Below, piece after piece: positions 1 through 64,000 of a DNA stretch of 64,000 nt. The DNA is from Wenyingzhuangia heitensis (lineage in GTDB: Bacteria > Bacteroidota > Bacteroidia > Flavobacteriales > Flavobacteriaceae), in the NCBI RefSeq assembly GCF_011762155.1, contig NZ_JAASQL010000001.1:992001-1056000 (forward strand), read 5' to 3'. Numbering within the stretch: the stretch's first letter is position 1; each line of letters begins with the position of its first letter. The translations under genes were made by a program, and so were the position numbers. The notes under the pieces are model-generated. The model was not told the DNA's origin. It ran no database searches and was given only the letters and a program-made list of their open reading frames with translations.

Positions 1-1
1 T

Positions 2-391
2 TCTATCAATGTAACTTTAGAGAATGATATCAATATTTCTCGAGGAGATATTATTGTAAAATCATCAGAGTTGCCAAAAGAAACAAAAGCATTAAATGCT
101 AAGATTTGTTGGATGGATAGTACTAATTTAGTTGTTGGTAAAAAATATTTATTACAACAAGGTGCAAATGTAATTGCTGCAAAAGTAGCTTCTATAGATG
201 CTGTAATTGCTACAGATTTTTCAGGAGAAGCAGCAGCTACAGAATTAAAAATTAATGAGATAGGAAAAGTATCTTTTAAGTTAGCTAAAACATTGTTTTA
301 CGACACATATGAAGTTAACAAAACAACAGGATCTTTTATTTTAATAGACCCTCAAACAAATAATACATCGGGAGCTGGATTTATACAATAA
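2..391 (+). CDS. cysN: Sulfate adenylyltransferase subunit 1 (C-terminal part, runs off window start)
   Basis: The reading frame is open from base 2 to the stop at 391, so the 5' part lies outside the window. The visible ~129 residues match the C-terminal beta-barrel domains of CysN, the GTPase subunit that with CysD makes adenosine 5'-phosphosulfate from sulfate and ATP. Typical landmarks are the RGDIIVK segment, CWMDS near the middle and the closing TGSFILIDPQTN...GAGFI stretch. The GTP-binding motifs lie in the missing N-terminal part. The position just before a sulfite reductase fits an assimilatory sulfate operon. Confidence is high for the family and certain for truncation. Confidence 0.93.
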   Translation, partial: SINVTLENDINISRGDIIVKSSELPKETKALNAKICWMDSTNLVVGKKYLLQQGANVIAAKVASIDAVIATDFSGEAAATELKINEIGKVSFKLAKTLFYDTYEVNKTTGSFILIDPQTNNTSGAGFIQ

Positions 392-531
392 ATAGTACAG
401 AGTATAAAGTTTACTCGTTGAGAAGTAAATATTAATAAAATATGATTTAAAGTTAGAGTTTTAATTTGTGTAGTAAGATTATCTTAATACTCAGTACTCT
501 ATACTTAATACTAAAAACAAAGTTTTTGACC
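392..531. repeat. Degenerate repetitive intergenic sequence
   Basis: The gap between cysN and the reductase is made of repeated words such as CTTAATACT, CTCAGTACT and CTATACTTAATACT. The left part (AGTACAGAGTATAAAG) is roughly complementary to the right part. No gene or clear promoter is seen. A similar word-rich gap lies at 2635-2777. Confidence 0.45.
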
Positions 532-2634
532 ATGCAAAGTTTTAGATCAGAAATAGAAAATCCTATTGTTCAAAAAGATATTATTGAATTAGGAGATAAA
601 ATTCAACAGTTTTACGATGGTAAAATTGATGAAGAAAAATTTAGAAGTTTACGTTTAGCTCGTGGTGTATACGGTCAACGTCAGTTTGGTGTACAAATGA
701 TTCGTATTAAATTACCATACGGTAAAGTAACTTCAGATCAATTATTAAGAATTTGTAACGTTTCAGAAGAATATTCAAGAGGACGTTTGCATATTACCAC
801 TCGTCAAGACATTCAAATTCACTATGTGAGTTTAGATAGAACTCCTGAGTTGTGGGCAGAATTAGAAAAAAGTGATATTACTTTGCGTGAAGCTTGTGGT
901 AACGCAGTACGTAACGTAACCGCATCACCAGATGCAGGAATCAATCCAGAGGAACCATTTGATGTAACTCCTTATGCAGATGCTGTATTTAAATTTTTCT
1001 TGCGTAACCCAATCTGTCAAGAATTAGGACGTAAGTTTAAAGTTTCTTTCTCATCAGCAGAAGATGACACCGCGTTGTCTTACATGCATGATATAGGTTT
1101 TATTGCAAAAATTAAAGTTATTGATGGTAAACTTGTTTTAGGATTTAAAGTAATGTTAGCAGGAGGATTAGGTTCTCAGCCTCGTTTAGCAGATGTAGCT
1201 TTTGATTTCTTAGAAGCAGATAAAATTATTCCTTATATGGAATCTATTTTACGTGTTTTTGATAGGTACGGAGAGCGTTCTAAAAGAGCAAAAGCTCGTC
1301 TAAAATTCTTGGTAAAAGATTTAGGTTTAGAAGCTTTTAATGAAATAGTTGCTAAAGAGCAATTGGCATTATCTAATCAAACGGTTGCTATTGTAACAGA
1401 AGGATTTAATAACAATCCAGATGTATCTAAAATTACAGCTCCAGAAGTAGTTATTGATGATGTTGCAGGATATGAAGCTTGGAAAGCAAACAATGTATTT
1501 GCACAAAAACAAGATGGGTTATTTGCGATTGGAATTAAAGTAAATATTGGAGATTTTTACTTGCCAGAAGCAAGAGCTTTGGCTGCATTAATTAAAGAAT
1601 ACGCAGCAGATGAATTAAGATTCACGCTACGTCAAAATATATTAGTTCGTCACGTACGTGAGGATTTATTACCATTCTTTTATACAAAATTAAAGGAATT
1701 AGGATTTACTGAATTAGGTTATGAAGCAATTGCTGATATTACAGCATGTCCTGGTACAGATACTTGTAACTTAGGAATTGCATCTTCTACAGGAGCAGCG
1801 GTTGAATTAGAGAAAGTATTAAGAGCAGAATACCCTGAGTTTGCAACAGAATCAGATTTGGTGATTAAGATTTCTGGATGTATGAACGCTTGTGGACAAC
1901 ACAACTTGTGTAATATTGGTTTTCAAGGAATGTCTGTTAAAGCAGGTAAGTATGTCGCTCCAGCTTTACAAGTATTATTAGGTGGTGGAACTTTAGGTGA
2001 TGGTGCTGCTAGAATTGCAGATAAAGTAATTAAAGTACCGTCTAAAAGAGGTCCAGAAGCTTTAAGATTGATCTTAAATGATTATATAGAAAATTCTGGA
2101 GGAGTAGATTTTATTGAATACTACGAATCTAGAGGAGGACAAAAATATTTCTACGATTTCTTAAAACCATTATCTACTACAGATGATTTAGTAGAATCTG
2201 ATTTTATAGATTGGGGGAACGAGGAAAAGTACGAGAAAGCAGTTGGTACAGGAGAGTGTGCTGGTGTTGTTATTGATTTAGTAGCTACTTTGTTGTACGA
2301 TTCTAAGGAGAAATTAAACAATGCTAAAGAGGCTTTAGAAGGTGGAAAATTAAGTGATGCTATTTATTTTGCATATAGCTCAATTGTACACACAGCTAAA
2401 GCAATTTTAACAGCAGAGGGAACAAAAACAAATACGCACAATAAAATTATTTCTGATTTTAATGAAATTTTTGTTCAAGGAGGAAAAATTGATTTAGGAA
2501 CTGATTTTGAATCGTTCATCTATCAAATTAACCAAAATGCACAATCAGAAGAATTTGCAAAATCTTACATTGCTGATGCAGAAAAATTCTTTGGATTGAT
2601 TGAAGCATACAGACAAGCTGAATTAGCAGAATAA
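532..2634 (+). CDS. Sulfite/nitrite reductase hemoprotein with C-terminal HEPN domain
   Basis: A 700-residue siroheme/4Fe-4S reductase, probably ferredoxin-dependent sulfite reductase, that reduces sulfite to sulfide in the cytoplasm. The two ferredoxin-like halves are present. The cluster ligands are visible as C406-x5-C412 and C450-x3-C454 (TACPGTDTC and SGCMNACG). Residues from about 565 to 700 form an extra helical domain that resembles HEPN. It lacks an obvious R-x4-6-H RNase motif, so a binding role is more likely than cleavage. The ATG at 532 was chosen because the family begins shortly before the FRSEIENP-type start. The longer frame from 466 would add residues encoded by repetitive intergenic sequence. 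Siroheme genes follow directly. Confidence 0.88.
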   Translation: MQSFRSEIENPIVQKDIIELGDKIQQFYDGKIDEEKFRSLRLARGVYGQRQFGVQMIRIKLPYGKVTSDQLLRICNVSEEYSRGRLHITTRQDIQIHYVSLDRTPELWAELEKSDITLREACGNAVRNVTASPDAGINPEEPFDVTPYADAVFKFFLRNPICQELGRKFKVSFSSAEDDTALSYMHDIGFIAKIKVIDGKLVLGFKVMLAGGLGSQPRLADVAFDFLEADKIIPYMESILRVFDRYGERSKRAKARLKFLVKDLGLEAFNEIVAKEQLALSNQTVAIVTEGFNNNPDVSKITAPEVVIDDVAGYEAWKANNVFAQKQDGLFAIGIKVNIGDFYLPEARALAALIKEYAADELRFTLRQNILVRHVREDLLPFFYTKLKELGFTELGYEAIADITACPGTDTCNLGIASSTGAAVELEKVLRAEYPEFATESDLVIKISGCMNACGQHNLCNIGFQGMSVKAGKYVAPALQVLLGGGTLGDGAARIADKVIKVPSKRGPEALRLILNDYIENSGGVDFIEYYESRGGQKYFYDFLKPLSTTDDLVESDFIDWGNEEKYEKAVGTGECAGVVIDLVATLLYDSKEKLNNAKEALEGGKLSDAIYFAYSSIVHTAKAILTAEGTKTNTHNKIISDFNEIFVQGGKIDLGTDFESFIYQINQNAQSEEFAKSYIADAEKFFGLIEAYRQAELAE

Positions 2635-2639
2635 ATATT

Positions 2640-2776
2640 AAGAATTTAAGTAGTTAAGAAGTTAGAGTTTGCTATCGCAAACAGAAGTTAAGAATTTTAA
2701 GTGTATAAAGCTGAATTCTGAACTCCTAAACAGCAGAGCTGTTGCTAACTCCTTAACTCCTTAACTACCTAAAAGG
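2640..2776. repeat. Imperfect inverted repeat between reductase and cobA
   Basis: The left arm near 2646-2668 (TTTAAGTAGTTAAGAAGTTAG) mirrors the right arm near 2746-2774 (CTAACTCCTTAACTCC followed by TTAACTACCTAAA). The sequence between them includes a small hairpin, TTTGC-TATC-GCAAA. It could be a long imperfect stem in the operon transcript or a decayed intergenic repeat. Confidence 0.55.
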
Positions 2777-2777
2777 T

Positions 2778-3536
2778 ATGAGTAAAGGAAAGTTAACATT
2801 AGTAGGAGCAGGACCTGGAGATCCAGAATTAATTACACTAAAAGGAGTAAGAGCTCTTAACGAAGCTGATGTTGTTTTGTATGATGCTTTGGCTAATGAA
2901 GAGTTATTAAAGCATGCACCCAATGCAGAAAAAATCTTTGTGGGTAAACGAAGAGGAATGCATAAGTTCATTCAAGAAAAAATTCAAGAACTAATTGTAG
3001 AACATGCTGTTCAGGGAAAACACGTAGTAAGACTTAAAGGAGGAGATCCTTTTATTTTTGGACGTGGAGCCGAAGAGTTAAAATATGTTCTAGAAAAAGG
3101 GATTGATTTTGAAATTGTGTCAGGAGTTACCTCTGCGATTGCAGCACCTGCTAGTTATGGAATTTCATTAACCCAAAGAGGAGTCAATGAAAGTTTTAGA
3201 GTGATAACAGGAACTACTTCAGAAGTAGAGTTAAGTGAAGATGTAGAAGCAGCAGCAAAATCTAACGTAACCATTGTTGTATTGATGGGGATGAGTAAGC
3301 TAGAAAAAATTGTGAATGCTTTTATAGCATTGGGCAAAACTGAAATTCCTGTAGCTATTATAGAAAATGGGACAAAAAATATTGAGCGTTTAGCTGTGGG
3401 TAACATCTCTACTATTTTAGAAATTATCAATCAAAAAGGATTAACGAATCCGTCTATGATTGTAATAGGTAAAACGGTAAAAGAAAGTGAAGTGTTATAT
3501 ACATACTTGTTGAATAAAAAAGGACAATCTTTATAA
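2778..3536 (+). CDS. cobA: Uroporphyrinogen-III C-methyltransferase
   Basis: A 252-residue SUMT that methylates uroporphyrinogen III twice with S-adenosylmethionine to give precorrin-2, the first step to siroheme. The tetrapyrrole methylase landmarks are all present: GAGPGDPELIT near the N-terminus, VRLKGGDPFIFGRG near residue 85, and VSGVTSAIAAPASYGISLT near residue 115. The length is standard for a stand-alone SUMT. The stop codon overlaps the next start (TAATG), so the two siroheme genes are translationally coupled. The cofactor serves the sulfite reductase encoded upstream. Confidence 0.95.
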   Translation: MSKGKLTLVGAGPGDPELITLKGVRALNEADVVLYDALANEELLKHAPNAEKIFVGKRRGMHKFIQEKIQELIVEHAVQGKHVVRLKGGDPFIFGRGAEELKYVLEKGIDFEIVSGVTSAIAAPASYGISLTQRGVNESFRVITGTTSEVELSEDVEAAAKSNVTIVVLMGMSKLEKIVNAFIALGKTEIPVAIIENGTKNIERLAVGNISTILEIINQKGLTNPSMIVIGKTVKESEVLYTYLLNKKGQSL

Positions 3537-4135
3537 TGGAAAAAAATCAATTATATCCCGTTTTTTTAAAAGTAACAGCATTAAATGTATTAGTTGTTGG
3601 TGGAGGAAACGTAGCGTTAGAGAAAATATCTTTTATGCTAAAATCTAGTCCAGATGCAAAAATCACAATGATTTCTCCAATGTACAGAGAAGAAACTATT
3701 GAGAAAGCTGACAATGCAGCTAATGTGCGTAGAATACTTGGTAAGTATGATGCGAGTATGCTAGAGGGTAAACATATAGTTATTGCAACTACAGATATAC
3801 CTGCTGTAAACTTAAAAGTTTATAACGACTGTAAAGAGCGTTCTATTTTGGTGAATTTGGCGGATAATCCTCCATATTGTGATTTTTATATGGGAGGAAT
3901 TGTAACCAAGGGAAATGTTAAAATTGGTATTTCTACCAACGGAAAATCTCCTACTATGGCAAAACGATTACGTCAGTTTTTTGAATCTGTATTGCCAGAA
4001 AATATAGATGATTTGGCAGAATATTTAAATAAGTATAGAGATACCATCAAAGGAAATTTTGAAGAGAAAGTAGAAAAGATGAACGAATTTACCAAAGGAT
4101 TGGTGGGAGACGTTAAAAACAAGATAAAAGAGTAA
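3536..4135 (+). CDS. Precorrin-2 dehydrogenase / sirohydrochlorin ferrochelatase (CysG N-terminal type)
   Basis: A 199-residue Met8p/CysG-N-like protein. It oxidises precorrin-2 with NAD and inserts iron to finish siroheme. An N-terminal Rossmann segment (VLVVGGGNVALEK, residues ~17-29) and the family signatures NLADNPPYCDFYMGGIV and ISTNGKSPTMAKRLR are visible. It overlaps cobA by one base. With the methyltransferase upstream, the two proteins replace the fused CysG of enterobacteria. Confidence 0.93.
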   Translation: MEKNQLYPVFLKVTALNVLVVGGGNVALEKISFMLKSSPDAKITMISPMYREETIEKADNAANVRRILGKYDASMLEGKHIVIATTDIPAVNLKVYNDCKERSILVNLADNPPYCDFYMGGIVTKGNVKIGISTNGKSPTMAKRLRQFFESVLPENIDDLAEYLNKYRDTIKGNFEEKVEKMNEFTKGLVGDVKNKIKE

Positions 4136-4215
4136 AAAAATAATGATTGATCGGAAATTTATTCCGAATTTTACAACCGTTATTTAAAACGATAATAAAT
4201 AAAAAAAGTAAGATA

Positions 4216-5268
4216 ATGATTAAAACAGATATCTTAATCATCGGAGCAGGACCAGTGGGTATGTTTACGGTTTTCGAAGCAGGATTGTTAAAGTTACGTT
4301 GTCATTTAATTGATGCATTGGCACAACCAGGAGGACAATGTTCGGAGATATATCCAAAGAAGCCTATTTATGATATTCCTGCGTATCCAGAAGTGTTAGC
4401 AGGAGATTTAATAGATAATTTAGCAGAACAAATTAAGCCATTTGAACCAGGTTATACCTTAGGTGAAAGAGCGCAAACTATTGAAAAGCTAGAAGACGGA
4501 ACCTTTAAGGTTGTAACCAATAAAGGAACAGAGCATTATGCTCCAACTGTATTTATTGCTGGAGGTTTAGGTTCTTTTGAACCACGTAAACCACCTATTA
4601 AAGAATTGGTAGATTTTGAAGATAAAGGAGTTGAATACATTATCCGTGATCCAGAATTATATCGTGATAAACGTGTTGTGATTTCTGGAGGTGGAGATTC
4701 AGCTTTAGACTGGGCTATTTTCTTGTCTGATGTAGCTAGTGAAGTATCTTTAGTACACCGTAGAAATGATTTCCGTGGAGCTTTAGATTCAGTAGAAAAA
4801 GTGGTTGAATTGTCTAAATCAGGTAAAATTAACTTAATTACAGAAGCTGAGGTAAAAGGAATTAATGGTGAAGGAAAAGTTGAGTCTGTGTTAATTAAGC
4901 ATAAACACGATGGTGATATTGTAAAAGAATGTGATCATTTTATTCCATTGTTTGGATTGTCTCCTAAATTAGGACCTATTGCAGACTGGGGATTAGAGAT
5001 TGAGAAAAATGCGATTGTAGTAAACAACGCATTAGATTATTCTACAAATATTCCTGGTATTTTTGCCATTGGAGATGTAAACACCTATCCTGGTAAATTG
5101 AAATTAATCCTATGTGGTTTTCACGAAGCTACTATTGCAGTTCAATACGCATATAATATTATCAACCCTGGTAAACGTTATGTAATGAAGTACACTACTG
5201 TAAATGGTGTTGAAGGATTTGATGGAGAAAAGAAAGAAGCTAAAAAAGCAGCAGTAATTAAAATCTAA
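4216..5268 (+). CDS. Ferredoxin--NADP reductase, thioredoxin-reductase-like type
   Basis: A 350-residue FAD/NAD(P) oxidoreductase of the TrxR-like FNR type (YumC family), which passes electrons between NADPH and ferredoxin. It has the FAD-binding GAGPVG motif at residues ~10-15, the NADP-binding GGGDSALDWA motif in the middle and the FAD-contacting AIGDV motif near the C-terminus. It lacks the CxxC redox pair of true thioredoxin reductases. The ATG at 4216 is preferred over an upstream codon at 4147 because the FAD motif should begin within about ten residues. Its position at the end of the siroheme genes suggests it supplies electrons to the sulfite reductase. Confidence 0.88.
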   Translation: MIKTDILIIGAGPVGMFTVFEAGLLKLRCHLIDALAQPGGQCSEIYPKKPIYDIPAYPEVLAGDLIDNLAEQIKPFEPGYTLGERAQTIEKLEDGTFKVVTNKGTEHYAPTVFIAGGLGSFEPRKPPIKELVDFEDKGVEYIIRDPELYRDKRVVISGGGDSALDWAIFLSDVASEVSLVHRRNDFRGALDSVEKVVELSKSGKINLITEAEVKGINGEGKVESVLIKHKHDGDIVKECDHFIPLFGLSPKLGPIADWGLEIEKNAIVVNNALDYSTNIPGIFAIGDVNTYPGKLKLILCGFHEATIAVQYAYNIINPGKRYVMKYTTVNGVEGFDGEKKEAKKAAVIKI

Positions 5269-5290
5269 TTACTTTCTATATAAAATAAAA

Positions 5291-5327
5291 AAACGCTTAA
5301 AGCTAACTGCTTTAAGCGTTTTTTTAT
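5291..5327. terminator. Bidirectional intrinsic terminator
   Basis: A perfect 13-bp stem (AAACGCTTAAAGC, 5291-5303, with GCTTTAAGCGTTT, 5309-5321) around a five-base loop, with A-rich and T-rich flanks. It ends the sulfur operon on the plus strand and the quinone reductase gene on the minus strand. Confidence 0.9.
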
Positions 5328-5331
5328 GGAA

Positions 5332-5910
5332 TTATATTTGTTTATAACCTAGGTTTTCAGCCTTATTTAGCCAACTATTTAATTTGTTTGGTTTTGCGGT
5401 TTTTACATTTTCAAAATAAGTAACTTTTTTAGTTTTGATGCCACAAAAAGCCAATGTTGATTTTTTTAATTGGTTGATACTAGGTCTACCATAACCCCAC
5501 CTGTAATACCAACTAGGTTGGTCTAAAGTAGTGATGATATGAGCTGTTTTACCTGCTAAAAGTTTTTCCCATTTGATAGAGTTTTCTATGTAGTTAAATG
5601 CAAATCCAGGTAAAAATAATCGATCAATAAAAGCTTTAGTTACGGCAGGTAAACCTCCCCACCATACAGGATGAATCCATACTAAATGATCTGCCCATTT
5701 AATAATATTCCATGCAGCAAGTAAATCAGGTTCTAGTATTGTTCTTTGTTGGTAACCTTGTTTTAAGTTTGGATTAAAATTTAAATCAGAAATAGTGATT
5801 TCTTTTACTTCCGCTTTAGATTTTAGTGCTCCTTTTTTGTAACGAGAAGAAATTTCAAAATTTAAAGATTCTTTATTTGGATGTCCATTAATAATTACAA
5901 TTTTTTTCAT
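5332..5910 (-). CDS. NAD(P)H-dependent oxidoreductase, flavodoxin-like quinone reductase
   Basis: A 192-residue flavodoxin-fold protein of the NAD(P)H dehydrogenase (quinone)/KefF/MdaB family. It binds FMN or FAD and reduces quinones by two electrons. The start MKKIVIINGHPNKESLN is the first beta strand with the phosphate-binding loop. HPVWWGGLPAVTKAFIDR is the characteristic second flavin loop. It lies 58 bases downstream of a Crp-type regulator on the same strand and could be its target. Substrate unknown. Confidence 0.88.
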   Translation of the reverse strand: MKKIVIINGHPNKESLNFEISSRYKKGALKSKAEVKEITISDLNFNPNLKQGYQQRTILEPDLLAAWNIIKWADHLVWIHPVWWGGLPAVTKAFIDRLFLPGFAFNYIENSIKWEKLLAGKTAHIITTLDQPSWYYRWGYGRPSINQLKKSTLAFCGIKTKKVTYFENVKTAKPNKLNSWLNKAENLGYKQI

Positions 5911-5968
5911 TTTATATCTGTTTTCAACAAAAGTAAAATGAATGTATTTCTAGTTTTAGGACATTTGT

Positions 5969-6535
5969 CTAAAAGGTAACTTCTTTTCTAATTCTACTTA
6001 AATGTCTTTGTGTAATACCAAGGTAAGAGGCTAAATAATGCAGGGGAATCTGTTGAATATATTCTGGTTGATCTAAAAGTAATTGATTGTACTTTTGTAA
6101 AGCACTTTTACTTTGTAGTTGAAAAATACGTTGTTCTAATTCTAAGTACTCTTCCTCAGCAATTGTTTTAGAAAATAAGAGCCATTTGTAATTTTCTTTA
6201 CCTAGCTCCTCTAGTTTGTTTTTGTCAATTACTAGTATTTCAGCATCACAAATAGCTTGTATGCTTTCTTGGCTAGTATTGTTACTTATAAAAGCAGAGT
6301 AAGCAGTCATTAATTTGTGAGGAAATCTAAAGCAACAACTAGTGTTTTCTCCATTTTGTGAAGAAGTAAAAGATCTAAAAACTCCATTGTTTACATAGGC
6401 TACTTTGTTACATGTAGCACCTTGTTTTACAAAAAAATCATTCTTTTTTACTTGCTTTACTTCAAAGTGTTTGATAAAGTTTTGAATTTCTGTATCTGTA
6501 AAAATCTTATAACTTTTAAAATAATCTTCTATCAT
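5969..6535 (-). CDS. Crp/Fnr family transcriptional regulator
   Basis: A 188-residue regulator with an N-terminal cyclic-nucleotide-binding-like beta barrel (FVKQGATCNKVAYVNNGVFRSF) and a C-terminal helix-turn-helix (LHYLASYLGITQRHLSRIRKEV). No cysteine set for an Fe-S cluster is seen, so it is not an oxygen-sensing FNR. This size and pattern are common in flavobacteria, where members often control one neighbouring enzyme gene. The quinone reductase gene follows on the same strand. Confidence 0.88.
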   Translation of the reverse strand: MIEDYFKSYKIFTDTEIQNFIKHFEVKQVKKNDFFVKQGATCNKVAYVNNGVFRSFTSSQNGENTSCCFRFPHKLMTAYSAFISNNTSQESIQAICDAEILVIDKNKLEELGKENYKWLLFSKTIAEEEYLELEQRIFQLQSKSALQKYNQLLLDQPEYIQQIPLHYLASYLGITQRHLSRIRKEVTF

Positions 6536-6618
6536 AACAACAAACTTAATAAGATTTTTACCAGGATGCTTATCTTTTAATTATTCTCTAATATTTTTAT
6601 TAATTAAGGTTTAGGTTG

Positions 6619-6626
6619 TATCTTTG
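6619..6626 (+). promoter_or_regulatory. Promoter -7 box of the ferredoxin gene
   Basis: TATCTTTG fits the Bacteroidetes -7 consensus TAnnTTTG and lies about 40 bases before the ATG at 6668. No good TTTG -33 box is at the usual distance. Confidence 0.55.
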
Positions 6627-6667
6627 CACCTCAATTTTAGCAACATAGTTAATTAAAATTCAGTACA

Positions 6668-6994
6668 ATGTCTGATATTACCATTAAGATTAAAGATAGA
6701 GAAGGAGTAGTTCATGAGTTACAAGCCCCAACGGATATGGCAATGAACATTATGGAACTTTGTAAAGCTTACGAATTACCTGTAGAAGGAACTTGCGGTG
6801 GTATGGCAATGTGTGCTTCTTGTCAGTGTTATATTTTGTCTGACCATGAATTGCCAGAAAAACAAGATGCTGAAGAAGATATGTTAGATCAAGCATTTTA
6901 CGTGGAAGATAATAGTCGTTTAGGGTGTCAGTTAGCCATAACAGAAGATTTAGATGGTTTAGAGATTGAATTAGCTCCAGAAAGCGAAGTTTAA
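6668..6994 (+). CDS. 2Fe-2S ferredoxin (adrenodoxin type)
   Basis: A 108-residue [2Fe-2S] ferredoxin. The cluster ligands are visible in CGGMAMCASC (C-x5-C-x2-C) and the later C of LGCQLAI, the spacing of the adrenodoxin/Isc-type group. It carries electrons in the cytoplasm. Partners are not shown by the sequence, but a ferredoxin-NADP reductase is encoded about 1.4 kb away. The gene stands alone with its own promoter-like box. Confidence 0.93.
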   Translation: MSDITIKIKDREGVVHELQAPTDMAMNIMELCKAYELPVEGTCGGMAMCASCQCYILSDHELPEKQDAEEDMLDQAFYVEDNSRLGCQLAITEDLDGLEIELAPESEV

Positions 6995-7132
6995 TTTTTT
7001 ATAAATATAGCTATAAAAGTTCTCCAAAATATGGGGAACTTTTTCTGTTTAAATCAATAAAGTATTAGTTATAATTAAAATAAGACTCACAATAACCCTT
7101 TTGTATTTGTAAATTGGTTATTATTAAAATAG

Positions 7133-7140
7133 TATCTTTG
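7133..7140 (+). promoter_or_regulatory. Promoter -7 box of dusB
   Basis: TATCTTTG lies 37 bases before the dusB start codon. It matches TAnnTTTG. The nearest TTTG (7106-7109) is 23 bases upstream, slightly too far for an ideal -33 box. Confidence 0.55.
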
Positions 7141-7177
7141 CAATCCAAATTTTTTGGAAGCTAAAAATTAGTGTATT

Positions 7178-8188
7178 ATGGTTAAAATTGGTGATATAGA
7201 ACTGTGTGACTTTCCTTTGTTGTTAGCACCTATGGAAGATGTTAGTGATCCTCCTTTTAGAGCTTTGTGTAAAGAACAAGGAGCAGATTTGGTGTATACA
7301 GAATTTATATCATCCGAAGGATTGATTCGTGATGCGGCTAAAAGTGTGAAAAAACTGGATATCTATGAAAAAGAACGTCCTGTTGGAATTCAGATTTTTG
7401 GAGCTAATTTAGAGTCTATGTTGCGTACCGTAGAAATTGTAGAACAATCTAAACCAGATATTATTGATATCAATTTTGGATGTCCTGTAAAAAAAGTAGT
7501 GAGCAAAGGTGCTGGTGCTGGTATTTTAAAAGATATAGATTTAATGGTTTCTTTAACCAAAGAAATGGTAAAACATACCCATTTACCTGTTACGGTTAAA
7601 ACTCGTTTGGGGTGGGATGATAGTTCTATTATGATTGAAGAGGTAGCAGAACGTTTGCAAGATGTGGGGTGTGCAGCCATTTCAATTCATGGTCGTACCA
7701 GAGCACAAATGTATAAAGGGAATGCAGATTGGACTAGAATTGCAGCTGTAAAAAACAATCAACGTATGCATATTCCTGTGTTTGGAAATGGAGATGTAAA
7801 CACACCAGAAAGAGCGATTGAAATGAGGGATGAATACGGTCTAGACGGTTGTATGATTGGTAGAGCATCTATAGGAAATCCTTGGTTTTTTAAAGAAGTA
7901 AAACATTTTATGGCTACAGGTGAGCATTTGCCAGTAGCTTCTATTACAGATAGAGTAGAGGTGGCACGCAGACACTTAGAAATGGAAATTGCCTGGAAAG
8001 AAAGTGAAATACAAGCCGTAATGGAAACTAGAAGACATTATGCTAATTATTTTAAGGGGATTAAAAACTTTAAGGAGTATAGAATTCGTTTGGTAACAGA
8101 AGATTCTGCACAGGGAGTTTATAATATAATGAATGAGATTGTTGATCGTTTTGGAAATGTTTCTCAAGAACGTTTAATGCAGAAATAA
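7178..8188 (+). CDS. dusB: tRNA-dihydrouridine synthase
   Basis: A 336-residue flavoenzyme that reduces uridines in the D-loop of tRNA using FMN and NADPH. The TIM-barrel landmarks are clear: LLAPMEDVSDPPFRALC near residue 15, the catalytic-cysteine segment INFGCPVKKV near residue 98, and VFGNGDV and MIGRASIGNPW further on. The length fits DusB. It is a single gene with convergent neighbours. Confidence 0.95.
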   Translation: MVKIGDIELCDFPLLLAPMEDVSDPPFRALCKEQGADLVYTEFISSEGLIRDAAKSVKKLDIYEKERPVGIQIFGANLESMLRTVEIVEQSKPDIIDINFGCPVKKVVSKGAGAGILKDIDLMVSLTKEMVKHTHLPVTVKTRLGWDDSSIMIEEVAERLQDVGCAAISIHGRTRAQMYKGNADWTRIAAVKNNQRMHIPVFGNGDVNTPERAIEMRDEYGLDGCMIGRASIGNPWFFKEVKHFMATGEHLPVASITDRVEVARRHLEMEIAWKESEIQAVMETRRHYANYFKGIKNFKEYRIRLVTEDSAQGVYNIMNEIVDRFGNVSQERLMQK

Positions 8189-8309
8189 ATTTTAGATCTC
8201 GCTCTACTTCGTCTCAGCTTTGTACAGGCTACTTGATGATCTATTAGGGATTCAGGCAGAGTTGAGAACAAGTTTCTGAATACTGTGTGTTTTACACTAA
8301 TGAATGAAT

Positions 8310-9506
8310 CTATCTTCTTTTTATAAATTTATCAGAAATTCTACCACTAGCCAATAAACTAGCCAAAGCTCCAAAAATAACAATAGTACAACAAACTACG
8401 GTTACATTTTGCCATTCAAAAGCAATAGGATAAGCAATGCTAGGAGTAATCATAATTAGCTCAAAATTAAGTTGAAGAAAAACCAAACCAATTCCAAAAA
8501 TCAATCCAATAAACATTCCCGCTAAGTTTAATAGAAATCCGTAAATAGCAAAAATACGTCTTACTTTTTTTAGAGGAGCTCCCATGTTTACAAGAGTTTT
8601 TATATCCTTCTTTTTGTCAACAATTACCATAATAATGGTTCCGCTAGTGTTAGACAATACCATTACAACTACCAATAAAGAAACTAAATAAGCAATTAGT
8701 TTTTCGGAATTTAAAATTTTGTAAAAAGAACTATTCAATTCTTCTCTTTTAGAAACAGAGTAGTTTGTAAGTTTGTTTTTTAAGTAGTTTAAGGTATTCT
8801 TAGAGTTTTTAGCATGCACTTTAATGTCAATATAACTAACCTCATTCGCTTGTTTATTAAGCAGTTCTTGTGATAGTGATATGGGAACGTAAACGTATTT
8901 GTTATCTTCTTGATTTTGATTAGAGATGACACCAATTACTTGTGGATTTATATTTTTAAAAGCATTTTTAGGATCAGTAATATAGCCTTTACCTGCTTTA
9001 GGAACATAGGTAAGTAATCTATCGGTATAAACATTTAAGTCTAATTCTCTAGTTAGTCTAAAACCAGCCACACAACTATTAGTACTGTTATTAGAAAACC
9101 ATTCTCCTACCATAATAGACGAGTCTACAGGAGTTACTTTGTTAAATAAACTGTCTACTCCTTTAATAAAAGCAATAGCTTCTTTGTCTTTGTTTTTAAA
9201 AAAAGCGCGTTCTTCTAATACCTTTGTGTAAGTTATAGAGTCAGGGCTGTTAGCAAGTGTGTTGATGAAATTAGTATCTACCAAAAAAGATTTTCCTTGA
9301 TTGGGAGTAATTCTAATATCGGGTGTATTTGTGTCTAAAATACTAAGGCTATAATCTTTAATTCCAGAAAAGACGGAAAGAACAATAAAAAGAGCCATGG
9401 TTCCTGCTATTACTCCCATACAAGCTAAAATGGTAACAATATTTATAATATTATTACCGCTTTTAGATTTTAAATATCGTTGGGCAATGTATAGCGGAAA
9501 TCTCAA
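8310..9506 (-). CDS. FtsX-like ABC transporter permease (LolC/LolE type)
   Basis: A 398-residue inner-membrane permease. It has an N-terminal membrane helix following the start FPLYIAQRYLKSKSGNNIINIVT, a large periplasmic domain of about 200 residues and three C-terminal membrane helices, the layout of MacB/LolC/FtsX permeases. The start motif is characteristic of the lipoprotein-releasing family, so a role in moving lipoproteins to the outer membrane is likely. It begins four bases after rbfA ends, so the two are cotranscribed. The partner ATPase is not adjacent. Confidence 0.85.
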   Translation of the reverse strand: MRFPLYIAQRYLKSKSGNNIINIVTILACMGVIAGTMALFIVLSVFSGIKDYSLSILDTNTPDIRITPNQGKSFLVDTNFINTLANSPDSITYTKVLEERAFFKNKDKEAIAFIKGVDSLFNKVTPVDSSIMVGEWFSNNSTNSCVAGFRLTRELDLNVYTDRLLTYVPKAGKGYITDPKNAFKNINPQVIGVISNQNQEDNKYVYVPISLSQELLNKQANEVSYIDIKVHAKNSKNTLNYLKNKLTNYSVSKREELNSSFYKILNSEKLIAYLVSLLVVVMVLSNTSGTIIMVIVDKKKDIKTLVNMGAPLKKVRRIFAIYGFLLNLAGMFIGLIFGIGLVFLQLNFELIMITPSIAYPIAFEWQNVTVVCCTIVIFGALASLLASGRISDKFIKRR

Positions 9507-9510
9507 ATGC

Positions 9511-9906
9511 TTAAGATTTTTTTCTTTTGTCTAAAATTTCAGGGTTGTGAATTGGGTTCACATCTTTTCCTTTTAAAGAAGCATCAATATTTTCTATATA
9601 GTCTAAAGAATCATCACCAAAAAATAACAAGTTTGGCATTCTTCTTAATTGATGTTTGGTACGTTGAGCCAATTCGTGACGAATAGAAACTGTGTTTTCT
9701 GTAACCGCTTTTAAAATAACATCTCTTTTGTCTGATGGAAATACACTTAAGTAAGCTTTTGCTTGCCCTAAATCTGCAGTAACATTTACTTTAGATACAG
9801 ATATAATAACTCCACGCAATCCATTTCTAGCATCGGCCTGTAAAACTTCTGCTAAATCTTTTTGAATTACCCCAGCAATTTTCTTTTGTCTATTTGTTTC
9901 TTCCAT
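9511..9906 (-). CDS. rbfA: Ribosome-binding factor A
   Basis: A 131-residue RbfA, which helps 30S subunit maturation by binding near the 16S rRNA 5' helix. The family pattern KKIAGVIQKDLAEVLQ, the KVNVTADLGQAKAYLSVFP strand and RMPNLLFFGDDSLDY near the end are present. The ATG at 9906 is chosen rather than a codon five residues upstream, because that codon lies inside the promoter's -7 box. The transcript is probably leaderless or nearly so. Confidence 0.92.
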   Translation of the reverse strand: MEETNRQKKIAGVIQKDLAEVLQADARNGLRGVIISVSKVNVTADLGQAKAYLSVFPSDKRDVILKAVTENTVSIRHELAQRTKHQLRRMPNLLFFGDDSLDYIENIDASLKGKDVNPIHNPEILDKRKKS

Positions 9907-9910
9907 AGTG

Positions 9911-9918
9911 CAAAGATA
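9911..9918 (-). promoter_or_regulatory. Promoter -7 box of rbfA
   Basis: On the minus strand this reads TATCTTTG and is followed by only four bases (CACT) before the ATG. With the usual box-to-start spacing, transcription would begin at or next to the start codon. Confidence 0.6.
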
Positions 9919-10036
9919 CAATTATGAATCACGATTTTACAATTACAAATTAAGAAATCTTCAATTAACAAGTTTATCCTTCAATACTTACTTCTTTATA
10001 CTGATAACAAAATTTTTAATACTCATTTTTTGATAG

Positions 10037-10043
10037 TACCTTG
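10037..10043 (+). promoter_or_regulatory. Possible promoter -7 box of the ftsX operon
   Basis: TACCTTG resembles the TAnnTTTG box with one T fewer, 23 bases before the ftsX ATG. No convincing -33 box accompanies it. Confidence 0.35.
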
Positions 10044-10066
10044 CAGACAAAATTTGAAATTAACGT

Positions 10067-10945
10067 ATGTCTAAATCTTTTGAAAAATATCAGAAAAGAC
10101 GATTGCTTGCATCGTACCTATCTGTAGTGTTAAGCATTACAATGGTATTGTTAATGGTAGGTTTTTTAGGCTTAACCGTTTTAAAATATAGAAATTTAAG
10201 CGGTTATTTTAAAGAAAAAGTATCGGTTACCTTGTATCTAAAAAACAATATAAAAGATACTGATAAAAAAGGTTTGGAAACTTTTTTAAAAGAAAAAGAA
10301 TACGTTAACAAAGTAAATTTTGTATCTAAAAAACAGGCAGCAGAAGAATTTAGTAAAGATATAGGAGAAGATTTTTTAACTTTTTTAGGAGATAACCCTT
10401 TAAAAAGCTATTACGAAATTGGTTTAAAAGCAGATTTTGTGAATCCTGCTCAGCTTGTTTATATATCTAAAGAATTAGAAAAAAATGCATTTATAGATGA
10501 GGTTGCTTATGATGCTCCCTTGATAGATTTGTTAACTAAAAACATTAAAAGTATAGGGTTTTGGTTAATGGTTGGAGCTTCTGTTTTAGCCTTTATAGCC
10601 ATTTTACTACTTAATAGCTCTATAAGATTGTCTATTTATTCTAAAAGATTTACCATAAAAACCATGCAAATGGTAGGAGCAACCAAATCTTTTATTCGCA
10701 AACCGTTTATATGGTCTAGCGTACGTTTAGGTTTGATTGGAGCTTTTTTAGCATCGGCAATTTTGATAGGTTTTTGTTACAAAGTAAATGATAAATTACC
10801 CGCTTTGGCTTTGTTAGAAGATAAACAAGTTTTAGTATTGGTAGTAGGAGGTGTATTTACAGTAGCATTATTTATTACAGCGTTTAGTTCGTTTTTAGCA
10901 ACACAACGTTTTTTAAGATTAAAAACAGATCAACTTTATTTTTAA
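10067..10945 (+). CDS. ftsX: Cell division protein FtsX
   Basis: A 292-residue permease-like protein of the FtsEX complex, which links divisome activity to peptidoglycan hydrolases. It has an N-terminal membrane helix (residues ~17-38), an extracytoplasmic domain starting KVSVTLYLK and including FVSKKQAAEEF, and three C-terminal helices with the FtsX signature KTMQMVGATKSFIRKPF. It leads a tight run with DUF3098, uppP and truB, which is common in Bacteroidota. FtsE is not in the window. Confidence 0.93.
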   Translation: MSKSFEKYQKRRLLASYLSVVLSITMVLLMVGFLGLTVLKYRNLSGYFKEKVSVTLYLKNNIKDTDKKGLETFLKEKEYVNKVNFVSKKQAAEEFSKDIGEDFLTFLGDNPLKSYYEIGLKADFVNPAQLVYISKELEKNAFIDEVAYDAPLIDLLTKNIKSIGFWLMVGASVLAFIAILLLNSSIRLSIYSKRFTIKTMQMVGATKSFIRKPFIWSSVRLGLIGAFLASAILIGFCYKVNDKLPALALLEDKQVLVLVVGGVFTVALFITAFSSFLATQRFLRLKTDQLYF

Positions 10946-10949
10946 GGGT

Positions 10950-11189
10950 ATGAAAGGAAAATTTGCATCCGAATTTGTATTTGGAAAGAAAAACTATCAA
11001 TTAATGATAGTAGGATTGATAGTGATAGGATTAGGTTTTATTTTAATGTCTGGTGGAGGTTCTGATAATCCAGAAGTTTTTAACGAAGCCATTTATAATT
11101 TTAGAAGAATAAGATTAGCACCTACGTTGGTCTTAATTGGTTTTGGAATAGAAATTTGGGCAATTTTAGCAAAACCATCAAATAAATAA
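10950..11189 (+). CDS. DUF3098 family small membrane protein
   Basis: A 79-residue protein with two predicted membrane helices (about residues 18-35 and 57-72) joined by a loop containing SGGGSDNPEVFNEAIYNFRRI. This is the pattern of DUF3098, found in Bacteroidota between ftsX and uppP. Four bases separate it from ftsX and one from uppP. Function unknown. The context points to cell division or envelope synthesis. Confidence 0.88.
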   Translation: MKGKFASEFVFGKKNYQLMIVGLIVIGLGFILMSGGGSDNPEVFNEAIYNFRRIRLAPTLVLIGFGIEIWAILAKPSNK

Positions 11190-11190
11190 C

Positions 11191-11985
11191 ATGGGATTAT
11201 TAGAGGCAATTATTTTAGGTATTGTTCAGGGATTGACAGAGTTTTTACCGGTATCGTCTAGCGGACATTTAGAGTTGGTAAAATATATTTTAGGCGATAA
11301 TTCCGTTCCTGAAGAAAGTTTAACATACACTGTAGTGTTACATTTTGCTACTGCATTAAGTACTTTGGTTATTTTTAGAAAAGAAGTTTTTCAGATTTTA
11401 AAAGGACTATTTCAATTTAAGATAAATGATGAGTTTTGGTTCTGTTTAAAAATTGTGTTATCTATGATACCAGCAGTCGTAATAGGATTGCTTTTTGAGA
11501 AAGAACTAGAATCCTTTTTTGGAGGAAAAATTTTATTTGTAGGAGCCATGTTGTTAGTAACAGCATTGTTGCTATTGTTGGCAGATAGAGCCAAAACAAC
11601 TAATAAAGAAGTTTCTGTTTTTGGATCTGTAATTATTGGTCTTTCCCAAGCTATTGCTATGTTACCAGGTATTTCTAGATCTGGAGCTACCATTTCTACC
11701 TCAGTACTTTTAGGGATTGATAGAAATAAAGCAGCAAGATTTTCTTTTTTAATGGTAGTGCCTTTAATTTTAGGTAAAATAGCCAAAGATCTTTTAGGAG
11801 GAGATATTCAATTTGCATCAGAAGAAATAGTTCCTATGGGAGCAGGTTTTGCAGCTGCATTTATAGCAGGTTTAGTTGCTTGCCAATGGATGATTACCTT
11901 GGTTAAAAAAAGCAAATTGATTTATTTTTCAATTTACTGTGCTGTTGTTGGTGTTATTGCTATTACTTATACATTTTTTGCATAA
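11191..11985 (+). CDS. uppP: Undecaprenyl-diphosphate phosphatase
   Basis: A 264-residue membrane enzyme (BacA family) that dephosphorylates undecaprenyl diphosphate to recycle the lipid carrier of peptidoglycan synthesis. The two active-site motifs are present: GLTEFLPVSSSGHL at residues ~14-27 and PGISRSGATIS in the middle. Several hydrophobic helices follow. The start codon of truB follows its stop with no gap. Confidence 0.95.
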   Translation: MGLLEAIILGIVQGLTEFLPVSSSGHLELVKYILGDNSVPEESLTYTVVLHFATALSTLVIFRKEVFQILKGLFQFKINDEFWFCLKIVLSMIPAVVIGLLFEKELESFFGGKILFVGAMLLVTALLLLLADRAKTTNKEVSVFGSVIIGLSQAIAMLPGISRSGATISTSVLLGIDRNKAARFSFLMVVPLILGKIAKDLLGGDIQFASEEIVPMGAGFAAAFIAGLVACQWMITLVKKSKLIYFSIYCAVVGVIAITYTFFA

Positions 11986-12696
11986 ATGAAAACATTAGAG
12001 GAATACAAAGAAGGGCAGGTCTTGTTAATAGATAAACCTTTACATTGGACATCATTTCAGGTAGTAAATAAGCTACGTTGGGTGATTAAACAACAGTTTA
12101 AAATTAAAAATATAAAAGTAGGTCATGCAGGTACTTTAGATCCGTTAGCAACCGGCTTGTTAATATTGTGTACAGGTAAGTTTACCAAGCAAATAGAAAC
12201 CTATCAGGCACAACATAAAGAATATACAGGGACTATTACCTTAGGAGGAACTACACCTAGTTATGACTTGGAAACGGAGGTTGATAAAACCTATCCTACA
12301 GATCATATTACCGAAGAAATGATTCGTGACACAACTCAGCAGTTTGTTGGAGAAATTGATCAAAAACCACCTATTTTTTCTGCAATTAAAAAAGAAGGAA
12401 AACGATTGTATGAATTGGCTAGAGAAGGTAAAACAACTGAGATAAAAGCCAGAAAAATTACCATTTCAGCTTTTGAAATTACCAATATAGATTTTCCTAA
12501 CGTACACTTTAGAGTAGCTTGTAGCAAAGGAACTTATATTCGTTCTTTGGCATATGATTTTGGATTCGCATTGCAATCAGGTTCTCATTTATCTGCGTTG
12601 CGTAGAACTAAAATTGGTGATTTTCATGTAGATGATGCCATTTCTGTAAATCAATTTTTACAAGATTTTGGATTGGATCCTTTAGAAGAAAAGTAA
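11986..12696 (+). CDS. truB: tRNA pseudouridine(55) synthase
   Basis: A 236-residue TruB that converts U55 in the T-loop of tRNAs to pseudouridine. The catalytic aspartate lies in GHAGTLDPLATGLL (residues ~45-58). The family start LLIDKPLHWTSFQVVNKLR and the KGTYIRSLAYDFG motif are present. It is the last gene of the ftsX run and is followed by a terminator. Confidence 0.95.
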   Translation: MKTLEEYKEGQVLLIDKPLHWTSFQVVNKLRWVIKQQFKIKNIKVGHAGTLDPLATGLLILCTGKFTKQIETYQAQHKEYTGTITLGGTTPSYDLETEVDKTYPTDHITEEMIRDTTQQFVGEIDQKPPIFSAIKKEGKRLYELAREGKTTEIKARKITISAFEITNIDFPNVHFRVACSKGTYIRSLAYDFGFALQSGSHLSALRRTKIGDFHVDDAISVNQFLQDFGLDPLEEK

Positions 12697-12717
12697 TCAA
12701 TAGAACAGATAAAAGCT

Positions 12718-12752
12718 AAGAGGGATGTTATTTTAAACATTCCTCTTTTTTA
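12718..12752 (+). terminator. Intrinsic terminator after truB
   Basis: The stem AAGAGGGATGTT (12718-12729) pairs with AACATTCCTCTT (12736-12747) with one G-T pair, and a T-run follows. Confidence 0.8.
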
Positions 12753-12791
12753 TTTGCATTGTTTTTTTATTTTTAAGATAAAAAACAAGCT

Positions 12792-14126
12792 ATGAAAATT
12801 CTTTATTTTTTAGCAACTATTCTAGTTGCTATTTCATCTAGTGCGCAAAAAATAAAAACTAAAGAGATAAAAGAAAGATTGTCTGGAGTTTCTAAAACAA
12901 AAAGAGAATATTCTGTATTACATTCTGATAAAACTATAAAACATGGTTTTTATAAAGAGTATTATAAAAAAACAGCAGTTGTTAGTGGTGAATACAAGCT
13001 AAATAAAAAAGAGGGAACTTGGATTTACAAAGATCCTGAAGAGAATTATCTCCAAAAAGGAGCTTTTAATAATGGAAAAAAGGTAGGGGAATGGGTTTTG
13101 TATTATGATGGTAAACTAAGAAAAAAAGAGGTTTTTAACGAAAACAATAGGCTAGATAGTTTGTTTGTTTACAATGATAATAATCAAGTTAAAGAGAGTT
13201 TTTATTACAATAATGCCAAACAGTTAAGTTTTAAAAGAGCTGATATTGGTTTAGGTTTTATAAAAGAAGAAATAAAAAAAGATAAAGATAATTATACGGT
13301 TAAGTTTTATTATCCGAGTGGAGAGTTGCTTCAGGAAAAAAAGTTTAAAGATAAAAAGCTAGTATATGTGTCAGATTTTTATAGAACCAACGGTAGGGTT
13401 TTAATTTCCTCTTTAATGAAAAATGGAAATGGAGTGTTGTTAAGTTTGTTTTTAGATAAACTATTAGAAAAGAAATATATAAGTAAAGTCTCGGTAACTT
13501 ATAAAGACGGTATTCCTAATGGTGATTATAAAGAATATGATACTAAAGGAAAAGTCTTAGTATCAGGAACTTTGCTTGGTAAGACAGGCATAGGAGAATG
13601 GAAAACTTGGTCTAAAAAACTCAACAGCTATACTGTAAGGAATTATAAAAAAAATGCTAAAAAAAAGTTTAATGTTAATATAGTAGATTTTAGCAATACG
13701 GTTTTAGAAATTCCTTTTGCAGCTTCTTCAGATCCTGTAAAATTGATGGAAAATAGAAAAAAGAATAATGCAGATTATCACAAAAAAGAATTTACTTATC
13801 TTGTTAATGAGTGTTTATCTAGGAATTTAAACACAAGTAAGATTGCATATTATATGCCAGAAAATGATGATGGAGTTTATAAAATTGCTGTTATGTTTAG
13901 AATAAATACGTTGGGAGAAGTCTCAGGTTTTAAAGTTAGATCTTCCTCTAAAAAACCAGAAGTAAAACAAGAAGTTATAAAAGCATTAGAAAAATTACCT
14001 GTGCTTATCCCTGCTTCCAAAGAGGGTAGAGTGGTAAATTTACTATTTTCACAACCTATTGTTTTTAGAACCAAAAAGGCTGTAGACCCTTTTGCAGATG
14101 TCAATCAACAAAGTAATAGATTTTAG
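12792..14126 (+). CDS. Exported MORN/YwqK-like repeat protein with TonB-C-like tail
   Basis: A 444-residue protein with a signal peptide (MKILYFLATILVAISSSAQ). The middle holds repeated segments of the type G.W..Y (EGTWIYKDPEE, VGEWVLYYDG, NGDYKEYDTKG, IGEWKTWSKK), the pattern of YwqK/MORN-like proteins. The last ~90 residues (KIAVMFRINTLGEVSGFKVR through VVNLLFSQPIVFR) resemble the TonB C-terminal fold found on many flavobacterial exported proteins. It probably acts in the periplasm or at the outer membrane. Function is unknown, and the common 'antitoxin' label for YwqK proteins is not supported here. Confidence 0.7.
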   Translation: MKILYFLATILVAISSSAQKIKTKEIKERLSGVSKTKREYSVLHSDKTIKHGFYKEYYKKTAVVSGEYKLNKKEGTWIYKDPEENYLQKGAFNNGKKVGEWVLYYDGKLRKKEVFNENNRLDSLFVYNDNNQVKESFYYNNAKQLSFKRADIGLGFIKEEIKKDKDNYTVKFYYPSGELLQEKKFKDKKLVYVSDFYRTNGRVLISSLMKNGNGVLLSLFLDKLLEKKYISKVSVTYKDGIPNGDYKEYDTKGKVLVSGTLLGKTGIGEWKTWSKKLNSYTVRNYKKNAKKKFNVNIVDFSNTVLEIPFAASSDPVKLMENRKKNNADYHKKEFTYLVNECLSRNLNTSKIAYYMPENDDGVYKIAVMFRINTLGEVSGFKVRSSSKKPEVKQEVIKALEKLPVLIPASKEGRVVNLLFSQPIVFRTKKAVDPFADVNQQSNRF

Positions 14127-14129
14127 GAG

Positions 14130-14606
14130 TTAAAACATCCTACTATACCAAGTGTCTTCTGCTGGCAATTCCCAGTCAGATTCTAACTCCTTTTTGGTAT
14201 TAATTAAATTATCAAAAACAATGGTGTTTGTGTTTACACTTTTGTTTTTGATTAGTTTTTTAAACTCTTTAACATCTTTGTACTGCACGTATTCTCCTTG
14301 TTTAAAACAAACATTTAATTTGTCTAGCAATTCAATTTCATGTTCTAGCTGAAGTTTAAAAATAAAAGTAACCAACTCATCAATAATTAAGGTAGTAATG
14401 GGTTTGTTTTGATTGATGGCTATAATAATAAAACGTTGATATTTTATTTGATAACCAGCATCAATTTCATGTTTTGATACCCATTGGTTAACAAAATCAT
14501 CAACTTTTGTATTGATTTCTTCTAAAAGTTCTGGGTGAAACTTTTTGTTACTAGGATATAAAAAAACTTTAGCGTTGTTTTCAAGTTCATTAAAATCTAC
14601 TAACAT
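14130..14606 (-). CDS. Conserved flavobacterial protein of unknown function (often mislabelled 'ABC transporter ATPase')
   Basis: A 158-residue cytoplasmic protein. I recognise the pattern (VFLYPSNKKF, QIKYQRFIIIAINQN, CFKQGEYVQYKDVKEFKK, ending WELPAEDTWYSRMF) from a family widespread in Flavobacteriaceae that databases often name ABC transporter ATPase. No Walker A, Walker B or signature motif is present, so that name is not justified. The ATG at 14606 was chosen because the longer frame begins with a GTG inside the -7 promoter box. The gene converges with the MORN-like gene, three bases away. Confidence 0.7.
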   Translation of the reverse strand: MLVDFNELENNAKVFLYPSNKKFHPELLEEINTKVDDFVNQWVSKHEIDAGYQIKYQRFIIIAINQNKPITTLIIDELVTFIFKLQLEHEIELLDKLNVCFKQGEYVQYKDVKEFKKLIKNKSVNTNTIVFDNLINTKKELESDWELPAEDTWYSRMF

Positions 14607-14626
14607 GAAATGGAGTTTAGTTTCCA

Positions 14627-14634
14627 CAAATATA
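14627..14634 (-). promoter_or_regulatory. Promoter -7 box of the 158-aa conserved protein
   Basis: The minus strand reads TATATTTG, a full match to TAnnTTTG, 20 bases before the ATG at 14606. It decides the start codon, since the GTG at 14627 lies inside it. Confidence 0.6.
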
Positions 14635-14688
14635 TTAGCAATCCATTAAATAACTTCATTTTTTTTAAAATACTTATTACTTCATAAA

Positions 14689-15297
14689 TTATAATAAGTT
14701 TTTTAAAAGATTGTTTAAATCGTTTAACGTATCTGCACCTTTGTCTTTATTGTACCAAACCTGTAAATTTTGTTTAAAAGTAGCATCTAAACCACCGTGC
14801 TCTTTTTTGTAATTATTTACCATTTGAGTTGCTGTAGTAGGTCTTGGTCCCCAGTCTGCTATTACTTTATTGTTTGTGTCTAAGATTATTAATTTAGGAA
14901 TAGCTTGGTTTCCGTTGGTTAAAAATTGATTCATTAAACTAGAATTCTCATCACGATAAGCAATTTTTAAATCAATGTTTTTAGACTGTTCTGCTATTTT
15001 GTAGATTACAGGAACAGTTTGGGCAGCATCACCACACCAACTTTCTGTAAGTACTAAAAATGTTATTTTAGAAGTTAAAGAGTTAATTGTAGCTATAATT
15101 TCATCGTTTACTTTTTGTGTTTTTGTCAAACGTTTTAGTCTAGCATGGTTTAGTTTGGTATAATTACTTAACTCATCAGACTGTGAGTTTCCAGAACTTT
15201 TACCATTTAGCACCAACTGATTTTGTTGTTCTAAATAATCAATATAACTAAAAGAATTTTTTAGGGCTGTATTTATAGCTTCTGTTTGCGTACTCAT
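14689..15297 (-). CDS. Thioredoxin-fold protein, flavobacterial type with single redox cysteine
   Basis: A 202-residue cytoplasmic protein whose second half is a thioredoxin fold: ITFLVLTESWCGDAAQTVPVIYKIAEQ holds the active-site position and AIPKLIILD the cis-proline strand. The usual CxxC is reduced to C-G-D-A, so only one cysteine remains. A simple disulfide reductase role is therefore doubtful. Proteins of this type are common in Bacteroidota and annotated 'thioredoxin family protein'. It is divergent from the lipoprotein gene at 15383. Confidence 0.8.
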   Translation of the reverse strand: MSTQTEAINTALKNSFSYIDYLEQQNQLVLNGKSSGNSQSDELSNYTKLNHARLKRLTKTQKVNDEIIATINSLTSKITFLVLTESWCGDAAQTVPVIYKIAEQSKNIDLKIAYRDENSSLMNQFLTNGNQAIPKLIILDTNNKVIADWGPRPTTATQMVNNYKKEHGGLDATFKQNLQVWYNKDKGADTLNDLNNLLKNLL

Positions 15298-15369
15298 GTC
15301 TTTTAAATGTTTTACAAAAAGTTAGACGTTATTGTTGTTTGTACTTACAGCTAATTAATCAAGTTCTTA

Positions 15370-15377
15370 TATATTTG
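15370..15377 (+). promoter_or_regulatory. Promoter -7 box before the lipoprotein gene
   Basis: TATATTTG matches the Bacteroidetes -7 consensus. The ATG begins six bases later, giving a very short or no leader. Confidence 0.5.
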
Positions 15378-15382
15378 TTGTT

Positions 15383-15940
15383 ATGAAACAGAGTTTATTA
15401 GCCATTATTATTGTTATTGTAACATTATCGTGTAAAAATGATAATAGCAAGCAAGAAACAGAAGCCGCTGTGGTGTCTGATGAAAAGTATTTTAATGCAA
15501 AAGATGAAGTAATGCTTTTTGATAGTATTGCTGTTGCAGAGGTTGTTTATAAAGACTCTATAGCTACTTGGAAAGGGTATTTTAAAGTGCAAGAAAATTT
15601 AAAGAAATTTAAAAAAACGAGCCCTAATGAGGTCTTGGGAGCTTCGGATGAATTTGTAAAAGATGTACAATTAATGCGAGATTCTATTACAATACCTATA
15701 TTAAGAGAAAGAGGGATGAGGGCTAGAATTAATGCATTGTACAACCAAGCTTTAAGGTTGCAAGAAATGAAGAGTATACCTGCAATTACAGTGCCTGAGG
15801 TGACCAAACAAACGCAAGGACTGTTCTCTATTTTTAGAATGATTAATTATAAAGTTAATGCCATTTATGAACAGGTTAATTTTGAAAAAGATTTGGTGAA
15901 AGATGATTTTTTCTTTTCTAAAATTGATTCTATTCACTAA
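15383..15940 (+). CDS. Hypothetical lipoprotein
   Basis: A 185-residue protein with a lipoprotein signal (MKQSLLAIIIVIVTLSC, lipobox LSC at residues ~15-17). The mature part is mostly helical and charged with no domain I recognise. It is probably anchored in the outer membrane or periplasmic face. It converges on recX with a 3-base gap, and neither neighbour suggests a function. Confidence 0.6.
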   Translation: MKQSLLAIIIVIVTLSCKNDNSKQETEAAVVSDEKYFNAKDEVMLFDSIAVAEVVYKDSIATWKGYFKVQENLKKFKKTSPNEVLGASDEFVKDVQLMRDSITIPILRERGMRARINALYNQALRLQEMKSIPAITVPEVTKQTQGLFSIFRMINYKVNAIYEQVNFEKDLVKDDFFFSKIDSIH

Positions 15941-15943
15941 CTT

Positions 15944-16429
15944 TTAGGAGTTAAATTGGTGTAGGTTTTCGTAAACCAAATTAGATTCGTATCCTTTTCT
16001 GAGTAAAAAATCGGCAACTTTTTTTTTCTTTTTATAAAAATTACTCTCTTTGGTGTTGTTCCATTTTTGGGAGATCAAATAATTTAAGGTTTCTAGATAT
16101 GCACCGTCTTCAATTTCTTTTAAAGCTGTTTTTATATTATAGGCAGAAATGTTTCTAAATTTTAGTTCTTGAGTAATTCTTACTTTTCCGTATTTTTTTA
16201 TTCTAAATTTTCCTCTGGCAAAGCTTTTGGCAAAGCGTTCTTCGTTTAAAAAGTTGTGTTCCATTAAATGAAGAATGATCACTTCACAAGCCTGAGGAAT
16301 CATATCCATTTTATAGAGTTTTTCTTCTACTTCTTTATGACAACGGTCTTGGTATACACAATAATTTTCTAAAGCTCTTTTTGCTTGGTCTACAGTGTAT
16401 GTTTTGTTTGTTTGTTTAGAAAAATCCAT
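15944..16429 (-). CDS. recX: Regulatory protein RecX
   Basis: A 161-residue RecX, which binds RecA filaments and limits recombinase activity. The three-helix repeats are visible: AKRALENYCVYQDRCHKEVEEKL, LMEHNFLNEERFAKSFARGKFRIKKYGKVRI and VADFLLRKGYESNLVYENL. The length is typical. recA is not in the window. Confidence 0.9.
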   Translation of the reverse strand: MDFSKQTNKTYTVDQAKRALENYCVYQDRCHKEVEEKLYKMDMIPQACEVIILHLMEHNFLNEERFAKSFARGKFRIKKYGKVRITQELKFRNISAYNIKTALKEIEDGAYLETLNYLISQKWNNTKESNFYKKKKKVADFLLRKGYESNLVYENLHQFNS

Positions 16430-16573
16430 AGGGCAAAATTAGTGATTATTTTAAGAGAGTTTGCCTGTTCTTTAAAGTGATTGTTGCGTTAAGGATTGAG
16501 AGGTGTGTTTGAGCTCTTTTAAAGAAATGAGTGAAAACAAAATTTGTTTAAAAAGCGAGTAACGAAAGCCTGA

Positions 16574-16591
16574 CCCTAAAATTTTTTAGGG
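16574..16591. other. Small hairpin with AACGAAAGCCTGA...TAACGCCC flanks
   Basis: CCCTAAAATTTTTTAGGG is a short palindrome set in the context AACGAAAGCCTGA before and TAACGCCC after. It lies just beyond the efflux terminator and may be a small intergenic structured element. The rest of 16430-16604 shows nothing recognisable. Confidence 0.3.
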
Positions 16592-16604
16592 TAACGCCCA
16601 GAAA

Positions 16605-16638
16605 AAAAAGCTGTTTGATATGTATCAAACAGCTTTTT
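16605..16638. terminator. Terminator of the RND efflux operon
   Basis: A perfect 16-bp inverted repeat (AAAAAGCTGTTTGATA and TATCAAACAGCTTTTT) separated by two bases, giving U-tracts in both directions. It lies 23 bases beyond the RND stop codon. Confidence 0.88.
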
Positions 16639-16660
16639 AAAAATATGAATAAGGACTAAA

Positions 16661-19600
16661 TTATTTATTCTTTATTCTAACTTTTACTTTATGTAACAAG
16701 TAAAACATTACAGGTACAATAACTAAGGTAAGGAAGGTTGCAAAGGTCAATCCAAAAATAACTGTCCAGGCTAAAGGTCCCCAGAAAATTACGTTATCAC
16801 CACCTACATATATGTGAGCATTTCCCTCATTAAACAATCCAAAAAAGTCAATGTTAAGACCTTGTGCCAATGGAATTAAACCAATAACGGTTGTAATAGC
16901 AGTTAAGATTACGGGTCTTAAACGTGCTTTACCCCCTTGTACAATTGCATCAAAAGCATCTTGTACACTAATAACATGATCTTCAGGAAGATTTAATTCT
17001 TCTGCTTTTCTATCAAATAACAATTGTGTGTAATCTAACAATACTACACCGTTGTTCACCACAATACCTGCTAAGGATATAATTCCCATCATGGTCATCA
17101 TAATTACAAAACTCATGTTGGCTCCAATAATTCCAAAGAATACTCCTGTAAAACTTAAAAGGATAGCAAACATAATAATAGCAGGTTTGGTAACAGAACT
17201 AAATTGGAATACTAAGATAAAGGCAATCAATCCTAAACCAGTTAGCAATGCTCCCATTAAGAAAGACATTTGTTTGTTTTGTTCTTCTATTTGACCTGTA
17301 AAATCAAAAGTAACAGAATCAGGAGCATCAAAATCTGCCATTTCTGCCACAATTTGATTTACAACTGCTTGAGCATCTGTATAACCAGGAGCTAGAGCAG
17401 AATATACAACCACTGTTCTTTTACCATTTTTGTGTTTAATAGCACTAAAAGACGAAGTGTTTTTACGAGTAGTTACTACCGATACAGGTACTTCTTTTAT
17501 TTGACCATCTATTTGACTACGAAAAGTAATGTATTGGTTAAAGATGGCACTTGTGTTTGTTTTATCTTTTTCGTTAAAACGTACATAAATATCATAATCC
17601 TCTCCATTTTCTTTATAAACTCCAGCTTTTTCTCCAAAAATAGATCTACGCAATTGGTTGGCAACCAAAGCAACAGGAACTCCTAATGCTCCAGCTTTTT
17701 TACGATCCACTTCTACCTCTATAGCAGGCTTCTGTTTGTTTACATCTACTTTTAATTCATCTACTCCAGGAACATTTTTTTCTGCAATAAAACGTTGCAT
17801 TTTATTAGCTACAGAAATTAATTCCTGGTAGTCTTCTCCTTGAATTTCTATATTGATAGGATATCCTGCAGGAGGTCCTACAGATTCTTTTTCTACAGAA
17901 ATAGACAAACCTGGATATTTGTTTTTTAAAGCTAGTTGTACTTTAATACGTAATTCTTCAGAATCTAATCCTCTACGGAATTTAAATTCTCTTAAAGAGG
18001 CTGTTATTTTACCACGGTGAGGCATTTCTGTAGTACCACTATCTGTTTGAGGGTTACCAGCACCCATTCCTACTTGAGAAACAGCAGATTCTACCATAAA
18101 ATTATAATCTCCGTCTTGATACAATTCATCGTTAAGAACTTTAAATACGTCTTTTTCAATCTCTTTGGTAATAGCGTTGGTTTTTTCAATATCTGTTCCT
18201 TCAGGATACTCTAGGTATACTAAAATTTGATTGGGTTTGTTGTCTGGAAAAAATTCTACTTTTGTTCTTCCTGATCCTACCGATGCTCCAAAGACAATGA
18301 ATGAAGCAATTAATAAGACAAACGTTCCTATTAAAAATACATAAGGTTTCCAACCGGTTAAGGCAAAACGTAAAAATTTCTCATAAGTGTTTTCAAACCA
18401 AGTCAGTGCTTTTTCTTGAAACCAAATAGCAATACCTTTGATAAAATATTTATATGCCCAAAACAAAGCAATGGTTACCAGCATAACACTACCTAAACCT
18501 TTGTAGGCTCCTCCAAACAATAAAATAGGGATTCCTAAGACTCCTAAAATAAGAGTTAAACGAATCAATTGTTTGGTAGACAATATTCTTTGATCGATAC
18601 TCATAAATTGAGAGACCAAAACTGAGTTGAAAAACAAGGCAACAAATAAAGAAGAACCTAAAACGATGGATAAAGTAATAGGGAAATACTTCATGAATTG
18701 TCCCATAACTCCAGGCCATAACCCTAAAGGTACAAATGCCGCAACAGTTGTTAATGTAGAAATAATAATAGGGAAAGCAATTTCTCCAATTCCTTTTTTA
18801 GCAGCTTCTATTCTGGTCATACCTTCATCTTCCATTAAACGGAAAACATTTTCTACAACCACAATTCCGTTATCTACCAACATTCCAAGTCCCATAATCA
18901 TTCCAAAAAGAATCATGGTATTCATGGTGTATCCAAAAGCTTCAATCAACATAAAGGACATAAACATAGACATTGGAATGGCAAAACCAACAAACAATGC
19001 ATTTCTAAATCCTAGGAAAAACATTAATACAATTACAACTAATAAAATACCAAAGATAATGTTGTTGACCAATTCATCTACTTGGTTTAATGTTTTAGAA
19101 GATTGATCGTTAGAAATGGTAATGGTTAAATCTGATGGCAATCTTTTTTCTTGAACAAGAGCCAAAGCTTCTTTTACTTGTTCTGTTGCTGCCACCATGT
19201 TGGTACCACTTCGCTTTTTAACATCTAACATTACCACATTGTGTCCCCATTCACGAGCATAGGTTGTTTTTTCTTCTTCTTGAAATTTTACAGTTGCAAT
19301 GTCATTTAAGTGAACAATTCCATCTTGTGTTTTAATAACAAAGTCTTTTAAGTCCTCGGGGTTTTCAATTTCTCCTAAAACACGAATGGTTCTTCGCTGA
19401 CCACTACTAATTAAGTTTCCGGCAGAAGTAGTAACATTTTCTTGTCTAATGGCATTTAAAACATCATCAAAACTAATTTGAGCAGCCATCATTTTGTAAA
19501 TATCAACAGCAACTTCTACTTCTTTTTCTTGAGCTCCTCTAATATCAGCAGCTTTAATTTCTTGAACTTCTTCAACTTTGTCCTGAATAAGTTCTGCATA

Positions 19601-20107
19601 TTCCTTTAACTTTTCTACAGGATAATCACCGGAAATGTTAATATTCATAATAGGAGTTTCTTCTGCAATATTTAAATCAAATACTGCGGGATCTACTTTA
19701 GCTCCATTAAAAGTTGGCCAATCTTCACCAGCAACAACACCATCTACCTCGTCTTTAACTTTGGTTTTGGCTTGTTCTACGGTTACTTTTTCGTTAAACT
19801 CAATAATAATAATTCCAACATCTTCTTGAGATGTAGAAGTAATTTCGGTTACGTTACTAATACCTTCTAATTCGTCTTCTAACGGATCAATAATTAAACG
19901 CTCTATATCTTCTGCAGTACTTCCAGGATAGATTGCGTTTACATATATTTTAGTTTCCTTAATTTCTGGAAAATTTTCACGAGGTAAATTGTTGTATGCA
20001 GACAACCCGAGAATAAACATAAGCGCTATCAATACATACATGGTAGTCTTGTTGTTTATGGCCCATGATGATAGCACAAATTCTTTTATGGTCTTGTTTG
20101 TGTTCAT
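16661..20107 (-). CDS. Efflux RND transporter permease subunit (AcrB/HAE1 type)
   Basis: An 1148-residue inner-membrane proton-driven pump, the core of a tripartite efflux system. The RND layout is clear: one N-terminal helix, a porter loop (VNAIYPGSTAEDIERLI), a helix block containing MIMGLGMLVDNGIVVVENVF, a second porter loop and a C-terminal helix block with GIISLAGIVVNNGVVLLDY and GKARLRPVILTAITTVIGLIPL. The usual DD proton-relay pair in the fourth helix is D-N here, as in a subset of Bacteroidota pumps. It is cotranscribed with the adaptor and TolC genes. Substrate unknown, possibly lipophilic compounds or drugs. Confidence 0.93.
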   Translation of the reverse strand: MNTNKTIKEFVLSSWAINNKTTMYVLIALMFILGLSAYNNLPRENFPEIKETKIYVNAIYPGSTAEDIERLIIDPLEDELEGISNVTEITSTSQEDVGIIIIEFNEKVTVEQAKTKVKDEVDGVVAGEDWPTFNGAKVDPAVFDLNIAEETPIMNINISGDYPVEKLKEYAELIQDKVEEVQEIKAADIRGAQEKEVEVAVDIYKMMAAQISFDDVLNAIRQENVTTSAGNLISSGQRRTIRVLGEIENPEDLKDFVIKTQDGIVHLNDIATVKFQEEEKTTYAREWGHNVVMLDVKKRSGTNMVAATEQVKEALALVQEKRLPSDLTITISNDQSSKTLNQVDELVNNIIFGILLVVIVLMFFLGFRNALFVGFAIPMSMFMSFMLIEAFGYTMNTMILFGMIMGLGMLVDNGIVVVENVFRLMEDEGMTRIEAAKKGIGEIAFPIIISTLTTVAAFVPLGLWPGVMGQFMKYFPITLSIVLGSSLFVALFFNSVLVSQFMSIDQRILSTKQLIRLTLILGVLGIPILLFGGAYKGLGSVMLVTIALFWAYKYFIKGIAIWFQEKALTWFENTYEKFLRFALTGWKPYVFLIGTFVLLIASFIVFGASVGSGRTKVEFFPDNKPNQILVYLEYPEGTDIEKTNAITKEIEKDVFKVLNDELYQDGDYNFMVESAVSQVGMGAGNPQTDSGTTEMPHRGKITASLREFKFRRGLDSEELRIKVQLALKNKYPGLSISVEKESVGPPAGYPINIEIQGEDYQELISVANKMQRFIAEKNVPGVDELKVDVNKQKPAIEVEVDRKKAGALGVPVALVANQLRRSIFGEKAGVYKENGEDYDIYVRFNEKDKTNTSAIFNQYITFRSQIDGQIKEVPVSVVTTRKNTSSFSAIKHKNGKRTVVVYSALAPGYTDAQAVVNQIVAEMADFDAPDSVTFDFTGQIEEQNKQMSFLMGALLTGLGLIAFILVFQFSSVTKPAIIMFAILLSFTGVFFGIIGANMSFVIMMTMMGIISLAGIVVNNGVVLLDYTQLLFDRKAEELNLPEDHVISVQDAFDAIVQGGKARLRPVILTAITTVIGLIPLAQGLNIDFFGLFNEGNAHIYVGGDNVIFWGPLAWTVIFGLTFATFLTLVIVPVMFYLLHKVKVRIKNK

Positions 20108-20113
20108 AATTTT

Positions 20114-21250
20114 TTACTTAATAATTGAAACTTCTTGGTTGTCTTTTACAGATCTAGCACCTTCTACAATAATCTCATCTCCTGCTGATAATCCTGACAA
20201 AATTTCGATTTCATCTCCTTGTGTTTTTCCAATTTCTACAAAAGTTCTTTTTGCAATGGCAGATTTTCCTTTTCTTTGGATGGTATAAATGTATTCTTTG
20301 TTGTCTTCGTTCTCAGAAATAATACTTTGAGGTATTAAAAATGCTTTTTCATTATGATAGTCATTGATGTGTAATTTAACTGTCATGTTTGGTTTGGCAT
20401 CAACATTTTTAGGAACATTCATTTCTACTCTAAAGTTTCTGCTTGCTGGGTTGATAAAGTTACCAGCTTGCGTAATTTTTGTTTCAGTAGAAGTATTTAA
20501 TACAGGAAAAAAAGCTTTTACCATTTTACCTTCGTTAACAGAAGTGATATACGTTTCTGGTATTTGAGCAGTAATTGTCATATTATTTAAATTAACAATT
20601 CTAGCAATTGGAGTAGTTCCAGGGCTAACCAAAGATCCTTCTTCTGTAATAATTTCATCAATAACTCCGCTAAAAGGAGCTCTTACGTTTACTTTATCTA
20701 ACTGAGCTTGTAGTTGTGCTACTTGGTTTTTTCCTGCCAAATAGTTTGCTTTTGACTGTAAAAACTGAATTTCAGAACCAATTTTTTGATCCCATAAACG
20801 TTTTTGTCTGTCAAAAGTAGTTTGAGACAAATCTGCAGAGGCTTGTGCTTGTGCTAATTGACTTTTTAGTCCAGCATCATCAATAATTGCAATAATTTGT
20901 CCTTTAGTTACCTTTTGTCCTTCTTTAACCAAAAGCTCTTTTAGGTTTCCGCTAAATTCTGGTTGAATCAAAATGTTTTGTTTTGTTTCAACATTACCTT
21001 GTACTTCAAAAGTGTGATAAAAGTCTGTAGCTTTTATTTTAGAGGTAGAAACTAAGGCTAATTTTTTAACGGTATCTAATTTAGAAATAGCCGTTTCTAA
21101 ACTTTGTATTTCTGCCAATAAAGAAATTCTTTTTGCTTTGATTTCTTTTAAATCAGAAGAAGCAATAATATCTGCAGTAGAAGTGGTTTTTGATTGACAT
21201 GCTACTAATAGAATAGTTGCTATTCCGGTAAGGGTTAATATTTTTTTCAT
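20114..21250 (-). CDS. Efflux RND periplasmic adaptor (HlyD/AcrA type lipoprotein)
   Basis: A 378-residue membrane-fusion protein that joins the RND pump to TolC. It has a lipoprotein signal (lipobox LLVAC near residue 18), a biotinyl-lipoyl half-motif (VKEGQKVTKGQIIAIIDDAGL), a coiled-coil hairpin (residues ~125-170), the returning lipoyl half (VRAPFSGVIDEIITEEGSLVSPG) and beta-barrel domains. Its 3' end is six bases from the permease start, so the two are coupled. Confidence 0.93.
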   Translation of the reverse strand: MKKILTLTGIATILLVACQSKTTSTADIIASSDLKEIKAKRISLLAEIQSLETAISKLDTVKKLALVSTSKIKATDFYHTFEVQGNVETKQNILIQPEFSGNLKELLVKEGQKVTKGQIIAIIDDAGLKSQLAQAQASADLSQTTFDRQKRLWDQKIGSEIQFLQSKANYLAGKNQVAQLQAQLDKVNVRAPFSGVIDEIITEEGSLVSPGTTPIARIVNLNNMTITAQIPETYITSVNEGKMVKAFFPVLNTSTETKITQAGNFINPASRNFRVEMNVPKNVDAKPNMTVKLHINDYHNEKAFLIPQSIISENEDNKEYIYTIQRKGKSAIAKRTFVEIGKTQGDEIEILSGLSAGDEIIVEGARSVKDNQEVSIIK

Positions 21251-21266
21251 GATTTTATATAGTTGT

Positions 21267-22601
21267 CTATTTTGTTAATGATTCTAATTCTGCTTTTTTA
21301 TTGATAACATTTACCATTGCTTGTAAATATTCTTGTTGACTGCTGTATAGTTGAATTTGAGCTTGTCTTAAATCAAAACTACTCGCAATTCCTTCTGTGT
21401 ACTTAGTGTTGTTTTTATCTTCTATTCTTTCTGCCAACTTTAGGTTTTTTTCTTTGTTTTTTAGCGTATTTATGGCCAATTCTAACTCTATAGATGCATT
21501 TTTAATGTTGATAGAAGTTTGCATTTTAGTTTCTTCTAACTTGTTTTGAGAAATTTCCCAATCTATTTTGGCTTGCTTTTTTTTGGCTTTGTCTCTAAAA
21601 GAAGAAAAAATAGGAATATCTAGGGTTAAACCAACTGTACCAATGGTGTACCAATCGTTATTTGTGATATCTGTAAATGAATCTCCAAATCCTAAGGAGT
21701 TTAAATTAGCAAATCCAGATAAAGAAGGTAATAAACGTGCTCTTTCATATTGGTATAACAATCGTTTAGATTCTACATCATTTTGTGCTATTTTATAATC
21801 AATATTCTGGTTTATAGAGATATCACCTGAAAAGAAAGAGAGATTATCTGTTTCATTTGCAGATAAATGATCTAAAGAATCAGTTGTGATTACCTTTTGA
21901 TTGTCATCCACTCCCATTAATAATTTTAATAAGGACAACGAAACTTCACGAATACTTTTTAATCGAGTTGCATTGTTTTCTAAATCATTTAATGTGATTT
22001 CTAGTTGCTCAAGCGTTTCTTCTTCAATCAACCCATTTTTTAACATCATTTTTGTTTCAGAAACATTCTCTAGTAAATCGTTAATGTTTTTTTCTGTTAT
22101 TTTAATACTTTCTTGTACTAAAAGATGATTGCTGTAAGCATCTGTTACTGCTTTTGTAATTTCATTAGTCGTTTTAGATTTTGCGTTTTTTGAGATTTCT
22201 AAAAAAACTTTAGCAGACTTTAATCCAACTAAGTAAGTACCATCAAAAATTAATTGAGAGTATGTAATAGTTGGAGATAATTGCTGTTTAGGGAATAAAA
22301 ATCGCAACGGATTGTCGTTACCACCTTCACTAAAAACGTCTGGTAAAAGAAGATTGTTGGTGTACTCTACTTTTCCACTAAATTGAGGCAATCCAATAGC
22401 TGTAGTCTCCCATTTTTGCCATTTTGCTTTTTCAATTTCTAAGTCAGAGTTTTTAATTTGTCTGTTGTGTTGCACTGCATATAGAATTGCCTCTTGCAAG
22501 GAATATTCAGTTTTAGCTACCTTTTTTTCTTGCGCTTTAAGCTGCAAAGGTGCTGTTAAATATGCGAGAAAGCACATTAAAATAATTAAGGGTTTTTTCA
22601 T
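21267..22601 (-). CDS. TolC family outer membrane efflux protein
   Basis: A 444-residue outer-membrane channel of the TolC/OEP family, with a signal peptide (MKKPLIILMCFLAYLTAPLQLKAQ) and long heptad-like helices on both halves. SLQEAILYAVQHNRQIKNSDLEIEKAKWQKW is the first helix pair. The C-terminal GIASSFDLRQAQIQLYSSQQEYLQAMVNV is characteristic. It precedes the adaptor by 16 bases and follows the TetR gene by seven. Confidence 0.92.
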   Translation of the reverse strand: MKKPLIILMCFLAYLTAPLQLKAQEKKVAKTEYSLQEAILYAVQHNRQIKNSDLEIEKAKWQKWETTAIGLPQFSGKVEYTNNLLLPDVFSEGGNDNPLRFLFPKQQLSPTITYSQLIFDGTYLVGLKSAKVFLEISKNAKSKTTNEITKAVTDAYSNHLLVQESIKITEKNINDLLENVSETKMMLKNGLIEEETLEQLEITLNDLENNATRLKSIREVSLSLLKLLMGVDDNQKVITTDSLDHLSANETDNLSFFSGDISINQNIDYKIAQNDVESKRLLYQYERARLLPSLSGFANLNSLGFGDSFTDITNNDWYTIGTVGLTLDIPIFSSFRDKAKKKQAKIDWEISQNKLEETKMQTSINIKNASIELELAINTLKNKEKNLKLAERIEDKNNTKYTEGIASSFDLRQAQIQLYSSQQEYLQAMVNVINKKAELESLTK

Positions 22602-22608
22602 AGTTGAT

Positions 22609-23208
22609 TTATTTGCTGTTTATTATTTGTTCTAATGTTTCTAATCCTTTTGTAGATGATATGGCTCTTGTATGGTATTCTAAATACTCGGTCATAAGTT
22701 GCTGCTTGTTAAAGTTTTTTTCAGGAAAAGTATCTGTATCTTTAATACCCATTAATCCTGTAAAATAAATTCGGGTTGTAAATTCAATATTTATATTTGG
22801 TCTATAAAGCCCTTGATCTATTCCTCTTGTTAAATTTTCCTCAACACAACTTTGCATTACTTCAAAATGTTTCTTTTTCATTTTAAAATAGATGTCTGGA
22901 AAAAATTTTTGAAGCTGAAACTGAGAGGATGTCTTTTCGTCTTTCATATTTACATAAACAAAATCTTTAATCTCAAATAGTTCAATAATAGAGTTTTGCT
23001 TTTTGCAACAAATAGAATTAATTCCACTGCATACATTGTTAAAAACAAAGAAAGTACTTTCTTCTACTAATTTCTTTTTGGTAGAAAAATGCGTGTATAG
23101 TGTTTTTTTAGAAATGGCTAATTCGTTAGAAATATCATCCATAGTAACACTTTTAAACCCTAAGGATAAAAACATTTGTGATGCTTTTTCAATTATTTTA
23201 CATTTCAT
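22609..23208 (-). CDS. TetR/AcrR family transcriptional regulator
   Basis: A 199-residue repressor whose N-terminal HTH (IIEKASQMFLSLGFKSVTMDDISNELAISKKTLYTHFSTKKKLV) is typical TetR. The C-terminal ligand domain is unspecific. The ATG at 23208 is preferred to a codon 16 residues upstream, which lies within the promoter region. It is the first gene of the efflux operon, so it probably controls its own transcription and that of the pump by binding the inverted repeat at 23238-23269. Confidence 0.9.
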   Translation of the reverse strand: MKCKIIEKASQMFLSLGFKSVTMDDISNELAISKKTLYTHFSTKKKLVEESTFFVFNNVCSGINSICCKKQNSIIELFEIKDFVYVNMKDEKTSSQFQLQKFFPDIYFKMKKKHFEVMQSCVEENLTRGIDQGLYRPNINIEFTTRIYFTGLMGIKDTDTFPEKNFNKQQLMTEYLEYHTRAISSTKGLETLEQIINSK

Positions 23209-23226
23209 GTTGTGTTTTTTAGGGCA

Positions 23227-23257
23227 CAAATATACACAAGGAAACTTAAGAAACAAA
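23227..23257 (-). promoter_or_regulatory. Consensus promoter of the TetR-efflux operon
   Basis: On the minus strand, TTTG (23257-23254), a 19-base spacer and TATATTTG (23234-23227) give a perfect Bacteroidetes -33/-7 promoter. Transcription would start near 23223, about 15 bases before the ATG. Confidence 0.8.
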
Positions 23258-23269
23258 TAAAGTTTCCTT
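23238..23269. promoter_or_regulatory. Candidate TetR operator (inverted repeat)
   Basis: AAGGAAACTT (23238-23247) and AAGTTTCCTT (23260-23269) form a perfect 10-bp inverted repeat with a 12-base spacer. One arm lies in the promoter spacer and the other just upstream of the -33 box, the expected place for an autorepressor. Confidence 0.7.
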
Positions 23270-23342
23270 AGTTTAATATAAAGTTTAAGTTAGGTTTTTG
23301 TAAAGTGGAGTATTGTTTTACTTTTACTAAAAAATAAGACCA

Positions 23343-24314
23343 TTGGATTTAACCATTTTTAGAACATCGTTTATAGCTTTTTTAGAAAAAGAAGTTAAAG
23401 TAAAAGAGCCTCAAAACTTATATAGCCCTATAGATTATATCCTACAATTAGGAGGGAAACGAGTTAGACCTTTGTTGGTTTTGATGAGTGTAAATGCTTT
23501 TAATAAAGATTTTAATAAAGGTTTACATGCTGCTTTAGCGGTAGAGATGTTTCATAATTTCACACTGTTACATGATGATATTATGGATGCTGCTCCTTTG
23601 CGAAGAGGGAAACCTACGGTACACGAAAAATGGGATGTAAACACAGCGATACTGTCTGGAGATGCCATGATGATTTTAGCCAATCAGTATTTAGAGGTTT
23701 ATGAGGCAGATGTGTATAAAAAATTAATGCAATTGTTTCAACAAACAGCTTTAGAGGTATGTGAAGGTCAACAATTTGATATGGATTTTGAGAACAGAGA
23801 TAATGTATCTATTCCAGAATATATAGAGATGATCCGTTTAAAAACTTCAGTTTTAGTTGCTGCGGCTCTAAAAATGGGAGCGATTATTGCAAATTCCTCT
23901 GATGCCGATGCAAATGCCATGTATGAATATGGGTTAAATTTAGGTTTGGCTTTTCAATTACAAGATGATTATTTAGATGCTTTTGGAGATCCTAAAACAT
24001 TTGGAAAACAGATAGGAGGGGATATTATTGAAAATAAAAAAACATTTTTGGTGTTAAAGGCTCAGGAGTCTTTAAAAGGAGAAGATTTGGATTTATTTGC
24101 CAAACTTTACACAACAAATACTGTTTCGACCGAAGAAAAAATAGCATCTGTAAAGGATTTGTTCGAGAAAAGTGGAGCAGTTGCTGCTATTAAAAAAGAA
24201 ATAAAAGAATATACACTTAAAGCTTTTGGGGTTTTAGAGCCTGTAACTATTACTGAAGTAACTAAAAATCAATTAATTGATTTTGGAAATTACTTAATGG
24301 GGAGAGAAGTATAA
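23343..24314 (+). CDS. Polyprenyl synthetase family protein
   Basis: A 323-residue trans-isoprenyl diphosphate synthase, which builds the allylic chain for menaquinone or other isoprenoids from IPP. The first aspartate-rich motif is in LLHDDIMDAAPLRRGKPTVH and the second in FQLQDDYLDAFGDP. The start is TTG: an in-frame stop lies 13 bases upstream and the first internal ATG falls inside the conserved domain. Chain length cannot be told from sequence alone. Confidence 0.9.
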   Translation: MDLTIFRTSFIAFLEKEVKVKEPQNLYSPIDYILQLGGKRVRPLLVLMSVNAFNKDFNKGLHAALAVEMFHNFTLLHDDIMDAAPLRRGKPTVHEKWDVNTAILSGDAMMILANQYLEVYEADVYKKLMQLFQQTALEVCEGQQFDMDFENRDNVSIPEYIEMIRLKTSVLVAAALKMGAIIANSSDADANAMYEYGLNLGLAFQLQDDYLDAFGDPKTFGKQIGGDIIENKKTFLVLKAQESLKGEDLDLFAKLYTTNTVSTEEKIASVKDLFEKSGAVAAIKKEIKEYTLKAFGVLEPVTITEVTKNQLIDFGNYLMGREV

Positions 24315-24333
24315 TTATAAACTCAAAAAAATA

Positions 24334-24364
24334 TTTGTGAGATTGTAAAAATATACTATTTTTG
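24334..24364 (+). promoter_or_regulatory. Consensus promoter of the tRNA gene
   Basis: TTTG (24334-24337), 19-base spacer, TATTTTTG (24357-24364). The tRNA begins 12 bases after the box. Confidence 0.78.
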
Positions 24365-24375
24365 CCCTCGCTTTA

Positions 24376-24449
24376 GGTCTCATAGCTCAGCTGGTTAGAG
24401 CACCTGACTCATAATCAGGTGGTCCTAGGTTCGAGTCCTAGTGGGACCA
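24376..24449 (+). tRNA. tRNA with CAU anticodon (Met, or Ile2 if lysidine-modified)
   Basis: A complete 74-nt cloverleaf. The acceptor stem GGTCTCA pairs with TGGGACC, followed by discriminator A. The D-arm contains AGCTCAGCTGGTTAGAGC. The anticodon stem CCTGA/TCAGG carries the loop CTCATAA, with anticodon CAT. The T stem is CTAGG/CCTAG. CCA is not encoded. Elongator methionine and AUA-reading isoleucine tRNAs share this loop, and I cannot separate them by eye. Its 3' half is the integration site of the mobile element. Confidence 0.93.
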
Positions 24450-24461
24450 CTACTTAAAGCC
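24404..24461. repeat. Left attachment repeat (attL), within tRNA 3' half
   Basis: A 58-nt stretch starting CTGACTCATAATCAGG, repeated at 41056-41113 with six differences. The first 16 and last 21 positions are identical. It includes the end of the tRNA gene and 12 bases beyond. Confidence 0.88.
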
Positions 24462-24492
24462 AAGCCTTTACAGAAATGTAAAGGCTTTTTTG
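24462..24492 (+). terminator. Terminator following the tRNA
   Basis: AAGCCTTTACA (24462-24472), loop GAAA, TGTAAAGGCTT (24477-24487), then a T-run. It begins immediately after the attachment repeat, so it is part of the element. Confidence 0.85.
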
Positions 24493-24613
24493 TTTTCATC
24501 AGTACAACATATGTACAACAATTTGTCTACTTTACAAAGATAACAAACTTTTCATATTATTTCATTTAGCTATATTTTTTAATATTTTTATCATAAAATC
24601 TAATACTACTATT

Positions 24614-25438
24614 ATGGTAAATGCAATAGATCAATCTTGTTTTTTTATAGATCGACAAATGGAAATTTTAGGGAATATAACTTTATCTAAAAAAGCTTCG
24701 TATATCCTAGCACCAATGCTCCCTATTAGTTCATTTGTAATTTTCTCGTATTTATTTATTGTTACCAGTTGGCTTTTTGTGTTTTTTATGATTGCTTCTT
24801 TATTTGTGGCTTATAGGTTAACTGTAGCTTCTATAAACCTATTAAGTGGTCAAAATACATTTGTAGTATCTAATACTCTTCATATTCTGAGACGGTCTAT
24901 AAGAAGATGTAATGTAGATGTTGATAAAGAGGCTCATGCTTTTTTTAAATCGAGAAAATTTTTAGAAATAAGATTACAGGATGTTAAGACGTCAAAAAAA
25001 GCAGAAAGCACTTTCAAAATTAAGTCATTTAGTAAAGCAAAGTTGAATTTGATAGAGAATAGCTATAGTTTTTTGACTGATTTATATTTAGCGGAAGAAA
25101 TAATTAGTCCTGAGAGTACATTACAGGATTTTATAAATGTAATAAGGCAAGCATCATCAAAAGATAAAAAAACGAAAGGGTCAATACTAAAGCTGAATCT
25201 ACAATCAGATCAATGTTATGTGTTTTTAGAAAACATGTTTATTCCATTGGTAAATAAGATTACAGGAGTAAAAGTTACACCAAAATGGATATGTCATTTG
25301 TTTTACTATCATAAAAGTAATAAATATAAACCCTTGAATTATGACTCAATTACGAAATCAGATCGAAAAAAAAGTACTAATATCCAAAAAGCTAAATACA
25401 ACAATGTATTAGATCTTATAAATAAGTCAGTTTTGTGA
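24614..25438 (+). CDS. Hypothetical membrane protein of the mobile element
   Basis: A 274-residue protein I do not recognise. Two adjacent hydrophobic stretches (residues ~30-55 and ~57-80) predict a membrane hairpin. The rest is a charged, lysine-rich, probably cytoplasmic domain. It is the first gene inside the left end of the element and lies about 110 bases before the excisionase-like gene, separated by a perfect palindrome. Its place suggests an element-maintenance or regulatory role, but nothing in the sequence proves it. Confidence 0.5.
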   Translation: MVNAIDQSCFFIDRQMEILGNITLSKKASYILAPMLPISSFVIFSYLFIVTSWLFVFFMIASLFVAYRLTVASINLLSGQNTFVVSNTLHILRRSIRRCNVDVDKEAHAFFKSRKFLEIRLQDVKTSKKAESTFKIKSFSKAKLNLIENSYSFLTDLYLAEEIISPESTLQDFINVIRQASSKDKKTKGSILKLNLQSDQCYVFLENMFIPLVNKITGVKVTPKWICHLFYYHKSNKYKPLNYDSITKSDRKKSTNIQKAKYNNVLDLINKSVL

Positions 25439-25467
25439 AATTATTATAATAGTGTGTTAAATAAATG

Positions 25468-25481
25468 TCGGTTGACCGACA
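25468..25481. promoter_or_regulatory. Perfect palindrome, candidate operator
   Basis: GTCGGTTGACCGAC is a perfect 14-base palindrome in the gap before the HTH gene at 25547. It is GC-rich in otherwise AT-rich DNA, which suits a regulator site. Confidence 0.45.
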
Positions 25482-25546
25482 AACCTCCGTTTCATCTACC
25501 TGCATTCTATTAGTTTAGCCTCATAATTTTAAAAATAATAATTATT

Positions 25547-25834
25547 ATGACACCGCTAAAACTTATGCAAGAAATTAAAGAAATTAAAGTGATGATTAAT
25601 AAAGGGAGTCACTTTCAAAAAGAAATTTTCACTAAAAAAAATCTAATGGATTACACTTCTTTCTCAGAAAGTACAATCCACAAGCTTAGCGCTAAAAAAT
25701 TAATACCCCATTATAAACCCACTAATGGTGCTTTATTCTTTGATAGACTAGAAATAGTTGAATGGATTAGACAGCATAAAGTTTATTCTGACGAGGAAGT
25801 CTTATCTAGATTTTCAGATCAGTTAAAAAAATAA
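25547..25834 (+). CDS. Excisionase-like helix-turn-helix protein
   Basis: A 95-residue DNA-binding protein of the HTH_17/MerR-like type common in Bacteroidota mobile elements. The segment FTKKNLMDYTSFSESTIHKLSAKKLIPHYKPTNGALFFDRLEIVEWI has the winged-helix layout, ending in the FDRLEIVEWI motif typical of excisionase-like proteins. It may direct excision with the integrase or regulate the replication genes that follow. A strong hairpin lies just after the stop. Confidence 0.8.
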   Translation: MTPLKLMQEIKEIKVMINKGSHFQKEIFTKKNLMDYTSFSESTIHKLSAKKLIPHYKPTNGALFFDRLEIVEWIRQHKVYSDEEVLSRFSDQLKK

Positions 25835-25835
25835 A

Positions 25836-25862
25836 GCGTTCAAAAACCCACTTTTTGAACGC
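25836..25862 (+). terminator. Hairpin after the HTH gene
   Basis: GCGTTCAAAAA and TTTTTGAACGC form a perfect 11-bp stem with a five-base loop. The downstream T-run is interrupted, so it may attenuate rather than fully stop transcription. Confidence 0.65.
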
Positions 25863-25933
25863 CTTAATATTTTTTATGTAACTCTAACTGAGTGTATGCA
25901 AATATATGCATTATACTCATTCAACAATTTTTT

Positions 25934-27112
25934 ATGGAAAAAAGAAATGCGTATGATGTATCATCACGTAAAGATTCTGTGTATGATAAAATTCACGAAG
26001 AAATAACTAAGTATTTTAATGTTAAATTTAATGAAATAGCACTTGAGTATGAAATCTTTGATAAAAGCTCAGGTGATAAGGTTGAGTTTAATGAGTCCTC
26101 TATATTGATACATCTTCATAGAGAAAAAATAAATGTAAGTCCTCACGTATTTAAAACATACTTAAAATCACATTTTGTTAAACGTATTAACCCTTTAATA
26201 GAATATTTTGAAAGCTTACCATCATGGGATAGTGAGGATTATATTAAAAAATATGCAAGCTATATAAACACTGATGATAACGAATTGTTTTATTATCATC
26301 TTCTTAAATGGGCTATCCGTGCAGTAAAAACTGTGTTTATTGATGAAGCCATCAATAAACATGTACTGGTGCTAGAGGGAGGTCAGAGCTTTGGAAAGTC
26401 GTATTATTTAAATTATTTATGTCCACCTAGGCTTTTTAAGTATTTATATACAAATATTGGTGTAGCAAAAGATGATCGTATAAAATTAGCCAAGGCTTTT
26501 ATCATAAATATAGAAGAGCTGGATATAATGGGCAAATATGACATTAATTCGATTAAAGCATTTATAAGTCAAGTTTCAATAAATGAACGTCTACCCTATG
26601 GCGATAAATCAACTTTGTTATACAGAATTTGCTCTTTTTTAGCTTCAACAAATAGAGCTGAATTTTTATGTGATGACTCTGGATCTGTTAGATGGATAAT
26701 TTTTAGTGTACTTGAAAAAATAGATTTTTCATACAGTAAAGAGTTTAATATCGATGATTTTTGGTCGCAAGCATACCATATTTATAAAAACGAGAAAGAT
26801 TTTAAATCCGATTTGACATCTAAAGAGATACAGATTAACGAATCTAGGAATGAACGTTTTACTATACAGACGATAGAGCATGAATATATATTAAAATATT
26901 ATTCAGTTAGTAAAGATCTTATAGATTTTAGAACGCCTACTGAGATTGTAACTGAGCTACAAGTTATGGGGCAAAAATTGAATGTGCAAAAAATAGGATC
27001 AGCTTTAAAAAAATATGGATTTGATCGAGTAAAGCATTCAAAACGACAAGTCTATGGCTATTTGGCTAAGACTAAATTTAAAGAAACTCCTTGGGGTTTT
27101 ACTGATGTTTAA
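25934..27112 (+). CDS. VirE/VapE-type P-loop ATPase (replication protein)
   Basis: A 392-residue protein of the virulence-associated E family, a superfamily-3-like helicase domain used by phage-like and mobilizable elements. Walker A is in LVLEGGQSFGKSYYLNYL (roughly residues 135-152), a Walker B-like segment in IINIEELD, and a sensor region in FLASTNRAEFL followed by GSVRWIIF. The ATG at 25934 is preferred over a codon at 25892, whose added residues look non-coding. It precedes an iteron-like region and a primase, so it likely unwinds the element's origin. Confidence 0.82.
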   Translation: MEKRNAYDVSSRKDSVYDKIHEEITKYFNVKFNEIALEYEIFDKSSGDKVEFNESSILIHLHREKINVSPHVFKTYLKSHFVKRINPLIEYFESLPSWDSEDYIKKYASYINTDDNELFYYHLLKWAIRAVKTVFIDEAINKHVLVLEGGQSFGKSYYLNYLCPPRLFKYLYTNIGVAKDDRIKLAKAFIINIEELDIMGKYDINSIKAFISQVSINERLPYGDKSTLLYRICSFLASTNRAEFLCDDSGSVRWIIFSVLEKIDFSYSKEFNIDDFWSQAYHIYKNEKDFKSDLTSKEIQINESRNERFTIQTIEHEYILKYYSVSKDLIDFRTPTEIVTELQVMGQKLNVQKIGSALKKYGFDRVKHSKRQVYGYLAKTKFKETPWGFTDV

Positions 27113-27128
27113 TAAAATATAAATGTAC

Positions 27129-27308
27129 TTACCTAGTTACCTAATGTACTATAAGTTTTTGAATTTCAGCTAGTTGTTTAGGTAGGTAACTGTTAAAAAC
27201 TATTAATTTACTTACCTAAGTAGGTAACATAGGTAACTATATAAATCAATCCACCTATGTCTTAATGTGTTAATAATTAGTTTGTAAACAGTTTAAGGTA
27301 ACTAGGTA
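27129..27308. repeat. Iteron-like cluster, candidate replication origin
   Basis: The gene-free gap between the ATPase and the primase holds six exact copies of TTACCTA or its complement TAGGTAA (starting at 27129, 27137, 27183, 27212, 27221 and 27230). Further degenerate copies lie near 27179, 27253, 27295 and 27303. Clustering in both orientations between two replication genes suits an origin or operator array. Confidence 0.6.
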
Positions 27309-27327
27309 GGCTTAAAATGAAATTAGA

Positions 27328-28176
27328 GTGAACGATATAGCAAAATTGAGAAATATTCCAATATTTCATGTTTTAAAAAGATTAAATATTGAAGCCAATG
27401 AAAAGAAAAAAGAACAATTTTGGTTTAAAGCTCCTTGGAGAAATGAACGTACAGCTTCTGTGAAGTGTGAATTTAATTTGTTTTTTGATTTTGGTGAAGA
27501 GTATAAGGGAAACACTATAGATTTTGTAATGAAGTATTTTTCTATAGATTTTATAAAAGCTGTCAAATGGTTACGGAATGAGGATTTTGTTTTTTCTTTT
27601 GACCCGCCAAAACAGAAATCTATTTCAGAGGTAAATAAAACAAAATCTTATTGTATCGATCGAGTCCAACCCTTACAAAATAAAATATTATTAGATTATT
27701 TAAACACTAGGAAATTGAATATTGAAGTTTGTAAAAGGTATCTCGTTGAAGTGTATTACAGAGTGAATGAAAAAAAATATTTTGGCGTAGGTTTTAAGAC
27801 AAATAAAGATTCCTATGAAATCCGTAATAAGTATGCAAAATTAGCACTAGGAAAGAAATGGTTTACTTGGATTAATAATGGACATAAGTCAGTTATTGTT
27901 TTAGAGTCTTGGTCGGATCTAATTTCGCTATTGACGTTATATCCTAAAAGTGATAGTTCGAAAGATTTTATTGTTTTAAATTCTTTGTCAATGCTTTCAA
28001 AAATTGATAAAGTAATAAAGAATTATTCACAAGTTTTTTTGGCTTTTGATAATGATGTTGCGGGTTCTAAAGGATCAGAGAAGTGTTTACAGAAATATAA
28101 GAATAGTAAAGATATTAGATACCTGTATTCAGAGTCAAAAGACTTGAATGATCATTTAATTTCTCAAAGAAAATGA
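27328..28176 (+). CDS. TOPRIM/zinc-finger-like primase
   Basis: A 282-residue DnaG-like primase. The N-terminus has a CHC2-type layout (FWFKAPWRNERTASVKCEFNLFFDFGEEYKGNTIDFV) with most zinc ligands lost. The second half is a TOPRIM domain: the glutamate strand VIVLESWSD and the DxD motif in LAFDNDVAGSKG. It starts with GTG, with no in-frame ATG nearby. It probably primes the element's single-strand or origin replication with the ATPase upstream. Confidence 0.82.
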   Translation: MNDIAKLRNIPIFHVLKRLNIEANEKKKEQFWFKAPWRNERTASVKCEFNLFFDFGEEYKGNTIDFVMKYFSIDFIKAVKWLRNEDFVFSFDPPKQKSISEVNKTKSYCIDRVQPLQNKILLDYLNTRKLNIEVCKRYLVEVYYRVNEKKYFGVGFKTNKDSYEIRNKYAKLALGKKWFTWINNGHKSVIVLESWSDLISLLTLYPKSDSSKDFIVLNSLSMLSKIDKVIKNYSQVFLAFDNDVAGSKGSEKCLQKYKNSKDIRYLYSESKDLNDHLISQRK

Positions 28177-28268
28177 TTGAAGTCGATAAATTTATAATTG
28201 CTAAAAATGCTAAAGCTTAAAATGTATTAGAAGCAATATAACTCAATGAATTTATGCGATGTTTATTT

Positions 28269-28337
28269 AGCAAGCGGTGTATTTTGTGGGTACACTTTTA
28301 AACTACGTTAAAATGTACCCACAAAATACAGCTTGCT
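28269..28337. other. Long hairpin upstream of mob genes, candidate oriT
   Basis: AGCAAGC (28269-28275) plus TGTATTTTGTGGGTACA (28278-28294) pair exactly with TGTACCCACAAAATACA (28314-28330) plus GCTTGCT (28331-28337), leaving only a GG bulge. The loop side adds TTTTAA/TTAAAA. The hairpin lies 63 bases before the MobC gene, where relaxase nick regions are usual. A strong attenuator is the alternative. Confidence 0.6.
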
Positions 28338-28399
28338 CTACGAGGTTGATTTTTTTAACGCTATCGCTAAAAATCCTAGATATTATTAAAAAATAAATA

Positions 28400-28705
28400 A
28401 TGCAAAAGAATAAAAAGAAAGATGAATTCTTAAAGTTTAGAATTACTGAAAAAGAGAAAAAAATAATACAAGAAAGATCAAGAAAGTATGGTAAAAATGT
28501 TAGTGATTTTTCCAGATTTATGCTGGTCAACGGAGAGGTGATTTGTATCACTTTAGAAGATAGAAGAATACTAGCTGGGTTAGCCAACAATGTCAATCAG
28601 CTTGTAAAATTGTTTCATCAAACAAAAAGTGAACCTAGCACCCTTGTTCAAGAATTACAAGCAACATTAAAACACTTAAAAAATGCCTATAGGAGAAGCA
28701 CATAA
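28400..28705 (+). CDS. mobC: MobC-like relaxosome accessory protein
   Basis: A 101-residue protein with a ribbon-helix-helix-like N-terminus (FLKFRITEKEKKIIQERSRKYG) and the MobC signature LAGLANNVNQLVKLF near residue 70. It helps the relaxase open oriT. Its last 23 bases overlap the relaxase gene, so the two are coupled. Confidence 0.85.
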   Translation: MQKNKKKDEFLKFRITEKEKKIIQERSRKYGKNVSDFSRFMLVNGEVICITLEDRRILAGLANNVNQLVKLFHQTKSEPSTLVQELQATLKHLKNAYRRST

Positions 28706-30191
28706 AAGTGGCAGTAGTTTTACAGGATTAGCTGAATATATTTTAGCTCAAGGAATTTACAAGTATCAAAATAACGAAAAGAAACCTGAAATAATTTTTA
28801 GAAACCATGTGTATTCTTCAAATTATTTAGAGTTAGGTAGTGAATTTAGAGATTTAGCTAAAGAGAATTCAAGAGTAACCAAACCTGTCATGCATTTGAC
28901 CGTTAATTTTAAAAACTCAGATAATATTTCAAATGATAATCAAAAAAAGTTTGTTCAAAAAATTATATATGAAATGGGAGTTCGACAAGACAATCACCAG
29001 TTTTTGGTTGTAAAACATAATGATAAACACCCTCATTATCACATTGAAATAAATAGAGTTGGATTTGATGGAATTACATTATCTGATAGTAATTCAAAAT
29101 TGCGTATTGGAACTGCATGTGATAAGGTTGAAAAGGAGATGGGACTTGATAATTACCTTCATAAAACGAGAGCTTTTGTTTACGATGAAAAGACTAAAAC
29201 TTATGTGAAAAATCCAAATCGTAGTAAAGGTCAAGAAGTAGCTATTATAAAGACAACTAGAAATAGACAAGTTGGCATTCAAGAGAAAAAGGATTTTATC
29301 CAGATTCAAACTTTAAAAGCTCTAGATAATATTAAGGTGAATTCTTTAGATTTATTAGAGGAAGAGTTAAAAAAGAGAAATATTACTTTTCAATATTCAA
29401 TCAATAAAAAAGATCAGGTTGCTGTTTCATTTCAATATAAAGGTTTAGCAGTAAAAGGGAGTAAAATCAGTTTAAAAGGAAGCCTTATAAAAAAACAATT
29501 GTTAGCTAATCAAAAGACGAATCATCAATTAAAAGAGAAAAAAGAACATGTTAATATTCTTAAAGAGATATATCCTAACTTGGTTAAAAGTGTAGAACAA
29601 ATAGTACAAGAGTACAATTCAGGTAAAATTCCAAATATTAACTCTCTTTTTAAAAAAAACGGAATCATATTTAACAGCAAAGGTGATATTGAATATAAGA
29701 GTTTGACTTTAAGTGCTGTAATGATAAAGCAGTTTGAAAAGGATTTTAATTTGAAACTTAAAAGAGCGCAGAAAGTATATGAAACCAAATTTAAAGAATA
29801 CCAAAACTTGCAAAAGATGGAGGTTAAAAAAAGTTTTTTAGGCATTTTAAATTCGAAACAAAAACAATTTAATAAAGAGTTAAAAAACAAAAAGGATCAA
29901 ACTAAAGAGCCATCATTAGAAGTAGGGATTAAAATCAATAATTTCATAAAACTTATTGATGAAGGTTTTAAAAACACCTATGAAAAAGTGTCTGCTGAAA
30001 AAGTTGTTAGATATGTTATGTATTCATTAGATGGGCATATCAAGTTAAAGATGGCGGAGAATTTAAAATTAGAAAAAAAGAATGCTTTAGCTATTGAGAA
30101 AAAAGAACAGCATAAAAATACAAGTATAATACGTTCAAAGTCTAAAAAAGATGATTTAGAGCCTAGTACAAGAAAAGGGCTGAGTAGATAG
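28683..30191 (+). CDS. Relaxase / mobilization nuclease (MobA/VirD2 family)
   Basis: A 502-residue relaxase that would nick oriT and pilot the strand during mobilization. The N-terminal relaxase domain holds the three-histidine metal motif in VKHNDKHPHYHIEINRVG at residues ~110-127. The candidate catalytic tyrosine lies among the N-terminal tyrosines. The C-terminal half is a lysine-rich coiled region. It overlaps mobC and is followed by a gene-free gap before the cargo. Confidence 0.9.
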   Translation: MPIGEAHKSGSSFTGLAEYILAQGIYKYQNNEKKPEIIFRNHVYSSNYLELGSEFRDLAKENSRVTKPVMHLTVNFKNSDNISNDNQKKFVQKIIYEMGVRQDNHQFLVVKHNDKHPHYHIEINRVGFDGITLSDSNSKLRIGTACDKVEKEMGLDNYLHKTRAFVYDEKTKTYVKNPNRSKGQEVAIIKTTRNRQVGIQEKKDFIQIQTLKALDNIKVNSLDLLEEELKKRNITFQYSINKKDQVAVSFQYKGLAVKGSKISLKGSLIKKQLLANQKTNHQLKEKKEHVNILKEIYPNLVKSVEQIVQEYNSGKIPNINSLFKKNGIIFNSKGDIEYKSLTLSAVMIKQFEKDFNLKLKRAQKVYETKFKEYQNLQKMEVKKSFLGILNSKQKQFNKELKNKKDQTKEPSLEVGIKINNFIKLIDEGFKNTYEKVSAEKVVRYVMYSLDGHIKLKMAENLKLEKKNALAIEKKEQHKNTSIIRSKSKKDDLEPSTRKGLSR

Positions 30192-30370
30192 TTTTAAATG
30201 AATACCGTGATAACCTTTTGTTAATTTTAGGTTTAGATATTTTACTTGACTTAAAATGTAATATTTTTAGCTATTGAAAAGGGCTTGTTTAAATAGGAAA
30301 ATTCCAATGTTAATAAGTTTAAAATAACACTATTAATTTTAAAGATGTGAATTTGTAAGTTTATATAAAA

Positions 30371-30559
30371 ATGTTAGATAATATGAAAGTTGATTATAAA
30401 TGGTTAATAGGAGCGGTACTGATTCCAATAATAATTTTTGTTATTAATTATTTTAAGAAGCAAAACAAAGAGAAAACAACATTTAAGAATAGTAAAAATT
30501 TTAACACAGGGAAAATTAAAACGACCAAAGGAAATGTAAGGATAGGTGACGATGGTTAA
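30371..30559 (+). CDS. Small membrane protein sharing a motif with the next gene
   Basis: A 62-residue protein with one membrane helix (WLIGAVLIPIIIFVINYF, residues ~11-28), a lysine-rich linker and a C-terminal motif SKNFNTGKIKTTKGNVRIGD. Almost the same pattern (KNFNTGKI....G...IGD) opens the next protein, with whose gene it overlaps by 8 bases (ATGGTTAA). I infer a membrane anchor that interacts with the large partner through this motif. No known family is recognised. The first of two close ATGs is used; the second is four codons later. Confidence 0.6.
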   Translation: MLDNMKVDYKWLIGAVLIPIIIFVINYFKKQNKEKTTFKNSKNFNTGKIKTTKGNVRIGDDG

Positions 30560-33500
30560 GAACTTTAACACAGGTAAAATATTTAGTCTTTTAGGTGATA
30601 TTCATATTGGAGATAACTCAAAGAATCTTATCACTCAAAGTTTACAAAAACAGATTAAAACTATTGAAGATTTATTAAATCAATATAAGGTTAAAACCTC
30701 ATTAGAATTGTTAAATGATCTTGAAAAATCTACAAAAAGTATTGCTGAAAGTCCTGAAAAGAATAGTATTTTAAGTAAAGTATACTACTTAAAAGGTTTT
30801 TGTAAACATTCTATTCATCAATATCAGTTTACAGAAGGTTGTAAGGATTTTATTAAAGCTTATAATTATGATAATAAAGAATTATGTGTAAAAGAAAATG
30901 CATCAATACACTATTATAATTTAGAGAATGAAGAAAAATCCATAGATATAAGTAATGATATTTTAAAAATAGACGAATATAATTTAACAGCTAATTTTGT
31001 TAAATTTATTTATAGTGATGATAAACAAAAATACTTGAAATTATTACCACCTGTTGTATTTAATGATTATGTCTATCAAGTTTCAGTAGTTTATTATTTA
31101 ATAATTAAGAGGTTAGTTTGTTTTAAGTCAGATATTTATAAGTATTTTCCAGGTTTTAAGATATCTACTAAACAATTAAAAGGTATTAATTTTTATAATA
31201 AGAGTGTATGGTTTATTAATACAGAAATCACATTAAACTTTTTTTTTAAAGAGAACCCAATTAAACTAAAGGATTATAATTTCCATAATAAAGATAATTA
31301 CGAGTTTAAAGAACTTACATCTCAGTTAGATGAGATTCATAATGAGTTTGATAAAACAGAATTATCTGACGAAATTTTAAATTTTAAATTCTTCAAATAT
31401 TATTTGAATTCAGATATTAACTATAATAAGTTCAATTCAGTTTATAAAAAACTTAGAGATATTGATTTTATCTACACTAAATTCTTCTGTTCATATTTGA
31501 CAACTATAAATAAGCCAGAAAAAATTAGAAGTGTTTTATTAAAATACAATAGAGAGAAGAACTATGAGTTTTATTTATTTGAAATTTATATGTTTTACAT
31601 AAATAATTTTGATGATTTTTTAGATAAAATATTATTACAAAAATTGTTTGATTCTTTTGAAATAGTTGATAGTGAGAAAGGTATAGACGTTGTTTCATAT
31701 ATCTTTCCAGTTATAAATCATGTATTTAAGGAAAGGTACGATGATTATAAAATCATTTTTTTAGGTAAAGTATTCAATGATAAACATGAAAAAAAAATTT
31801 TAGAAGTTTTTTTAGAAGTTTTTTTTGAAAATAAATCTATTCAACATGTAGATGATGTTACTGATCTTTTAAAGGATGATATGCTTAAAAAGATTTATAA
31901 GTTAAAATTATTAGATGGTTTAAGACATTCTGGTTTTTTAGAAATTGTATATGAAGAGTTAAAACAAGAAGTATACTTAAAAGAAATATCACCTGAATTA
32001 GAATTATATATTATAACTATAAATGATTTAATTAATGAAAACGAAGATTTAAGTAAAGACTACGTATCTGAGTTACTACCATTATTGAGTAAATGGAGAA
32101 AATCATACACATACTTAAATAGAACAATATTTAACATTGAATTTGAATTATTAAATTCAAAGAATGATTGGGATGAATTATTAGATGTTACTGAGTCATT
32201 GTATAAAATATTACCCAAAGACGTTAATGTATTATCCAACTACTTATTAGCATTGGACAAAACAAATGATTTAACTACTTTAAAAAAAGTATTGAGTAAG
32301 TTTTCATTTAAAATTAACAATGAAGCTATTGGGCTTAATATTATTATTTTATGCTTAAAGCGTAAGTTTTTTATAGACAAAGCACTAAGGTTAGTATACG
32401 TGCTAGCTAGTAATGAAGATAATATTGATGCAAGGAAGTTTTATTTTCATTCGTCAAATTTATTTCCAGAAGGTTTTTTTAAAAATTATGAAAAAGTGTT
32501 TAAAGGGACGTTTATTCTATATGAATATGATGACAGAGATTTACACCTATTAAAAATTAATAATTACAATAGAAAAATAATTGGAAAAAAGATAGGAGAT
32601 TCAATAAAAATGGACTCTTATACTGATGCAAAAAAAGAAATTAAGATAAAAAAAATAATTAATTCTGAATTAGCTTTATTTCATGAAATTCAATTAGAAA
32701 GTTCAAAGCCTTATAATAATTTAGGCATGGAGTCTATAGAAATAGAAAATAATGATATTGTTCAAACGTTAATTGATAAATTTGGAAAAGTTGGTTCTAA
32801 GAGACAAGAAGAAATAGAAGGTATACTAGAAAAATATAAAAAATGGAATGTTGGTTTATCTGAAATATCCGTGTCTGTTTTTAATAACGATATAGTTGAA
32901 GCATACGAAGATTTAAAAAAAGATGAAGAACTAGGGATGTTTGTTTTTCCAGATACATTATATCCAAAGATAAATGTAGATCAATCATATAAATATATTC
33001 TTGATTTTAGTTCTGTTTTGCTTTTTGAAGATTTGTATGAAAATTATGGAGTTGTATATAAAGAAACTTTTTTAGTCTCTTATTATGTAATTGAATGTTT
33101 AAAAGAATTACTATATGATATTGAAACCAAACCTAAATCTTTTTTAATAGCTAACATAACAGAAAAAGGTATAAGAAATACACAATTACCTGAAGATTAT
33201 TATGAAAACAAGTTGATTAAAATCAAGGGAATACTGTCTTGGATTGATACGAATTGTACGATTGATTATGTACAAGAAAAATTAAATATTAAAAAAGATG
33301 TTTCTAAAGGACTAGCCATAATTTATAAGCTCTTCTTTGATAATATTTTTATGAGTATAAGAGATAAACACATCGTGGTTTCAAGTGATTCTTTTTACTT
33401 TAGAAACAATGTATCTGTTAATATAATTAATCCATTATCCTTTATTAAAAACAATAATTATTATGATGATTTTGACCATTACTTAATAAAGAACAATCAT

Positions 33501-33857
33501 ATTGGTGTCGTTATTAGTAAAAAATGTTTTTTAAATGAATTAAAAAATAGCATTGAGGGTAATCAGAATTATTTAAACAATTGTTTGAAAAACATAAGTT
33601 TCTTTTATGGTTTAGAAATTATAGATAACCTAATTGAGTATTTTAAATTAATCATGGAATCTAAAAACTTAGATACTGAAGAGAAGAAAGGTTACTGTTT
33701 TAAAATTTTAAAACACTTATATTCTGAAGTTAATATAGAAACTAGCGAAAAAATAAACTTTTTTTTATTAATGAAACTAAAAGAAGAAGGTTTTAAAGAA
33801 ATTGACTTTTTTAAGACGATAACTGCAAATTTATCAAAATGGTATTCTGTACAATAA
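30552..33857 (+). CDS. Large helical-repeat protein with possible C-terminal PIN-like domain
   Basis: A protein of about 1101 residues (ATG at 30552; a GTG two codons earlier is possible). It starts with the shared NFNTGKI....GDIHIGD motif. Residues ~30-650 are rich in TPR-like helix pairs. After about residue 750 comes a segment with ILDFSSVLLFEDLYENYG and, later, DKHIVVSSDSFYF, which could be the acidic strands of a PIN-like nuclease. I do not recognise the family, and the PIN call is an inference. Co-encoding with a small membrane protein beside a reverse-transcriptase defence gene suggests an antiphage or abortive-infection role. Confidence 0.55.
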   Translation: MVKNFNTGKIFSLLGDIHIGDNSKNLITQSLQKQIKTIEDLLNQYKVKTSLELLNDLEKSTKSIAESPEKNSILSKVYYLKGFCKHSIHQYQFTEGCKDFIKAYNYDNKELCVKENASIHYYNLENEEKSIDISNDILKIDEYNLTANFVKFIYSDDKQKYLKLLPPVVFNDYVYQVSVVYYLIIKRLVCFKSDIYKYFPGFKISTKQLKGINFYNKSVWFINTEITLNFFFKENPIKLKDYNFHNKDNYEFKELTSQLDEIHNEFDKTELSDEILNFKFFKYYLNSDINYNKFNSVYKKLRDIDFIYTKFFCSYLTTINKPEKIRSVLLKYNREKNYEFYLFEIYMFYINNFDDFLDKILLQKLFDSFEIVDSEKGIDVVSYIFPVINHVFKERYDDYKIIFLGKVFNDKHEKKILEVFLEVFFENKSIQHVDDVTDLLKDDMLKKIYKLKLLDGLRHSGFLEIVYEELKQEVYLKEISPELELYIITINDLINENEDLSKDYVSELLPLLSKWRKSYTYLNRTIFNIEFELLNSKNDWDELLDVTESLYKILPKDVNVLSNYLLALDKTNDLTTLKKVLSKFSFKINNEAIGLNIIILCLKRKFFIDKALRLVYVLASNEDNIDARKFYFHSSNLFPEGFFKNYEKVFKGTFILYEYDDRDLHLLKINNYNRKIIGKKIGDSIKMDSYTDAKKEIKIKKIINSELALFHEIQLESSKPYNNLGMESIEIENNDIVQTLIDKFGKVGSKRQEEIEGILEKYKKWNVGLSEISVSVFNNDIVEAYEDLKKDEELGMFVFPDTLYPKINVDQSYKYILDFSSVLLFEDLYENYGVVYKETFLVSYYVIECLKELLYDIETKPKSFLIANITEKGIRNTQLPEDYYENKLIKIKGILSWIDTNCTIDYVQEKLNIKKDVSKGLAIIYKLFFDNIFMSIRDKHIVVSSDSFYFRNNVSVNIINPLSFIKNNNYYDDFDHYLIKNNHIGVVISKKCFLNELKNSIEGNQNYLNNCLKNISFFYGLEIIDNLIEYFKLIMESKNLDTEEKKGYCFKILKHLYSEVNIETSEKINFFLLMKLKEEGFKEIDFFKTITANLSKWYSVQ

Positions 33858-33874
33858 ATGTACTCATTACTATT

Positions 33875-33925
33875 TTTATAAGCCCATATTAAATTATTAT
33901 TCATAATTTAATATGGGCTTATAAA
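33875..33925. terminator. 23-bp perfect hairpin between the two cargo modules
   Basis: TTTATAAGCCCATATTAAATTAT (arm 33875-33897) is exactly complementary to 33903-33925 around a five-base loop. It lies 18 bases after the large gene and likely ends its transcript, although the T-run after the stem is poor. Confidence 0.6.
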
Positions 33926-34049
33926 CTAGCTACAACAAATATACAGGCACAAGAGTGTGTGATGATATATAATAAATAAAAACTATAATATGATACAATA
34001 CATTTAGTACTCCTTTGTATATTTAGCTATAAAACTGCTAAAAATTAAA

Positions 34050-37000
34050 ATGAAAAAATATACATTAAAAGAAATTGAAAAAGTATTTAGAAAATTAAAA
34101 AGCTATTCATATTACGATAATTTCTTTCTTTATTTAAGAGAAAGACTAGCTTCTTTTGAAACTAATGAAAATTTTGAATCAAGATTAAAAGACTTAGTTG
34201 ATTTTTTAAATTTAAATAATGAAATTGAAAAATCAGACTATTTTAATGGGCTTCTAAGTAATATTGATTTTGTAGTTATTCCCAAAAAGTTTAAGCATGA
34301 TAAAATTGAAGACCCAGAAGATTTTATAATTACAAATAAATTTTCTAGTAACCATTACGAGGTTGAATCTTGTAATTATCTAATTGATGCACCAATAGAG
34401 ATACATCTTATTTCGTTATTATGGATACTAAATGAAGGCGTTAACTTAAATGATACATATAAAAAAAACAATTACGCATATGCTTTAGAATTAGATGATT
34501 CTAAAAGCAAAGTAGTAAATGGTCTACGTTTATTTAAACCTTATTTTGAACAATATCAGAAGTGGAGAGATAGTGCTATCAATAAAGCCCAAAATTTTAT
34601 AGAAGAAGGAACAGATATACTTATGATTAGTGTTGATGTGAAGCAATATTTTTACAACATTAATTTAACTGAAAAGTTACCAAATTTTAAAAAAGATCTG
34701 AGAAAAGGTTCTACTAAAAAGGGGTTACCCATGACAAATATGCTTTTAAAAATCCATGAAGCTTATCAATTAAAGTTAAAAGGTAATATACCTAGTAATA
34801 TTAATTATGATAATTGTATTCCAATTGGATTATTGTCGTCAGGTATAATAGGTAATTGGTTTTTAAAAGATTTAGATCTTAAAATAACAGATAATCTATC
34901 TCCAGTATATTATGGTAGATATGTTGATGATATTATTATTGTTTTATCAAATGCATCAGTTAATGAAAATGAACCAAAACCAAAATCAGCAATCTTAAAA
35001 AAGTTTTTTGTAGATCGAGATATACTTAAAAACGAAGAAGAAAATATTAATGTTTATAGCTATTCTGAAGATGAAAATATAAAACTACAAAAAGATAAAA
35101 CTACTGTGTATGCATTTGATAGTAAAGAATCACATGCAGTATTAGAAAAGTTTAAAAAAAATATAGAAAAAAATAGTAGTGCTTTCTGGTTTTTGCCAGA
35201 TGAAGAAAATGCAGATGAAGATTTTGATGATAATGTATATGAATTAACCTATTCAGATACCACTAATAAATTGAGAAGTATTAGTGAAATTAAACAAAGT
35301 AAATATGGTGCCTCAATTTATTTAGCAAAAAAAATAAAATTAGCATTATTATCCGATGATAAGAAAGATTTAAAAACAACCAAACAAATATTGACCTTTT
35401 TTAAGGGTCGTATAAATTTAGAATTTAATTCAATTTGGGAAAAGGCACTTACTTATTTTATAATTCAAAACAATACCAAAGCTTTTATAGCTTTTATTAA
35501 TGAGACTCATAATTCAATAAAGAAAATAAAAGTAACTGAATTAGATAAATCTTGTAGTATAGATAAGCTACAACAAGGCCAATATAGTTATTTACTCAAC
35601 TCAATAGCATTATCTTTATGTATAAACCCAAAGTTTTTAAATAAAGACATAGAATCACATATTGAACGTTTAGAAAATAAAATACTTACAATAGAAAGTT
35701 TAAATCAAATAATACTAAATTATAAAAAAACAAATCTCTTTAGACATTATTTTGTGATTCAACCTTTATTAAATTTTTCAATTTTTAATTTAGAAACTAA
35801 TTTATTAAAATTTGACATTCAAAACTATAAAGATATTAAGCTATTAAATGAAAAATTTAAATACGCACCTAGATATATCTATTTACATGAAATAGTACAT
35901 TATTTATCTTTTCAAAAATTATATAATTCTTCACAAAATATTAATGAAGTAAATAATACTGTATTAATAGAAGATTTGTTTTTAAAAGAAGTGAATTATA
36001 AAGATGAGAACGAAAACACTATAAACTACTCATCCAATAAAGTTTTAGATGATGCGTTGAAACTATATTATAAATTCAACTATGAATTAAGGAATTCGGG
36101 TGTTTTTAATCAATTGGAATTTGATAGTATTAAATCTGCATATTTTAAAAATACGCGAAAAAAAAATCATGCTGACACAATCAAATATGATGAAGTTTCA
36201 TGTAGTAATAAACAACAAAAAGATACTGTTAGAATAGCTATCGCTAATATGATAGTTAAAGAAGAAAATATAAAAGCATCTTTATTTTATAAACCTATTT
36301 TATCAACGGAAAGGAGAAAAAATTTTATTGATATTTTAAATCAAGCAGAAAATTGTAAGACTGAATTTTTAGTGCTTCCTGAGGTTAGTATTCCGTATCA
36401 ATGGTTACCCTTAATAGCAGATGAATCAAGAAGAAAACAAAGAGTAATTATTGGAGGTTTAGAGCATATTAGGATCAATAATGTATGTTATAATATTATG
36501 GTTACTTGTTTGCCTGTTGAAAGAAATGGAATCAAAGATGTAATTACTGTTTTTCGTTTAAAGAATCACTATTCGCCTCATGAATCTAAGTCAATTAGAA
36601 ATCAAAATAAAATTGTTCCAATTCCCTCTCCATACACGTATAATAAGTTTATATGGAAAAATATTCATTTTAGTGTGTACAACTGTTATGAATTAGCCGA
36701 TATAACTCATCGTTCTGTTTTTCGTTCAGAAGTAGATTTATTATTTGCTTCTGAATATAATAGAGATATTAATTATTTCTCGAATATTACGGAAACGATT
36801 AGTCGTGATGTACACTGTTATTTTGTACAGGTCAATAGTTCTGACTTTGGAGATTCTAGAATTACCAAACCTTCAAGAACTGAAATTAAAGATATTATTA
36901 GATTAAAAGGAGGTATTAATTCTGTTGTATTATATGATGAAATCAATTTAACAGAATTAAGAGAGTTTCAGAAAACACATATAGATGGTCAAAAAACTAT

Positions 37001-37070
37001 TAAATTCAAAAATACACCTCCAAATTATAAACATAGTAAAGCAGAAGATAGAATTAATCAAAAATTTTAA
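34050..37070 (+). CDS. Reverse transcriptase-nitrilase fusion (DRT1/UG-type antiphage protein)
   Basis: A 1006-residue fusion. The N-terminal half is a reverse transcriptase: motif A aspartate D196 in SVDVKQYFYNI and the catalytic YVDD at 291-294. The C-terminal part is a carbon-nitrogen hydrolase with its triad in place: E778 (LPEVSIP), K838 (RLKNHYSPHES) and C879 (YNCYELAD). RT plus nitrilase is the architecture of defence-associated RT type 1 (UG1) and the related UG5/UG6 groups. I cannot place it among them without a tree. It likely acts in phage defence. It has its own leader after a long hairpin, and a structured RNA follows about 230 bases downstream. Confidence 0.88.
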   Translation: MKKYTLKEIEKVFRKLKSYSYYDNFFLYLRERLASFETNENFESRLKDLVDFLNLNNEIEKSDYFNGLLSNIDFVVIPKKFKHDKIEDPEDFIITNKFSSNHYEVESCNYLIDAPIEIHLISLLWILNEGVNLNDTYKKNNYAYALELDDSKSKVVNGLRLFKPYFEQYQKWRDSAINKAQNFIEEGTDILMISVDVKQYFYNINLTEKLPNFKKDLRKGSTKKGLPMTNMLLKIHEAYQLKLKGNIPSNINYDNCIPIGLLSSGIIGNWFLKDLDLKITDNLSPVYYGRYVDDIIIVLSNASVNENEPKPKSAILKKFFVDRDILKNEEENINVYSYSEDENIKLQKDKTTVYAFDSKESHAVLEKFKKNIEKNSSAFWFLPDEENADEDFDDNVYELTYSDTTNKLRSISEIKQSKYGASIYLAKKIKLALLSDDKKDLKTTKQILTFFKGRINLEFNSIWEKALTYFIIQNNTKAFIAFINETHNSIKKIKVTELDKSCSIDKLQQGQYSYLLNSIALSLCINPKFLNKDIESHIERLENKILTIESLNQIILNYKKTNLFRHYFVIQPLLNFSIFNLETNLLKFDIQNYKDIKLLNEKFKYAPRYIYLHEIVHYLSFQKLYNSSQNINEVNNTVLIEDLFLKEVNYKDENENTINYSSNKVLDDALKLYYKFNYELRNSGVFNQLEFDSIKSAYFKNTRKKNHADTIKYDEVSCSNKQQKDTVRIAIANMIVKEENIKASLFYKPILSTERRKNFIDILNQAENCKTEFLVLPEVSIPYQWLPLIADESRRKQRVIIGGLEHIRINNVCYNIMVTCLPVERNGIKDVITVFRLKNHYSPHESKSIRNQNKIVPIPSPYTYNKFIWKNIHFSVYNCYELADITHRSVFRSEVDLLFASEYNRDINYFSNITETISRDVHCYFVQVNSSDFGDSRITKPSRTEIKDIIRLKGGINSVVLYDEINLTELREFQKTHIDGQKTIKFKNTPPNYKHSKAEDRINQKF

Positions 37071-37300
37071 TCACAGGTAAAGTAAAGCTTCTATTTTAAT
37101 AGTCAACAAGCAACTCAGTCAAATTTATAAGATACTTTTCAAACTTTAAAAAAAAACTAACAAAAAATTAAGTTGTCAAAACTTCATCTCAATAAATTAT
37201 TTAGGATTTTAAAAATAATTTTTAACACTTAGTTTTTTGTTCGTAATTTTACAAATAGAAAATATTAAAATACAAAGCGTATAGCTTTTGATTTGGTTTT
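37071..37300. other. Gene-free stretch after the RT-nitrilase gene
   Basis: No ORF, terminator or repeat is evident in this very AT-rich segment. It ends where the structured RNA element begins. It may hold the promoter of that RNA, with candidate TTTTG/TTTG words but no clean -33/-7 pair. Confidence 0.4.
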
Positions 37301-37402
37301 AGAAACCCGCCAGGTTTATAGTCCACCACAATCGAAGTTAAGACGCCCACGTTTTGCGTGGGCTGTTCTTATTTTGGTGGATGAGCTTCTGGCGGGGCTT
37401 CT
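37301..37402 (+). ncRNA. Strongly structured RNA element (nested four-helix hairpin)
   Basis: Nested perfect helices: CCCGCCAG (37306-37313) with CTGGCGGG (37389-37396); TCCACCA (37322-37328) with TGGTGGA (37375-37381); TAAGA (37339-37343) with TCTTA (37367-37371); and GCCCACG (37345-37351) with CGTGGGC (37357-37363). Outer AGAA/TTCT may close it. GC content is far above the surroundings. It is either a stand-alone RNA, perhaps partnering the RT upstream, or a leader of the operon starting at 37447. Strand is uncertain because the stems read both ways. Confidence 0.7.
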
Positions 37403-37446
37403 AAGACTAATAAGAGACAGTTCCACGCTTTTTTTATACGTGAAAA

Positions 37447-37743
37447 ATGAAAAAGAACCGCCAGTTTAATCTCAAAGAAATCCTAACTACTCAGTTTGGA
37501 TTTACATCAGTAGACATAGATAGATATCAAACTATTTTAAATGATCAATCTAAGATTGAAACATTAAAAAATTCTGTTTTATATGTGCTTTCCAAACCTC
37601 AATTTTTTAAAACACAAGAACATAAGCGTAATACACTACTAAAAAAATGTAGAGAATTGGCTTATGAAGTTAATATGCATAATACAACTTCTATTAGTGA
37701 TTTTATTCAAAAGAATTTAAGAAATAATAACCAAAATAAATAA
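37447..37743 (+). CDS. Hypothetical small protein, first gene of a four-gene cargo operon
   Basis: A 98-residue, lysine- and asparagine-rich soluble protein with no recognised domain. It begins 45 bases after the structured RNA and is two bases from the next gene. The composition is mostly helical. Co-transcription with two exported proteins and a phosphoesterase is likely from the spacing. Confidence 0.5.
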   Translation: MKKNRQFNLKEILTTQFGFTSVDIDRYQTILNDQSKIETLKNSVLYVLSKPQFFKTQEHKRNTLLKKCRELAYEVNMHNTTSISDFIQKNLRNNNQNK

Positions 37744-37745
37744 TT

Positions 37746-38228
37746 ATGAAAAAGAGAGTATTAAGTATGCTATTCATAGCGATGACTATGATAGCTTGTT
37801 CAAGTGATGATTCTTCAAATATTGAAAATGATGTAGGAAAAGAAATTGTTTTAAAATCTGAGAAAAATAATTTTGAGGTTATTTATACTCAAAAAGGAGA
37901 TTTAGATGAATCAATAATGATTTTTAGTATTTCAGGTGTAGATAAAGGTTTCATATCATCAAATGTAGTTGATAAATCTGATAATAAAAATTTAGGTAAT
38001 CCAGCTTTAATAAATATGCATGAAAGAGAAGAAGGATCTCATTCATATAGTTTAAAAGATAAAGTTGAGAGTATACTTGTTAATTATTCTGCATTAGTAA
38101 ATGATGACGCCAAAAAGGACTTAGAAATAAATGTAAAGGTTTTTAAGGATGGAAAAGAAGTTTTTAATCAAGATGAAAAAATAGAAATAGGAAAAACGAT
38201 AACTTCTAAATCTTACACAATAGAATAA
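37746..38228 (+). CDS. Hypothetical lipoprotein (mobile-element cargo)
   Basis: A 160-residue protein with a lipoprotein signal (lipobox MIAC near residue 18, then SSDDSSN, a usual flavobacterial surface-lipoprotein start). The rest has a beta-rich pattern with no known family. Its stop overlaps the next start (TAATG), so the two are translationally coupled and may form a pair at the envelope. Confidence 0.6.
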   Translation: MKKRVLSMLFIAMTMIACSSDDSSNIENDVGKEIVLKSEKNNFEVIYTQKGDLDESIMIFSISGVDKGFISSNVVDKSDNKNLGNPALINMHEREEGSHSYSLKDKVESILVNYSALVNDDAKKDLEINVKVFKDGKEVFNQDEKIEIGKTITSKSYTIE

Positions 38229-38779
38229 TGAAAAAAATAATTTTAACCACAGCATTAGTCTTTATTTCAATAGTAGGTTTTTCTCAGGAAATAACAGCTA
38301 AAAACAATACTATTGATGTTATAACGTCAATTAAAAACACTAACAATAGCTTAGTTTTAAACGGAGAGTATAAATTAACCATTGGAAATGATATTCTTAT
38401 ATATTTACCATCGAGTGAAGATTTTTTATTTGTAAAAAAGAAGAAATCTTTATTGAGTGCAAAATTAGCAGGTAAACTTGCAGGAATAGTTGAATCTGGA
38501 GCAATGGTAGCTTTAGGAACAAATACTACTAGTATAGAAGGATTAACCAAAACAATTAAAGTAATTAATACAGCTCAAACAGTACAGTATGGTGCAGATG
38601 CATTAGAAAAAATTAATGCTTTAGATATTTCTAAAAAGGCTAAAAAAATAGCAGGTAGAAAAGCTGAAGTTTTAGGATGGGATGCAACCAATAATATAAT
38701 TGAAGTTAAGATTGGTATAAAGAAATATGAAGTACATTTACAAGAGGCTATTGTTACTAAAGAAATAAAATTGATATAA
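38228..38779 (+). CDS. Hypothetical exported protein (mobile-element cargo)
   Basis: A 183-residue protein with a signal peptide (MKKIILTTALVFISIVGFSQ). The centre contains a small, alanine/glycine-rich stretch (AKLAGKLAGIVESGAMVALG), which could be amphipathic or membrane-inserting. No known domain. It is coupled to the lipoprotein upstream and directly followed by the phosphoesterase. Confidence 0.55.
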   Translation: MKKIILTTALVFISIVGFSQEITAKNNTIDVITSIKNTNNSLVLNGEYKLTIGNDILIYLPSSEDFLFVKKKKSLLSAKLAGKLAGIVESGAMVALGTNTTSIEGLTKTIKVINTAQTVQYGADALEKINALDISKKAKKIAGRKAEVLGWDATNNIIEVKIGIKKYEVHLQEAIVTKEIKLI

Positions 38780-39406
38780 TTGAAGATAGTATTCATTTCA
38801 GATACACATGGTAGACACAATTATGTAAAACTACCTGAAGGTGATATTCTTATACATTCGGGAGATTTAACATCACGAGGTGATATTTTTGAGATAGCTC
38901 ATTTTATTTCTTGGTTAAACAAACTTACTTTTAAGCATATTATATTCATAGCAGGAAATCATGATTTCTATCTTGAGAAACACAGTATTGATGATTTTAA
39001 AGATTTCTTACCTAATAACGCTATTTATTTAAATGATTCAGGTTGTGAAATAGAGGGAGTAAAGTTTTGGGGTTCACCAATTCAACCTGAGTTTTTAAAC
39101 TGGGCTTTTAATAGAGAAAGAGGGGTTGATATAAAAAAGCATTGGGATTTAATTCCAAATGACACAGATGTACTAATTACTCATGGGTCTCCTTATGGTA
39201 TTTTAGACCAAACTGTAAGAGGTGACAAAATAGGTTGTGAAGATTTACTAAAAAAGGTTTTAGAAATTAGGCCTAAAATTCATGCTTTTGGACATATTCA
39301 TGAAGCTTACGGTATCAAAAATATTAATGAAACAACTTTTGTAAATGCTAGTTTACTGAATGAGAGGTATCGTTATACAAACGATCCTATTGTTTTAGAA
39401 GTTTGA
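38780..39406 (+). CDS. Calcineurin-like metallophosphoesterase
   Basis: A 208-residue metallophosphatase with the full metal-binding set: DTHG at the N-terminus, GDLTSRGD, GNHD, THGSPYG and GHIHEAYG. The family cleaves phosphomonoesters or diesters, often cyclic nucleotides. Substrate unknown. It starts with TTG immediately after the upstream stop (TAATTG), and no in-frame ATG is available nearby. As the last gene of the cargo operon it could supply the enzymatic activity of the group. Confidence 0.85.
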   Translation: MKIVFISDTHGRHNYVKLPEGDILIHSGDLTSRGDIFEIAHFISWLNKLTFKHIIFIAGNHDFYLEKHSIDDFKDFLPNNAIYLNDSGCEIEGVKFWGSPIQPEFLNWAFNRERGVDIKKHWDLIPNDTDVLITHGSPYGILDQTVRGDKIGCEDLLKKVLEIRPKIHAFGHIHEAYGIKNINETTFVNASLLNERYRYTNDPIVLEV

Positions 39407-39521
39407 TAAATTCTAAGTGTACAATATTTTACAATTGACTAAAAGTACAGTTGTGAAAAGAGTATTTGAAGAAGTATAAATAACTAAAGAAAGACATTAT
39501 CGCTTTAAGGGGGTAGGTTTT

Positions 39522-39557
39522 AAAAACTCAGAATTGATTTTCAATCCTGAGTTTTTT
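39522..39557. terminator. Bidirectional terminator between cargo operon and integrase
   Basis: AAAAACTCAGAATTGA (39522-39537) pairs with TCAATCCTGAGTTTTT (39541-39556) with one mismatch, ending in T-runs both ways. It lies between the convergent phosphoesterase and integrase genes. Confidence 0.82.
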
Positions 39558-39683
39558 CTATTTTATCAAACTTTCATCAACCATACATAAGTTTAATAAT
39601 ATCGTAGTAATGTTTGATGCGAATTTATATATTTTGCTTATGTATGGTTGACGAAAAACTAACTGTATATTCATTAATGTATG

Positions 39684-40910
39684 TTATATAATATTTTCAA
39701 AAGCTGTGTCTAATTCCTCAGTACAAAAATCTTCTAAATACGTTTCAGTAGTTTTAATAGATTGATGTCCTAGAGCTTGTTTAATCATAACAGTACTCAA
39801 TCCTTTTTTTAAAGACAAAGTTGCAAATGTATGTCTAGCAGTGTAAAAATTAACTTTTGTTTTAATACCACAGTCAAGTGAAATAGTTTTGAGTAGTTTC
39901 CCATAGTGATTTAGCACACTTTTTTTTCTCATCTTTAATTCTTCTTCAGTATAAAGATTTATGTCTTTTTTTAAAATTGGCAAGATATAGTCAGTATTAT
40001 ATGGACGATAAGCTTTAAAGTAATTTATTATTTTTTTTGTGTGGTCATTATTTGGAATTTTTACATTTAGATTTACTTTCGTCTTATTTCTAGTATAGGA
40101 AAAGTTACTGAATTCTATATCGTCCCATTTTAATTCAGCTAAATCAGTAAAGTTCATTCCACGACAATAGAAACTAAGTAAATATGCATAAAGAGCTTTA
40201 GTACCTTCTTTTTTAGTTGAAAATTCATAATCTAGGAGTAGTTGTAGGTCGTGTTTGCTTAAAGCTCTTTTTATTTTACTAGATTTTAATTTGGATATTC
40301 TATAATCTTTGAATGGATATGCTTCACTTGATACAGCTTGGGATTTAATACCATCGTTGTATACTGCTCTAATATTACGCATATAAACTCCAATACCACC
40401 ATCATGACAATCGTTAGCACGTAAATAACCTTCAAAATCTATTAGAAATGAGTAATTAATGTTCGTAAATGGATAATCCATTACTTTGGGATTAAATCTT
40501 AGGAGTGCAGAAATAGTATCGTTATATGAATCTCTTGAACTAATTTTCCCTGCTTCAAGAAACTGATCTTTTCGTTTTTTGAAGTACGGTATGAAGTTTA
40601 ATTTTTCAATTTCTTTGGGTCTAAATAATGAATCAAAAATGTCTAAAGTAAATTCAGATTCATCTTCAAGCATTATATCGACTATCTTAGATGCTTTTTG
40701 CCTTATGGATGTTAATACACGATTTGATTGAAGGTGGTTTTCGTATTTAGAGTTAAATTCACTTGTTTTTTCATTCCAAAATTTAGGTAATGTGTTATAG
40801 GGAGTTTTGTAAAATTTAGATTTCCTATTTATTGTTATTCTTAGATTAATAGGGTAAGTTCCGTTGCTTAATTTTGTCTTTTTTAGAATAATTTTGATAC
40901 TTGCTTTCAT
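39684..40910 (-). CDS. Tyrosine-type site-specific integrase
   Basis: A 408-residue tyrosine recombinase of the Bacteroidota type: an N-terminal Arm-like domain, a SAM-like core-binding domain (residues ~100-210) and a catalytic domain. Catalytic elements are the box I arginine in SFYCRGMNFTDLAELKW, R359-H360 in TARHTFATL, H382 in LGHQS and the nucleophile Y391 in TTETYLED. The first position of the HxxR motif is Y rather than H. It lies about 140 bases from the right attachment repeat and transcribes away from it, so it should catalyse integration and excision of this element. Confidence 0.93.
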   Translation of the reverse strand: MKASIKIILKKTKLSNGTYPINLRITINRKSKFYKTPYNTLPKFWNEKTSEFNSKYENHLQSNRVLTSIRQKASKIVDIMLEDESEFTLDIFDSLFRPKEIEKLNFIPYFKKRKDQFLEAGKISSRDSYNDTISALLRFNPKVMDYPFTNINYSFLIDFEGYLRANDCHDGGIGVYMRNIRAVYNDGIKSQAVSSEAYPFKDYRISKLKSSKIKRALSKHDLQLLLDYEFSTKKEGTKALYAYLLSFYCRGMNFTDLAELKWDDIEFSNFSYTRNKTKVNLNVKIPNNDHTKKIINYFKAYRPYNTDYILPILKKDINLYTEEELKMRKKSVLNHYGKLLKTISLDCGIKTKVNFYTARHTFATLSLKKGLSTVMIKQALGHQSIKTTETYLEDFCTEELDTAFENII

Positions 40911-41055
40911 TGAAATATTTTAAAGTTTAACATGCGTACAACAAATGCAAACATTTAGTGAAACGTGATGAAACAAAAATATTTTTAAAAACCCCTAAGC
41001 ACTTGATTTTTAGTGGTTTTGAAGCTATATGCAATTAAATGCAAATATTGTTTAT

Positions 41056-41113
41056 CTGACTCATAATCAGGGGGTCCATGGTTCGAGCCCATGTGGGACC
41101 ACTACTTAAAGCC
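41056..41113. repeat. Right attachment repeat (attR), tRNA 3' fragment
   Basis: This copies the anticodon-loop to 3' end of the CAU tRNA, but with T stem CATGG/CCATG in place of CTAGG/CCTAG. The two changed base pairs are compensated. There is no 5' half, so it is not a functional tRNA gene. The rest of the 40911-41055 gap shows nothing clear. Confidence 0.88.
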
Positions 41114-41114
41114 T

Positions 41115-41142
41115 AAAACCCCAGTTTTTACTGGGGTTTTTT
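41115..41142 (+). terminator. Terminator beyond the right attachment site
   Basis: AAAACCCCAGT, loop TTTT, ACTGGGGTTTT, then T-run. This is probably the original terminator of the tRNA gene before the element inserted. Confidence 0.85.
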
Positions 41143-41221
41143 ATTTTAGGGTGTCAAATAAGGTGTCAGTTATTTTAATTGCTTTAAATAGATCATATGT
41201 CACTGACAAGATTACTGTTTT

Positions 41222-42325
41222 TTACATGTCAATTTGATATGATGTATTTCTTCCTTTTCCAAATACTTTAAACACTCCTAACTCTAACAATCCTTGTAAG
41301 TCTCTAGTAGCTGTAGGTTTAGATGTTTTAGTGATGGCTATGTATTTTTTAGCAGTCATACCACCTTCAAAACCATCAATTCCTTCTTCTAACATTCTAC
41401 GGATTACTTTTAATTGTCTTTCATTTAGTTTTGATCCATATAGATCAAATAGTCTTGCTTTTTTGAGTGTAAAATCAATAAGTACCTCCGATACACCAAG
41501 TGCTTTTAAAATTATATCTATAAAGTACTGAAGCCATTCTGTAATATCATTACTTCTTTGCCCTACTTCTAGAGCTTTGTAATAATCATTTTTATATTCT
41601 TCAATACTGGTAGAAAGACTTAGTAGTAAAGGTGAGTTTAAAGTTTGCAAAAGTGCTTTTTCGGCAATAGCTCTTCCAATTCTTCCGTTTCCATCTTCAA
41701 ACGGATGTATGCTCTCAAAATAGAGATGAGCTATGGCAGATCTAATGGGAGCGTGCTTTATTGCTTTAGTTCCGTTTGGAGCTGTGTCATTAAACCAAGT
41801 AATGAACTGATCCATTTCTTTAGGAATATCTTTTGATGCAGGAGCTTCAAAATGTATTTTTTCTTTCCCCATGGCTCCAGAAACTACTTGCATAGGTTCG
41901 ACATGATCCCTCCAAGCTCCAATACGAATATTCTGATCATGAGATAATAATTGTTTATGCCAATTAAATAGTAGGTTTTTAGTTAATGGTTCTTTATAAC
42001 TGTTCTGAACATCTGTTACAAGTGATCCGATACCTTTTGCTCTAAGATCTTTTACGTTTTCGTAGGTAGTATTTAATTTTAAATTGTTTCGTACTGATGA
42101 CATAACGTCTTTTCTACTTAGATACTCTCCTTCAATTTCAGAGGTTTTGATAGCTTCTGAGACTAGAATATCTATTAGAGTTTGGATATGGTACTCCTTG
42201 GGAATTGCTTTTATAATACCTTGTATGCGGCCTGTTTTTTCGGCAAAAATATACAGGTTATCTTCTAGTATAGTTTTATCATAACTAAATTTAGTCCAGT
42301 CTTTTTGTTGCCAATTATATTTCAT
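41222..42325 (-). CDS. Fic family protein (AMPylator with N-terminal inhibitory helix)
   Basis: A 367-residue Fic protein. The N-terminus resembles DUF4172 (WQQKDWTKFSYDKTI) and contains a class II inhibitory motif TSEIEG (residues 61-66). The catalytic Fic motif is complete, HPFEDGNGRIGR from H207. The C-terminal ~100 residues look like a winged-helix DNA-binding domain (MTAKKYIAITKTSKPTATRDLQGLLELGVF). It likely AMPylates a target protein and may bind its own operator, a paired GAGCC-N17-GGCTC array at the start codon. It is outside the integrated element. Confidence 0.9.
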   Translation of the reverse strand: MKYNWQQKDWTKFSYDKTILEDNLYIFAEKTGRIQGIIKAIPKEYHIQTLIDILVSEAIKTSEIEGEYLSRKDVMSSVRNNLKLNTTYENVKDLRAKGIGSLVTDVQNSYKEPLTKNLLFNWHKQLLSHDQNIRIGAWRDHVEPMQVVSGAMGKEKIHFEAPASKDIPKEMDQFITWFNDTAPNGTKAIKHAPIRSAIAHLYFESIHPFEDGNGRIGRAIAEKALLQTLNSPLLLSLSTSIEEYKNDYYKALEVGQRSNDITEWLQYFIDIILKALGVSEVLIDFTLKKARLFDLYGSKLNERQLKVIRRMLEEGIDGFEGGMTAKKYIAITKTSKPTATRDLQGLLELGVFKVFGKGRNTSYQIDM

Positions 42326-42397
42326 GAGCCGATTATATCTTTTATTTGGCTCAAATATACTAAAAAAAATGAGCCGATTTAATGTTTTTATCGGCTC
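42326..42397. promoter_or_regulatory. Paired inverted-repeat operator at the fic start
   Basis: GAGCC-N17-GGCTC occurs twice, at 42326-42352 and 42371-42397, exactly 45 bases apart. The second copy has eight-base arms (GAGCCGAT/ATCGGCTC). The fic promoter box lies within the first copy. This suits cooperative binding by an autoregulator. Confidence 0.68.
42352..42359 (-). promoter_or_regulatory. Promoter -7 box of fic
   Basis: The minus strand reads TATATTTG, 26 bases before the ATG. It overlaps the GGCTC arm of the operator by one base. Confidence 0.6.
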
Positions 42398-42521
42398 GTG
42401 CCTTATTCAAGGATTAAGATATAGTGTGTTTAGTGAAAGAGAAAAGTTTGATAAAACTACCTACCTACCCACCCTTTTTAATATTAGTTGTTTGTTATTC
42501 AGGTTTTTAAATGGGTAGGTG

Positions 42522-42630
42522 TTTCCCCTCATACTTCTTAAAACTAAAATTTTTAGAGATGGAAATAGGTTTGTTTGTATACGCAGGTTTGTCTATGGTA
42601 AAAGAACTAATGTAGATTTCATCAATTAAA
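42522..42630 (+). repeat. Receptor-associated upstream element, copy 1
   Basis: A 109-nt element repeated at 47621-47729 with 12 mismatches and no gaps. Features conserved in both are CTAAAATTTTTAG, two direct AGGTTTGT words 18 bases apart and CTATGGTAAA. It ends 60 bases before the promoter of the first TonB receptor. The gap 42398-42521 shows only an imperfect CTACCC/GGGTAG pair. Confidence 0.75.
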
Positions 42631-42690
42631 GGTTAATAAAATAGACAATGAGTGTAAAATAATATTTATATATAATAAGTCTAAATAGTT

Positions 42691-42720
42691 TTTGTTCATT
42701 GTTTTTTTGTTTTACTTTTG
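42691..42720 (+). promoter_or_regulatory. Promoter of the first TonB receptor operon
   Basis: TTTG (42691-42694), 18-base spacer, TACTTTTG (42713-42720), matching the -33/-7 consensus. The start codon must lie downstream, which rules out the first codon of the open frame at 42699. Confidence 0.72.
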
Positions 42721-42752
42721 CGGAAATTATAATCAATCTAAATAAAAACTCT

Positions 42753-45140
42753 GTGTTTAAATCTCGTTATAATATTACAAGTATTTTAAATGTGCTATGT
42801 TTTTTTGCTTTATTTATAAGCAATGCACAGACAAAATCAACAATTACAGGAAAGATAACTTCTGAGAGTGGAAAGGCATTAGAGGGGGTTACTATTGTTG
42901 TTAAAAATGAATATAAGGGAACGGTAACCAATACAAACGGAGAGTTTGTTTTAGATAATGTAGGTAATGGAAATCACATTGTTCAGGCTAGTTTCTTAGG
43001 ATATACTACTCAAGAAAAAAACATCAATATTGCTTCTACAAACTACAACATTGATATTGTTTTAAAAACTGAACTTTTAGAAATGAATGCTGTTGAGTTA
43101 ACAGGAAAATCTAAAATCCGAAAAATTAATGAACAGTCCTATTCTGTAACATCTGTATCTACTAAAAATTTACTAAACAGTTCCTCAGATGCTAAACAAA
43201 TTTTAGACCGTGTACCTGGAGTTCGTATTCTACAAGAAGGAGGTTTAGGATCTAACTTGTCATTTTCACTAAATGGTTTTAAAGGAAATCAAATCAAATT
43301 TTTTCTTGATGGTGTGCCTATGGATAATTTTGGAGCTTCTTTTAATCTTAGCAGTATTCCTGTGAACACTATTGAAAGAATTGATGTGTACAAAGGTGTT
43401 GTGCCTGTTTGGTTAGGAACCGATGCTTTGGGAGGAGCTATAAATATTATTACCAATCAATCACATAATTTTTTAGACACTTCTTATTCTTATGGTTCCT
43501 TTAACACGCACAAAGCTTCTGTTAATGGAGCTTATACAAACCCCAAAAACGGATTTACATTTAGAGGAAATTTAAATTATAATTATTCTGACAATGATTA
43601 TAAAGTTTTAGCAGATATAAAAGATGTGAATGGAAATATATTAGAAACGGCTAATGTTAAACGTTTTCATGACAGATACAGATCTGTTACAGCAAGAATG
43701 GTGGCAGGTGTTGTAAATAAAAAGTTTGCAGATCAATTATTATTAGAAGTAATTGCTTCCGGAGATGACAATCAAATACAAAATGGAGCTACCATGGCTA
43801 GGGTGTATGGAGTCATTACACAAGAAAGTAAGTCTATTATTAATGGATTAAAATATAAAAAGAAAGATCTTTTTGTAGAAGGGCTGGATGTTAGTTTAAA
43901 TTCAGCATACAATATAAACACAATAAAAACTATAGATACTTTAACGGGTAAAGTGTATAATTGGTATGGGGAACAAATAAATAGCAACTCTCAGACCGAT
44001 GGTGAAAAAGGGGCACCTGTTAGTGATTTAAAGTTTGATAATACTGAATTCACCAATCAACTAAATATAGGGTATTTAGTTAATAAACATCATTCACTAT
44101 CTTTTAATCATGCTTATCAGTATTTTAATAGAAAAGAGTTTGACAGTAAAAACCCAGCAAAACAAGCCTACTTTTTCCCTAAATCACTTTATAAAAATGT
44201 ATTAGGGTTGGCCTATAAATATGACTTTAATCAAAAATGGAATACTACATTATTTGGAAAAGCTTATTTGTTAAAGGTAAATTCGTCCAAAGAAGAAGGC
44301 ACAAATTCTGAAACCTATATTAAAAACACAATACTTAAAAACAATATTGGGTACGGAGTTGCATCATCTTACTTTTTACTTCCTAATTTACAGTTAAAAA
44401 TATCATATGAACATACCTATAGAATGCCGCTTCCTGATGAGATTTTTGGAGATGGATTGCTTATAAATTCTAGCGAAAATTTAGGGCCAGAACAAAGTGA
44501 TAACTTTAATTTTAATGTAGGATATAACTTTAATGTCGCTCCTAATCATCATTTAGATATTAAAAGCACATTTGTGTATAGAAATGCTAAGGATTTAATT
44601 TATGAAAAGGTAACTGTTTCTAGTCCTCAAACAAACTTTGAAAATTTGGCAGAGGCAAGGACTATAGGAATAGAAGGAAATATAAACTATAAGTGGAAAG
44701 ATTTTTTTAACCTAGGAGCTAATGTAACGTATCAAAATATTACAGATCAGGCAGACCAAACTTATAGCGATTACTCTGGATATCAAGAAAACTTTAACAA
44801 AGGAGCTCGTTTACCTAACACTCCATACTTTTTTGGAAATGTAAACGCTGGATTTAATTTTAAAGATGTTCTTTACAAAGAAACATCCTTAAATTTAAAC
44901 TACTACCTGGCTTTTGTTAATGAGTATTATTTAGGCTGGGCTAGATATGGAAATGCAGATGACAAAGCAACCATTCCTCAACAATTATCACACAATTTTG
45001 AAATTGCATACAGTTTAAAAAATAACAAATACAATATCTCTTTTGAATGTCGTAACCTTACAGATGAGATATTATACGATAAATATAGGTTACAGAAACC
45101 AGGAAGAGCTTTTTACTTAAAGCTAAGATATTCCTTATAA
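42753..45140 (+). CDS. TonB-dependent receptor (XusA-like)
   Basis: A receptor of about 795 residues for energy-coupled uptake across the outer membrane. Order: signal peptide ending ISNAQ, a carboxypeptidase-regulatory-like domain (TITGKITSESGKALEGVTIVV), a plug (ILDRVPGVRIL, FLDGVPMDNFG, VYKGVVPVWLGTDALGGAINIIT) and a 22-strand barrel ending in an aromatic residue pattern. The start is taken as GTG at 42753 because the promoter lies at 42691-42720; a later GTG at 42792 is possible. With the following DUF4374 lipoprotein and PepSY protein it forms an XusABC-type set, so an iron-siderophore is the probable cargo. Confidence 0.88.
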   Translation: MFKSRYNITSILNVLCFFALFISNAQTKSTITGKITSESGKALEGVTIVVKNEYKGTVTNTNGEFVLDNVGNGNHIVQASFLGYTTQEKNINIASTNYNIDIVLKTELLEMNAVELTGKSKIRKINEQSYSVTSVSTKNLLNSSSDAKQILDRVPGVRILQEGGLGSNLSFSLNGFKGNQIKFFLDGVPMDNFGASFNLSSIPVNTIERIDVYKGVVPVWLGTDALGGAINIITNQSHNFLDTSYSYGSFNTHKASVNGAYTNPKNGFTFRGNLNYNYSDNDYKVLADIKDVNGNILETANVKRFHDRYRSVTARMVAGVVNKKFADQLLLEVIASGDDNQIQNGATMARVYGVITQESKSIINGLKYKKKDLFVEGLDVSLNSAYNINTIKTIDTLTGKVYNWYGEQINSNSQTDGEKGAPVSDLKFDNTEFTNQLNIGYLVNKHHSLSFNHAYQYFNRKEFDSKNPAKQAYFFPKSLYKNVLGLAYKYDFNQKWNTTLFGKAYLLKVNSSKEEGTNSETYIKNTILKNNIGYGVASSYFLLPNLQLKISYEHTYRMPLPDEIFGDGLLINSSENLGPEQSDNFNFNVGYNFNVAPNHHLDIKSTFVYRNAKDLIYEKVTVSSPQTNFENLAEARTIGIEGNINYKWKDFFNLGANVTYQNITDQADQTYSDYSGYQENFNKGARLPNTPYFFGNVNAGFNFKDVLYKETSLNLNYYLAFVNEYYLGWARYGNADDKATIPQQLSHNFEIAYSLKNNKYNISFECRNLTDEILYDKYRLQKPGRAFYLKLRYSL

Positions 45141-45151
45141 ATCAATTCAAT

Positions 45152-46381
45152 ATGAAGTTCGCAAACGTTAAACTTAATTTAGCATCACTTTTTCTAAGTG
45201 CTGCAACTATTTTTTCTTTATCATCATGTAGTGATGATGATAACAATAATATCAGTTCATCAGACAATCCATATGCACTTTCTTTAGCAATTCAAGGAAG
45301 TGACAATAGTTTTACTTATTATACAGTTCCTTTTGCTGATGTAATGACAGGAACATTAAGTGCTGCTGGGCAGGGAATTGAACAGCCTGGTTATTACGAT
45401 TTTACAAAAATTGACAATACTATTTACAGCTTAGGTGGTTTGGATGATGTAAATGTGGTAGCTATTACTCAAAACGAAGACAGTAGTTTAAACCAAGTAG
45501 GAGATGTTTCTTTTTCTACTGCAATTGCTGATATAGTAAAGGGAGATGATAACACATTAATATCTGTAAGTATGAGATCTTCATCTGACCTTATTACTTT
45601 TCGTAAGTTCAATCCAAATACTGTTGCTGTAAACGGTACTGTAGATGTTAATGTTTCAGATGTTATGGAGGTTACTGACGTAACTGGACCAAATTATTCT
45701 GGTATGGTGGTTAGTGGAGATCACCTATTTTTAAGTTACTATGTTTCTAATTCTGAAACTTATAATACTGATAATACAGAACAAGCAGAAATAGCTGTTT
45801 TTTCTTATCCTGAATTAGAGTTTGAAAAAGTGATTACTGATAATCGTGTAGGGCCTATTGGTGGATTTAATACAAGAACTGGTTTAATTAAAGATGAGTC
45901 AGGGAATATTTATGCTTTGTCTCACTCTAACCCTGCAAACGGATATAGTCAAAGTACTAAACCAGGAGGAGTTCTAAAAATTAATGCAGGAGAAACGGAG
46001 TTTGATGATGACTACTTTTTAGATATTCCAGCATTAACAGATGGTAAACAAGCTTCTCATTTAAAGTACTTAGGAAACGGAAAAGTATTTGCAGAAATTA
46101 ATATGGCTGATAGAGATAATCAAGAAAAATGGTCAGATGGGCCTTTACAATCTGCGGTTATTGATTTAGAAACATCATCAGTTAACTTTATTAATAATGT
46201 ACCTGAACATAAAGGAGATGGTAGAAGAATAGCTGCTTTGCAAGAAGGACAATATGTATATTTATGTATTCCTGTTACAGATGATGGTATATATGTTTAT
46301 AAAATGGATACAGAAAATTATACTGCTGAAAAAGGAGCGAAAGTTGAAGCTAATTTTATAGCTGGATTCTTTAAGTTTTAA
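45152..46381 (+). CDS. DUF4374 surface lipoprotein (XusB-like)
   Basis: A 409-residue lipoprotein (lipobox LSSC near residue 26, then SDDDNNN, a surface-export-like acidic tag). The mature part is beta-propeller-like with repeated strands and a DUF4374 pattern. In Bacteroides, the DUF4374 protein XusB binds ferric enterobactin next to receptor XusA. The same gene order here implies siderophore capture at the cell surface. It starts 11 bases after the receptor. A terminator-like hairpin follows. Confidence 0.85.
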   Translation: MKFANVKLNLASLFLSAATIFSLSSCSDDDNNNISSSDNPYALSLAIQGSDNSFTYYTVPFADVMTGTLSAAGQGIEQPGYYDFTKIDNTIYSLGGLDDVNVVAITQNEDSSLNQVGDVSFSTAIADIVKGDDNTLISVSMRSSSDLITFRKFNPNTVAVNGTVDVNVSDVMEVTDVTGPNYSGMVVSGDHLFLSYYVSNSETYNTDNTEQAEIAVFSYPELEFEKVITDNRVGPIGGFNTRTGLIKDESGNIYALSHSNPANGYSQSTKPGGVLKINAGETEFDDDYFLDIPALTDGKQASHLKYLGNGKVFAEINMADRDNQEKWSDGPLQSAVIDLETSSVNFINNVPEHKGDGRRIAALQEGQYVYLCIPVTDDGIYVYKMDTENYTAEKGAKVEANFIAGFFKF

Positions 46382-46395
46382 TATCTAAAAAAAAT

Positions 46396-46433
46396 AAAAT
46401 GTCAGTCTACAATAAAATAGACTGACATTTTTC
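46396..46433 (+). terminator. Terminator/attenuator after the DUF4374 gene
   Basis: AAAATGTCAGTCTA (46396-46409) pairs with TAGACTGACATTTT (46418-46431), followed by T's. The next gene starts eight bases later, so it may lower rather than stop expression of the PepSY gene. Confidence 0.8.
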
Positions 46434-46440
46434 TGTTTAT

Positions 46441-47610
46441 ATGGGGAATAAAGTATCTAAGAAAAAGAAAGGTAAAAGTTCATTTAGAAAAATAAATGAC
46501 TGGTTACATCTTTGGTTAGGATTGACTTCTGGAATTATAGTGTTTATTGTTAGCATTACAGGTTGTTTTTATGCTTTTCAGCAAGAAATTAATGATGTGT
46601 TGGAGCCATGGCGATTTGTGGAAAAACAAAACGCTGATTTTGTGCCTCCAAGTCAGTTAATAGATACGGCTAAAGTATACATGCCTAATCAACAACCTTC
46701 TGGTTTAACCTATAGTGATGCAGAGGGAGCAGCAGCTATTGGTTTTGTTTCTAGAGCTAATGGTGTAAGAAGTTTTACAGCTATTTTTATAAACCCATAT
46801 ACAGGAAAGTTTATAAAAAAACAACAACTTTCAGGTTCAGGGGAGTTTGATTTCTTTCGTTTTATTATTGATGGACATCGTACTTTGTGGTTACCTCGTA
46901 ATATTGGAAGACCTGTTGTAGGAATTGCTACTTTAATTTTTGTTTTTTTAATGATTAGTGGCTTAATTATGTGGTGGCCAAAAAACTTAAAAAAAGCAAA
47001 TCGTAATAAAAGTTTTAAGATAAAATGGAAAGCAAGTTTTAGACGTGTAAATTATGATTTACATAATGTGTTAGGGTTTTACAGTTTGATATTAGGACTA
47101 ATGATTGCCGTAACAGGCTTGGTTTGGAGTTTTGAATGGTTTGCAGATTCTTTATACTACGTTACTTCTGTAGGTGATGAAAGACCAGAACATGAACATC
47201 CACATTCTGATGTAAACTACAAAGATCTTATTGTTAATGACAGTGTTTCTTCTTTAGATAAAGCTTGGTACTTAACTCGTGAAGAAGAAATGAATGCTCA
47301 AGGTTTTTATATGACACCTGTTTTAAAAGATGAGGATGATGCCATTGAAATTATTGCTTATCAAGATAAAGGAGCTTATTACAATAGAAATGAATATTAT
47401 TACGATCAATATACTTTAAAGCCACTTAGAATGAAAGGAGATCGTTATACCGAAGCTAATTTTGCAGATCAATTAACCATGTTAAATTACGACATCCATA
47501 TTGGAGCAGTTTTAGGTTTTCCTGGTAAAATATTAGCTTTTTTTATTAGTTTAATCTGTGCTAGTTTACCCATTACAGGTTTTATTATTTGGCTAAAGAA
47601 AAAGAAATAA
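46441..47610 (+). CDS. PepSY-associated membrane protein (XusC-like)
   Basis: A 389-residue inner-membrane protein with four helix segments: LHLWLGLTSGIIVFIVSITGCFYAFQQEI near residue 25, a helix after RPVVG near 160, HNVLGFYSLILGLMIAVTGLVWSFEWF near 205 and a last one near the C-terminus. The periplasmic parts carry PepSY-type repeats. Family members such as XusC and FoxB are thought to reduce ferric siderophores or help iron release in the periplasm. It completes the XusABC set. Confidence 0.88.
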   Translation: MGNKVSKKKKGKSSFRKINDWLHLWLGLTSGIIVFIVSITGCFYAFQQEINDVLEPWRFVEKQNADFVPPSQLIDTAKVYMPNQQPSGLTYSDAEGAAAIGFVSRANGVRSFTAIFINPYTGKFIKKQQLSGSGEFDFFRFIIDGHRTLWLPRNIGRPVVGIATLIFVFLMISGLIMWWPKNLKKANRNKSFKIKWKASFRRVNYDLHNVLGFYSLILGLMIAVTGLVWSFEWFADSLYYVTSVGDERPEHEHPHSDVNYKDLIVNDSVSSLDKAWYLTREEEMNAQGFYMTPVLKDEDDAIEIIAYQDKGAYYNRNEYYYDQYTLKPLRMKGDRYTEANFADQLTMLNYDIHIGAVLGFPGKILAFFISLICASLPITGFIIWLKKKK

Positions 47611-47620
47611 TTTATTTTAA

Positions 47621-47729
47621 TTTCCCCTCATATCTTTCAAAACTAAAATTTTTAGCCATGGAAATAGGTTTGTGTGTACACGCAGGTTTGTCTATGGTAA
47701 ATGAACTAATGTAGGTTTCGTTAATTAAA
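47621..47729 (+). repeat. Receptor-associated upstream element, copy 2
   Basis: The second copy of the 109-nt element, about 89% identical to 42522-42630. It starts 10 bases after the PepSY stop codon and ends about 100 bases before the promoter of the second receptor. The variable centre keeps palindromic character in both copies (GTGTACAC here, GTATAC in copy 1). Confidence 0.75.
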
Positions 47730-47831
47730 AAGTCCCAAGACATACTTACTTAAATATGATCTTCATTTTTTAACATAACAGAGTGTTGAGATTATTGTTA
47801 TATATATGTGTATATAATTTTATTATTTTTA

Positions 47832-47863
47832 TTTGGTATAAATAAAAATACCGTGTAGTTTTG
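47832..47863 (+). promoter_or_regulatory. Promoter of the second siderophore receptor
   Basis: TTTG (47832-47835), 20-base spacer, TAGTTTTG (47856-47863). It places transcription start near 47867 and so favours the ATG at 47882. Confidence 0.78.
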
Positions 47864-47881
47864 CCGAAAAATATATATAAA

Positions 47882-50308
47882 ATGAAAAACTATTATTATT
47901 TATTAACCCTGTTATGTTTTATAACAGGAAGTGTTAATGCTCAAATTTCTATAGAAGGAGAGGTAACAAATACAGAAGGAGATCCAATTCTAGGAGCAAA
48001 TGTCCTGCTTACTGAAGCTAATGGTACTATGACAAATAATGAAGGTACTTATAGATTTACTAATGTAAAAATTGGTGAATATGTATTAAAAGTTTCTTTT
48101 TTAGGATTTAAACCTCAAGAGAAAAAAATTTTAGTAAAACAAAACAAAGACATGAAGTTCGATTTTGTATTAACTACTTCTAGTGAACAATTACAGGAGG
48201 TTGAGATTACTGGTAGAAAAGAAAAATCATACAAAAATAATGTTACTTTTGCAGCAACAAAAACAGCAACAGCTATTAAGGATATTCCTCAAGCGGTTAG
48301 TTATGTAACCAAAGAAGTATTTGCAGATCAACAGGCATATCGTGTTAATGACATTGTAAAAAATATTAGTGGAGTAAATACTTATTCTTATTATGATGAT
48401 TTTACTTTTAGAGGATTTAGGTCAGGAGATACTTATATAAATGGATTACGTGTTGTGGGTTTATTTGGTCCAGAGCCTTTATTGGCAAATATAGAACGTG
48501 TAGAGGTTATTAAAGGACCCGCTTCTGCAATGTTTGGAAACTCAATTCCTGGAGGAATTATGAACAGGGTTACCAAAAAACCTTTAACCAAAGAAAGTAA
48601 AGCCATCAATTTTACGCTTGGTAGCTTTAATACACTACGAACTACTGCTGATTTTACAGGAGCTATTAATGAAAAGAAAACACTTCTGTATAGATTAAAT
48701 TTAGCGTACGAGAATTCAGATTCTTTTAGAAACATACAAGAATATAAATCATATGTTATAGCTCCCTCTATTTCGTTTTTACCTACAAGTAAAACAAGAA
48801 TAAACTTTGATTTAGTAATTACAAATTTTGACGGAAAATTAGATAGAGGTCAACCTATTTTTGGAGCAACTTCTGGAAGCGATATTTATGCAACTCCAAT
48901 CTCATTTGCCATTGGGGCAACCAATGATTATCATCAAAGTGATGTTGTGTATTCAACACTTTCTTTAAGCCATCAGTTTTCAGATAAATTATCGTTTAAT
49001 GCCTCTTATATTAAATATCTTTTTGATGAGGATTTACAAGAACATCGTACTTCAAATCAATTTGCTATAGATGGTAGCGGAAATTCTATTCCTACTTCTA
49101 TGGGAATGATGGTTATTAAAAGACAAGGACAAACAATTGCAGATAATCTTTCTTCTTATTTTGTGTATAAAGAAAATACTGGAACTTTAGAACATAAAAT
49201 TGTAGCGGGAGTAGATTATAACCAACAAAAAAGTCCAATAGGAAATGCTCAGTCTATTGCTAGCGGATATCTTTTACAAGGAGGAGGAGCCTCTAGTAGT
49301 GCTGCCGATTTTTCTAATTTTCAGTTAGACGCTAATGGAAATCCTATACCTAATGTTCCTCATTTTGATTTGCAAACACCAACTTACAGTATAGCCCAGT
49401 TTAATGATTATATCTATGATGAGAGTGTAACAAATCCTACTAAATATTTTACATATGGTTTTTATGTCCAAGATCAAATAAAATGGAATAAGTTCCAGTT
49501 GTTGTTGGGAGGGAGACAAGAGTATTATAATGATATTGAAAATTATGATCAAACAAATGAAAAAGTAACAACACAACACAAGTTTTTACCAAGAGTAGGT
49601 ATGGTGTATGCTGCTACCTCTAATATTAATGTGTATGGAACTTATACAGAGAGTTTTCAGCCACAAGGAGTAGCGTCTTTAAATAATCCACAAGCAGGAG
49701 GACCTTTTGATCCTGTAAACGCTTTTATGTTAGAAACAGGAGCTAAAGGAGAGTTTTTTAATAAACGCTTGTCTGCCAATCTTGCTTTATATTTTATAGA
49801 GAACAATAATATTTTGGTAAATGCGAATGATACTAGTAATCCAGATTTATTAATACAAAGAGGACAGGAGCAGTCTAAAGGGGTTGAGTTGGATGTTAAT
49901 GGTCGCATTTTACCAAATTTAAGTATTACAGCTAATTATGCTTATAATGAGGCTATTATAACAGAAAGTGATAATGCAAGTGAAGTGGGAGAATACAAAG
50001 AAAATGCTCCCTTACATCAAGGAGGAATTTTCGGGAAATATACTTTTATAGGTGGTCAGTTTAAAGGAATTGGTCTTACGCTAGGAAGTAATTTTGTAGG
50101 TAAGAGAAATACAAGAGAGGCTACGTTGCAATTACCTTCTTATATGGTAGTAGATGCAGGAGTCTCTTACAAGGTAGATAAATTTAATATTCAGTGTCTG
50201 GTCAATAATATAGGTGATAAAACACACTGGGTTGGTGGTTATAGTTATACGAGATTGTACCCTGGTAAACCAAGGAATTTTTTATTAAGTGTGGGATATA
50301 CTTTTTAG
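47882..50308 (+). CDS. TonB-dependent siderophore receptor
   Basis: An 808-residue outer-membrane receptor: signal peptide (LLCFITGSVNAQ), carboxypeptidase-like domain (SIEGEVTNTEGDPILGANVLL), plug (IKDIPQAVSYVTKEVF, FTFRGFRSGDTYINGLR, VEVIKGPASAMFGNSIPGGIMNRVTK) and beta barrel ending in SVGYTF. The plug pattern is that of hydroxamate/catecholate siderophore receptors such as FhuE and FpvA. The ATG at 47882 is used because an upstream TTG falls in the promoter. It ends three bases before a second PepSY gene. Confidence 0.9.
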   Translation: MKNYYYLLTLLCFITGSVNAQISIEGEVTNTEGDPILGANVLLTEANGTMTNNEGTYRFTNVKIGEYVLKVSFLGFKPQEKKILVKQNKDMKFDFVLTTSSEQLQEVEITGRKEKSYKNNVTFAATKTATAIKDIPQAVSYVTKEVFADQQAYRVNDIVKNISGVNTYSYYDDFTFRGFRSGDTYINGLRVVGLFGPEPLLANIERVEVIKGPASAMFGNSIPGGIMNRVTKKPLTKESKAINFTLGSFNTLRTTADFTGAINEKKTLLYRLNLAYENSDSFRNIQEYKSYVIAPSISFLPTSKTRINFDLVITNFDGKLDRGQPIFGATSGSDIYATPISFAIGATNDYHQSDVVYSTLSLSHQFSDKLSFNASYIKYLFDEDLQEHRTSNQFAIDGSGNSIPTSMGMMVIKRQGQTIADNLSSYFVYKENTGTLEHKIVAGVDYNQQKSPIGNAQSIASGYLLQGGGASSSAADFSNFQLDANGNPIPNVPHFDLQTPTYSIAQFNDYIYDESVTNPTKYFTYGFYVQDQIKWNKFQLLLGGRQEYYNDIENYDQTNEKVTTQHKFLPRVGMVYAATSNINVYGTYTESFQPQGVASLNNPQAGGPFDPVNAFMLETGAKGEFFNKRLSANLALYFIENNNILVNANDTSNPDLLIQRGQEQSKGVELDVNGRILPNLSITANYAYNEAIITESDNASEVGEYKENAPLHQGGIFGKYTFIGGQFKGIGLTLGSNFVGKRNTREATLQLPSYMVVDAGVSYKVDKFNIQCLVNNIGDKTHWVGGYSYTRLYPGKPRNFLLSVGYTF

Positions 50309-50311
50309 TAA

Positions 50312-51601
50312 ATGATAAAAATTAAAAAAAAAATATTTTATAAGATTCATAGTTGGATTGGAATAAAGCTTAGTGTTTTGTTTTTTATTGTGTGTTTTTC
50401 AGGAACTTTAGCAACATTAAGTCATGAGATGGATTGGTTGTTTAATCCAGAAATGAGAGCAATACCACAAAAAGAATATGCTTCACGAAATTTAATTGTA
50501 AATAATTTTAAAAAGGAATATCCAGAAGCAAATATCCAATATTGGATGCGTTCTAATGAGCCTTATTTATGTGATATAATTTATAAAAAAGAAAATAATA
50601 AAATAAGTTATGTATTTGCAAACCAATATACAGGGGCTATACAAGGAGAGTCTTCTTTAACCATACAACGTTTTTTTAGAGATTTACATTATTTTTTATT
50701 TATACCATTTCAGGTTGGTAATTTTTTAGTCTTGTTTTTTGGTTTTTTATTGCTTATTTCTTTAATAACAGCTTTATGTTTTTATAGCAAATGGTGGAGA
50801 AAATTATTTGAGTTGCAAACTAAAAAAGGAGCTTTAGTGTTTTTCAGAAGTCTCCATCGTTTGGTAGGTTTATGGTCTATACCATTTACTTTATTGTTTT
50901 CAATTACAGGTATATGGTATTTTCTGGAACGAGCTAATGTTGCAGGAATTCGTAAAAAAGCAAATCCAAGAGTAGGAATATTAGAAGTAACAAAAAAGCC
51001 TAGTATTAAAAACCTAGAATTAAGTTTAGATTATGATAAAGCAATTCTTTTAGCTAAAATGGAAATTCCAGATTTAGTACCTGGTAATATTTATGTTCCT
51101 CAAGATCAAGATGATATTTTAGGGATTGTTGGGACTAGTACAGAGCCGTTAGTTCGTCAAAGAGCTAATAGAGTTTATTTAAATCCTAGTGATTATAGTA
51201 TTGTTTATGTTCAAAAAGCAAAAGATATTAATACGGTTATGTGGATTAATGATATTGCAGATCCCTTACATTTTGGTTACTGGGGAGGTTTGGTAACCAA
51301 GGTGATTTGGTTTGTGTTTGGTTTGGGAATTTCTTCATTGGTTCTTTCGGGGATATGGATTACATTAAAACGTAAAGCGATTAGAAAAAAACAATTGCAT
51401 AAGCCGGTTATGGGATTATGGAAATATATAAATTGGGTTGTTTATGGAGTTTTGTTATCTTTTATGTACGTTACTTTAATACAAAAGTATCAGGCCTTGT
51501 TTAAACCATTGTTTATTATAAGTTTAGGGTGGTTCATAATAATTGGTTTGACATATTATATTTTTGTCTACCGTATTAGTAAACTCGTAAATAGAATTTA
51601 A
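50312..51601 (+). CDS. PepSY domain-containing membrane protein
   Basis: A 429-residue inner-membrane protein of the PepSY-TM family with helices near residues 15-32, 130-150, 190-210, 340-365 and a terminal pair. HSWIGIKLSVLFFIVCFSGTLATLSHEMDWL and FRSLHRLVGLWSIPFTLLFSITGIWYFLE are family hallmarks. It is coupled to the siderophore receptor upstream and probably works on iron release or ferric reduction for that system. It differs in length from the PepSY protein at 46441. Confidence 0.87.
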   Translation: MIKIKKKIFYKIHSWIGIKLSVLFFIVCFSGTLATLSHEMDWLFNPEMRAIPQKEYASRNLIVNNFKKEYPEANIQYWMRSNEPYLCDIIYKKENNKISYVFANQYTGAIQGESSLTIQRFFRDLHYFLFIPFQVGNFLVLFFGFLLLISLITALCFYSKWWRKLFELQTKKGALVFFRSLHRLVGLWSIPFTLLFSITGIWYFLERANVAGIRKKANPRVGILEVTKKPSIKNLELSLDYDKAILLAKMEIPDLVPGNIYVPQDQDDILGIVGTSTEPLVRQRANRVYLNPSDYSIVYVQKAKDINTVMWINDIADPLHFGYWGGLVTKVIWFVFGLGISSLVLSGIWITLKRKAIRKKQLHKPVMGLWKYINWVVYGVLLSFMYVTLIQKYQALFKPLFIISLGWFIIIGLTYYIFVYRISKLVNRI

Positions 51602-51605
51602 ACTT

Positions 51606-51648
51606 AAAAAAGGGGAGTGATTTAAAAATCATTCCCCCTTTTTTAATC
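51606..51648 (+). terminator. Terminator of the siderophore operon
   Basis: AAAAAAGGGGAGTGATTT pairs imperfectly with AAATCATTCCCCCTTTTTT (G-T pairs and one bulge), ending in a T-run. The rest of the gap to hsdM shows no further signal beyond a weak TATATTTA box near 51808. Confidence 0.8.
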
Positions 51649-51865
51649 GCTATAAATTTTATAAAGATATTGTTATGTTTAGATCTGGTAAACCTAACAT
51701 ATATACATGTGGTGTATCTGCACTTGTTTTTATGCACTCTATGCACACATACCTACGGTTTTTATGAAAAGGAATTAAAAAGCATTCAACTATATCAAAT
51801 GACTTTGTATATTTAATGTTTTAACAATTGTTATACATACTTTACATAAACAACACAACATATAA

Positions 51866-53458
51866 ATGGCTAAAACATCGGTAGCTAAAAAGCAAAAATC
51901 TATAGAAGAAACACTGTGGGATTCTGCAAATAAATTAAGAGGAACGGTAGAGAGTTCTGAATACAAACACGTGGTTTTAGGATTGATATTCTTAAAATTT
52001 TCTAGTGATAAGTTTGAAGAGAAAAAACAAGAACTCATTGCACAAGGACATGAAAAATATATAGACATGGCTCCTTTTTACAACAAAGACAATGTGTTTT
52101 ATTTGCCAGAACAAGCTAGATGGTCTTATGTAATGGCCAATGCCAAGCAAGATGATATTGCCTTAAAAATAGACACCGCTTTACACACTGTAGAAAAAAA
52201 CAATCCAAGTTTAAAAGGTGCTTTGCCAGATAATTATTTTTCTCGTTTAAACTTAGACATTAGCAAACTGGCTGCTTTGTTAGACACCATTAACAATATA
52301 GATACGATTGCTGATAAAGAAAATGATGTGGTTGGGCGAGTGTACGAATACTTTTTAGGAAAGTTTGCTGCTACCGAAGGAAAAGGAGGTGGAGAATTTT
52401 ACACGCCTAAATGTGTGGTTAAATTATTGGCAGAAATGTTAGAGCCTTACAAAGGTAAAATATACGATCCTGCTTGTGGTTCTGGTGGAATGTTTGTGCA
52501 ATCTATAAAGTTTGTAGAAAACCATAACGGAAACACCAAAGACATTTCTATTTACGGACAAGAATATACGGCTACTACCTATAAACTAGCCAAAATGAAC
52601 TTAGCCATTCGTGGAATTAACGGAAATTTAGGAGAAGTACCTGCCGATACTTTTTTTAAAGATCAACATCCAGATTTAAAAGCAGATTATATTATGGCCA
52701 ATCCGCCTTTTAATCAAAAGGATTGGAGAGCTAGTAATGAGTTAACCGATGATCCTCGTTGGCAAGGGTATGAAGTACCTCCTACAGGAAACGCAAATTA
52801 TGCTTGGATTTTAAACATGGTTTCTAAACTATCTGCCAACGGAACTGCTGGTTTTGTATTGGCAAATGGTGCTATGAGTAGCAATACTTCTGGAGAAGGA
52901 GCCTTGCGTAAAAAAATGATAGAAAACGATTTGGTAGATTGTATGATTGCTTTGCCAGGACAATTGTTTTATACCACTCAAATTCCTGTTTGTTTGTGGT
53001 TTATGACCAAGAATAAGACATCCACAGGCTCAGCTCAAGGAAACGGAAACGATTTTAGAGATAGACAAGGAGAAACTTTGTTTATAGATGCTCGTAACAT
53101 GGGAACCATGGTAGACCGTACACACAAAGAGTTAACTACAGATGATATTGCAGAAATTACCAAAACGTATCATACTTGGAGAAATAAACCTGTCATGTCC
53201 AGTGATGCTGAGAGTAACGAAGTATTGTACCAAGACATATTGGGCTTTTGTAAAAGTGCCACTTTACAAGACATTATAAAAAATGATTATGTATTAACTC
53301 CAGGGCGTTACGTAGGTGTAGCCGAAGAAATAGGCGATGGCATTCCGTTTGAAACCAAAATGGGATCATTGACCCGTTTGTTATTTAAGCAAATGGAACA
53401 AAGCCAAACCCTAGACCAAGCCATTAAAGACAATTTAAAAATGTTGGGGTATGAGTAA
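51866..53458 (+). CDS. hsdM: Type I restriction-modification system M subunit
   Basis: A 530-residue adenine-N6 methyltransferase. It has an N-terminal helical HsdM_N domain (ETLWDSANKLRGTVESSEYKHVVLGLIFLKF), the SAM-binding DPACGSGGMF motif near residue 200 and the catalytic NPPFNQKDW motif near residue 278. It protects self DNA and forms the M2S core with HsdS, whose gene overlaps it by eight bases. Confidence 0.95.
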   Translation: MAKTSVAKKQKSIEETLWDSANKLRGTVESSEYKHVVLGLIFLKFSSDKFEEKKQELIAQGHEKYIDMAPFYNKDNVFYLPEQARWSYVMANAKQDDIALKIDTALHTVEKNNPSLKGALPDNYFSRLNLDISKLAALLDTINNIDTIADKENDVVGRVYEYFLGKFAATEGKGGGEFYTPKCVVKLLAEMLEPYKGKIYDPACGSGGMFVQSIKFVENHNGNTKDISIYGQEYTATTYKLAKMNLAIRGINGNLGEVPADTFFKDQHPDLKADYIMANPPFNQKDWRASNELTDDPRWQGYEVPPTGNANYAWILNMVSKLSANGTAGFVLANGAMSSNTSGEGALRKKMIENDLVDCMIALPGQLFYTTQIPVCLWFMTKNKTSTGSAQGNGNDFRDRQGETLFIDARNMGTMVDRTHKELTTDDIAEITKTYHTWRNKPVMSSDAESNEVLYQDILGFCKSATLQDIIKNDYVLTPGRYVGVAEEIGDGIPFETKMGSLTRLLFKQMEQSQTLDQAIKDNLKMLGYE

Positions 53459-54869
53459 GGAATGGAAAGAGGTTGCGATAGAAAATATTGGAGAGGTTAT
53501 AGGAGGAGGAACTCCTTCTTCTAAGATTGAAGAGTACTGGGGAGGAAATATATCATGGATTACTCCTAAAGATTTATCAGGATACAATTTTAAAAGAATT
53601 TCAAAAGGTAGCAGAAGTATAACAGATTTAGGATTGCTAAAATCAAGTGCAAGATTATTGCCTAAGAATACAGTGCTAATTACTAGTAGAGCTCCGATAG
53701 GTTATGTGGCTATTGCAGACAAAGAAGTGTCCACTAATCAAGGATTTAAGAGTGTGATTTTAAAAAGTAATTATGATACAAATTTTATATATTATTTAAT
53801 TAAAAAAAATGTTCCTGCTTTAGAAGCGGTATCTAGCGGTTCTACTTTTAAAGAGATTTCAGGGAATTCATTAAAGAAATTAAAGTTTAAAATCCCACCA
53901 CTAGCAGAGCAAAAAGCCATTGCTAAAATTTTAGGAGATTTAGATGCCAAAATAGAGTTGAATAGAAAAATGAACGAAACTTTAGAGAACATGGCACAAG
54001 CCCTGTTCCAAAGTTGGTTTGTAGATTTTGATCCTGTAATAGACAATGCTCTTGCCAAAGGAAATCCCATTCCAGAACCTTTACAAGCCAAGGCAGAAAT
54101 TCGTAAAAAAATAAGGTCAGAGGTTGGAATCCTCCCGGAGTCACAAAAAAACATTCAAAAAAATACAGAGCTTGCCGAAGTATTTCCAAGCACTTTTGTG
54201 TTTAACGATACTTTAGGAAAGTGGATTCCTGAAGGGTGGGAGGTGAAAACGATTAATGATGTTACTACTTTAATTATTGACCATCGAGGTAAAACTCCAA
54301 AAAAATTAGGAGGAGATTGGGTGGAAAATGGTCATCCTGCAATTTCTGCTAAAAATATCAAAAAAGGGAATTTGATAAGACCTGATATGATAAGGTATGT
54401 TGATGAAGAAATGTATGAGAAATGGATGAAAGATGAAGTAGAAAAAGGAGATATAATCATTACGTCTGAAGCTCCAATGGGTGAAATGTTTCTTATATCT
54501 GATAAAACAAAATATTGTCTTAGTCAAAGATTGTATTGTATTAGAGCTAATGAAACTGATTCAACTTCTTCTTTTTTATATTATTGGTTACAGAGTGATA
54601 TTGCAAAAGGAGATTTAGAAGGTAGGTGTACAGGGACAACAGTTACAGGAATTAAACAGTCAGAGTTAAGAAAGGTTTCAGTGATGTCTCCTGATATATT
54701 GATTTTACAAGAGTTTGAGGATAAATTAAGTCCTTTTTTAGAAAGAAAGAATTTATTACAAAAACAAACAGAAACGCTCATTCAACAAAGAGAGGTGTTG
54801 TTGCCACAGTTAATATCGGGTAAAGTTAAAGTACCACAAAGTTTGGTGCAGCAAATGAAAGAAGAATAA
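53451..54869 (+). CDS. hsdS: Type I restriction-modification specificity subunit
   Basis: A 472-residue DNA-recognition subunit with two target-recognition domains (about residues 5-145 and 260-425). They are separated and ended by helical spacers, the first beginning PPLAEQKAIAKILGDLDAKIELN near residue 150 and the second FLERKNLLQKQTETLIQQREVLLPQLISGK. The DNA target cannot be read from sequence. Its start lies inside hsdM, so the two are coupled. Confidence 0.93.
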   Translation: MSKEWKEVAIENIGEVIGGGTPSSKIEEYWGGNISWITPKDLSGYNFKRISKGSRSITDLGLLKSSARLLPKNTVLITSRAPIGYVAIADKEVSTNQGFKSVILKSNYDTNFIYYLIKKNVPALEAVSSGSTFKEISGNSLKKLKFKIPPLAEQKAIAKILGDLDAKIELNRKMNETLENMAQALFQSWFVDFDPVIDNALAKGNPIPEPLQAKAEIRKKIRSEVGILPESQKNIQKNTELAEVFPSTFVFNDTLGKWIPEGWEVKTINDVTTLIIDHRGKTPKKLGGDWVENGHPAISAKNIKKGNLIRPDMIRYVDEEMYEKWMKDEVEKGDIIITSEAPMGEMFLISDKTKYCLSQRLYCIRANETDSTSSFLYYWLQSDIAKGDLEGRCTGTTVTGIKQSELRKVSVMSPDILILQEFEDKLSPFLERKNLLQKQTETLIQQREVLLPQLISGKVKVPQSLVQQMKEE

Positions 54870-54915
54870 AAAAAGAAAAAGTTTAAGAAAAAATAAAACT
54901 GCTAAAAATAAGAAA

Positions 54916-56670
54916 ATGAGAATAATATCGTTTGCTGTAAATAATTTTAGAGGATTATCGGGAGGATTAGAGCAAAATAAAATAGAGTTTCAAGACTCTA
55001 ATACTATTTTTATATTGGGTCAAAACAATGTAGGGAAATCAAGTTTTTTAAAAGCTTATGAATATTTCTATAAAAATACATCACTGTTGATAGATGACTT
55101 GTATAGACAAGATATAGAAAATAAAATAGAGTTTGAGTTAAGTTTAATGTTGGACGATTTTGACTTCGAAAAAGATGCTATTAAGAAGAAAGCTGAGGGA
55201 TTAAAATTATGGCTGAATGAAAAGAAGATATTAAAAATAAAGAAAACGATATCTTTTAAAAAATCAGGAGCAAAGTATATTCCAGAAAAGCCAATAAATT
55301 ATACATGGGACTATAATACAAGTGACTGGATTGAGAAAAACTATGGAGGTATAGGTTTGGATTCTGTATTTCAGAACGCATTACCTACACCTATTTTTAT
55401 AAAAGCAATGCCATCTGAAGAAGAGATAGAGAAGGTCATAAATGAGATTTTATCAGCAAAGGCAAACGTTAATTTAAAAGATAAAGAAAGACAGGAGCTA
55501 AAAGAAGCTCAAGAAAAAATAAAAGAACTACAAGACAAATTATACAACCCTGTTTCTATTGAGGCTTATAAGCAAGAAGTTAATTCTCATTTTCAAGAAC
55601 TTTTTCCTGAAACAAAAATAGAACTAACAGAAAAAGATAAGGTAAAATGGACGGAAAATGCTTTAGGGAAAAAATTTTCTATAGAATTTGAGCATAATAA
55701 TAGTAAGGGAGATAGGGATGAGTCTATACCTGGTACTTATGATAAGGTAGGTCATGGTACTGTTAGATCTGCTATTTTTTCTTTGTTGTTAATGAAAGAT
55801 ATTGCAGAAGAGTTTGAGAGGGTGGAAAACAGGAAGGACTACATTGTTTTGTTTGAGGAGCCAGAATTATTTCTTCATCCAAAATTAATGAAACAATTAA
55901 GATCTCTAATTTATAAAGTTAGTGAATCGACTTCTCCGTATCAAATATTGTGTGCTTCTCATTCTCCACAAATGATTGATATCACAAAAGAGAAATCATC
56001 TTTAGTAAGGATGGTGAAATTAGATTCTGGTAGCAGATTGTTTCAAATTAATGATCGTTTTTTAAAAGAATCAAAAGAAATAAGTACAAAACAAGAATTA
56101 AAGCAGGAAATGAATGAATTGCTTCGATTCAATCCATTTATTTGTGAATCATTTTATTCTGATGAAGTTATTTTAATTGAAGGGCCAACTGAAGAAATAA
56201 TACTTAGAGGATATCTTACAGAAAATGAAATTAACAAAGATATTTTTATTGTTAATTGTGGAACAGTAAATAATATACCTTTTTACCAAAAGATTTTTTC
56301 TAAGTTTTTTATTAAATATCACGTTATCTGTGATTCAGATTCAGCGGTTAATAAAGGTACAGATACTCATAATTTACCAATTTTTGAGTCAGGTATTCAA
56401 AAGTCTATTTACGAGCAGTTTAAGTTAGATAAAACTAAAGAAGGGTATGAGTCAGGGTTGTTAAATATTCACTATACTACTTTTGAACCTGCTCATCAAG
56501 ATGTTTCCATTTCTGATGATTTAAAGTTGCCAGATACATATCTTGAGTCTGATGGGAAACCTTATAATGCAAATAGATATTGGAAAGAAGTTTTGTCGGT
56601 TAATTTAGATAATCCAAATATTGATTCAGTTCCGATTATTAGGTTTATGAAAGAAATTGTTTTAAACTAA
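54916..56670 (+). CDS. OLD-family ATP-dependent endonuclease (AAA ATPase plus TOPRIM)
   Basis: A 584-residue OLD-like nuclease. Walker A is GQNNVGKSS near residue 34, Walker B FEEPELFLHP near residue 312, and the TOPRIM domain has IEGPTEE near residue 421 and CDSDSAVNKG near 472. This ABC-ATPase/TOPRIM pairing is shared with OLD and GajA. GajB is not adjacent, so it is not a Gabija system. Its place between hsdS and hsdR suggests a second defence function carried inside the restriction locus. Confidence 0.87.
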   Translation: MRIISFAVNNFRGLSGGLEQNKIEFQDSNTIFILGQNNVGKSSFLKAYEYFYKNTSLLIDDLYRQDIENKIEFELSLMLDDFDFEKDAIKKKAEGLKLWLNEKKILKIKKTISFKKSGAKYIPEKPINYTWDYNTSDWIEKNYGGIGLDSVFQNALPTPIFIKAMPSEEEIEKVINEILSAKANVNLKDKERQELKEAQEKIKELQDKLYNPVSIEAYKQEVNSHFQELFPETKIELTEKDKVKWTENALGKKFSIEFEHNNSKGDRDESIPGTYDKVGHGTVRSAIFSLLLMKDIAEEFERVENRKDYIVLFEEPELFLHPKLMKQLRSLIYKVSESTSPYQILCASHSPQMIDITKEKSSLVRMVKLDSGSRLFQINDRFLKESKEISTKQELKQEMNELLRFNPFICESFYSDEVILIEGPTEEIILRGYLTENEINKDIFIVNCGTVNNIPFYQKIFSKFFIKYHVICDSDSAVNKGTDTHNLPIFESGIQKSIYEQFKLDKTKEGYESGLLNIHYTTFEPAHQDVSISDDLKLPDTYLESDGKPYNANRYWKEVLSVNLDNPNIDSVPIIRFMKEIVLN

Positions 56671-56672
56671 TA

Positions 56673-56706
56673 AATGTCCAGTTTTTTAATTAAAAAACTG
56701 GACATT
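56673..56706. terminator. 34-base perfect palindrome after the OLD gene
   Basis: AATGTCCAGTTTTTTAA and its exact complement abut with no loop. It probably terminates the hsdM-hsdS-OLD transcript, which leaves the downstream genes dependent on their own promoter at 56712. Confidence 0.75.
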
Positions 56707-56727
56707 CTATTTATATTTGAAATAGAA
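56705..56727. promoter_or_regulatory. Promoter with overlapping inverted-repeat operator
   Basis: The -7 box TATATTTG (56712-56719) sits within the inverted repeat TTCTATTT (56705-56712) / AAATAGAA (56720-56727). The ATG of the DUF6088 gene follows at 56736. This layout suits repression by that protein. Confidence 0.6.
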
Positions 56728-56735
56728 TATAGCAT

Positions 56736-57461
56736 ATGAAAACTACTGATTACATTGTAGGTACCATCAATAAGTTTCCTAAAGGATATGTGTTTACCTA
56801 TGAGGATTTTCTGCCTGAGGTAAAAAGTAAAGAAGCTACCATAAAGTCTTTAAATAGAATGGCTAGTAGTGGCAAAATAGCCAAATTGTCTAAGGGGAAG
56901 TATTATAAGCCAGAACAAACAGTGTTTGGTACTTTGCCTCCTGAACAATATCAGATTGTAAAAGATTTGCTAGAGGTAAACAACAAAACTATAGGTTATT
57001 TAACAGGTTTAAGTATCTATCATCAACTAGGGTTAACCACGCAAATAAGCAATACCATACAAATAGGTAAAAATGAAGTAAGACCTGCTTTTCAAAGAGA
57101 TCGCTATAAGATTGCATTTATACGTCAAAAAAATACCATCACTAAAGACAGTATTCCTCATTTACAACTTTTAGATGCTATAAAGTATGTAAAGAAAATA
57201 CCAGATACCACAGTAGCAAAAGCTTGTGTTCGGTTTATGGCTATCTTAAAAGAAAAATCAAAAGAAGAACTAAAAACAATTGTGCGGTTGTCTTTAAAAT
57301 ATCCACCTTCTACCAGGGCATTATTAGGAGCTTTGTTGCAAGAAATAGGAGCTGGTACTTATTTAGAAAGTTTACAAAACTCTTTAAATCAAATAACAAA
57401 GTATAAAATAGAAGGAGTCAATCAGGTAGTAAGCTCCGCAAATAACTGGAATATAGAATAA
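56736..57461 (+). CDS. DUF6088 family protein (AbiEi antitoxin-like)
   Basis: A 241-residue protein with an N-terminal winged-helix (YIVGTINKFPKGYVFTYEDFLPEVKSKEATIKSLNRMASSGKIAKLSKGKYYKP) and a C-terminal domain with the family pattern GYLTGLSIYHQLGLTTQISNTIQIG. This is DUF6088, related to AbiEi antitoxins that repress their own promoter. No AbiEii nucleotidyltransferase toxin gene follows. The next gene is an AlbA_2/ATP-binding protein eight bases away, which may be its partner. Confidence 0.82.
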   Translation: MKTTDYIVGTINKFPKGYVFTYEDFLPEVKSKEATIKSLNRMASSGKIAKLSKGKYYKPEQTVFGTLPPEQYQIVKDLLEVNNKTIGYLTGLSIYHQLGLTTQISNTIQIGKNEVRPAFQRDRYKIAFIRQKNTITKDSIPHLQLLDAIKYVKKIPDTTVAKACVRFMAILKEKSKEELKTIVRLSLKYPPSTRALLGALLQEIGAGTYLESLQNSLNQITKYKIEGVNQVVSSANNWNIE

Positions 57462-57468
57462 TATATTA

Positions 57469-58977
57469 ATGAAAGAACAGCATAACATAGAATTTAAACA
57501 AAAATGGCACGATGATTATTTAAAAACCATTGTAGCTTTTTCTAACACCCATGGAGGAATTTTATATGTTGGTAAGAATGATGATGGAAATGTTGTAGGG
57601 TTAGAAGAGTCTAAAAAGTTGTTAGAAAGTATTCCCCAAAAAATTCAGAATAGTTTAGGATTTTTATGTGAAGTAAATTTGCTGTCAGAAGGGGATTTAT
57701 CTTTCATAGAAATTATCGCTTCAGCTTCAGAAATCCCTATTTCATTAAGAGGTAGATATTATTATAGATCAGGGAGTACTACTAAGGAAATGGTAGGAGC
57801 TCAGTTAAATGAGTTTCTCTTAAAAAAGTCAGGAAAAACTTGGGATAGCATAGAAGAGCCAAAAGCCACTTTAGACCATATAAGTCCTAGTGCTTTAGTT
57901 GCTTTTAAAGAAGATGCAAAGCAGATTGCTAGAATCCCTAATACAGTTAAATTAACAGATAAGGAACTGTTAGAGAAGCTAAGATTGTATACTCTTGACG
58001 GATACTTGACCAGAGCTGCTATAGTGCTATTTGGAAAAGATCCTAATATTTTTTATCCTAATTTAAAAATAAAAGTAGGAAGGTTTGGAAAGAATGATGC
58101 TACGCTAGTCCATGAAGATGTGATTGAAGGAAATTTAATAGAAGCTATTGCTAGCACCATTTCTGTTTTAGAAACTAAATATTTAATTAGAAAAATAAGT
58201 TACCAAGGAGTTGATAGAATTGAAACAGGAGAATATCCATCTATAGCTATTAGAGAAAGTTTGTTAAACGCATTGGTACATCGTAATTATTTTAATCCTA
58301 TGGTTCATATTAGTGTGTATGATGATAAGATGATGTTTCAGAACCAAGGGAGTTTACCCGAAGGATTTTCAATCACATCTTTAAAAGAAAAACATTCATC
58401 TGTTCTTAAGAATCCTATGATTGCAGATGTTTGTCACAAGGCAGGATATATTGAATCATGGGGGACAGGAACGCTAAAAATATTTGAAAGTTGTAAAGAA
58501 GCACAATTGCCAGAACCTGTTTTTGAAGAAAAGGATGGAGGTGTTTATGTAACTATTTTTAAAAGTAACCAAGAAGGTAACGAAGAAAGTAACCAAGAAG
58601 GTAATATAGGTGATGCTATTAAAGAAAAATTTAGCTCTTTGAGAGACAACATACATGCAGAACCTAGCCAAAATATTGCTTTTTTAACTAAACATAGTTC
58701 GGAAATCTTAAACACATTTCAAGAAAGCTTTCATATAACTTCAGAAAAGCTTCAGGAAAGCTTCGGGAAAGCTTCAGAAAAACAATTGCCCAATACAGTA
58801 TTAACTTTACTACTTGTTTATGTAGTGCCAGGAATTAAAGCAGAAGAGATGGGGTCTATACTCGGAGTTTCTGATAGAACGATACAGAGTTACCTTAAAA
58901 AACTGAAAGAAAATAACTTTATAAATAGAGTTGGAGGAAGAAAAGAAGGTTTTTGGGAAATAAAAAGACAACAATAG
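57469..58977 (+). CDS. AlbA_2 (Schlafen-like) / ATP-binding domain protein
   Basis: A 502-residue protein. The N-terminal AlbA_2 domain (NIEFKQKWHDDYLKTIVAFSNTHGGILYVGKNDDGNVVG, residues ~5-45) is linked to a histidine-kinase-like ATP-binding fold with RESLLNALVHRNY and NQGSLPEG near residues 265-305. The C-terminal part has a repeated Q/E/S-rich linker (NQEGNEESNQEGN) and a winged-helix end. Such proteins are frequent in type I restriction loci as R-linked genes and may act in defence or regulation. The exact role is unknown. Confidence 0.83.
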   Translation: MKEQHNIEFKQKWHDDYLKTIVAFSNTHGGILYVGKNDDGNVVGLEESKKLLESIPQKIQNSLGFLCEVNLLSEGDLSFIEIIASASEIPISLRGRYYYRSGSTTKEMVGAQLNEFLLKKSGKTWDSIEEPKATLDHISPSALVAFKEDAKQIARIPNTVKLTDKELLEKLRLYTLDGYLTRAAIVLFGKDPNIFYPNLKIKVGRFGKNDATLVHEDVIEGNLIEAIASTISVLETKYLIRKISYQGVDRIETGEYPSIAIRESLLNALVHRNYFNPMVHISVYDDKMMFQNQGSLPEGFSITSLKEKHSSVLKNPMIADVCHKAGYIESWGTGTLKIFESCKEAQLPEPVFEEKDGGVYVTIFKSNQEGNEESNQEGNIGDAIKEKFSSLRDNIHAEPSQNIAFLTKHSSEILNTFQESFHITSEKLQESFGKASEKQLPNTVLTLLLVYVVPGIKAEEMGSILGVSDRTIQSYLKKLKENNFINRVGGRKEGFWEIKRQQ

Positions 58978-58980
58978 CTT

Positions 58981-61900
58981 ATGAAATTTACAGAAGCACA
59001 ATTAGAGCAAGCTTTCGTTCAGCTGTTACAAGAAAAAGAATATCCACACGTATTAGGAACTAGCCTGTTACGTGAGGAGCATGAAGTGTTGATAAAAGAA
59101 GATTTAAAACAGTTTTTAGCGGAGCAATATAAAAAAGAGGGTATTACAGCATCTGAAATAGAAAGTATTGTTAGAATGCTTACTGCATTTAGTGCTTTAG
59201 ATTTGTATGATAGTAACAAAGCTATTATGAAATTGGTGTCTGATGGTTTTGCATTTAAACGTGAAGATGCTTCTAAAAAAGATGTTTGGATTTATTTGAT
59301 AGATTATTCAGAAGCAAATAAAAATCAATATAAGTTTGTCAATCAATTAGAAATTGTAGGTTCAGAAAAACGCATTCCAGATGGTATTATTTACATCAAC
59401 GGACTCCCTTTGGTGGTGTTTGAGTTTAAATCTGCTATTAGAGAAGAAGTTCAGTTAAAAGAAGCCTACGATCAATTAACCATTCGTTACCGTAGAGACA
59501 TTCCCCAGTTGTTTAAATACAATGCTTTGTGTGTTGTTTCTGATGGAGTTAACAACAAAGTAGGTTCTTTCTTTTCTAAATATGGTTTCTTTTATGCCTG
59601 GAGATCAGAATCCGATAGACAGTTTTTTAGTTCTCAAAAAGGAGCCGAAGGATTTAATAGCATGCACAGCATGATCCATGGATTTTTTAATCAAAAGGAT
59701 TTACGAAACGTCATTAAAAACTTTGTGTACCTACCAGACACCAATAAGCAGGAACAAAAAATAGTATGTCGTTATCCGCAATATTATGCAGCAAACAAAC
59801 TATATCAAAATATAATCAAAGAACAAAAACCATTAGGAAGTGGTAAAGGAGGAACTTATTTTGGAGCCACAGGTTGTGGAAAAAGTTTTACCATGTTGTT
59901 TTTGGCTCGTTTGTTAATGAAAAGTACTCACTTTGCCAGTCCAACCATTATTGTAATTACAGACAGAACAGATTTAGACACTCAATTGTCAGAACAGTTC
60001 CAAAATGCCAAAGGGTATATTGGAGATCAACATATTATTAGTGTAGAAAGTAGAACTGAACTAAGAGAACGTTTGCAAGGTTTAAAAAGTGGAGGGGTGT
60101 TTTTAACCACCATTCATAAATTTACAGAAGACACAGAGCTGTTAACAGGAAGAACCAATGTAATTTGTATTTCGGACGAAGCACATAGAAGTCAAACCAA
60201 CTTAAACCAAAAAGTAAGTATTACAGAAAAAGGAGTAAAAAAAACGTACGGTTTTGCTAAGTATTTACACGATTCTTTACCAAACGCTACTTATGTAGGT
60301 TTTACAGGAACACCTGTAGATGCTACGTTAGATGTGTTTGGAGATGTTGTAGATGCGTATACCATGACAGAATCTGTAAAGGATGAAATTACGGTAAGAA
60401 TTGTATACGAAGGAAGAGCTGCTAAAATAGCATTGAGCAGTGGGAAGTTGAAAGAAATAGAAGATTATTACAAGGTTTGTGAAGAGGAGGGAGCTAACGA
60501 ATATCAGGTAGAAGAAAGTAAAAAAGCTTCGGCGAATATGAATGCTATTTTAGGAGACCCTGATAGAATAAAAGCGTTGGCAGAAGATTTTATAAAACAC
60601 TATGAAACCAGAGTACATGAAGGAAGTTCTGTAAGAGGAAAAGCAATGTTTGTGTGTAGCTCTAGACAAATAGCCTATGCTTTTTATCAAGAATTAATAC
60701 AGTTAAGACCTGAATGGAAAGAAGTGAAACAAGCTCCAGAAGGAGTTGTTTTAACGGCTAATGAAAAAGAAAAAATAAAATCCATGGAGCGTGTTAAAAT
60801 GGTGATGACACGAGGGAAAGATGATGTTAAAGAATTATGGGATTTATTAGGAACTAAAGAGCATAGAAAAGAGTTAGACAGACAGTTTAAAAATGAAAAG
60901 TCTAACTTTAAAATAGCCATTGTAGTAGATATGTGGTTAACGGGATTTGATGTTCCTTTTTTAGATACCATTTATATAGACAAGCCTATACAGCAACACA
61001 ATTTAATTCAAACTATTTCTAGAGTAAACAGAACCTTCCAGGGCAAAGGAAAAGGTTTGGTGGTAGATTATATTGGGATTAAAAAACAAATGAACTTAGC
61101 GTTGGCTCAGTATAACAAAGCCGATAGTCAGAATTTTGAAGACATAGAAGCTTCTGTAATTGTGGTAAAAGATCATTTGGATTTATTAGGAAAGCTGTTT
61201 CATAAATTTGATGCCACAAAATATTATACAGGAATTCCATTAGAGCAATTAGATACACTGAATAAAGCAGCAGAATATGCTCAGGTTACACAAGAGGTAG
61301 AAAAACGTTTTATGTATTTGGTAAAACGATTAAAAGCAGCTTATGATATTTGTGGAGCTGGAGAAATGATTTCTGAAGAAGAAAAAGAAACCATTCATTT
61401 TTACTTGGCAGTTCGTTCTATTGTTTTTAAGTTGACTAAAGGAGAAGCTCCAGATATTTCTCAAATGAATGAGAAAGTAAGAGAAATGATAAAAGATGCG
61501 ATTGCGAGTGAAGGAGTAGAAGAAATCTTTAAAATGGGAGAAGATAACAATGCTGAGTATGATATTTTTGAAGATGATTACTTAGCTAAAATAGAAAAGA
61601 TTAAGTTACCCAATACCAAAATAAAACTATTGCAACAACTACTAAACAAGGCAATTAGTGATTTTAAAAAAGTGAATAAATCCAAAGGAGTTGATTTTTC
61701 TAAAAAGATGAAAATTTTGGTAGATCAGTACAATGAACGTAAAGACAATGATGTTTTACGAAGTGAGGTGTTAGAAGATTTTACCGATGAAATTATGAAG
61801 TTATTTGAAGCTTTGAAAAAGGAAAAAGAGTCTTTCAAAGATTTAGATATTGATATAGAAGAGAAAGCTTTTTACGACATTTTAGAGCAATTAGCAATAA

Positions 61901-62133
61901 AATATGATTTCACCTATCCTAACGACAAACTGTTACATTTAGCAAAGTTGGTAAAGAATGTAGTAGATGATAAAACCAAATATACAGATTGGAGTAAAAG
62001 AGATGATATTAAGTCAGAATTAAAAGTAGATTTAATTATTTTGTTAGCAGAAAATGATTATCCTCCTGTGGATAGAGATGAAATTTACAAAGAGATTTTT
62101 GAACAAGCAGAGAATTTTAAGAAGTATAGGTAA
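58981..62133 (+). CDS. hsdR: Type I restriction-modification R subunit
   Basis: A 1050-residue restriction translocase. The N-terminal nuclease has the PD...EFK arrangement (RIPDGIIYINGLPLVVFEFKS, residues ~131-150). The helicase part has Walker A GATGCGKSFT near residue 295, DEAH at about 398, GFTGTPVD, and the motif VI region TISRVNRTFQGKGKGLVVDY. A C-terminal helical domain binds M2S. It follows the AlbA_2 gene by three bases, so it is read from the internal promoter as well. Confidence 0.95.
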   Translation: MKFTEAQLEQAFVQLLQEKEYPHVLGTSLLREEHEVLIKEDLKQFLAEQYKKEGITASEIESIVRMLTAFSALDLYDSNKAIMKLVSDGFAFKREDASKKDVWIYLIDYSEANKNQYKFVNQLEIVGSEKRIPDGIIYINGLPLVVFEFKSAIREEVQLKEAYDQLTIRYRRDIPQLFKYNALCVVSDGVNNKVGSFFSKYGFFYAWRSESDRQFFSSQKGAEGFNSMHSMIHGFFNQKDLRNVIKNFVYLPDTNKQEQKIVCRYPQYYAANKLYQNIIKEQKPLGSGKGGTYFGATGCGKSFTMLFLARLLMKSTHFASPTIIVITDRTDLDTQLSEQFQNAKGYIGDQHIISVESRTELRERLQGLKSGGVFLTTIHKFTEDTELLTGRTNVICISDEAHRSQTNLNQKVSITEKGVKKTYGFAKYLHDSLPNATYVGFTGTPVDATLDVFGDVVDAYTMTESVKDEITVRIVYEGRAAKIALSSGKLKEIEDYYKVCEEEGANEYQVEESKKASANMNAILGDPDRIKALAEDFIKHYETRVHEGSSVRGKAMFVCSSRQIAYAFYQELIQLRPEWKEVKQAPEGVVLTANEKEKIKSMERVKMVMTRGKDDVKELWDLLGTKEHRKELDRQFKNEKSNFKIAIVVDMWLTGFDVPFLDTIYIDKPIQQHNLIQTISRVNRTFQGKGKGLVVDYIGIKKQMNLALAQYNKADSQNFEDIEASVIVVKDHLDLLGKLFHKFDATKYYTGIPLEQLDTLNKAAEYAQVTQEVEKRFMYLVKRLKAAYDICGAGEMISEEEKETIHFYLAVRSIVFKLTKGEAPDISQMNEKVREMIKDAIASEGVEEIFKMGEDNNAEYDIFEDDYLAKIEKIKLPNTKIKLLQQLLNKAISDFKKVNKSKGVDFSKKMKILVDQYNERKDNDVLRSEVLEDFTDEIMKLFEALKKEKESFKDLDIDIEEKAFYDILEQLAIKYDFTYPNDKLLHLAKLVKNVVDDKTKYTDWSKRDDIKSELKVDLIILLAENDYPPVDRDEIYKEIFEQAENFKKYR

Positions 62134-62198
62134 TCGGTTTAGGTTTTATAAGGTTAGAAATAAAAGAATAAATCATTTATTTACCTAAAATTCAAAAT

Positions 62199-62237
62199 AG
62201 AAGCCACACAGTGTTTTAAGTACTCACTTAAAACAAC
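62199..62237. repeat. 39-nt hairpin-forming repeat, copy 1
   Basis: Contains GTTTTAAGT, ACTC and ACTTAAAAC, a perfect 9-bp stem. Repeated at 63634-63672 with one mismatch. The rest of the gap 62134-62366 shows no gene or clear promoter. Confidence 0.7.
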
Positions 62238-62366
62238 TGTAGAATGAAATAGTGTAAAAAGTTCAAAAAAGCATTTGGTATTAATGAGTTTAGACTCATT
62301 GATTTTCCAAGAATTTCTAATTTTGAAAAAACGAGAGTGTAAGCTTACCTAAATTAGAATTATTAA

Positions 62367-62933
62367 TTGATGAAAGAAAAATTAAAAGAACATCTAAATA
62401 AAAAAATATCTCTTACAGATGAAGAATTTTCATTTGTCTTATCACATTTTTCATTTGAAAAACATAAAAAAAACGACTTTTTAATATATCAAGGAGAAAA
62501 TGTAAGTCATTGCTATTATGTTGTTCATGGTCTTTTAAAGTTGGTTTATAATGATGGAAATGGAAAACAACATATTGTTTCATTTGCAATGGAAGATTGG
62601 TGGGAAAGTGATTTTTCGGCTTATTTTATGAAAAATAAAGCTAAAATGACATTACAATGTATTGAGGACACAATTACATTTTCTATAAGTCTTAAAAATT
62701 ATCATAAACTATCAGCTGAATTACCCAAAATGCAATCTTTTTTTCTCGAAAAATCTAACTCAGGATATATTGCTTCACAAAATAGAATTCTTTCATTTTT
62801 AACCTCAAATGCAACCGAGAGATATAACCAATTACTCAAACAATATCCATTGTTAATTCAACGAGTTCCTAAATCCCTTTTAGCTTCTTATTTAGGTGTT
62901 TCTCGGGAGACACTAAGCCGACTTTCCTCTTAA
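62367..62933 (+). CDS. Crp/Fnr family transcriptional regulator
   Basis: A 188-residue regulator with an N-terminal cNMP-binding-like barrel (DFLIYQGENVSHCYYVVHGLLKLVY) and a C-terminal HTH (VPKSLLASYLGVSRETLSRLSS). It has no Fe-S cysteine set. It is similar in size and layout to the regulator at 5969 but clearly a different gene. A GTGA-N6-TCAC operator follows immediately, before the RidA-like gene, which may be its target. Confidence 0.88.
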   Translation: MMKEKLKEHLNKKISLTDEEFSFVLSHFSFEKHKKNDFLIYQGENVSHCYYVVHGLLKLVYNDGNGKQHIVSFAMEDWWESDFSAYFMKNKAKMTLQCIEDTITFSISLKNYHKLSAELPKMQSFFLEKSNSGYIASQNRILSFLTSNATERYNQLLKQYPLLIQRVPKSLLASYLGVSRETLSRLSS

Positions 62934-62954
62934 AATATTTCCATTTTTATAATA

Positions 62955-62968
62955 GTGATGTTTGTCAC
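62955..62968. promoter_or_regulatory. Crp-type operator
   Basis: GTGATGTTTGTCAC has the GTGA-N6-TCAC form of Crp/Fnr sites. It lies between the regulator gene and the RidA-like gene, 55 bases before the latter's probable start. Confidence 0.6.
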
Positions 62969-63022
62969 GCTCTAATAATCCTAGTATTTAAATATTTGTG
63001 GTATAAATACAATACTACAATT

Positions 63023-63493
63023 ATGAACAATAAAGTAAGATTATTAGTAATAATATTATTAACTACTATGTCAGTAATAGGACAAAACTTAAAAGAAAAA
63101 CAAATGGAGAAAAGAATAATTAACCCATGGAAATGGCAGAATGAAAGAAGTTATGTGCAAGCCGTTGAAGTAATAAAGCCTGAAGGAACTTTGTATGTTT
63201 CTGGGCAAACTGCAATCGATTCTGATGGAAAATCGAGCACTGGTGATATGAAAACTCAATTAGTTAAATCCATAGAAAACTTGGAGAAAGTTATAAAGGA
63301 ATCTGGATATGAATGTAAAAATATTGTGAGATTAAACATCTACACAACTTCATCTGAAGAACTTTTTACGTGCTTTGATATTTTCCAAAATTGGATAACT
63401 AAACATAACATAAAACAAACAAGTACTCTATTGGAAGTGAAAAATCTTTTTGAGACATTAAAGATTGAACTGGAAGTTACAGTAGTAAAATAA
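63023..63493 (+). CDS. Exported RidA family protein
   Basis: A protein of about 156 residues: signal peptide (LLVIILLTTMSVIGQ) followed by a RidA/YjgF fold (QAVEVIKPEGTLYVSGQTAIDSDGKSSTGDMKTQLVKSIENL ... TSTLLEVKNLF). RidA proteins deaminate reactive enamines or imines. The usual catalytic arginine position reads as T/L here, so activity is uncertain. The ATG at 63023 gives the signal peptide. A later ATG at 63104 would give a cytoplasmic RidA. It lies after a Crp-type operator. Confidence 0.8.
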   Translation: MNNKVRLLVIILLTTMSVIGQNLKEKQMEKRIINPWKWQNERSYVQAVEVIKPEGTLYVSGQTAIDSDGKSSTGDMKTQLVKSIENLEKVIKESGYECKNIVRLNIYTTSSEELFTCFDIFQNWITKHNIKQTSTLLEVKNLFETLKIELEVTVVK

Positions 63494-63633
63494 TATTTAA
63501 TATGATTATAAATGTTTCTATTTAGATTAAATAATAAAAAGCTAGTAAATGTTATTAAACATAGGCTTAGTTGTTCATTTTTAAGTATATATGTTGAAAA
63601 TTTATTGTTATGAAATTAAAGAATAGAAATAAC

Positions 63634-63672
63634 AGAAACCACACAGTGTTTTAAGTACTCACTTAAAACAAC
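63634..63672. repeat. 39-nt hairpin-forming repeat, copy 2
   Basis: One mismatch from 62199-62237. It abuts the broken IS982 transposase: the transposase-like reading begins two bases later. The two copies bracket the regulator/RidA pair. Confidence 0.7.
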
Positions 63673-63674
63673 GT

Positions 63675-64000
63675 ACTTTATTAGCAGATAAAGGGTATCT
63701 CTCTTCTAAATGGCAACTCAACTTATTTGATGAGTGTCATATAAAATTAGAAACTCCTATGAGAAAAAATCAACATCATTTAAAGAACAACCTTATCTCT
63801 TTAGAAAATCTAGAAAAAGAATTGAAACCTTATTTTCTCAATTGTGTGACCAATTTATGATTCACAGGAATTATGCTAAGTCTTTTGAAGGGTTCAGAAC
63901 TAGGATAGTATCTAAAATTACCGCACTAACTGTGATACAGTATATTAATCATTTTATCATAGGTAGAAAGATTAATAATATTAAAAATACTATTATTTAA
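63675..64000 (+). pseudogene. IS982-family transposase fragment, 5' truncated and frameshifted
   Basis: From 63675 the frame reads LLADKGYLSSKWQLNLFDECHIKLETPMRKNQ, then coding continues in another frame from about 63775 as FKEQPYLFRKSRKRIETLFSQLCDQF to a stop at 64000. Both parts are typical of the C-terminal half of IS982 transposases, with the last catalytic E in RIETLFSQL. The N-terminal half is absent, replaced by the 39-nt repeat. This is a decayed insertion sequence, not an active one. Confidence 0.82.

Follow-up and report, generated by a model that had tools for sequence, protein, structure and literature searches.

The question raised by this locus is what a small predicted membrane protein and a large protein, encoded by overlapping genes, do with a nearly identical motif that lies at the C-terminus of the one and at the N-terminus of the other. 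The small gene (30371..30559) and the large gene (30552..33857) are on the forward strand of the window, by which the whole 64,000-nucleotide stretch of Wenyingzhuangia heitensis DNA that was analysed is meant, and code for 62 and 1101 amino acids, respectively. The large open reading frame starts at the ATG at 30552 (it would code for 1103 amino acids if the GTG at 30546 were used instead), and the two genes share the 8 bases 30552-30559, as an earlier, sequence-only reading of the locus had stated. That reading proposed that the motif copies dock on to each other and anchor the large protein at the membrane. With a probability of roughly two in three, the genes instead code for a sensor-effector pair of the bacterial amyloid-signalling (BASS) type, wired by the motif and serving a PIN sensor, in which the activated sensor templates the membrane protein. 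BASS was reportedly defined by Dyrka et al. in 2020.

The motif copies, found by local alignment and a motif HMM, are KNFNTGKIKTTKGNVRIGDD on the effector side (residues 42-61 of the small protein, 30494..30553, forward strand) and KNFNTGKIFSLLGDIHIGDN on the sensor side (residues 3-22 of the large protein, 30558..30617, forward strand). They have 12 identities over 20 residues and a BLOSUM62 local score of 65, and the near-identity noticed earlier is real, since none of 20,000 shuffles of both tails reached this score (mean 22, maximum 53). Among 1,226 adjacent same-strand ORF pairs from the window and loci over 8 kb, the top 12 rows, in which two loci appear twice, were all motif pairs, from 10 distinct loci, and the next row (score 54, locus L048) showed a different kind of resemblance. 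As many of the surveyed loci were chosen for this family, the ORF-pair set serves as a background for spurious matches rather than as an unbiased survey. Built on six other loci, with the window excluded, a motif HMM ranked the small protein first of the 420 window ORFs (E 1.8e-4) and the large protein second, the latter not significant alone (full-sequence E 1, domain i-E 0.038). Eight of the 12 identical residues use synonymously different codons, so that a recent duplication of the motif DNA is not supported; the codon differences appear to be signs of constraint at the protein level. Motif stretches such as FQVGDSYN (L039) and LQIGDN (L043) presumably resemble the RHIM core of RIPK1/RIPK3. 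Membership in RHIM was rejected, as Pfam RHIM (PF12721), compared with four genomes at E up to 10, did not match where the motif lies, its hits elsewhere being below the cut-off.

A single membrane helix was predicted at residues 7-25 of the small protein (30389..30445, forward strand), with the best 19-residue Kyte-Doolittle mean of 2.1 (hydropathy only, no trained topology predictor), in agreement with the single-helix protein first described. The helix is followed by a lysine-rich stretch, and according to the positive-inside rule, a guide to the orientation of membrane helices, the motif would face the cytoplasm. The small protein, here proposed to be a mini-effector, had no match above cut-off in Pfam or NCBIfam and no relative on plasmids at E up to 10; a match to PDC-M43A (E 0.0021) was taken for chance.

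Pfam, fold and conserved residues place the large protein in the TPR-GreA/B-C-PIN conflict family (Kaur et al. 2021, PMC8195603; Pfam PF20698). The suggestion of a PIN-like C-terminus was supported; the protein itself is not of a new kind, this family having been described in 2021. The PIN nuclease domain is at residues about 811-970 (32982..33461, forward strand), where PF20698 (PIN-TPR-GreABC) matched below its curated cut-off of 27.8 bits (E 8.7e-4, 20 bits; a second match value, E 1.5e-4 and 23.3 bits, is likewise under the cut-off), and the acidic residues D818, E909, D930 and D946 are the same in 18, 17, 19 and 19 of 20 aligned proteins, respectively. A GreA/GreB C-terminal-like domain at residues about 641-704 (32472..32663, forward strand) had no Pfam match and is called from its fold only. 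VIA-align, in which a Z under 8 may reflect merely a common arrangement, gave Z 7.8-9.0 for the PIN region to VapC and similar chains, many of them VapC. The GreA/B-C-like domain aligned with GreA at Z 8.6 and with a GreA/GreB protein at Z 7.8 (59 residues, rmsd 1.7), and trigger-factor chains also matched it at Z 6.5-7.3. The two domain calls are based on these VIA-align rows together with Pfam and the conserved residues; the model of the GreA/B-C-PIN part has a mean pLDDT of 64.6, Foldseek alone found nothing for it at E up to 0.001, and sequence comparison of the C-terminal part with solved structures gave weak matches only (E 0.4 or worse). The long middle region is TPR-like by family membership only, TPR families giving no Pfam match at E up to 1, and NTPase families likewise gave none at E up to 1. 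Ahead of the conserved region there are only about 30 residues, which carry the motif, and no fused N-terminal effector or EAD10. The large protein had no relative among viral contigs or phages, and two distant relatives on plasmids.

Eight other loci with the motif, or a diverged version of it, at the start of the large protein were found, and in all eight the gene directly upstream, overlapping or 0-5 bases off, ends in the cognate motif, so that the pairing is conserved elsewhere, a check that the sequence-only reading had proposed. The upstream partner in all eight is a helical, Bell-like protein of 125-131 amino acids. Only the window locus, among the motif loci found, has a bare membrane helix as partner, with no second such case in the loci examined; beyond the motif, the small protein shows no visible likeness to the effectors of the relatives, and a profile of these effectors had no match in the window's genome. 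The relatives' effector model is helical (mean pLDDT 65.7), but none of the 44 rows from a fold search with it reached E 0.001 (best E 2.8), and no PDB match was confident; by sequence, matches to solved structures were weak (E 0.058 or worse). No effector relative was found among viral contigs; the L039 effector had none on plasmids either (E up to 1) and matched only phrog_9598 in PHROGs (function unknown, E 0.0052). Matches of the L044 effector to Cas9b (E 0.0015) and of the L059 effector to MkoA (E 2.2e-4) were taken for chance. In thirteen further relatives of the large protein, which lack the motif, the N-terminus is longer, and no motif-bearing gene was noticed upstream. The Rosetta-stone idea that the N-terminal domains of these relatives correspond to the Bell-like effector was not supported (profile-profile probabilities of 0.6 % for five relatives and 0.3 % for two). 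L015/L039, L016/L040 and L017/L045 are the same loci and were each counted once, and weak or partial matches (G707, G541, G315, G324 and G281, at L022-L026; G919, G983 and G835, at L035, L037 and L038; G1227, at L065) were not counted as homologues. L021, with its gene split over two frames, was omitted from the tree.

The profile, built from effectors only, also picked up, in two genomes, the motif at the N-terminus of the sensor (E 8.2e-5 and 4.5e-4) and reached two loci with other partners. At L059 (E 5.8e-4) a probable ATPase (AAA_22, E 1.1e-4, below its cut-off) is the partner and carries a matching N-terminal motif of its own, an arrangement as in the Bell-NLR pair; L058 (E 3.0e-5) combines a caspase-TPR-S gene with an effector that has two motif-like repeats and with a membrane protein bearing the motif. 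For six TPR-GreA/B-C-PIN loci (L039 stood for its near-copies L040, L041 and L042 as well, and the similar L044 and L062 were both kept), 3 of 720 permutations, the true sensor/effector pairing among them, attained the score sum of that pairing; with L058 and L059 added, 3 of 40,320 did. By this measure the effector and sensor tails vary together across loci, which could also stem from common descent of neighbouring genes. The cognate specificity is partial: in 3 of 6 rows (5 of 8 once L058 and L059 are included) the cognate partner scored highest, and the tails of the window and of L043 score slightly higher with each other's partner (67) than with their own (65 and 61, respectively).

The Bell-NLR pairs of BASS (PMC7889193, PMC8086366, PMC9815663, PMC12261475) have the closest anatomy. 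According to passages of PMC7889193, BASS pairs carry a C-terminal motif on a small membrane-active protein and an N-terminal motif on the sensor, encoded by adjacent or overlapping genes, as was found here, and the same source already names CHAT and TIR as effectors besides Bell. The fungal pairs HET-S/NWD2 and HELLP/PNT1, as presented in the same passages, follow the same logic, the N-terminal motif of the sensor triggering the C-terminal motif of an adjacent membrane-active death protein, but consist of an NLR sensor and a HeLo-type effector, unlike the window pair, and the likeness drawn here is one of logic. BASS receptors, in these descriptions, are NLRs (NB-ARC or NACHT), whereas the sensor here is of the TPR-GreA/B-C-PIN type and gave no NTPase match, and the hosts named in portions of PMC9815663 are multicellular Actinomycetes, Cyanobacteria and Archaea, whereas the hosts of the motif pairs found here are Bacteroidota. 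A Bell domain is a small helical bundle in which a hydrophobic helix precedes the motif, a description that the window effector, a bare membrane helix, does not fit. The dissimilarity of the window membrane protein to the relatives' effectors outside the motif, and the large protein's want of an NTPase match, speak against the amyloid reading, as do the partial cognate specificity, the negative RHIM result, the failure of the effector profile to match the window's genome and the lack of a second membrane-helix-only partner among the loci found.

The GreA/B-C and PIN core with a variable N-terminus, given for the TPR-GreA/B-C-PIN family in passages of PMC8195603, is also present in the window protein. 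In the family members described there, the N-terminus is fused to an effector or an EAD10 adaptor, and the genes mostly stand alone, whereas the window protein has a short motif instead and a partner gene that overlaps it upstream. The word "amyloid" occurs once in PMC8195603, in a reference. Titles and abstract starts, a scope outside which the BASS-defining study lies, contained no paper joining amyloid motifs with TPR-GreA/B-C-PIN proteins, and a literature search by the names of this family found none.

The amyloid-signalling reading is supported by the motif pair above chance with its signs of protein-level constraint, the cognate upstream genes in eight of eight loci, the co-varying tails, the matches of the effector profile to sensor motifs and to L058 and L059, the BASS anatomy and the defence setting. 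The large protein most likely switches the small protein on through the shared tag during infection, and from the motif pairing and domain architecture observed we infer amyloid formation, killing and phage defence. Infection would activate the large protein, perhaps riding on RNA polymerase via its GreA/B-C domain as Kaur et al. propose, and cause it to oligomerise; its N-terminal motifs would then stack into a cross-beta seed, which would template the tails of the membrane protein. The clustering helices would permeabilise the inner membrane, and the cell would stop supporting phage, while the PIN domain may cut RNA as a first or parallel arm.

Docking between the motif copies is possible, but the view that it anchors the large protein at the membrane needs to be changed, because in the closest precedent with this anatomy, amyloid signalling, the sensor triggers the membrane protein. 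A static arrangement, with the motifs pairing one-to-one merely to hold the PIN nuclease at the membrane and the small protein as an anchor and not an effector, is unlikely. Anchoring would be job enough for the window small protein, which consists of hardly more than a helix and a tail, but the 125-131-aa partner in the other eight loci is not a simple anchor, and relatives of that partner adjoin a probable ATPase or caspase gene in place of a PIN gene, which fits an effector recruited by different sensors. It is more doubtful still that the membrane protein holds the PIN nuclease off via the motif until infection releases it, in a toxin-antitoxin-like manner. Small genes that overlap the start of a larger toxin gene are common among toxin-antitoxin systems, and the best fold matches include VapC chains; the thirteen relatives with a similar PIN core and a longer N-terminus, however, indicate that such an inhibitor is not needed, as no motif gene was seen upstream of them. 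A chance or low-complexity likeness of two N/G/K-rich tails is hardly credible: the stretch holding the pair is AT-rich (about 22.5 % G+C) and the tails contain few residue kinds, but no shuffle reached the observed score and the cognate pair recurs in all eight other motif-bearing loci. An unconserved pair, the lack of a nuclease or effector fold, and a chance motif had been named as findings that would speak against the sequence-only reading, and none of them came true.

If the pair is of the amyloid-signalling type, such signalling would widen from NLR receptors, the immune-receptor class for which this wiring has mainly been described so far, to a nuclease sensor proposed to act at RNA polymerase. 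Its host range would likewise extend beyond multicellular bacteria to flavobacteria. A broader proposition, put forward tentatively, its odds being somewhat short of even, is that amyloid templating serves bacterial immunity as a general plug and is not an NLR speciality. A transcription-linked PIN sensor would then use a prion-like motif to fire a 62-residue single-helix effector, close to the smallest possible amyloid-triggered killer, and related sensors would alternate between fused N-terminal domains and motif-recruited partners. A family described as mostly stand-alone gains a partner gene, and the pair hints at a mode of action for those TPR-GreA/B-C-PIN members that have no fused effector. 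With a motif of 20 residues and a partner of 62 aa, the idea lends itself readily to testing.

The gene pair sits in a 16.7-kb tRNA-Met element. Its left attachment site (24404..24461, forward strand) comprises the 3' part of the tRNA-Met (24376-24450) and the 11 bases after it, and its right attachment site (41056..41113, forward strand) is a 58-nt near-copy of the left, with the first 16 and last 21 nt exact. The element carries a MobA/VirD2-type relaxase (28683..30191, forward strand; PF03432, E 1.8e-24) and a tyrosine integrase (39684..40910, reverse strand; PF00589, E 1.6e-12), and the defence gene next to the pair codes for a UG5-nitrilase type reverse transcriptase (DRT; 34050..37070, forward strand; PADLOC RT_UG5-nitrilase, E 1.9e-247), in keeping with the mobile setting beside such a gene that had been recognized earlier. 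A simple promoter scan gave 40 sites against a shuffle mean of 34.4, which is no excess, and a simple terminator scan reported none at the perfect 23-nt inverted repeat, with 5 nt between its arms, just after the large gene (33875..33925). DRT genes adjoin the pair both in the window and in L044, and type I restriction-modification genes adjoin L049.

The two ORFs on the forward strand, a small one coding for 62 amino acids (30371-30559) and a large one coding for 1101 amino acids from the ATG at 30552 (30552-33857), overlap by 8 bases. Residues 7-25 of the small protein are strongly hydrophobic (mean 2.1) and are followed by lysines and then by the tail KNFNTGKIKTTKGNVRIGDD, and the large protein starts with MVKNFNTGKIFSLLGDIHIGDN. 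The local score between these two tails was 65, compared with a mean of 22 and a maximum of 53 in 20,000 shuffles, confirming the overlapping pair with a motif on both proteins that had been described from the sequence alone; with no shuffle reaching 65, a chance match of low complexity is very unlikely. When upstream C-termini were scored against downstream N-termini in 1,226 adjacent same-strand ORF pairs (from the window and loci larger than 8 kb), the top twelve rows were motif pairs, from ten distinct loci; many of the loci had been chosen for family membership, and the set therefore serves to gauge spurious matches and is not an unbiased survey. When six loci other than the window were used to build a motif HMM, the small protein came first of 420 window ORFs (E 1.8e-4); the large protein came next, but alone was without significance (full-sequence E 1, domain i-E 0.038). 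With the window copies included, the profile found both motif places in the window's own genome (E 1.5e-10 and 2.6e-9). A weak third place in that genome (G000:C1:269485-269523, E 0.03, 13 positions, in a 244-amino-acid frame) is probably a chance match. Recent copying of the motif between the genes was considered and rejected, since synonymously different codons are used at 8 of the 12 identical motif residues, which argues against a recent copy and for constraint at the protein level. A perfect 23-nt inverted repeat is present 3' of the large gene (33875-33925), although a simple terminator scan reported no terminator there.

The pair is carried by a mobilisable element of about 16.7 kb in tRNA-Met (24404-41113), bounded by a 58-nt repeat which includes the 3' part of the tRNA (left copy 24404-24461, right near-copy 41056-41113). 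The element contains an integrase (39684-40910) as well as relaxase, Toprim/primase-like and VapE-like genes, and the gene adjoining the pair (34050-37070) encodes a UG5-nitrilase defence reverse transcriptase (DRT), in agreement with the proposed location in a mobilizable element beside a reverse-transcriptase defence gene. The pair and the DRT gene form the most AT-rich part of the element (about 22.5-24.5 % G+C).

Pfam family PF20698, corresponding to the TPR-GreA/B-C-PIN proteins, matched residues 862-949 of the large protein below the cut-off (E 8.7e-4). An AF2 model of residues 625-1101 had a mean pLDDT of 64.6, several blocks of the PIN region having values of 85-91, and Foldseek returned nothing for it at E ≤0.001. 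Among the best VIA-align rows, model residues 187-346 aligned with PAE2754 (Z 9.0), which we take to be a PIN protein, and at Z about 8 with VapC chains (rmsd 3.4-4.0). Model residues 17-80 aligned with GreA at Z 8.6 and, at Z 7.8 (rmsd 1.7 over 59), with a GreA/GreB protein, and the C-terminal helices matched helical chains with Z up to 8.4. Residues D818, E909, D930 and D946 are conserved in 18, 17, 19 and 19 of 20 aligned proteins, respectively, and we read them as the likely PIN catalytic residues. The sub-cut-off family match, the VapC-type folds and the conserved acidic residues all favour the PIN-like C-terminus suspected in the sequence-only reading. That reading was supported in part: the conserved motif pairing, the PIN-like domain and the mobile setting beside a DRT gene stood, whereas the large protein proved to belong to a known family. 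According to the accessible text of Kaur et al. 2021 (PMC8195603), the TPR-GreA/B-C-PIN core is preceded N-terminally by the adaptor EAD10 or by an effector of one of 13 kinds, its genes are mostly stand-alone, and it is proposed to act at RNA polymerase, with an additional apoptotic arm.

Homologues of the large protein were uncommon, being found (E ≤0.001) in at least 5 of the 395 class genomes, at least 10 of the 397 family genomes and, by profile search, at least 6 of the 395 order genomes; the draws overlap, the window's own genome is counted in all three, and the numbers are lower bounds because in most genomes scoring was limited to two candidates. In the phylum, 10 of 395 genomes had a PF20698 match (7 over the cut-off), and one of the 14 control genomes had a match below the cut-off. 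A single scan of genome contigs gave 7 loci, 3 of them repeats of known ones. Eight other large proteins carry the motif, or a form diverged from it, N-terminally: L039 (UBA3611), L040 (Altibacter sp. HG106), L041 and L042 (Aequorivita), L043 (Maribacter sp. PR1), L044 (Kaistella chaponensis), L049 (genome G937) and L062 (genome G1306). L044, which had no match to the motif profile at E ≤1, and the later addition L062 are counted by their pair scores of 55 and 81. The predicted pairing was conserved, as in all eight loci the cognate motif was at the C-terminus of a directly upstream gene of 125-131 amino acids, with an overlap of 8 or 11 bases or a gap of 0-5 bases (taking the inner ATG at 5989 as the start in L043), for example KNVNTGDVDTGGGDFRIGDNY with SNINTGTVNTNGGSFQVGDSY in L039 and KNVVTGNISTGGNSIVGDGNTIN with ENVVNAPINTGGNSIVGNNNTIN in L062. 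No motif was seen by eye in 13 relatives with a longer N-terminus (L017-L021, L027, L028, L046-L048, L050, L051, L063), nor by profile in these excluding L063, a later addition. The relative in L021 (4879-8312) is split across two ORFs, which may reflect gene decay or an error in sequencing. In a tree from which the motif columns had been removed, and which predates the finding of L062, the window and seven other motif-bearing proteins formed one side of a branch (SH-aLRT 80) adjoining L017; the great length of the window branch (1.94) and its unusual composition leave a single origin of these proteins with only moderate support.

Outside the motif, the small protein had no resemblance to the upstream proteins of its relatives (scores 20-26) and may therefore be a replacement or a minimal form of that effector. 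The best hydrophobic stretch of the relatives' effectors was 1.15-1.5 (seven measured), compared with 2.1 in the window. By their resemblance to described Bell domains, these effectors are presumably Bell-like. The model of the L043 effector was helical (mean pLDDT 65.7, motif tail below 50) and had no confident match in the PDB. This protein (5619-5996) also matched EAD10 non-significantly (E 0.71), the adaptor fused to the sensor family in the accessible text of Kaur et al. A seven-row effector profile matched 4 of 397 family genomes and nothing in the window's own; two matches were known loci, in which the profile also found the sensor N-terminal motif (E 8.2e-5 and 4.5e-4), and two were new, L059 and L058 (pair scores 65 and 57). 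In L059 (6173-10037) the effector-like gene matched in its helical part only (E 5.8e-4), and the next gene, a probable ATPase (AAA_22, E 1.1e-4, below the cut-off), starts with a matching motif. A second AAA-like/TPR protein follows this Bell-like gene and ATPase. The order resembles that of Bell-NLR pairs, here in the same bacterial family as the window. L058 (4890-7180) may be a three-gene amyloid-signalling cluster: the effector-like gene (E 3.0e-5), whose product has two motif-like repeats, is preceded by a caspase and TPR-S gene (E 1e-17 and 1e-7) and followed by a 104-amino-acid membrane protein with an N-terminal motif.

Co-variation of the tails was assessed by permutation in six TPR-GreA/B-C-PIN loci, near-copies removed. 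Counting the true pairing itself, 3 of 720 permutations reached its score sum, as did 3 of 40,320 with L058 and L059 added; for smaller sets of five and seven loci the numbers were 2 of 120 and 2 of 5,040. The cognate partner ranked best in no more than 3 of the 6 rows (5 of 8 with L058 and L059), and the window and L043 tails scored 67 with swapped partners, compared with 65 and 61 with their own. This incomplete preference counts against reading the tails as co-varying, and shared descent can be an alternative source of the pattern.

Amyloid-type signalling is the most economical account of the window pair. Activation of the sensor would seed the motif, the tails of the membrane protein would join the seed, and its clustered helices would then damage the membrane. 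In the available text of earlier reports, bacterial amyloid-signalling (BASS) pairs consist of Bell proteins and NLRs whose genes adjoin or overlap (PMC7889193), and their hosts are multicellular Actinomycetes, Cyanobacteria and Archaea (PMC9815663). It is also possible that the small protein anchors the large one through the motif, as first proposed, or that it inhibits it. In this pair two known parts are combined in a new way, with a minimal membrane partner of which the window was the one case in the searches run, and a role of the pair in phage defence is putative. Flanking genes were scanned in five other loci, one to three genes each. A UG10 DRT is directly upstream of the Kaistella pair (L044, 425-5197), making this a second DRT-adjacent pair, L049 adjoins type I restriction-modification genes and a PDC-M36A match, L039 a tyrosine recombinase and L042 a transposase; both neighbours scanned in L043 are metabolic and regulatory. 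The genes upstream of the G1306 pair (L066, 1707-5529) include one for a predicted ATPase and one for a smaller protein, which by eye look like another defence system.
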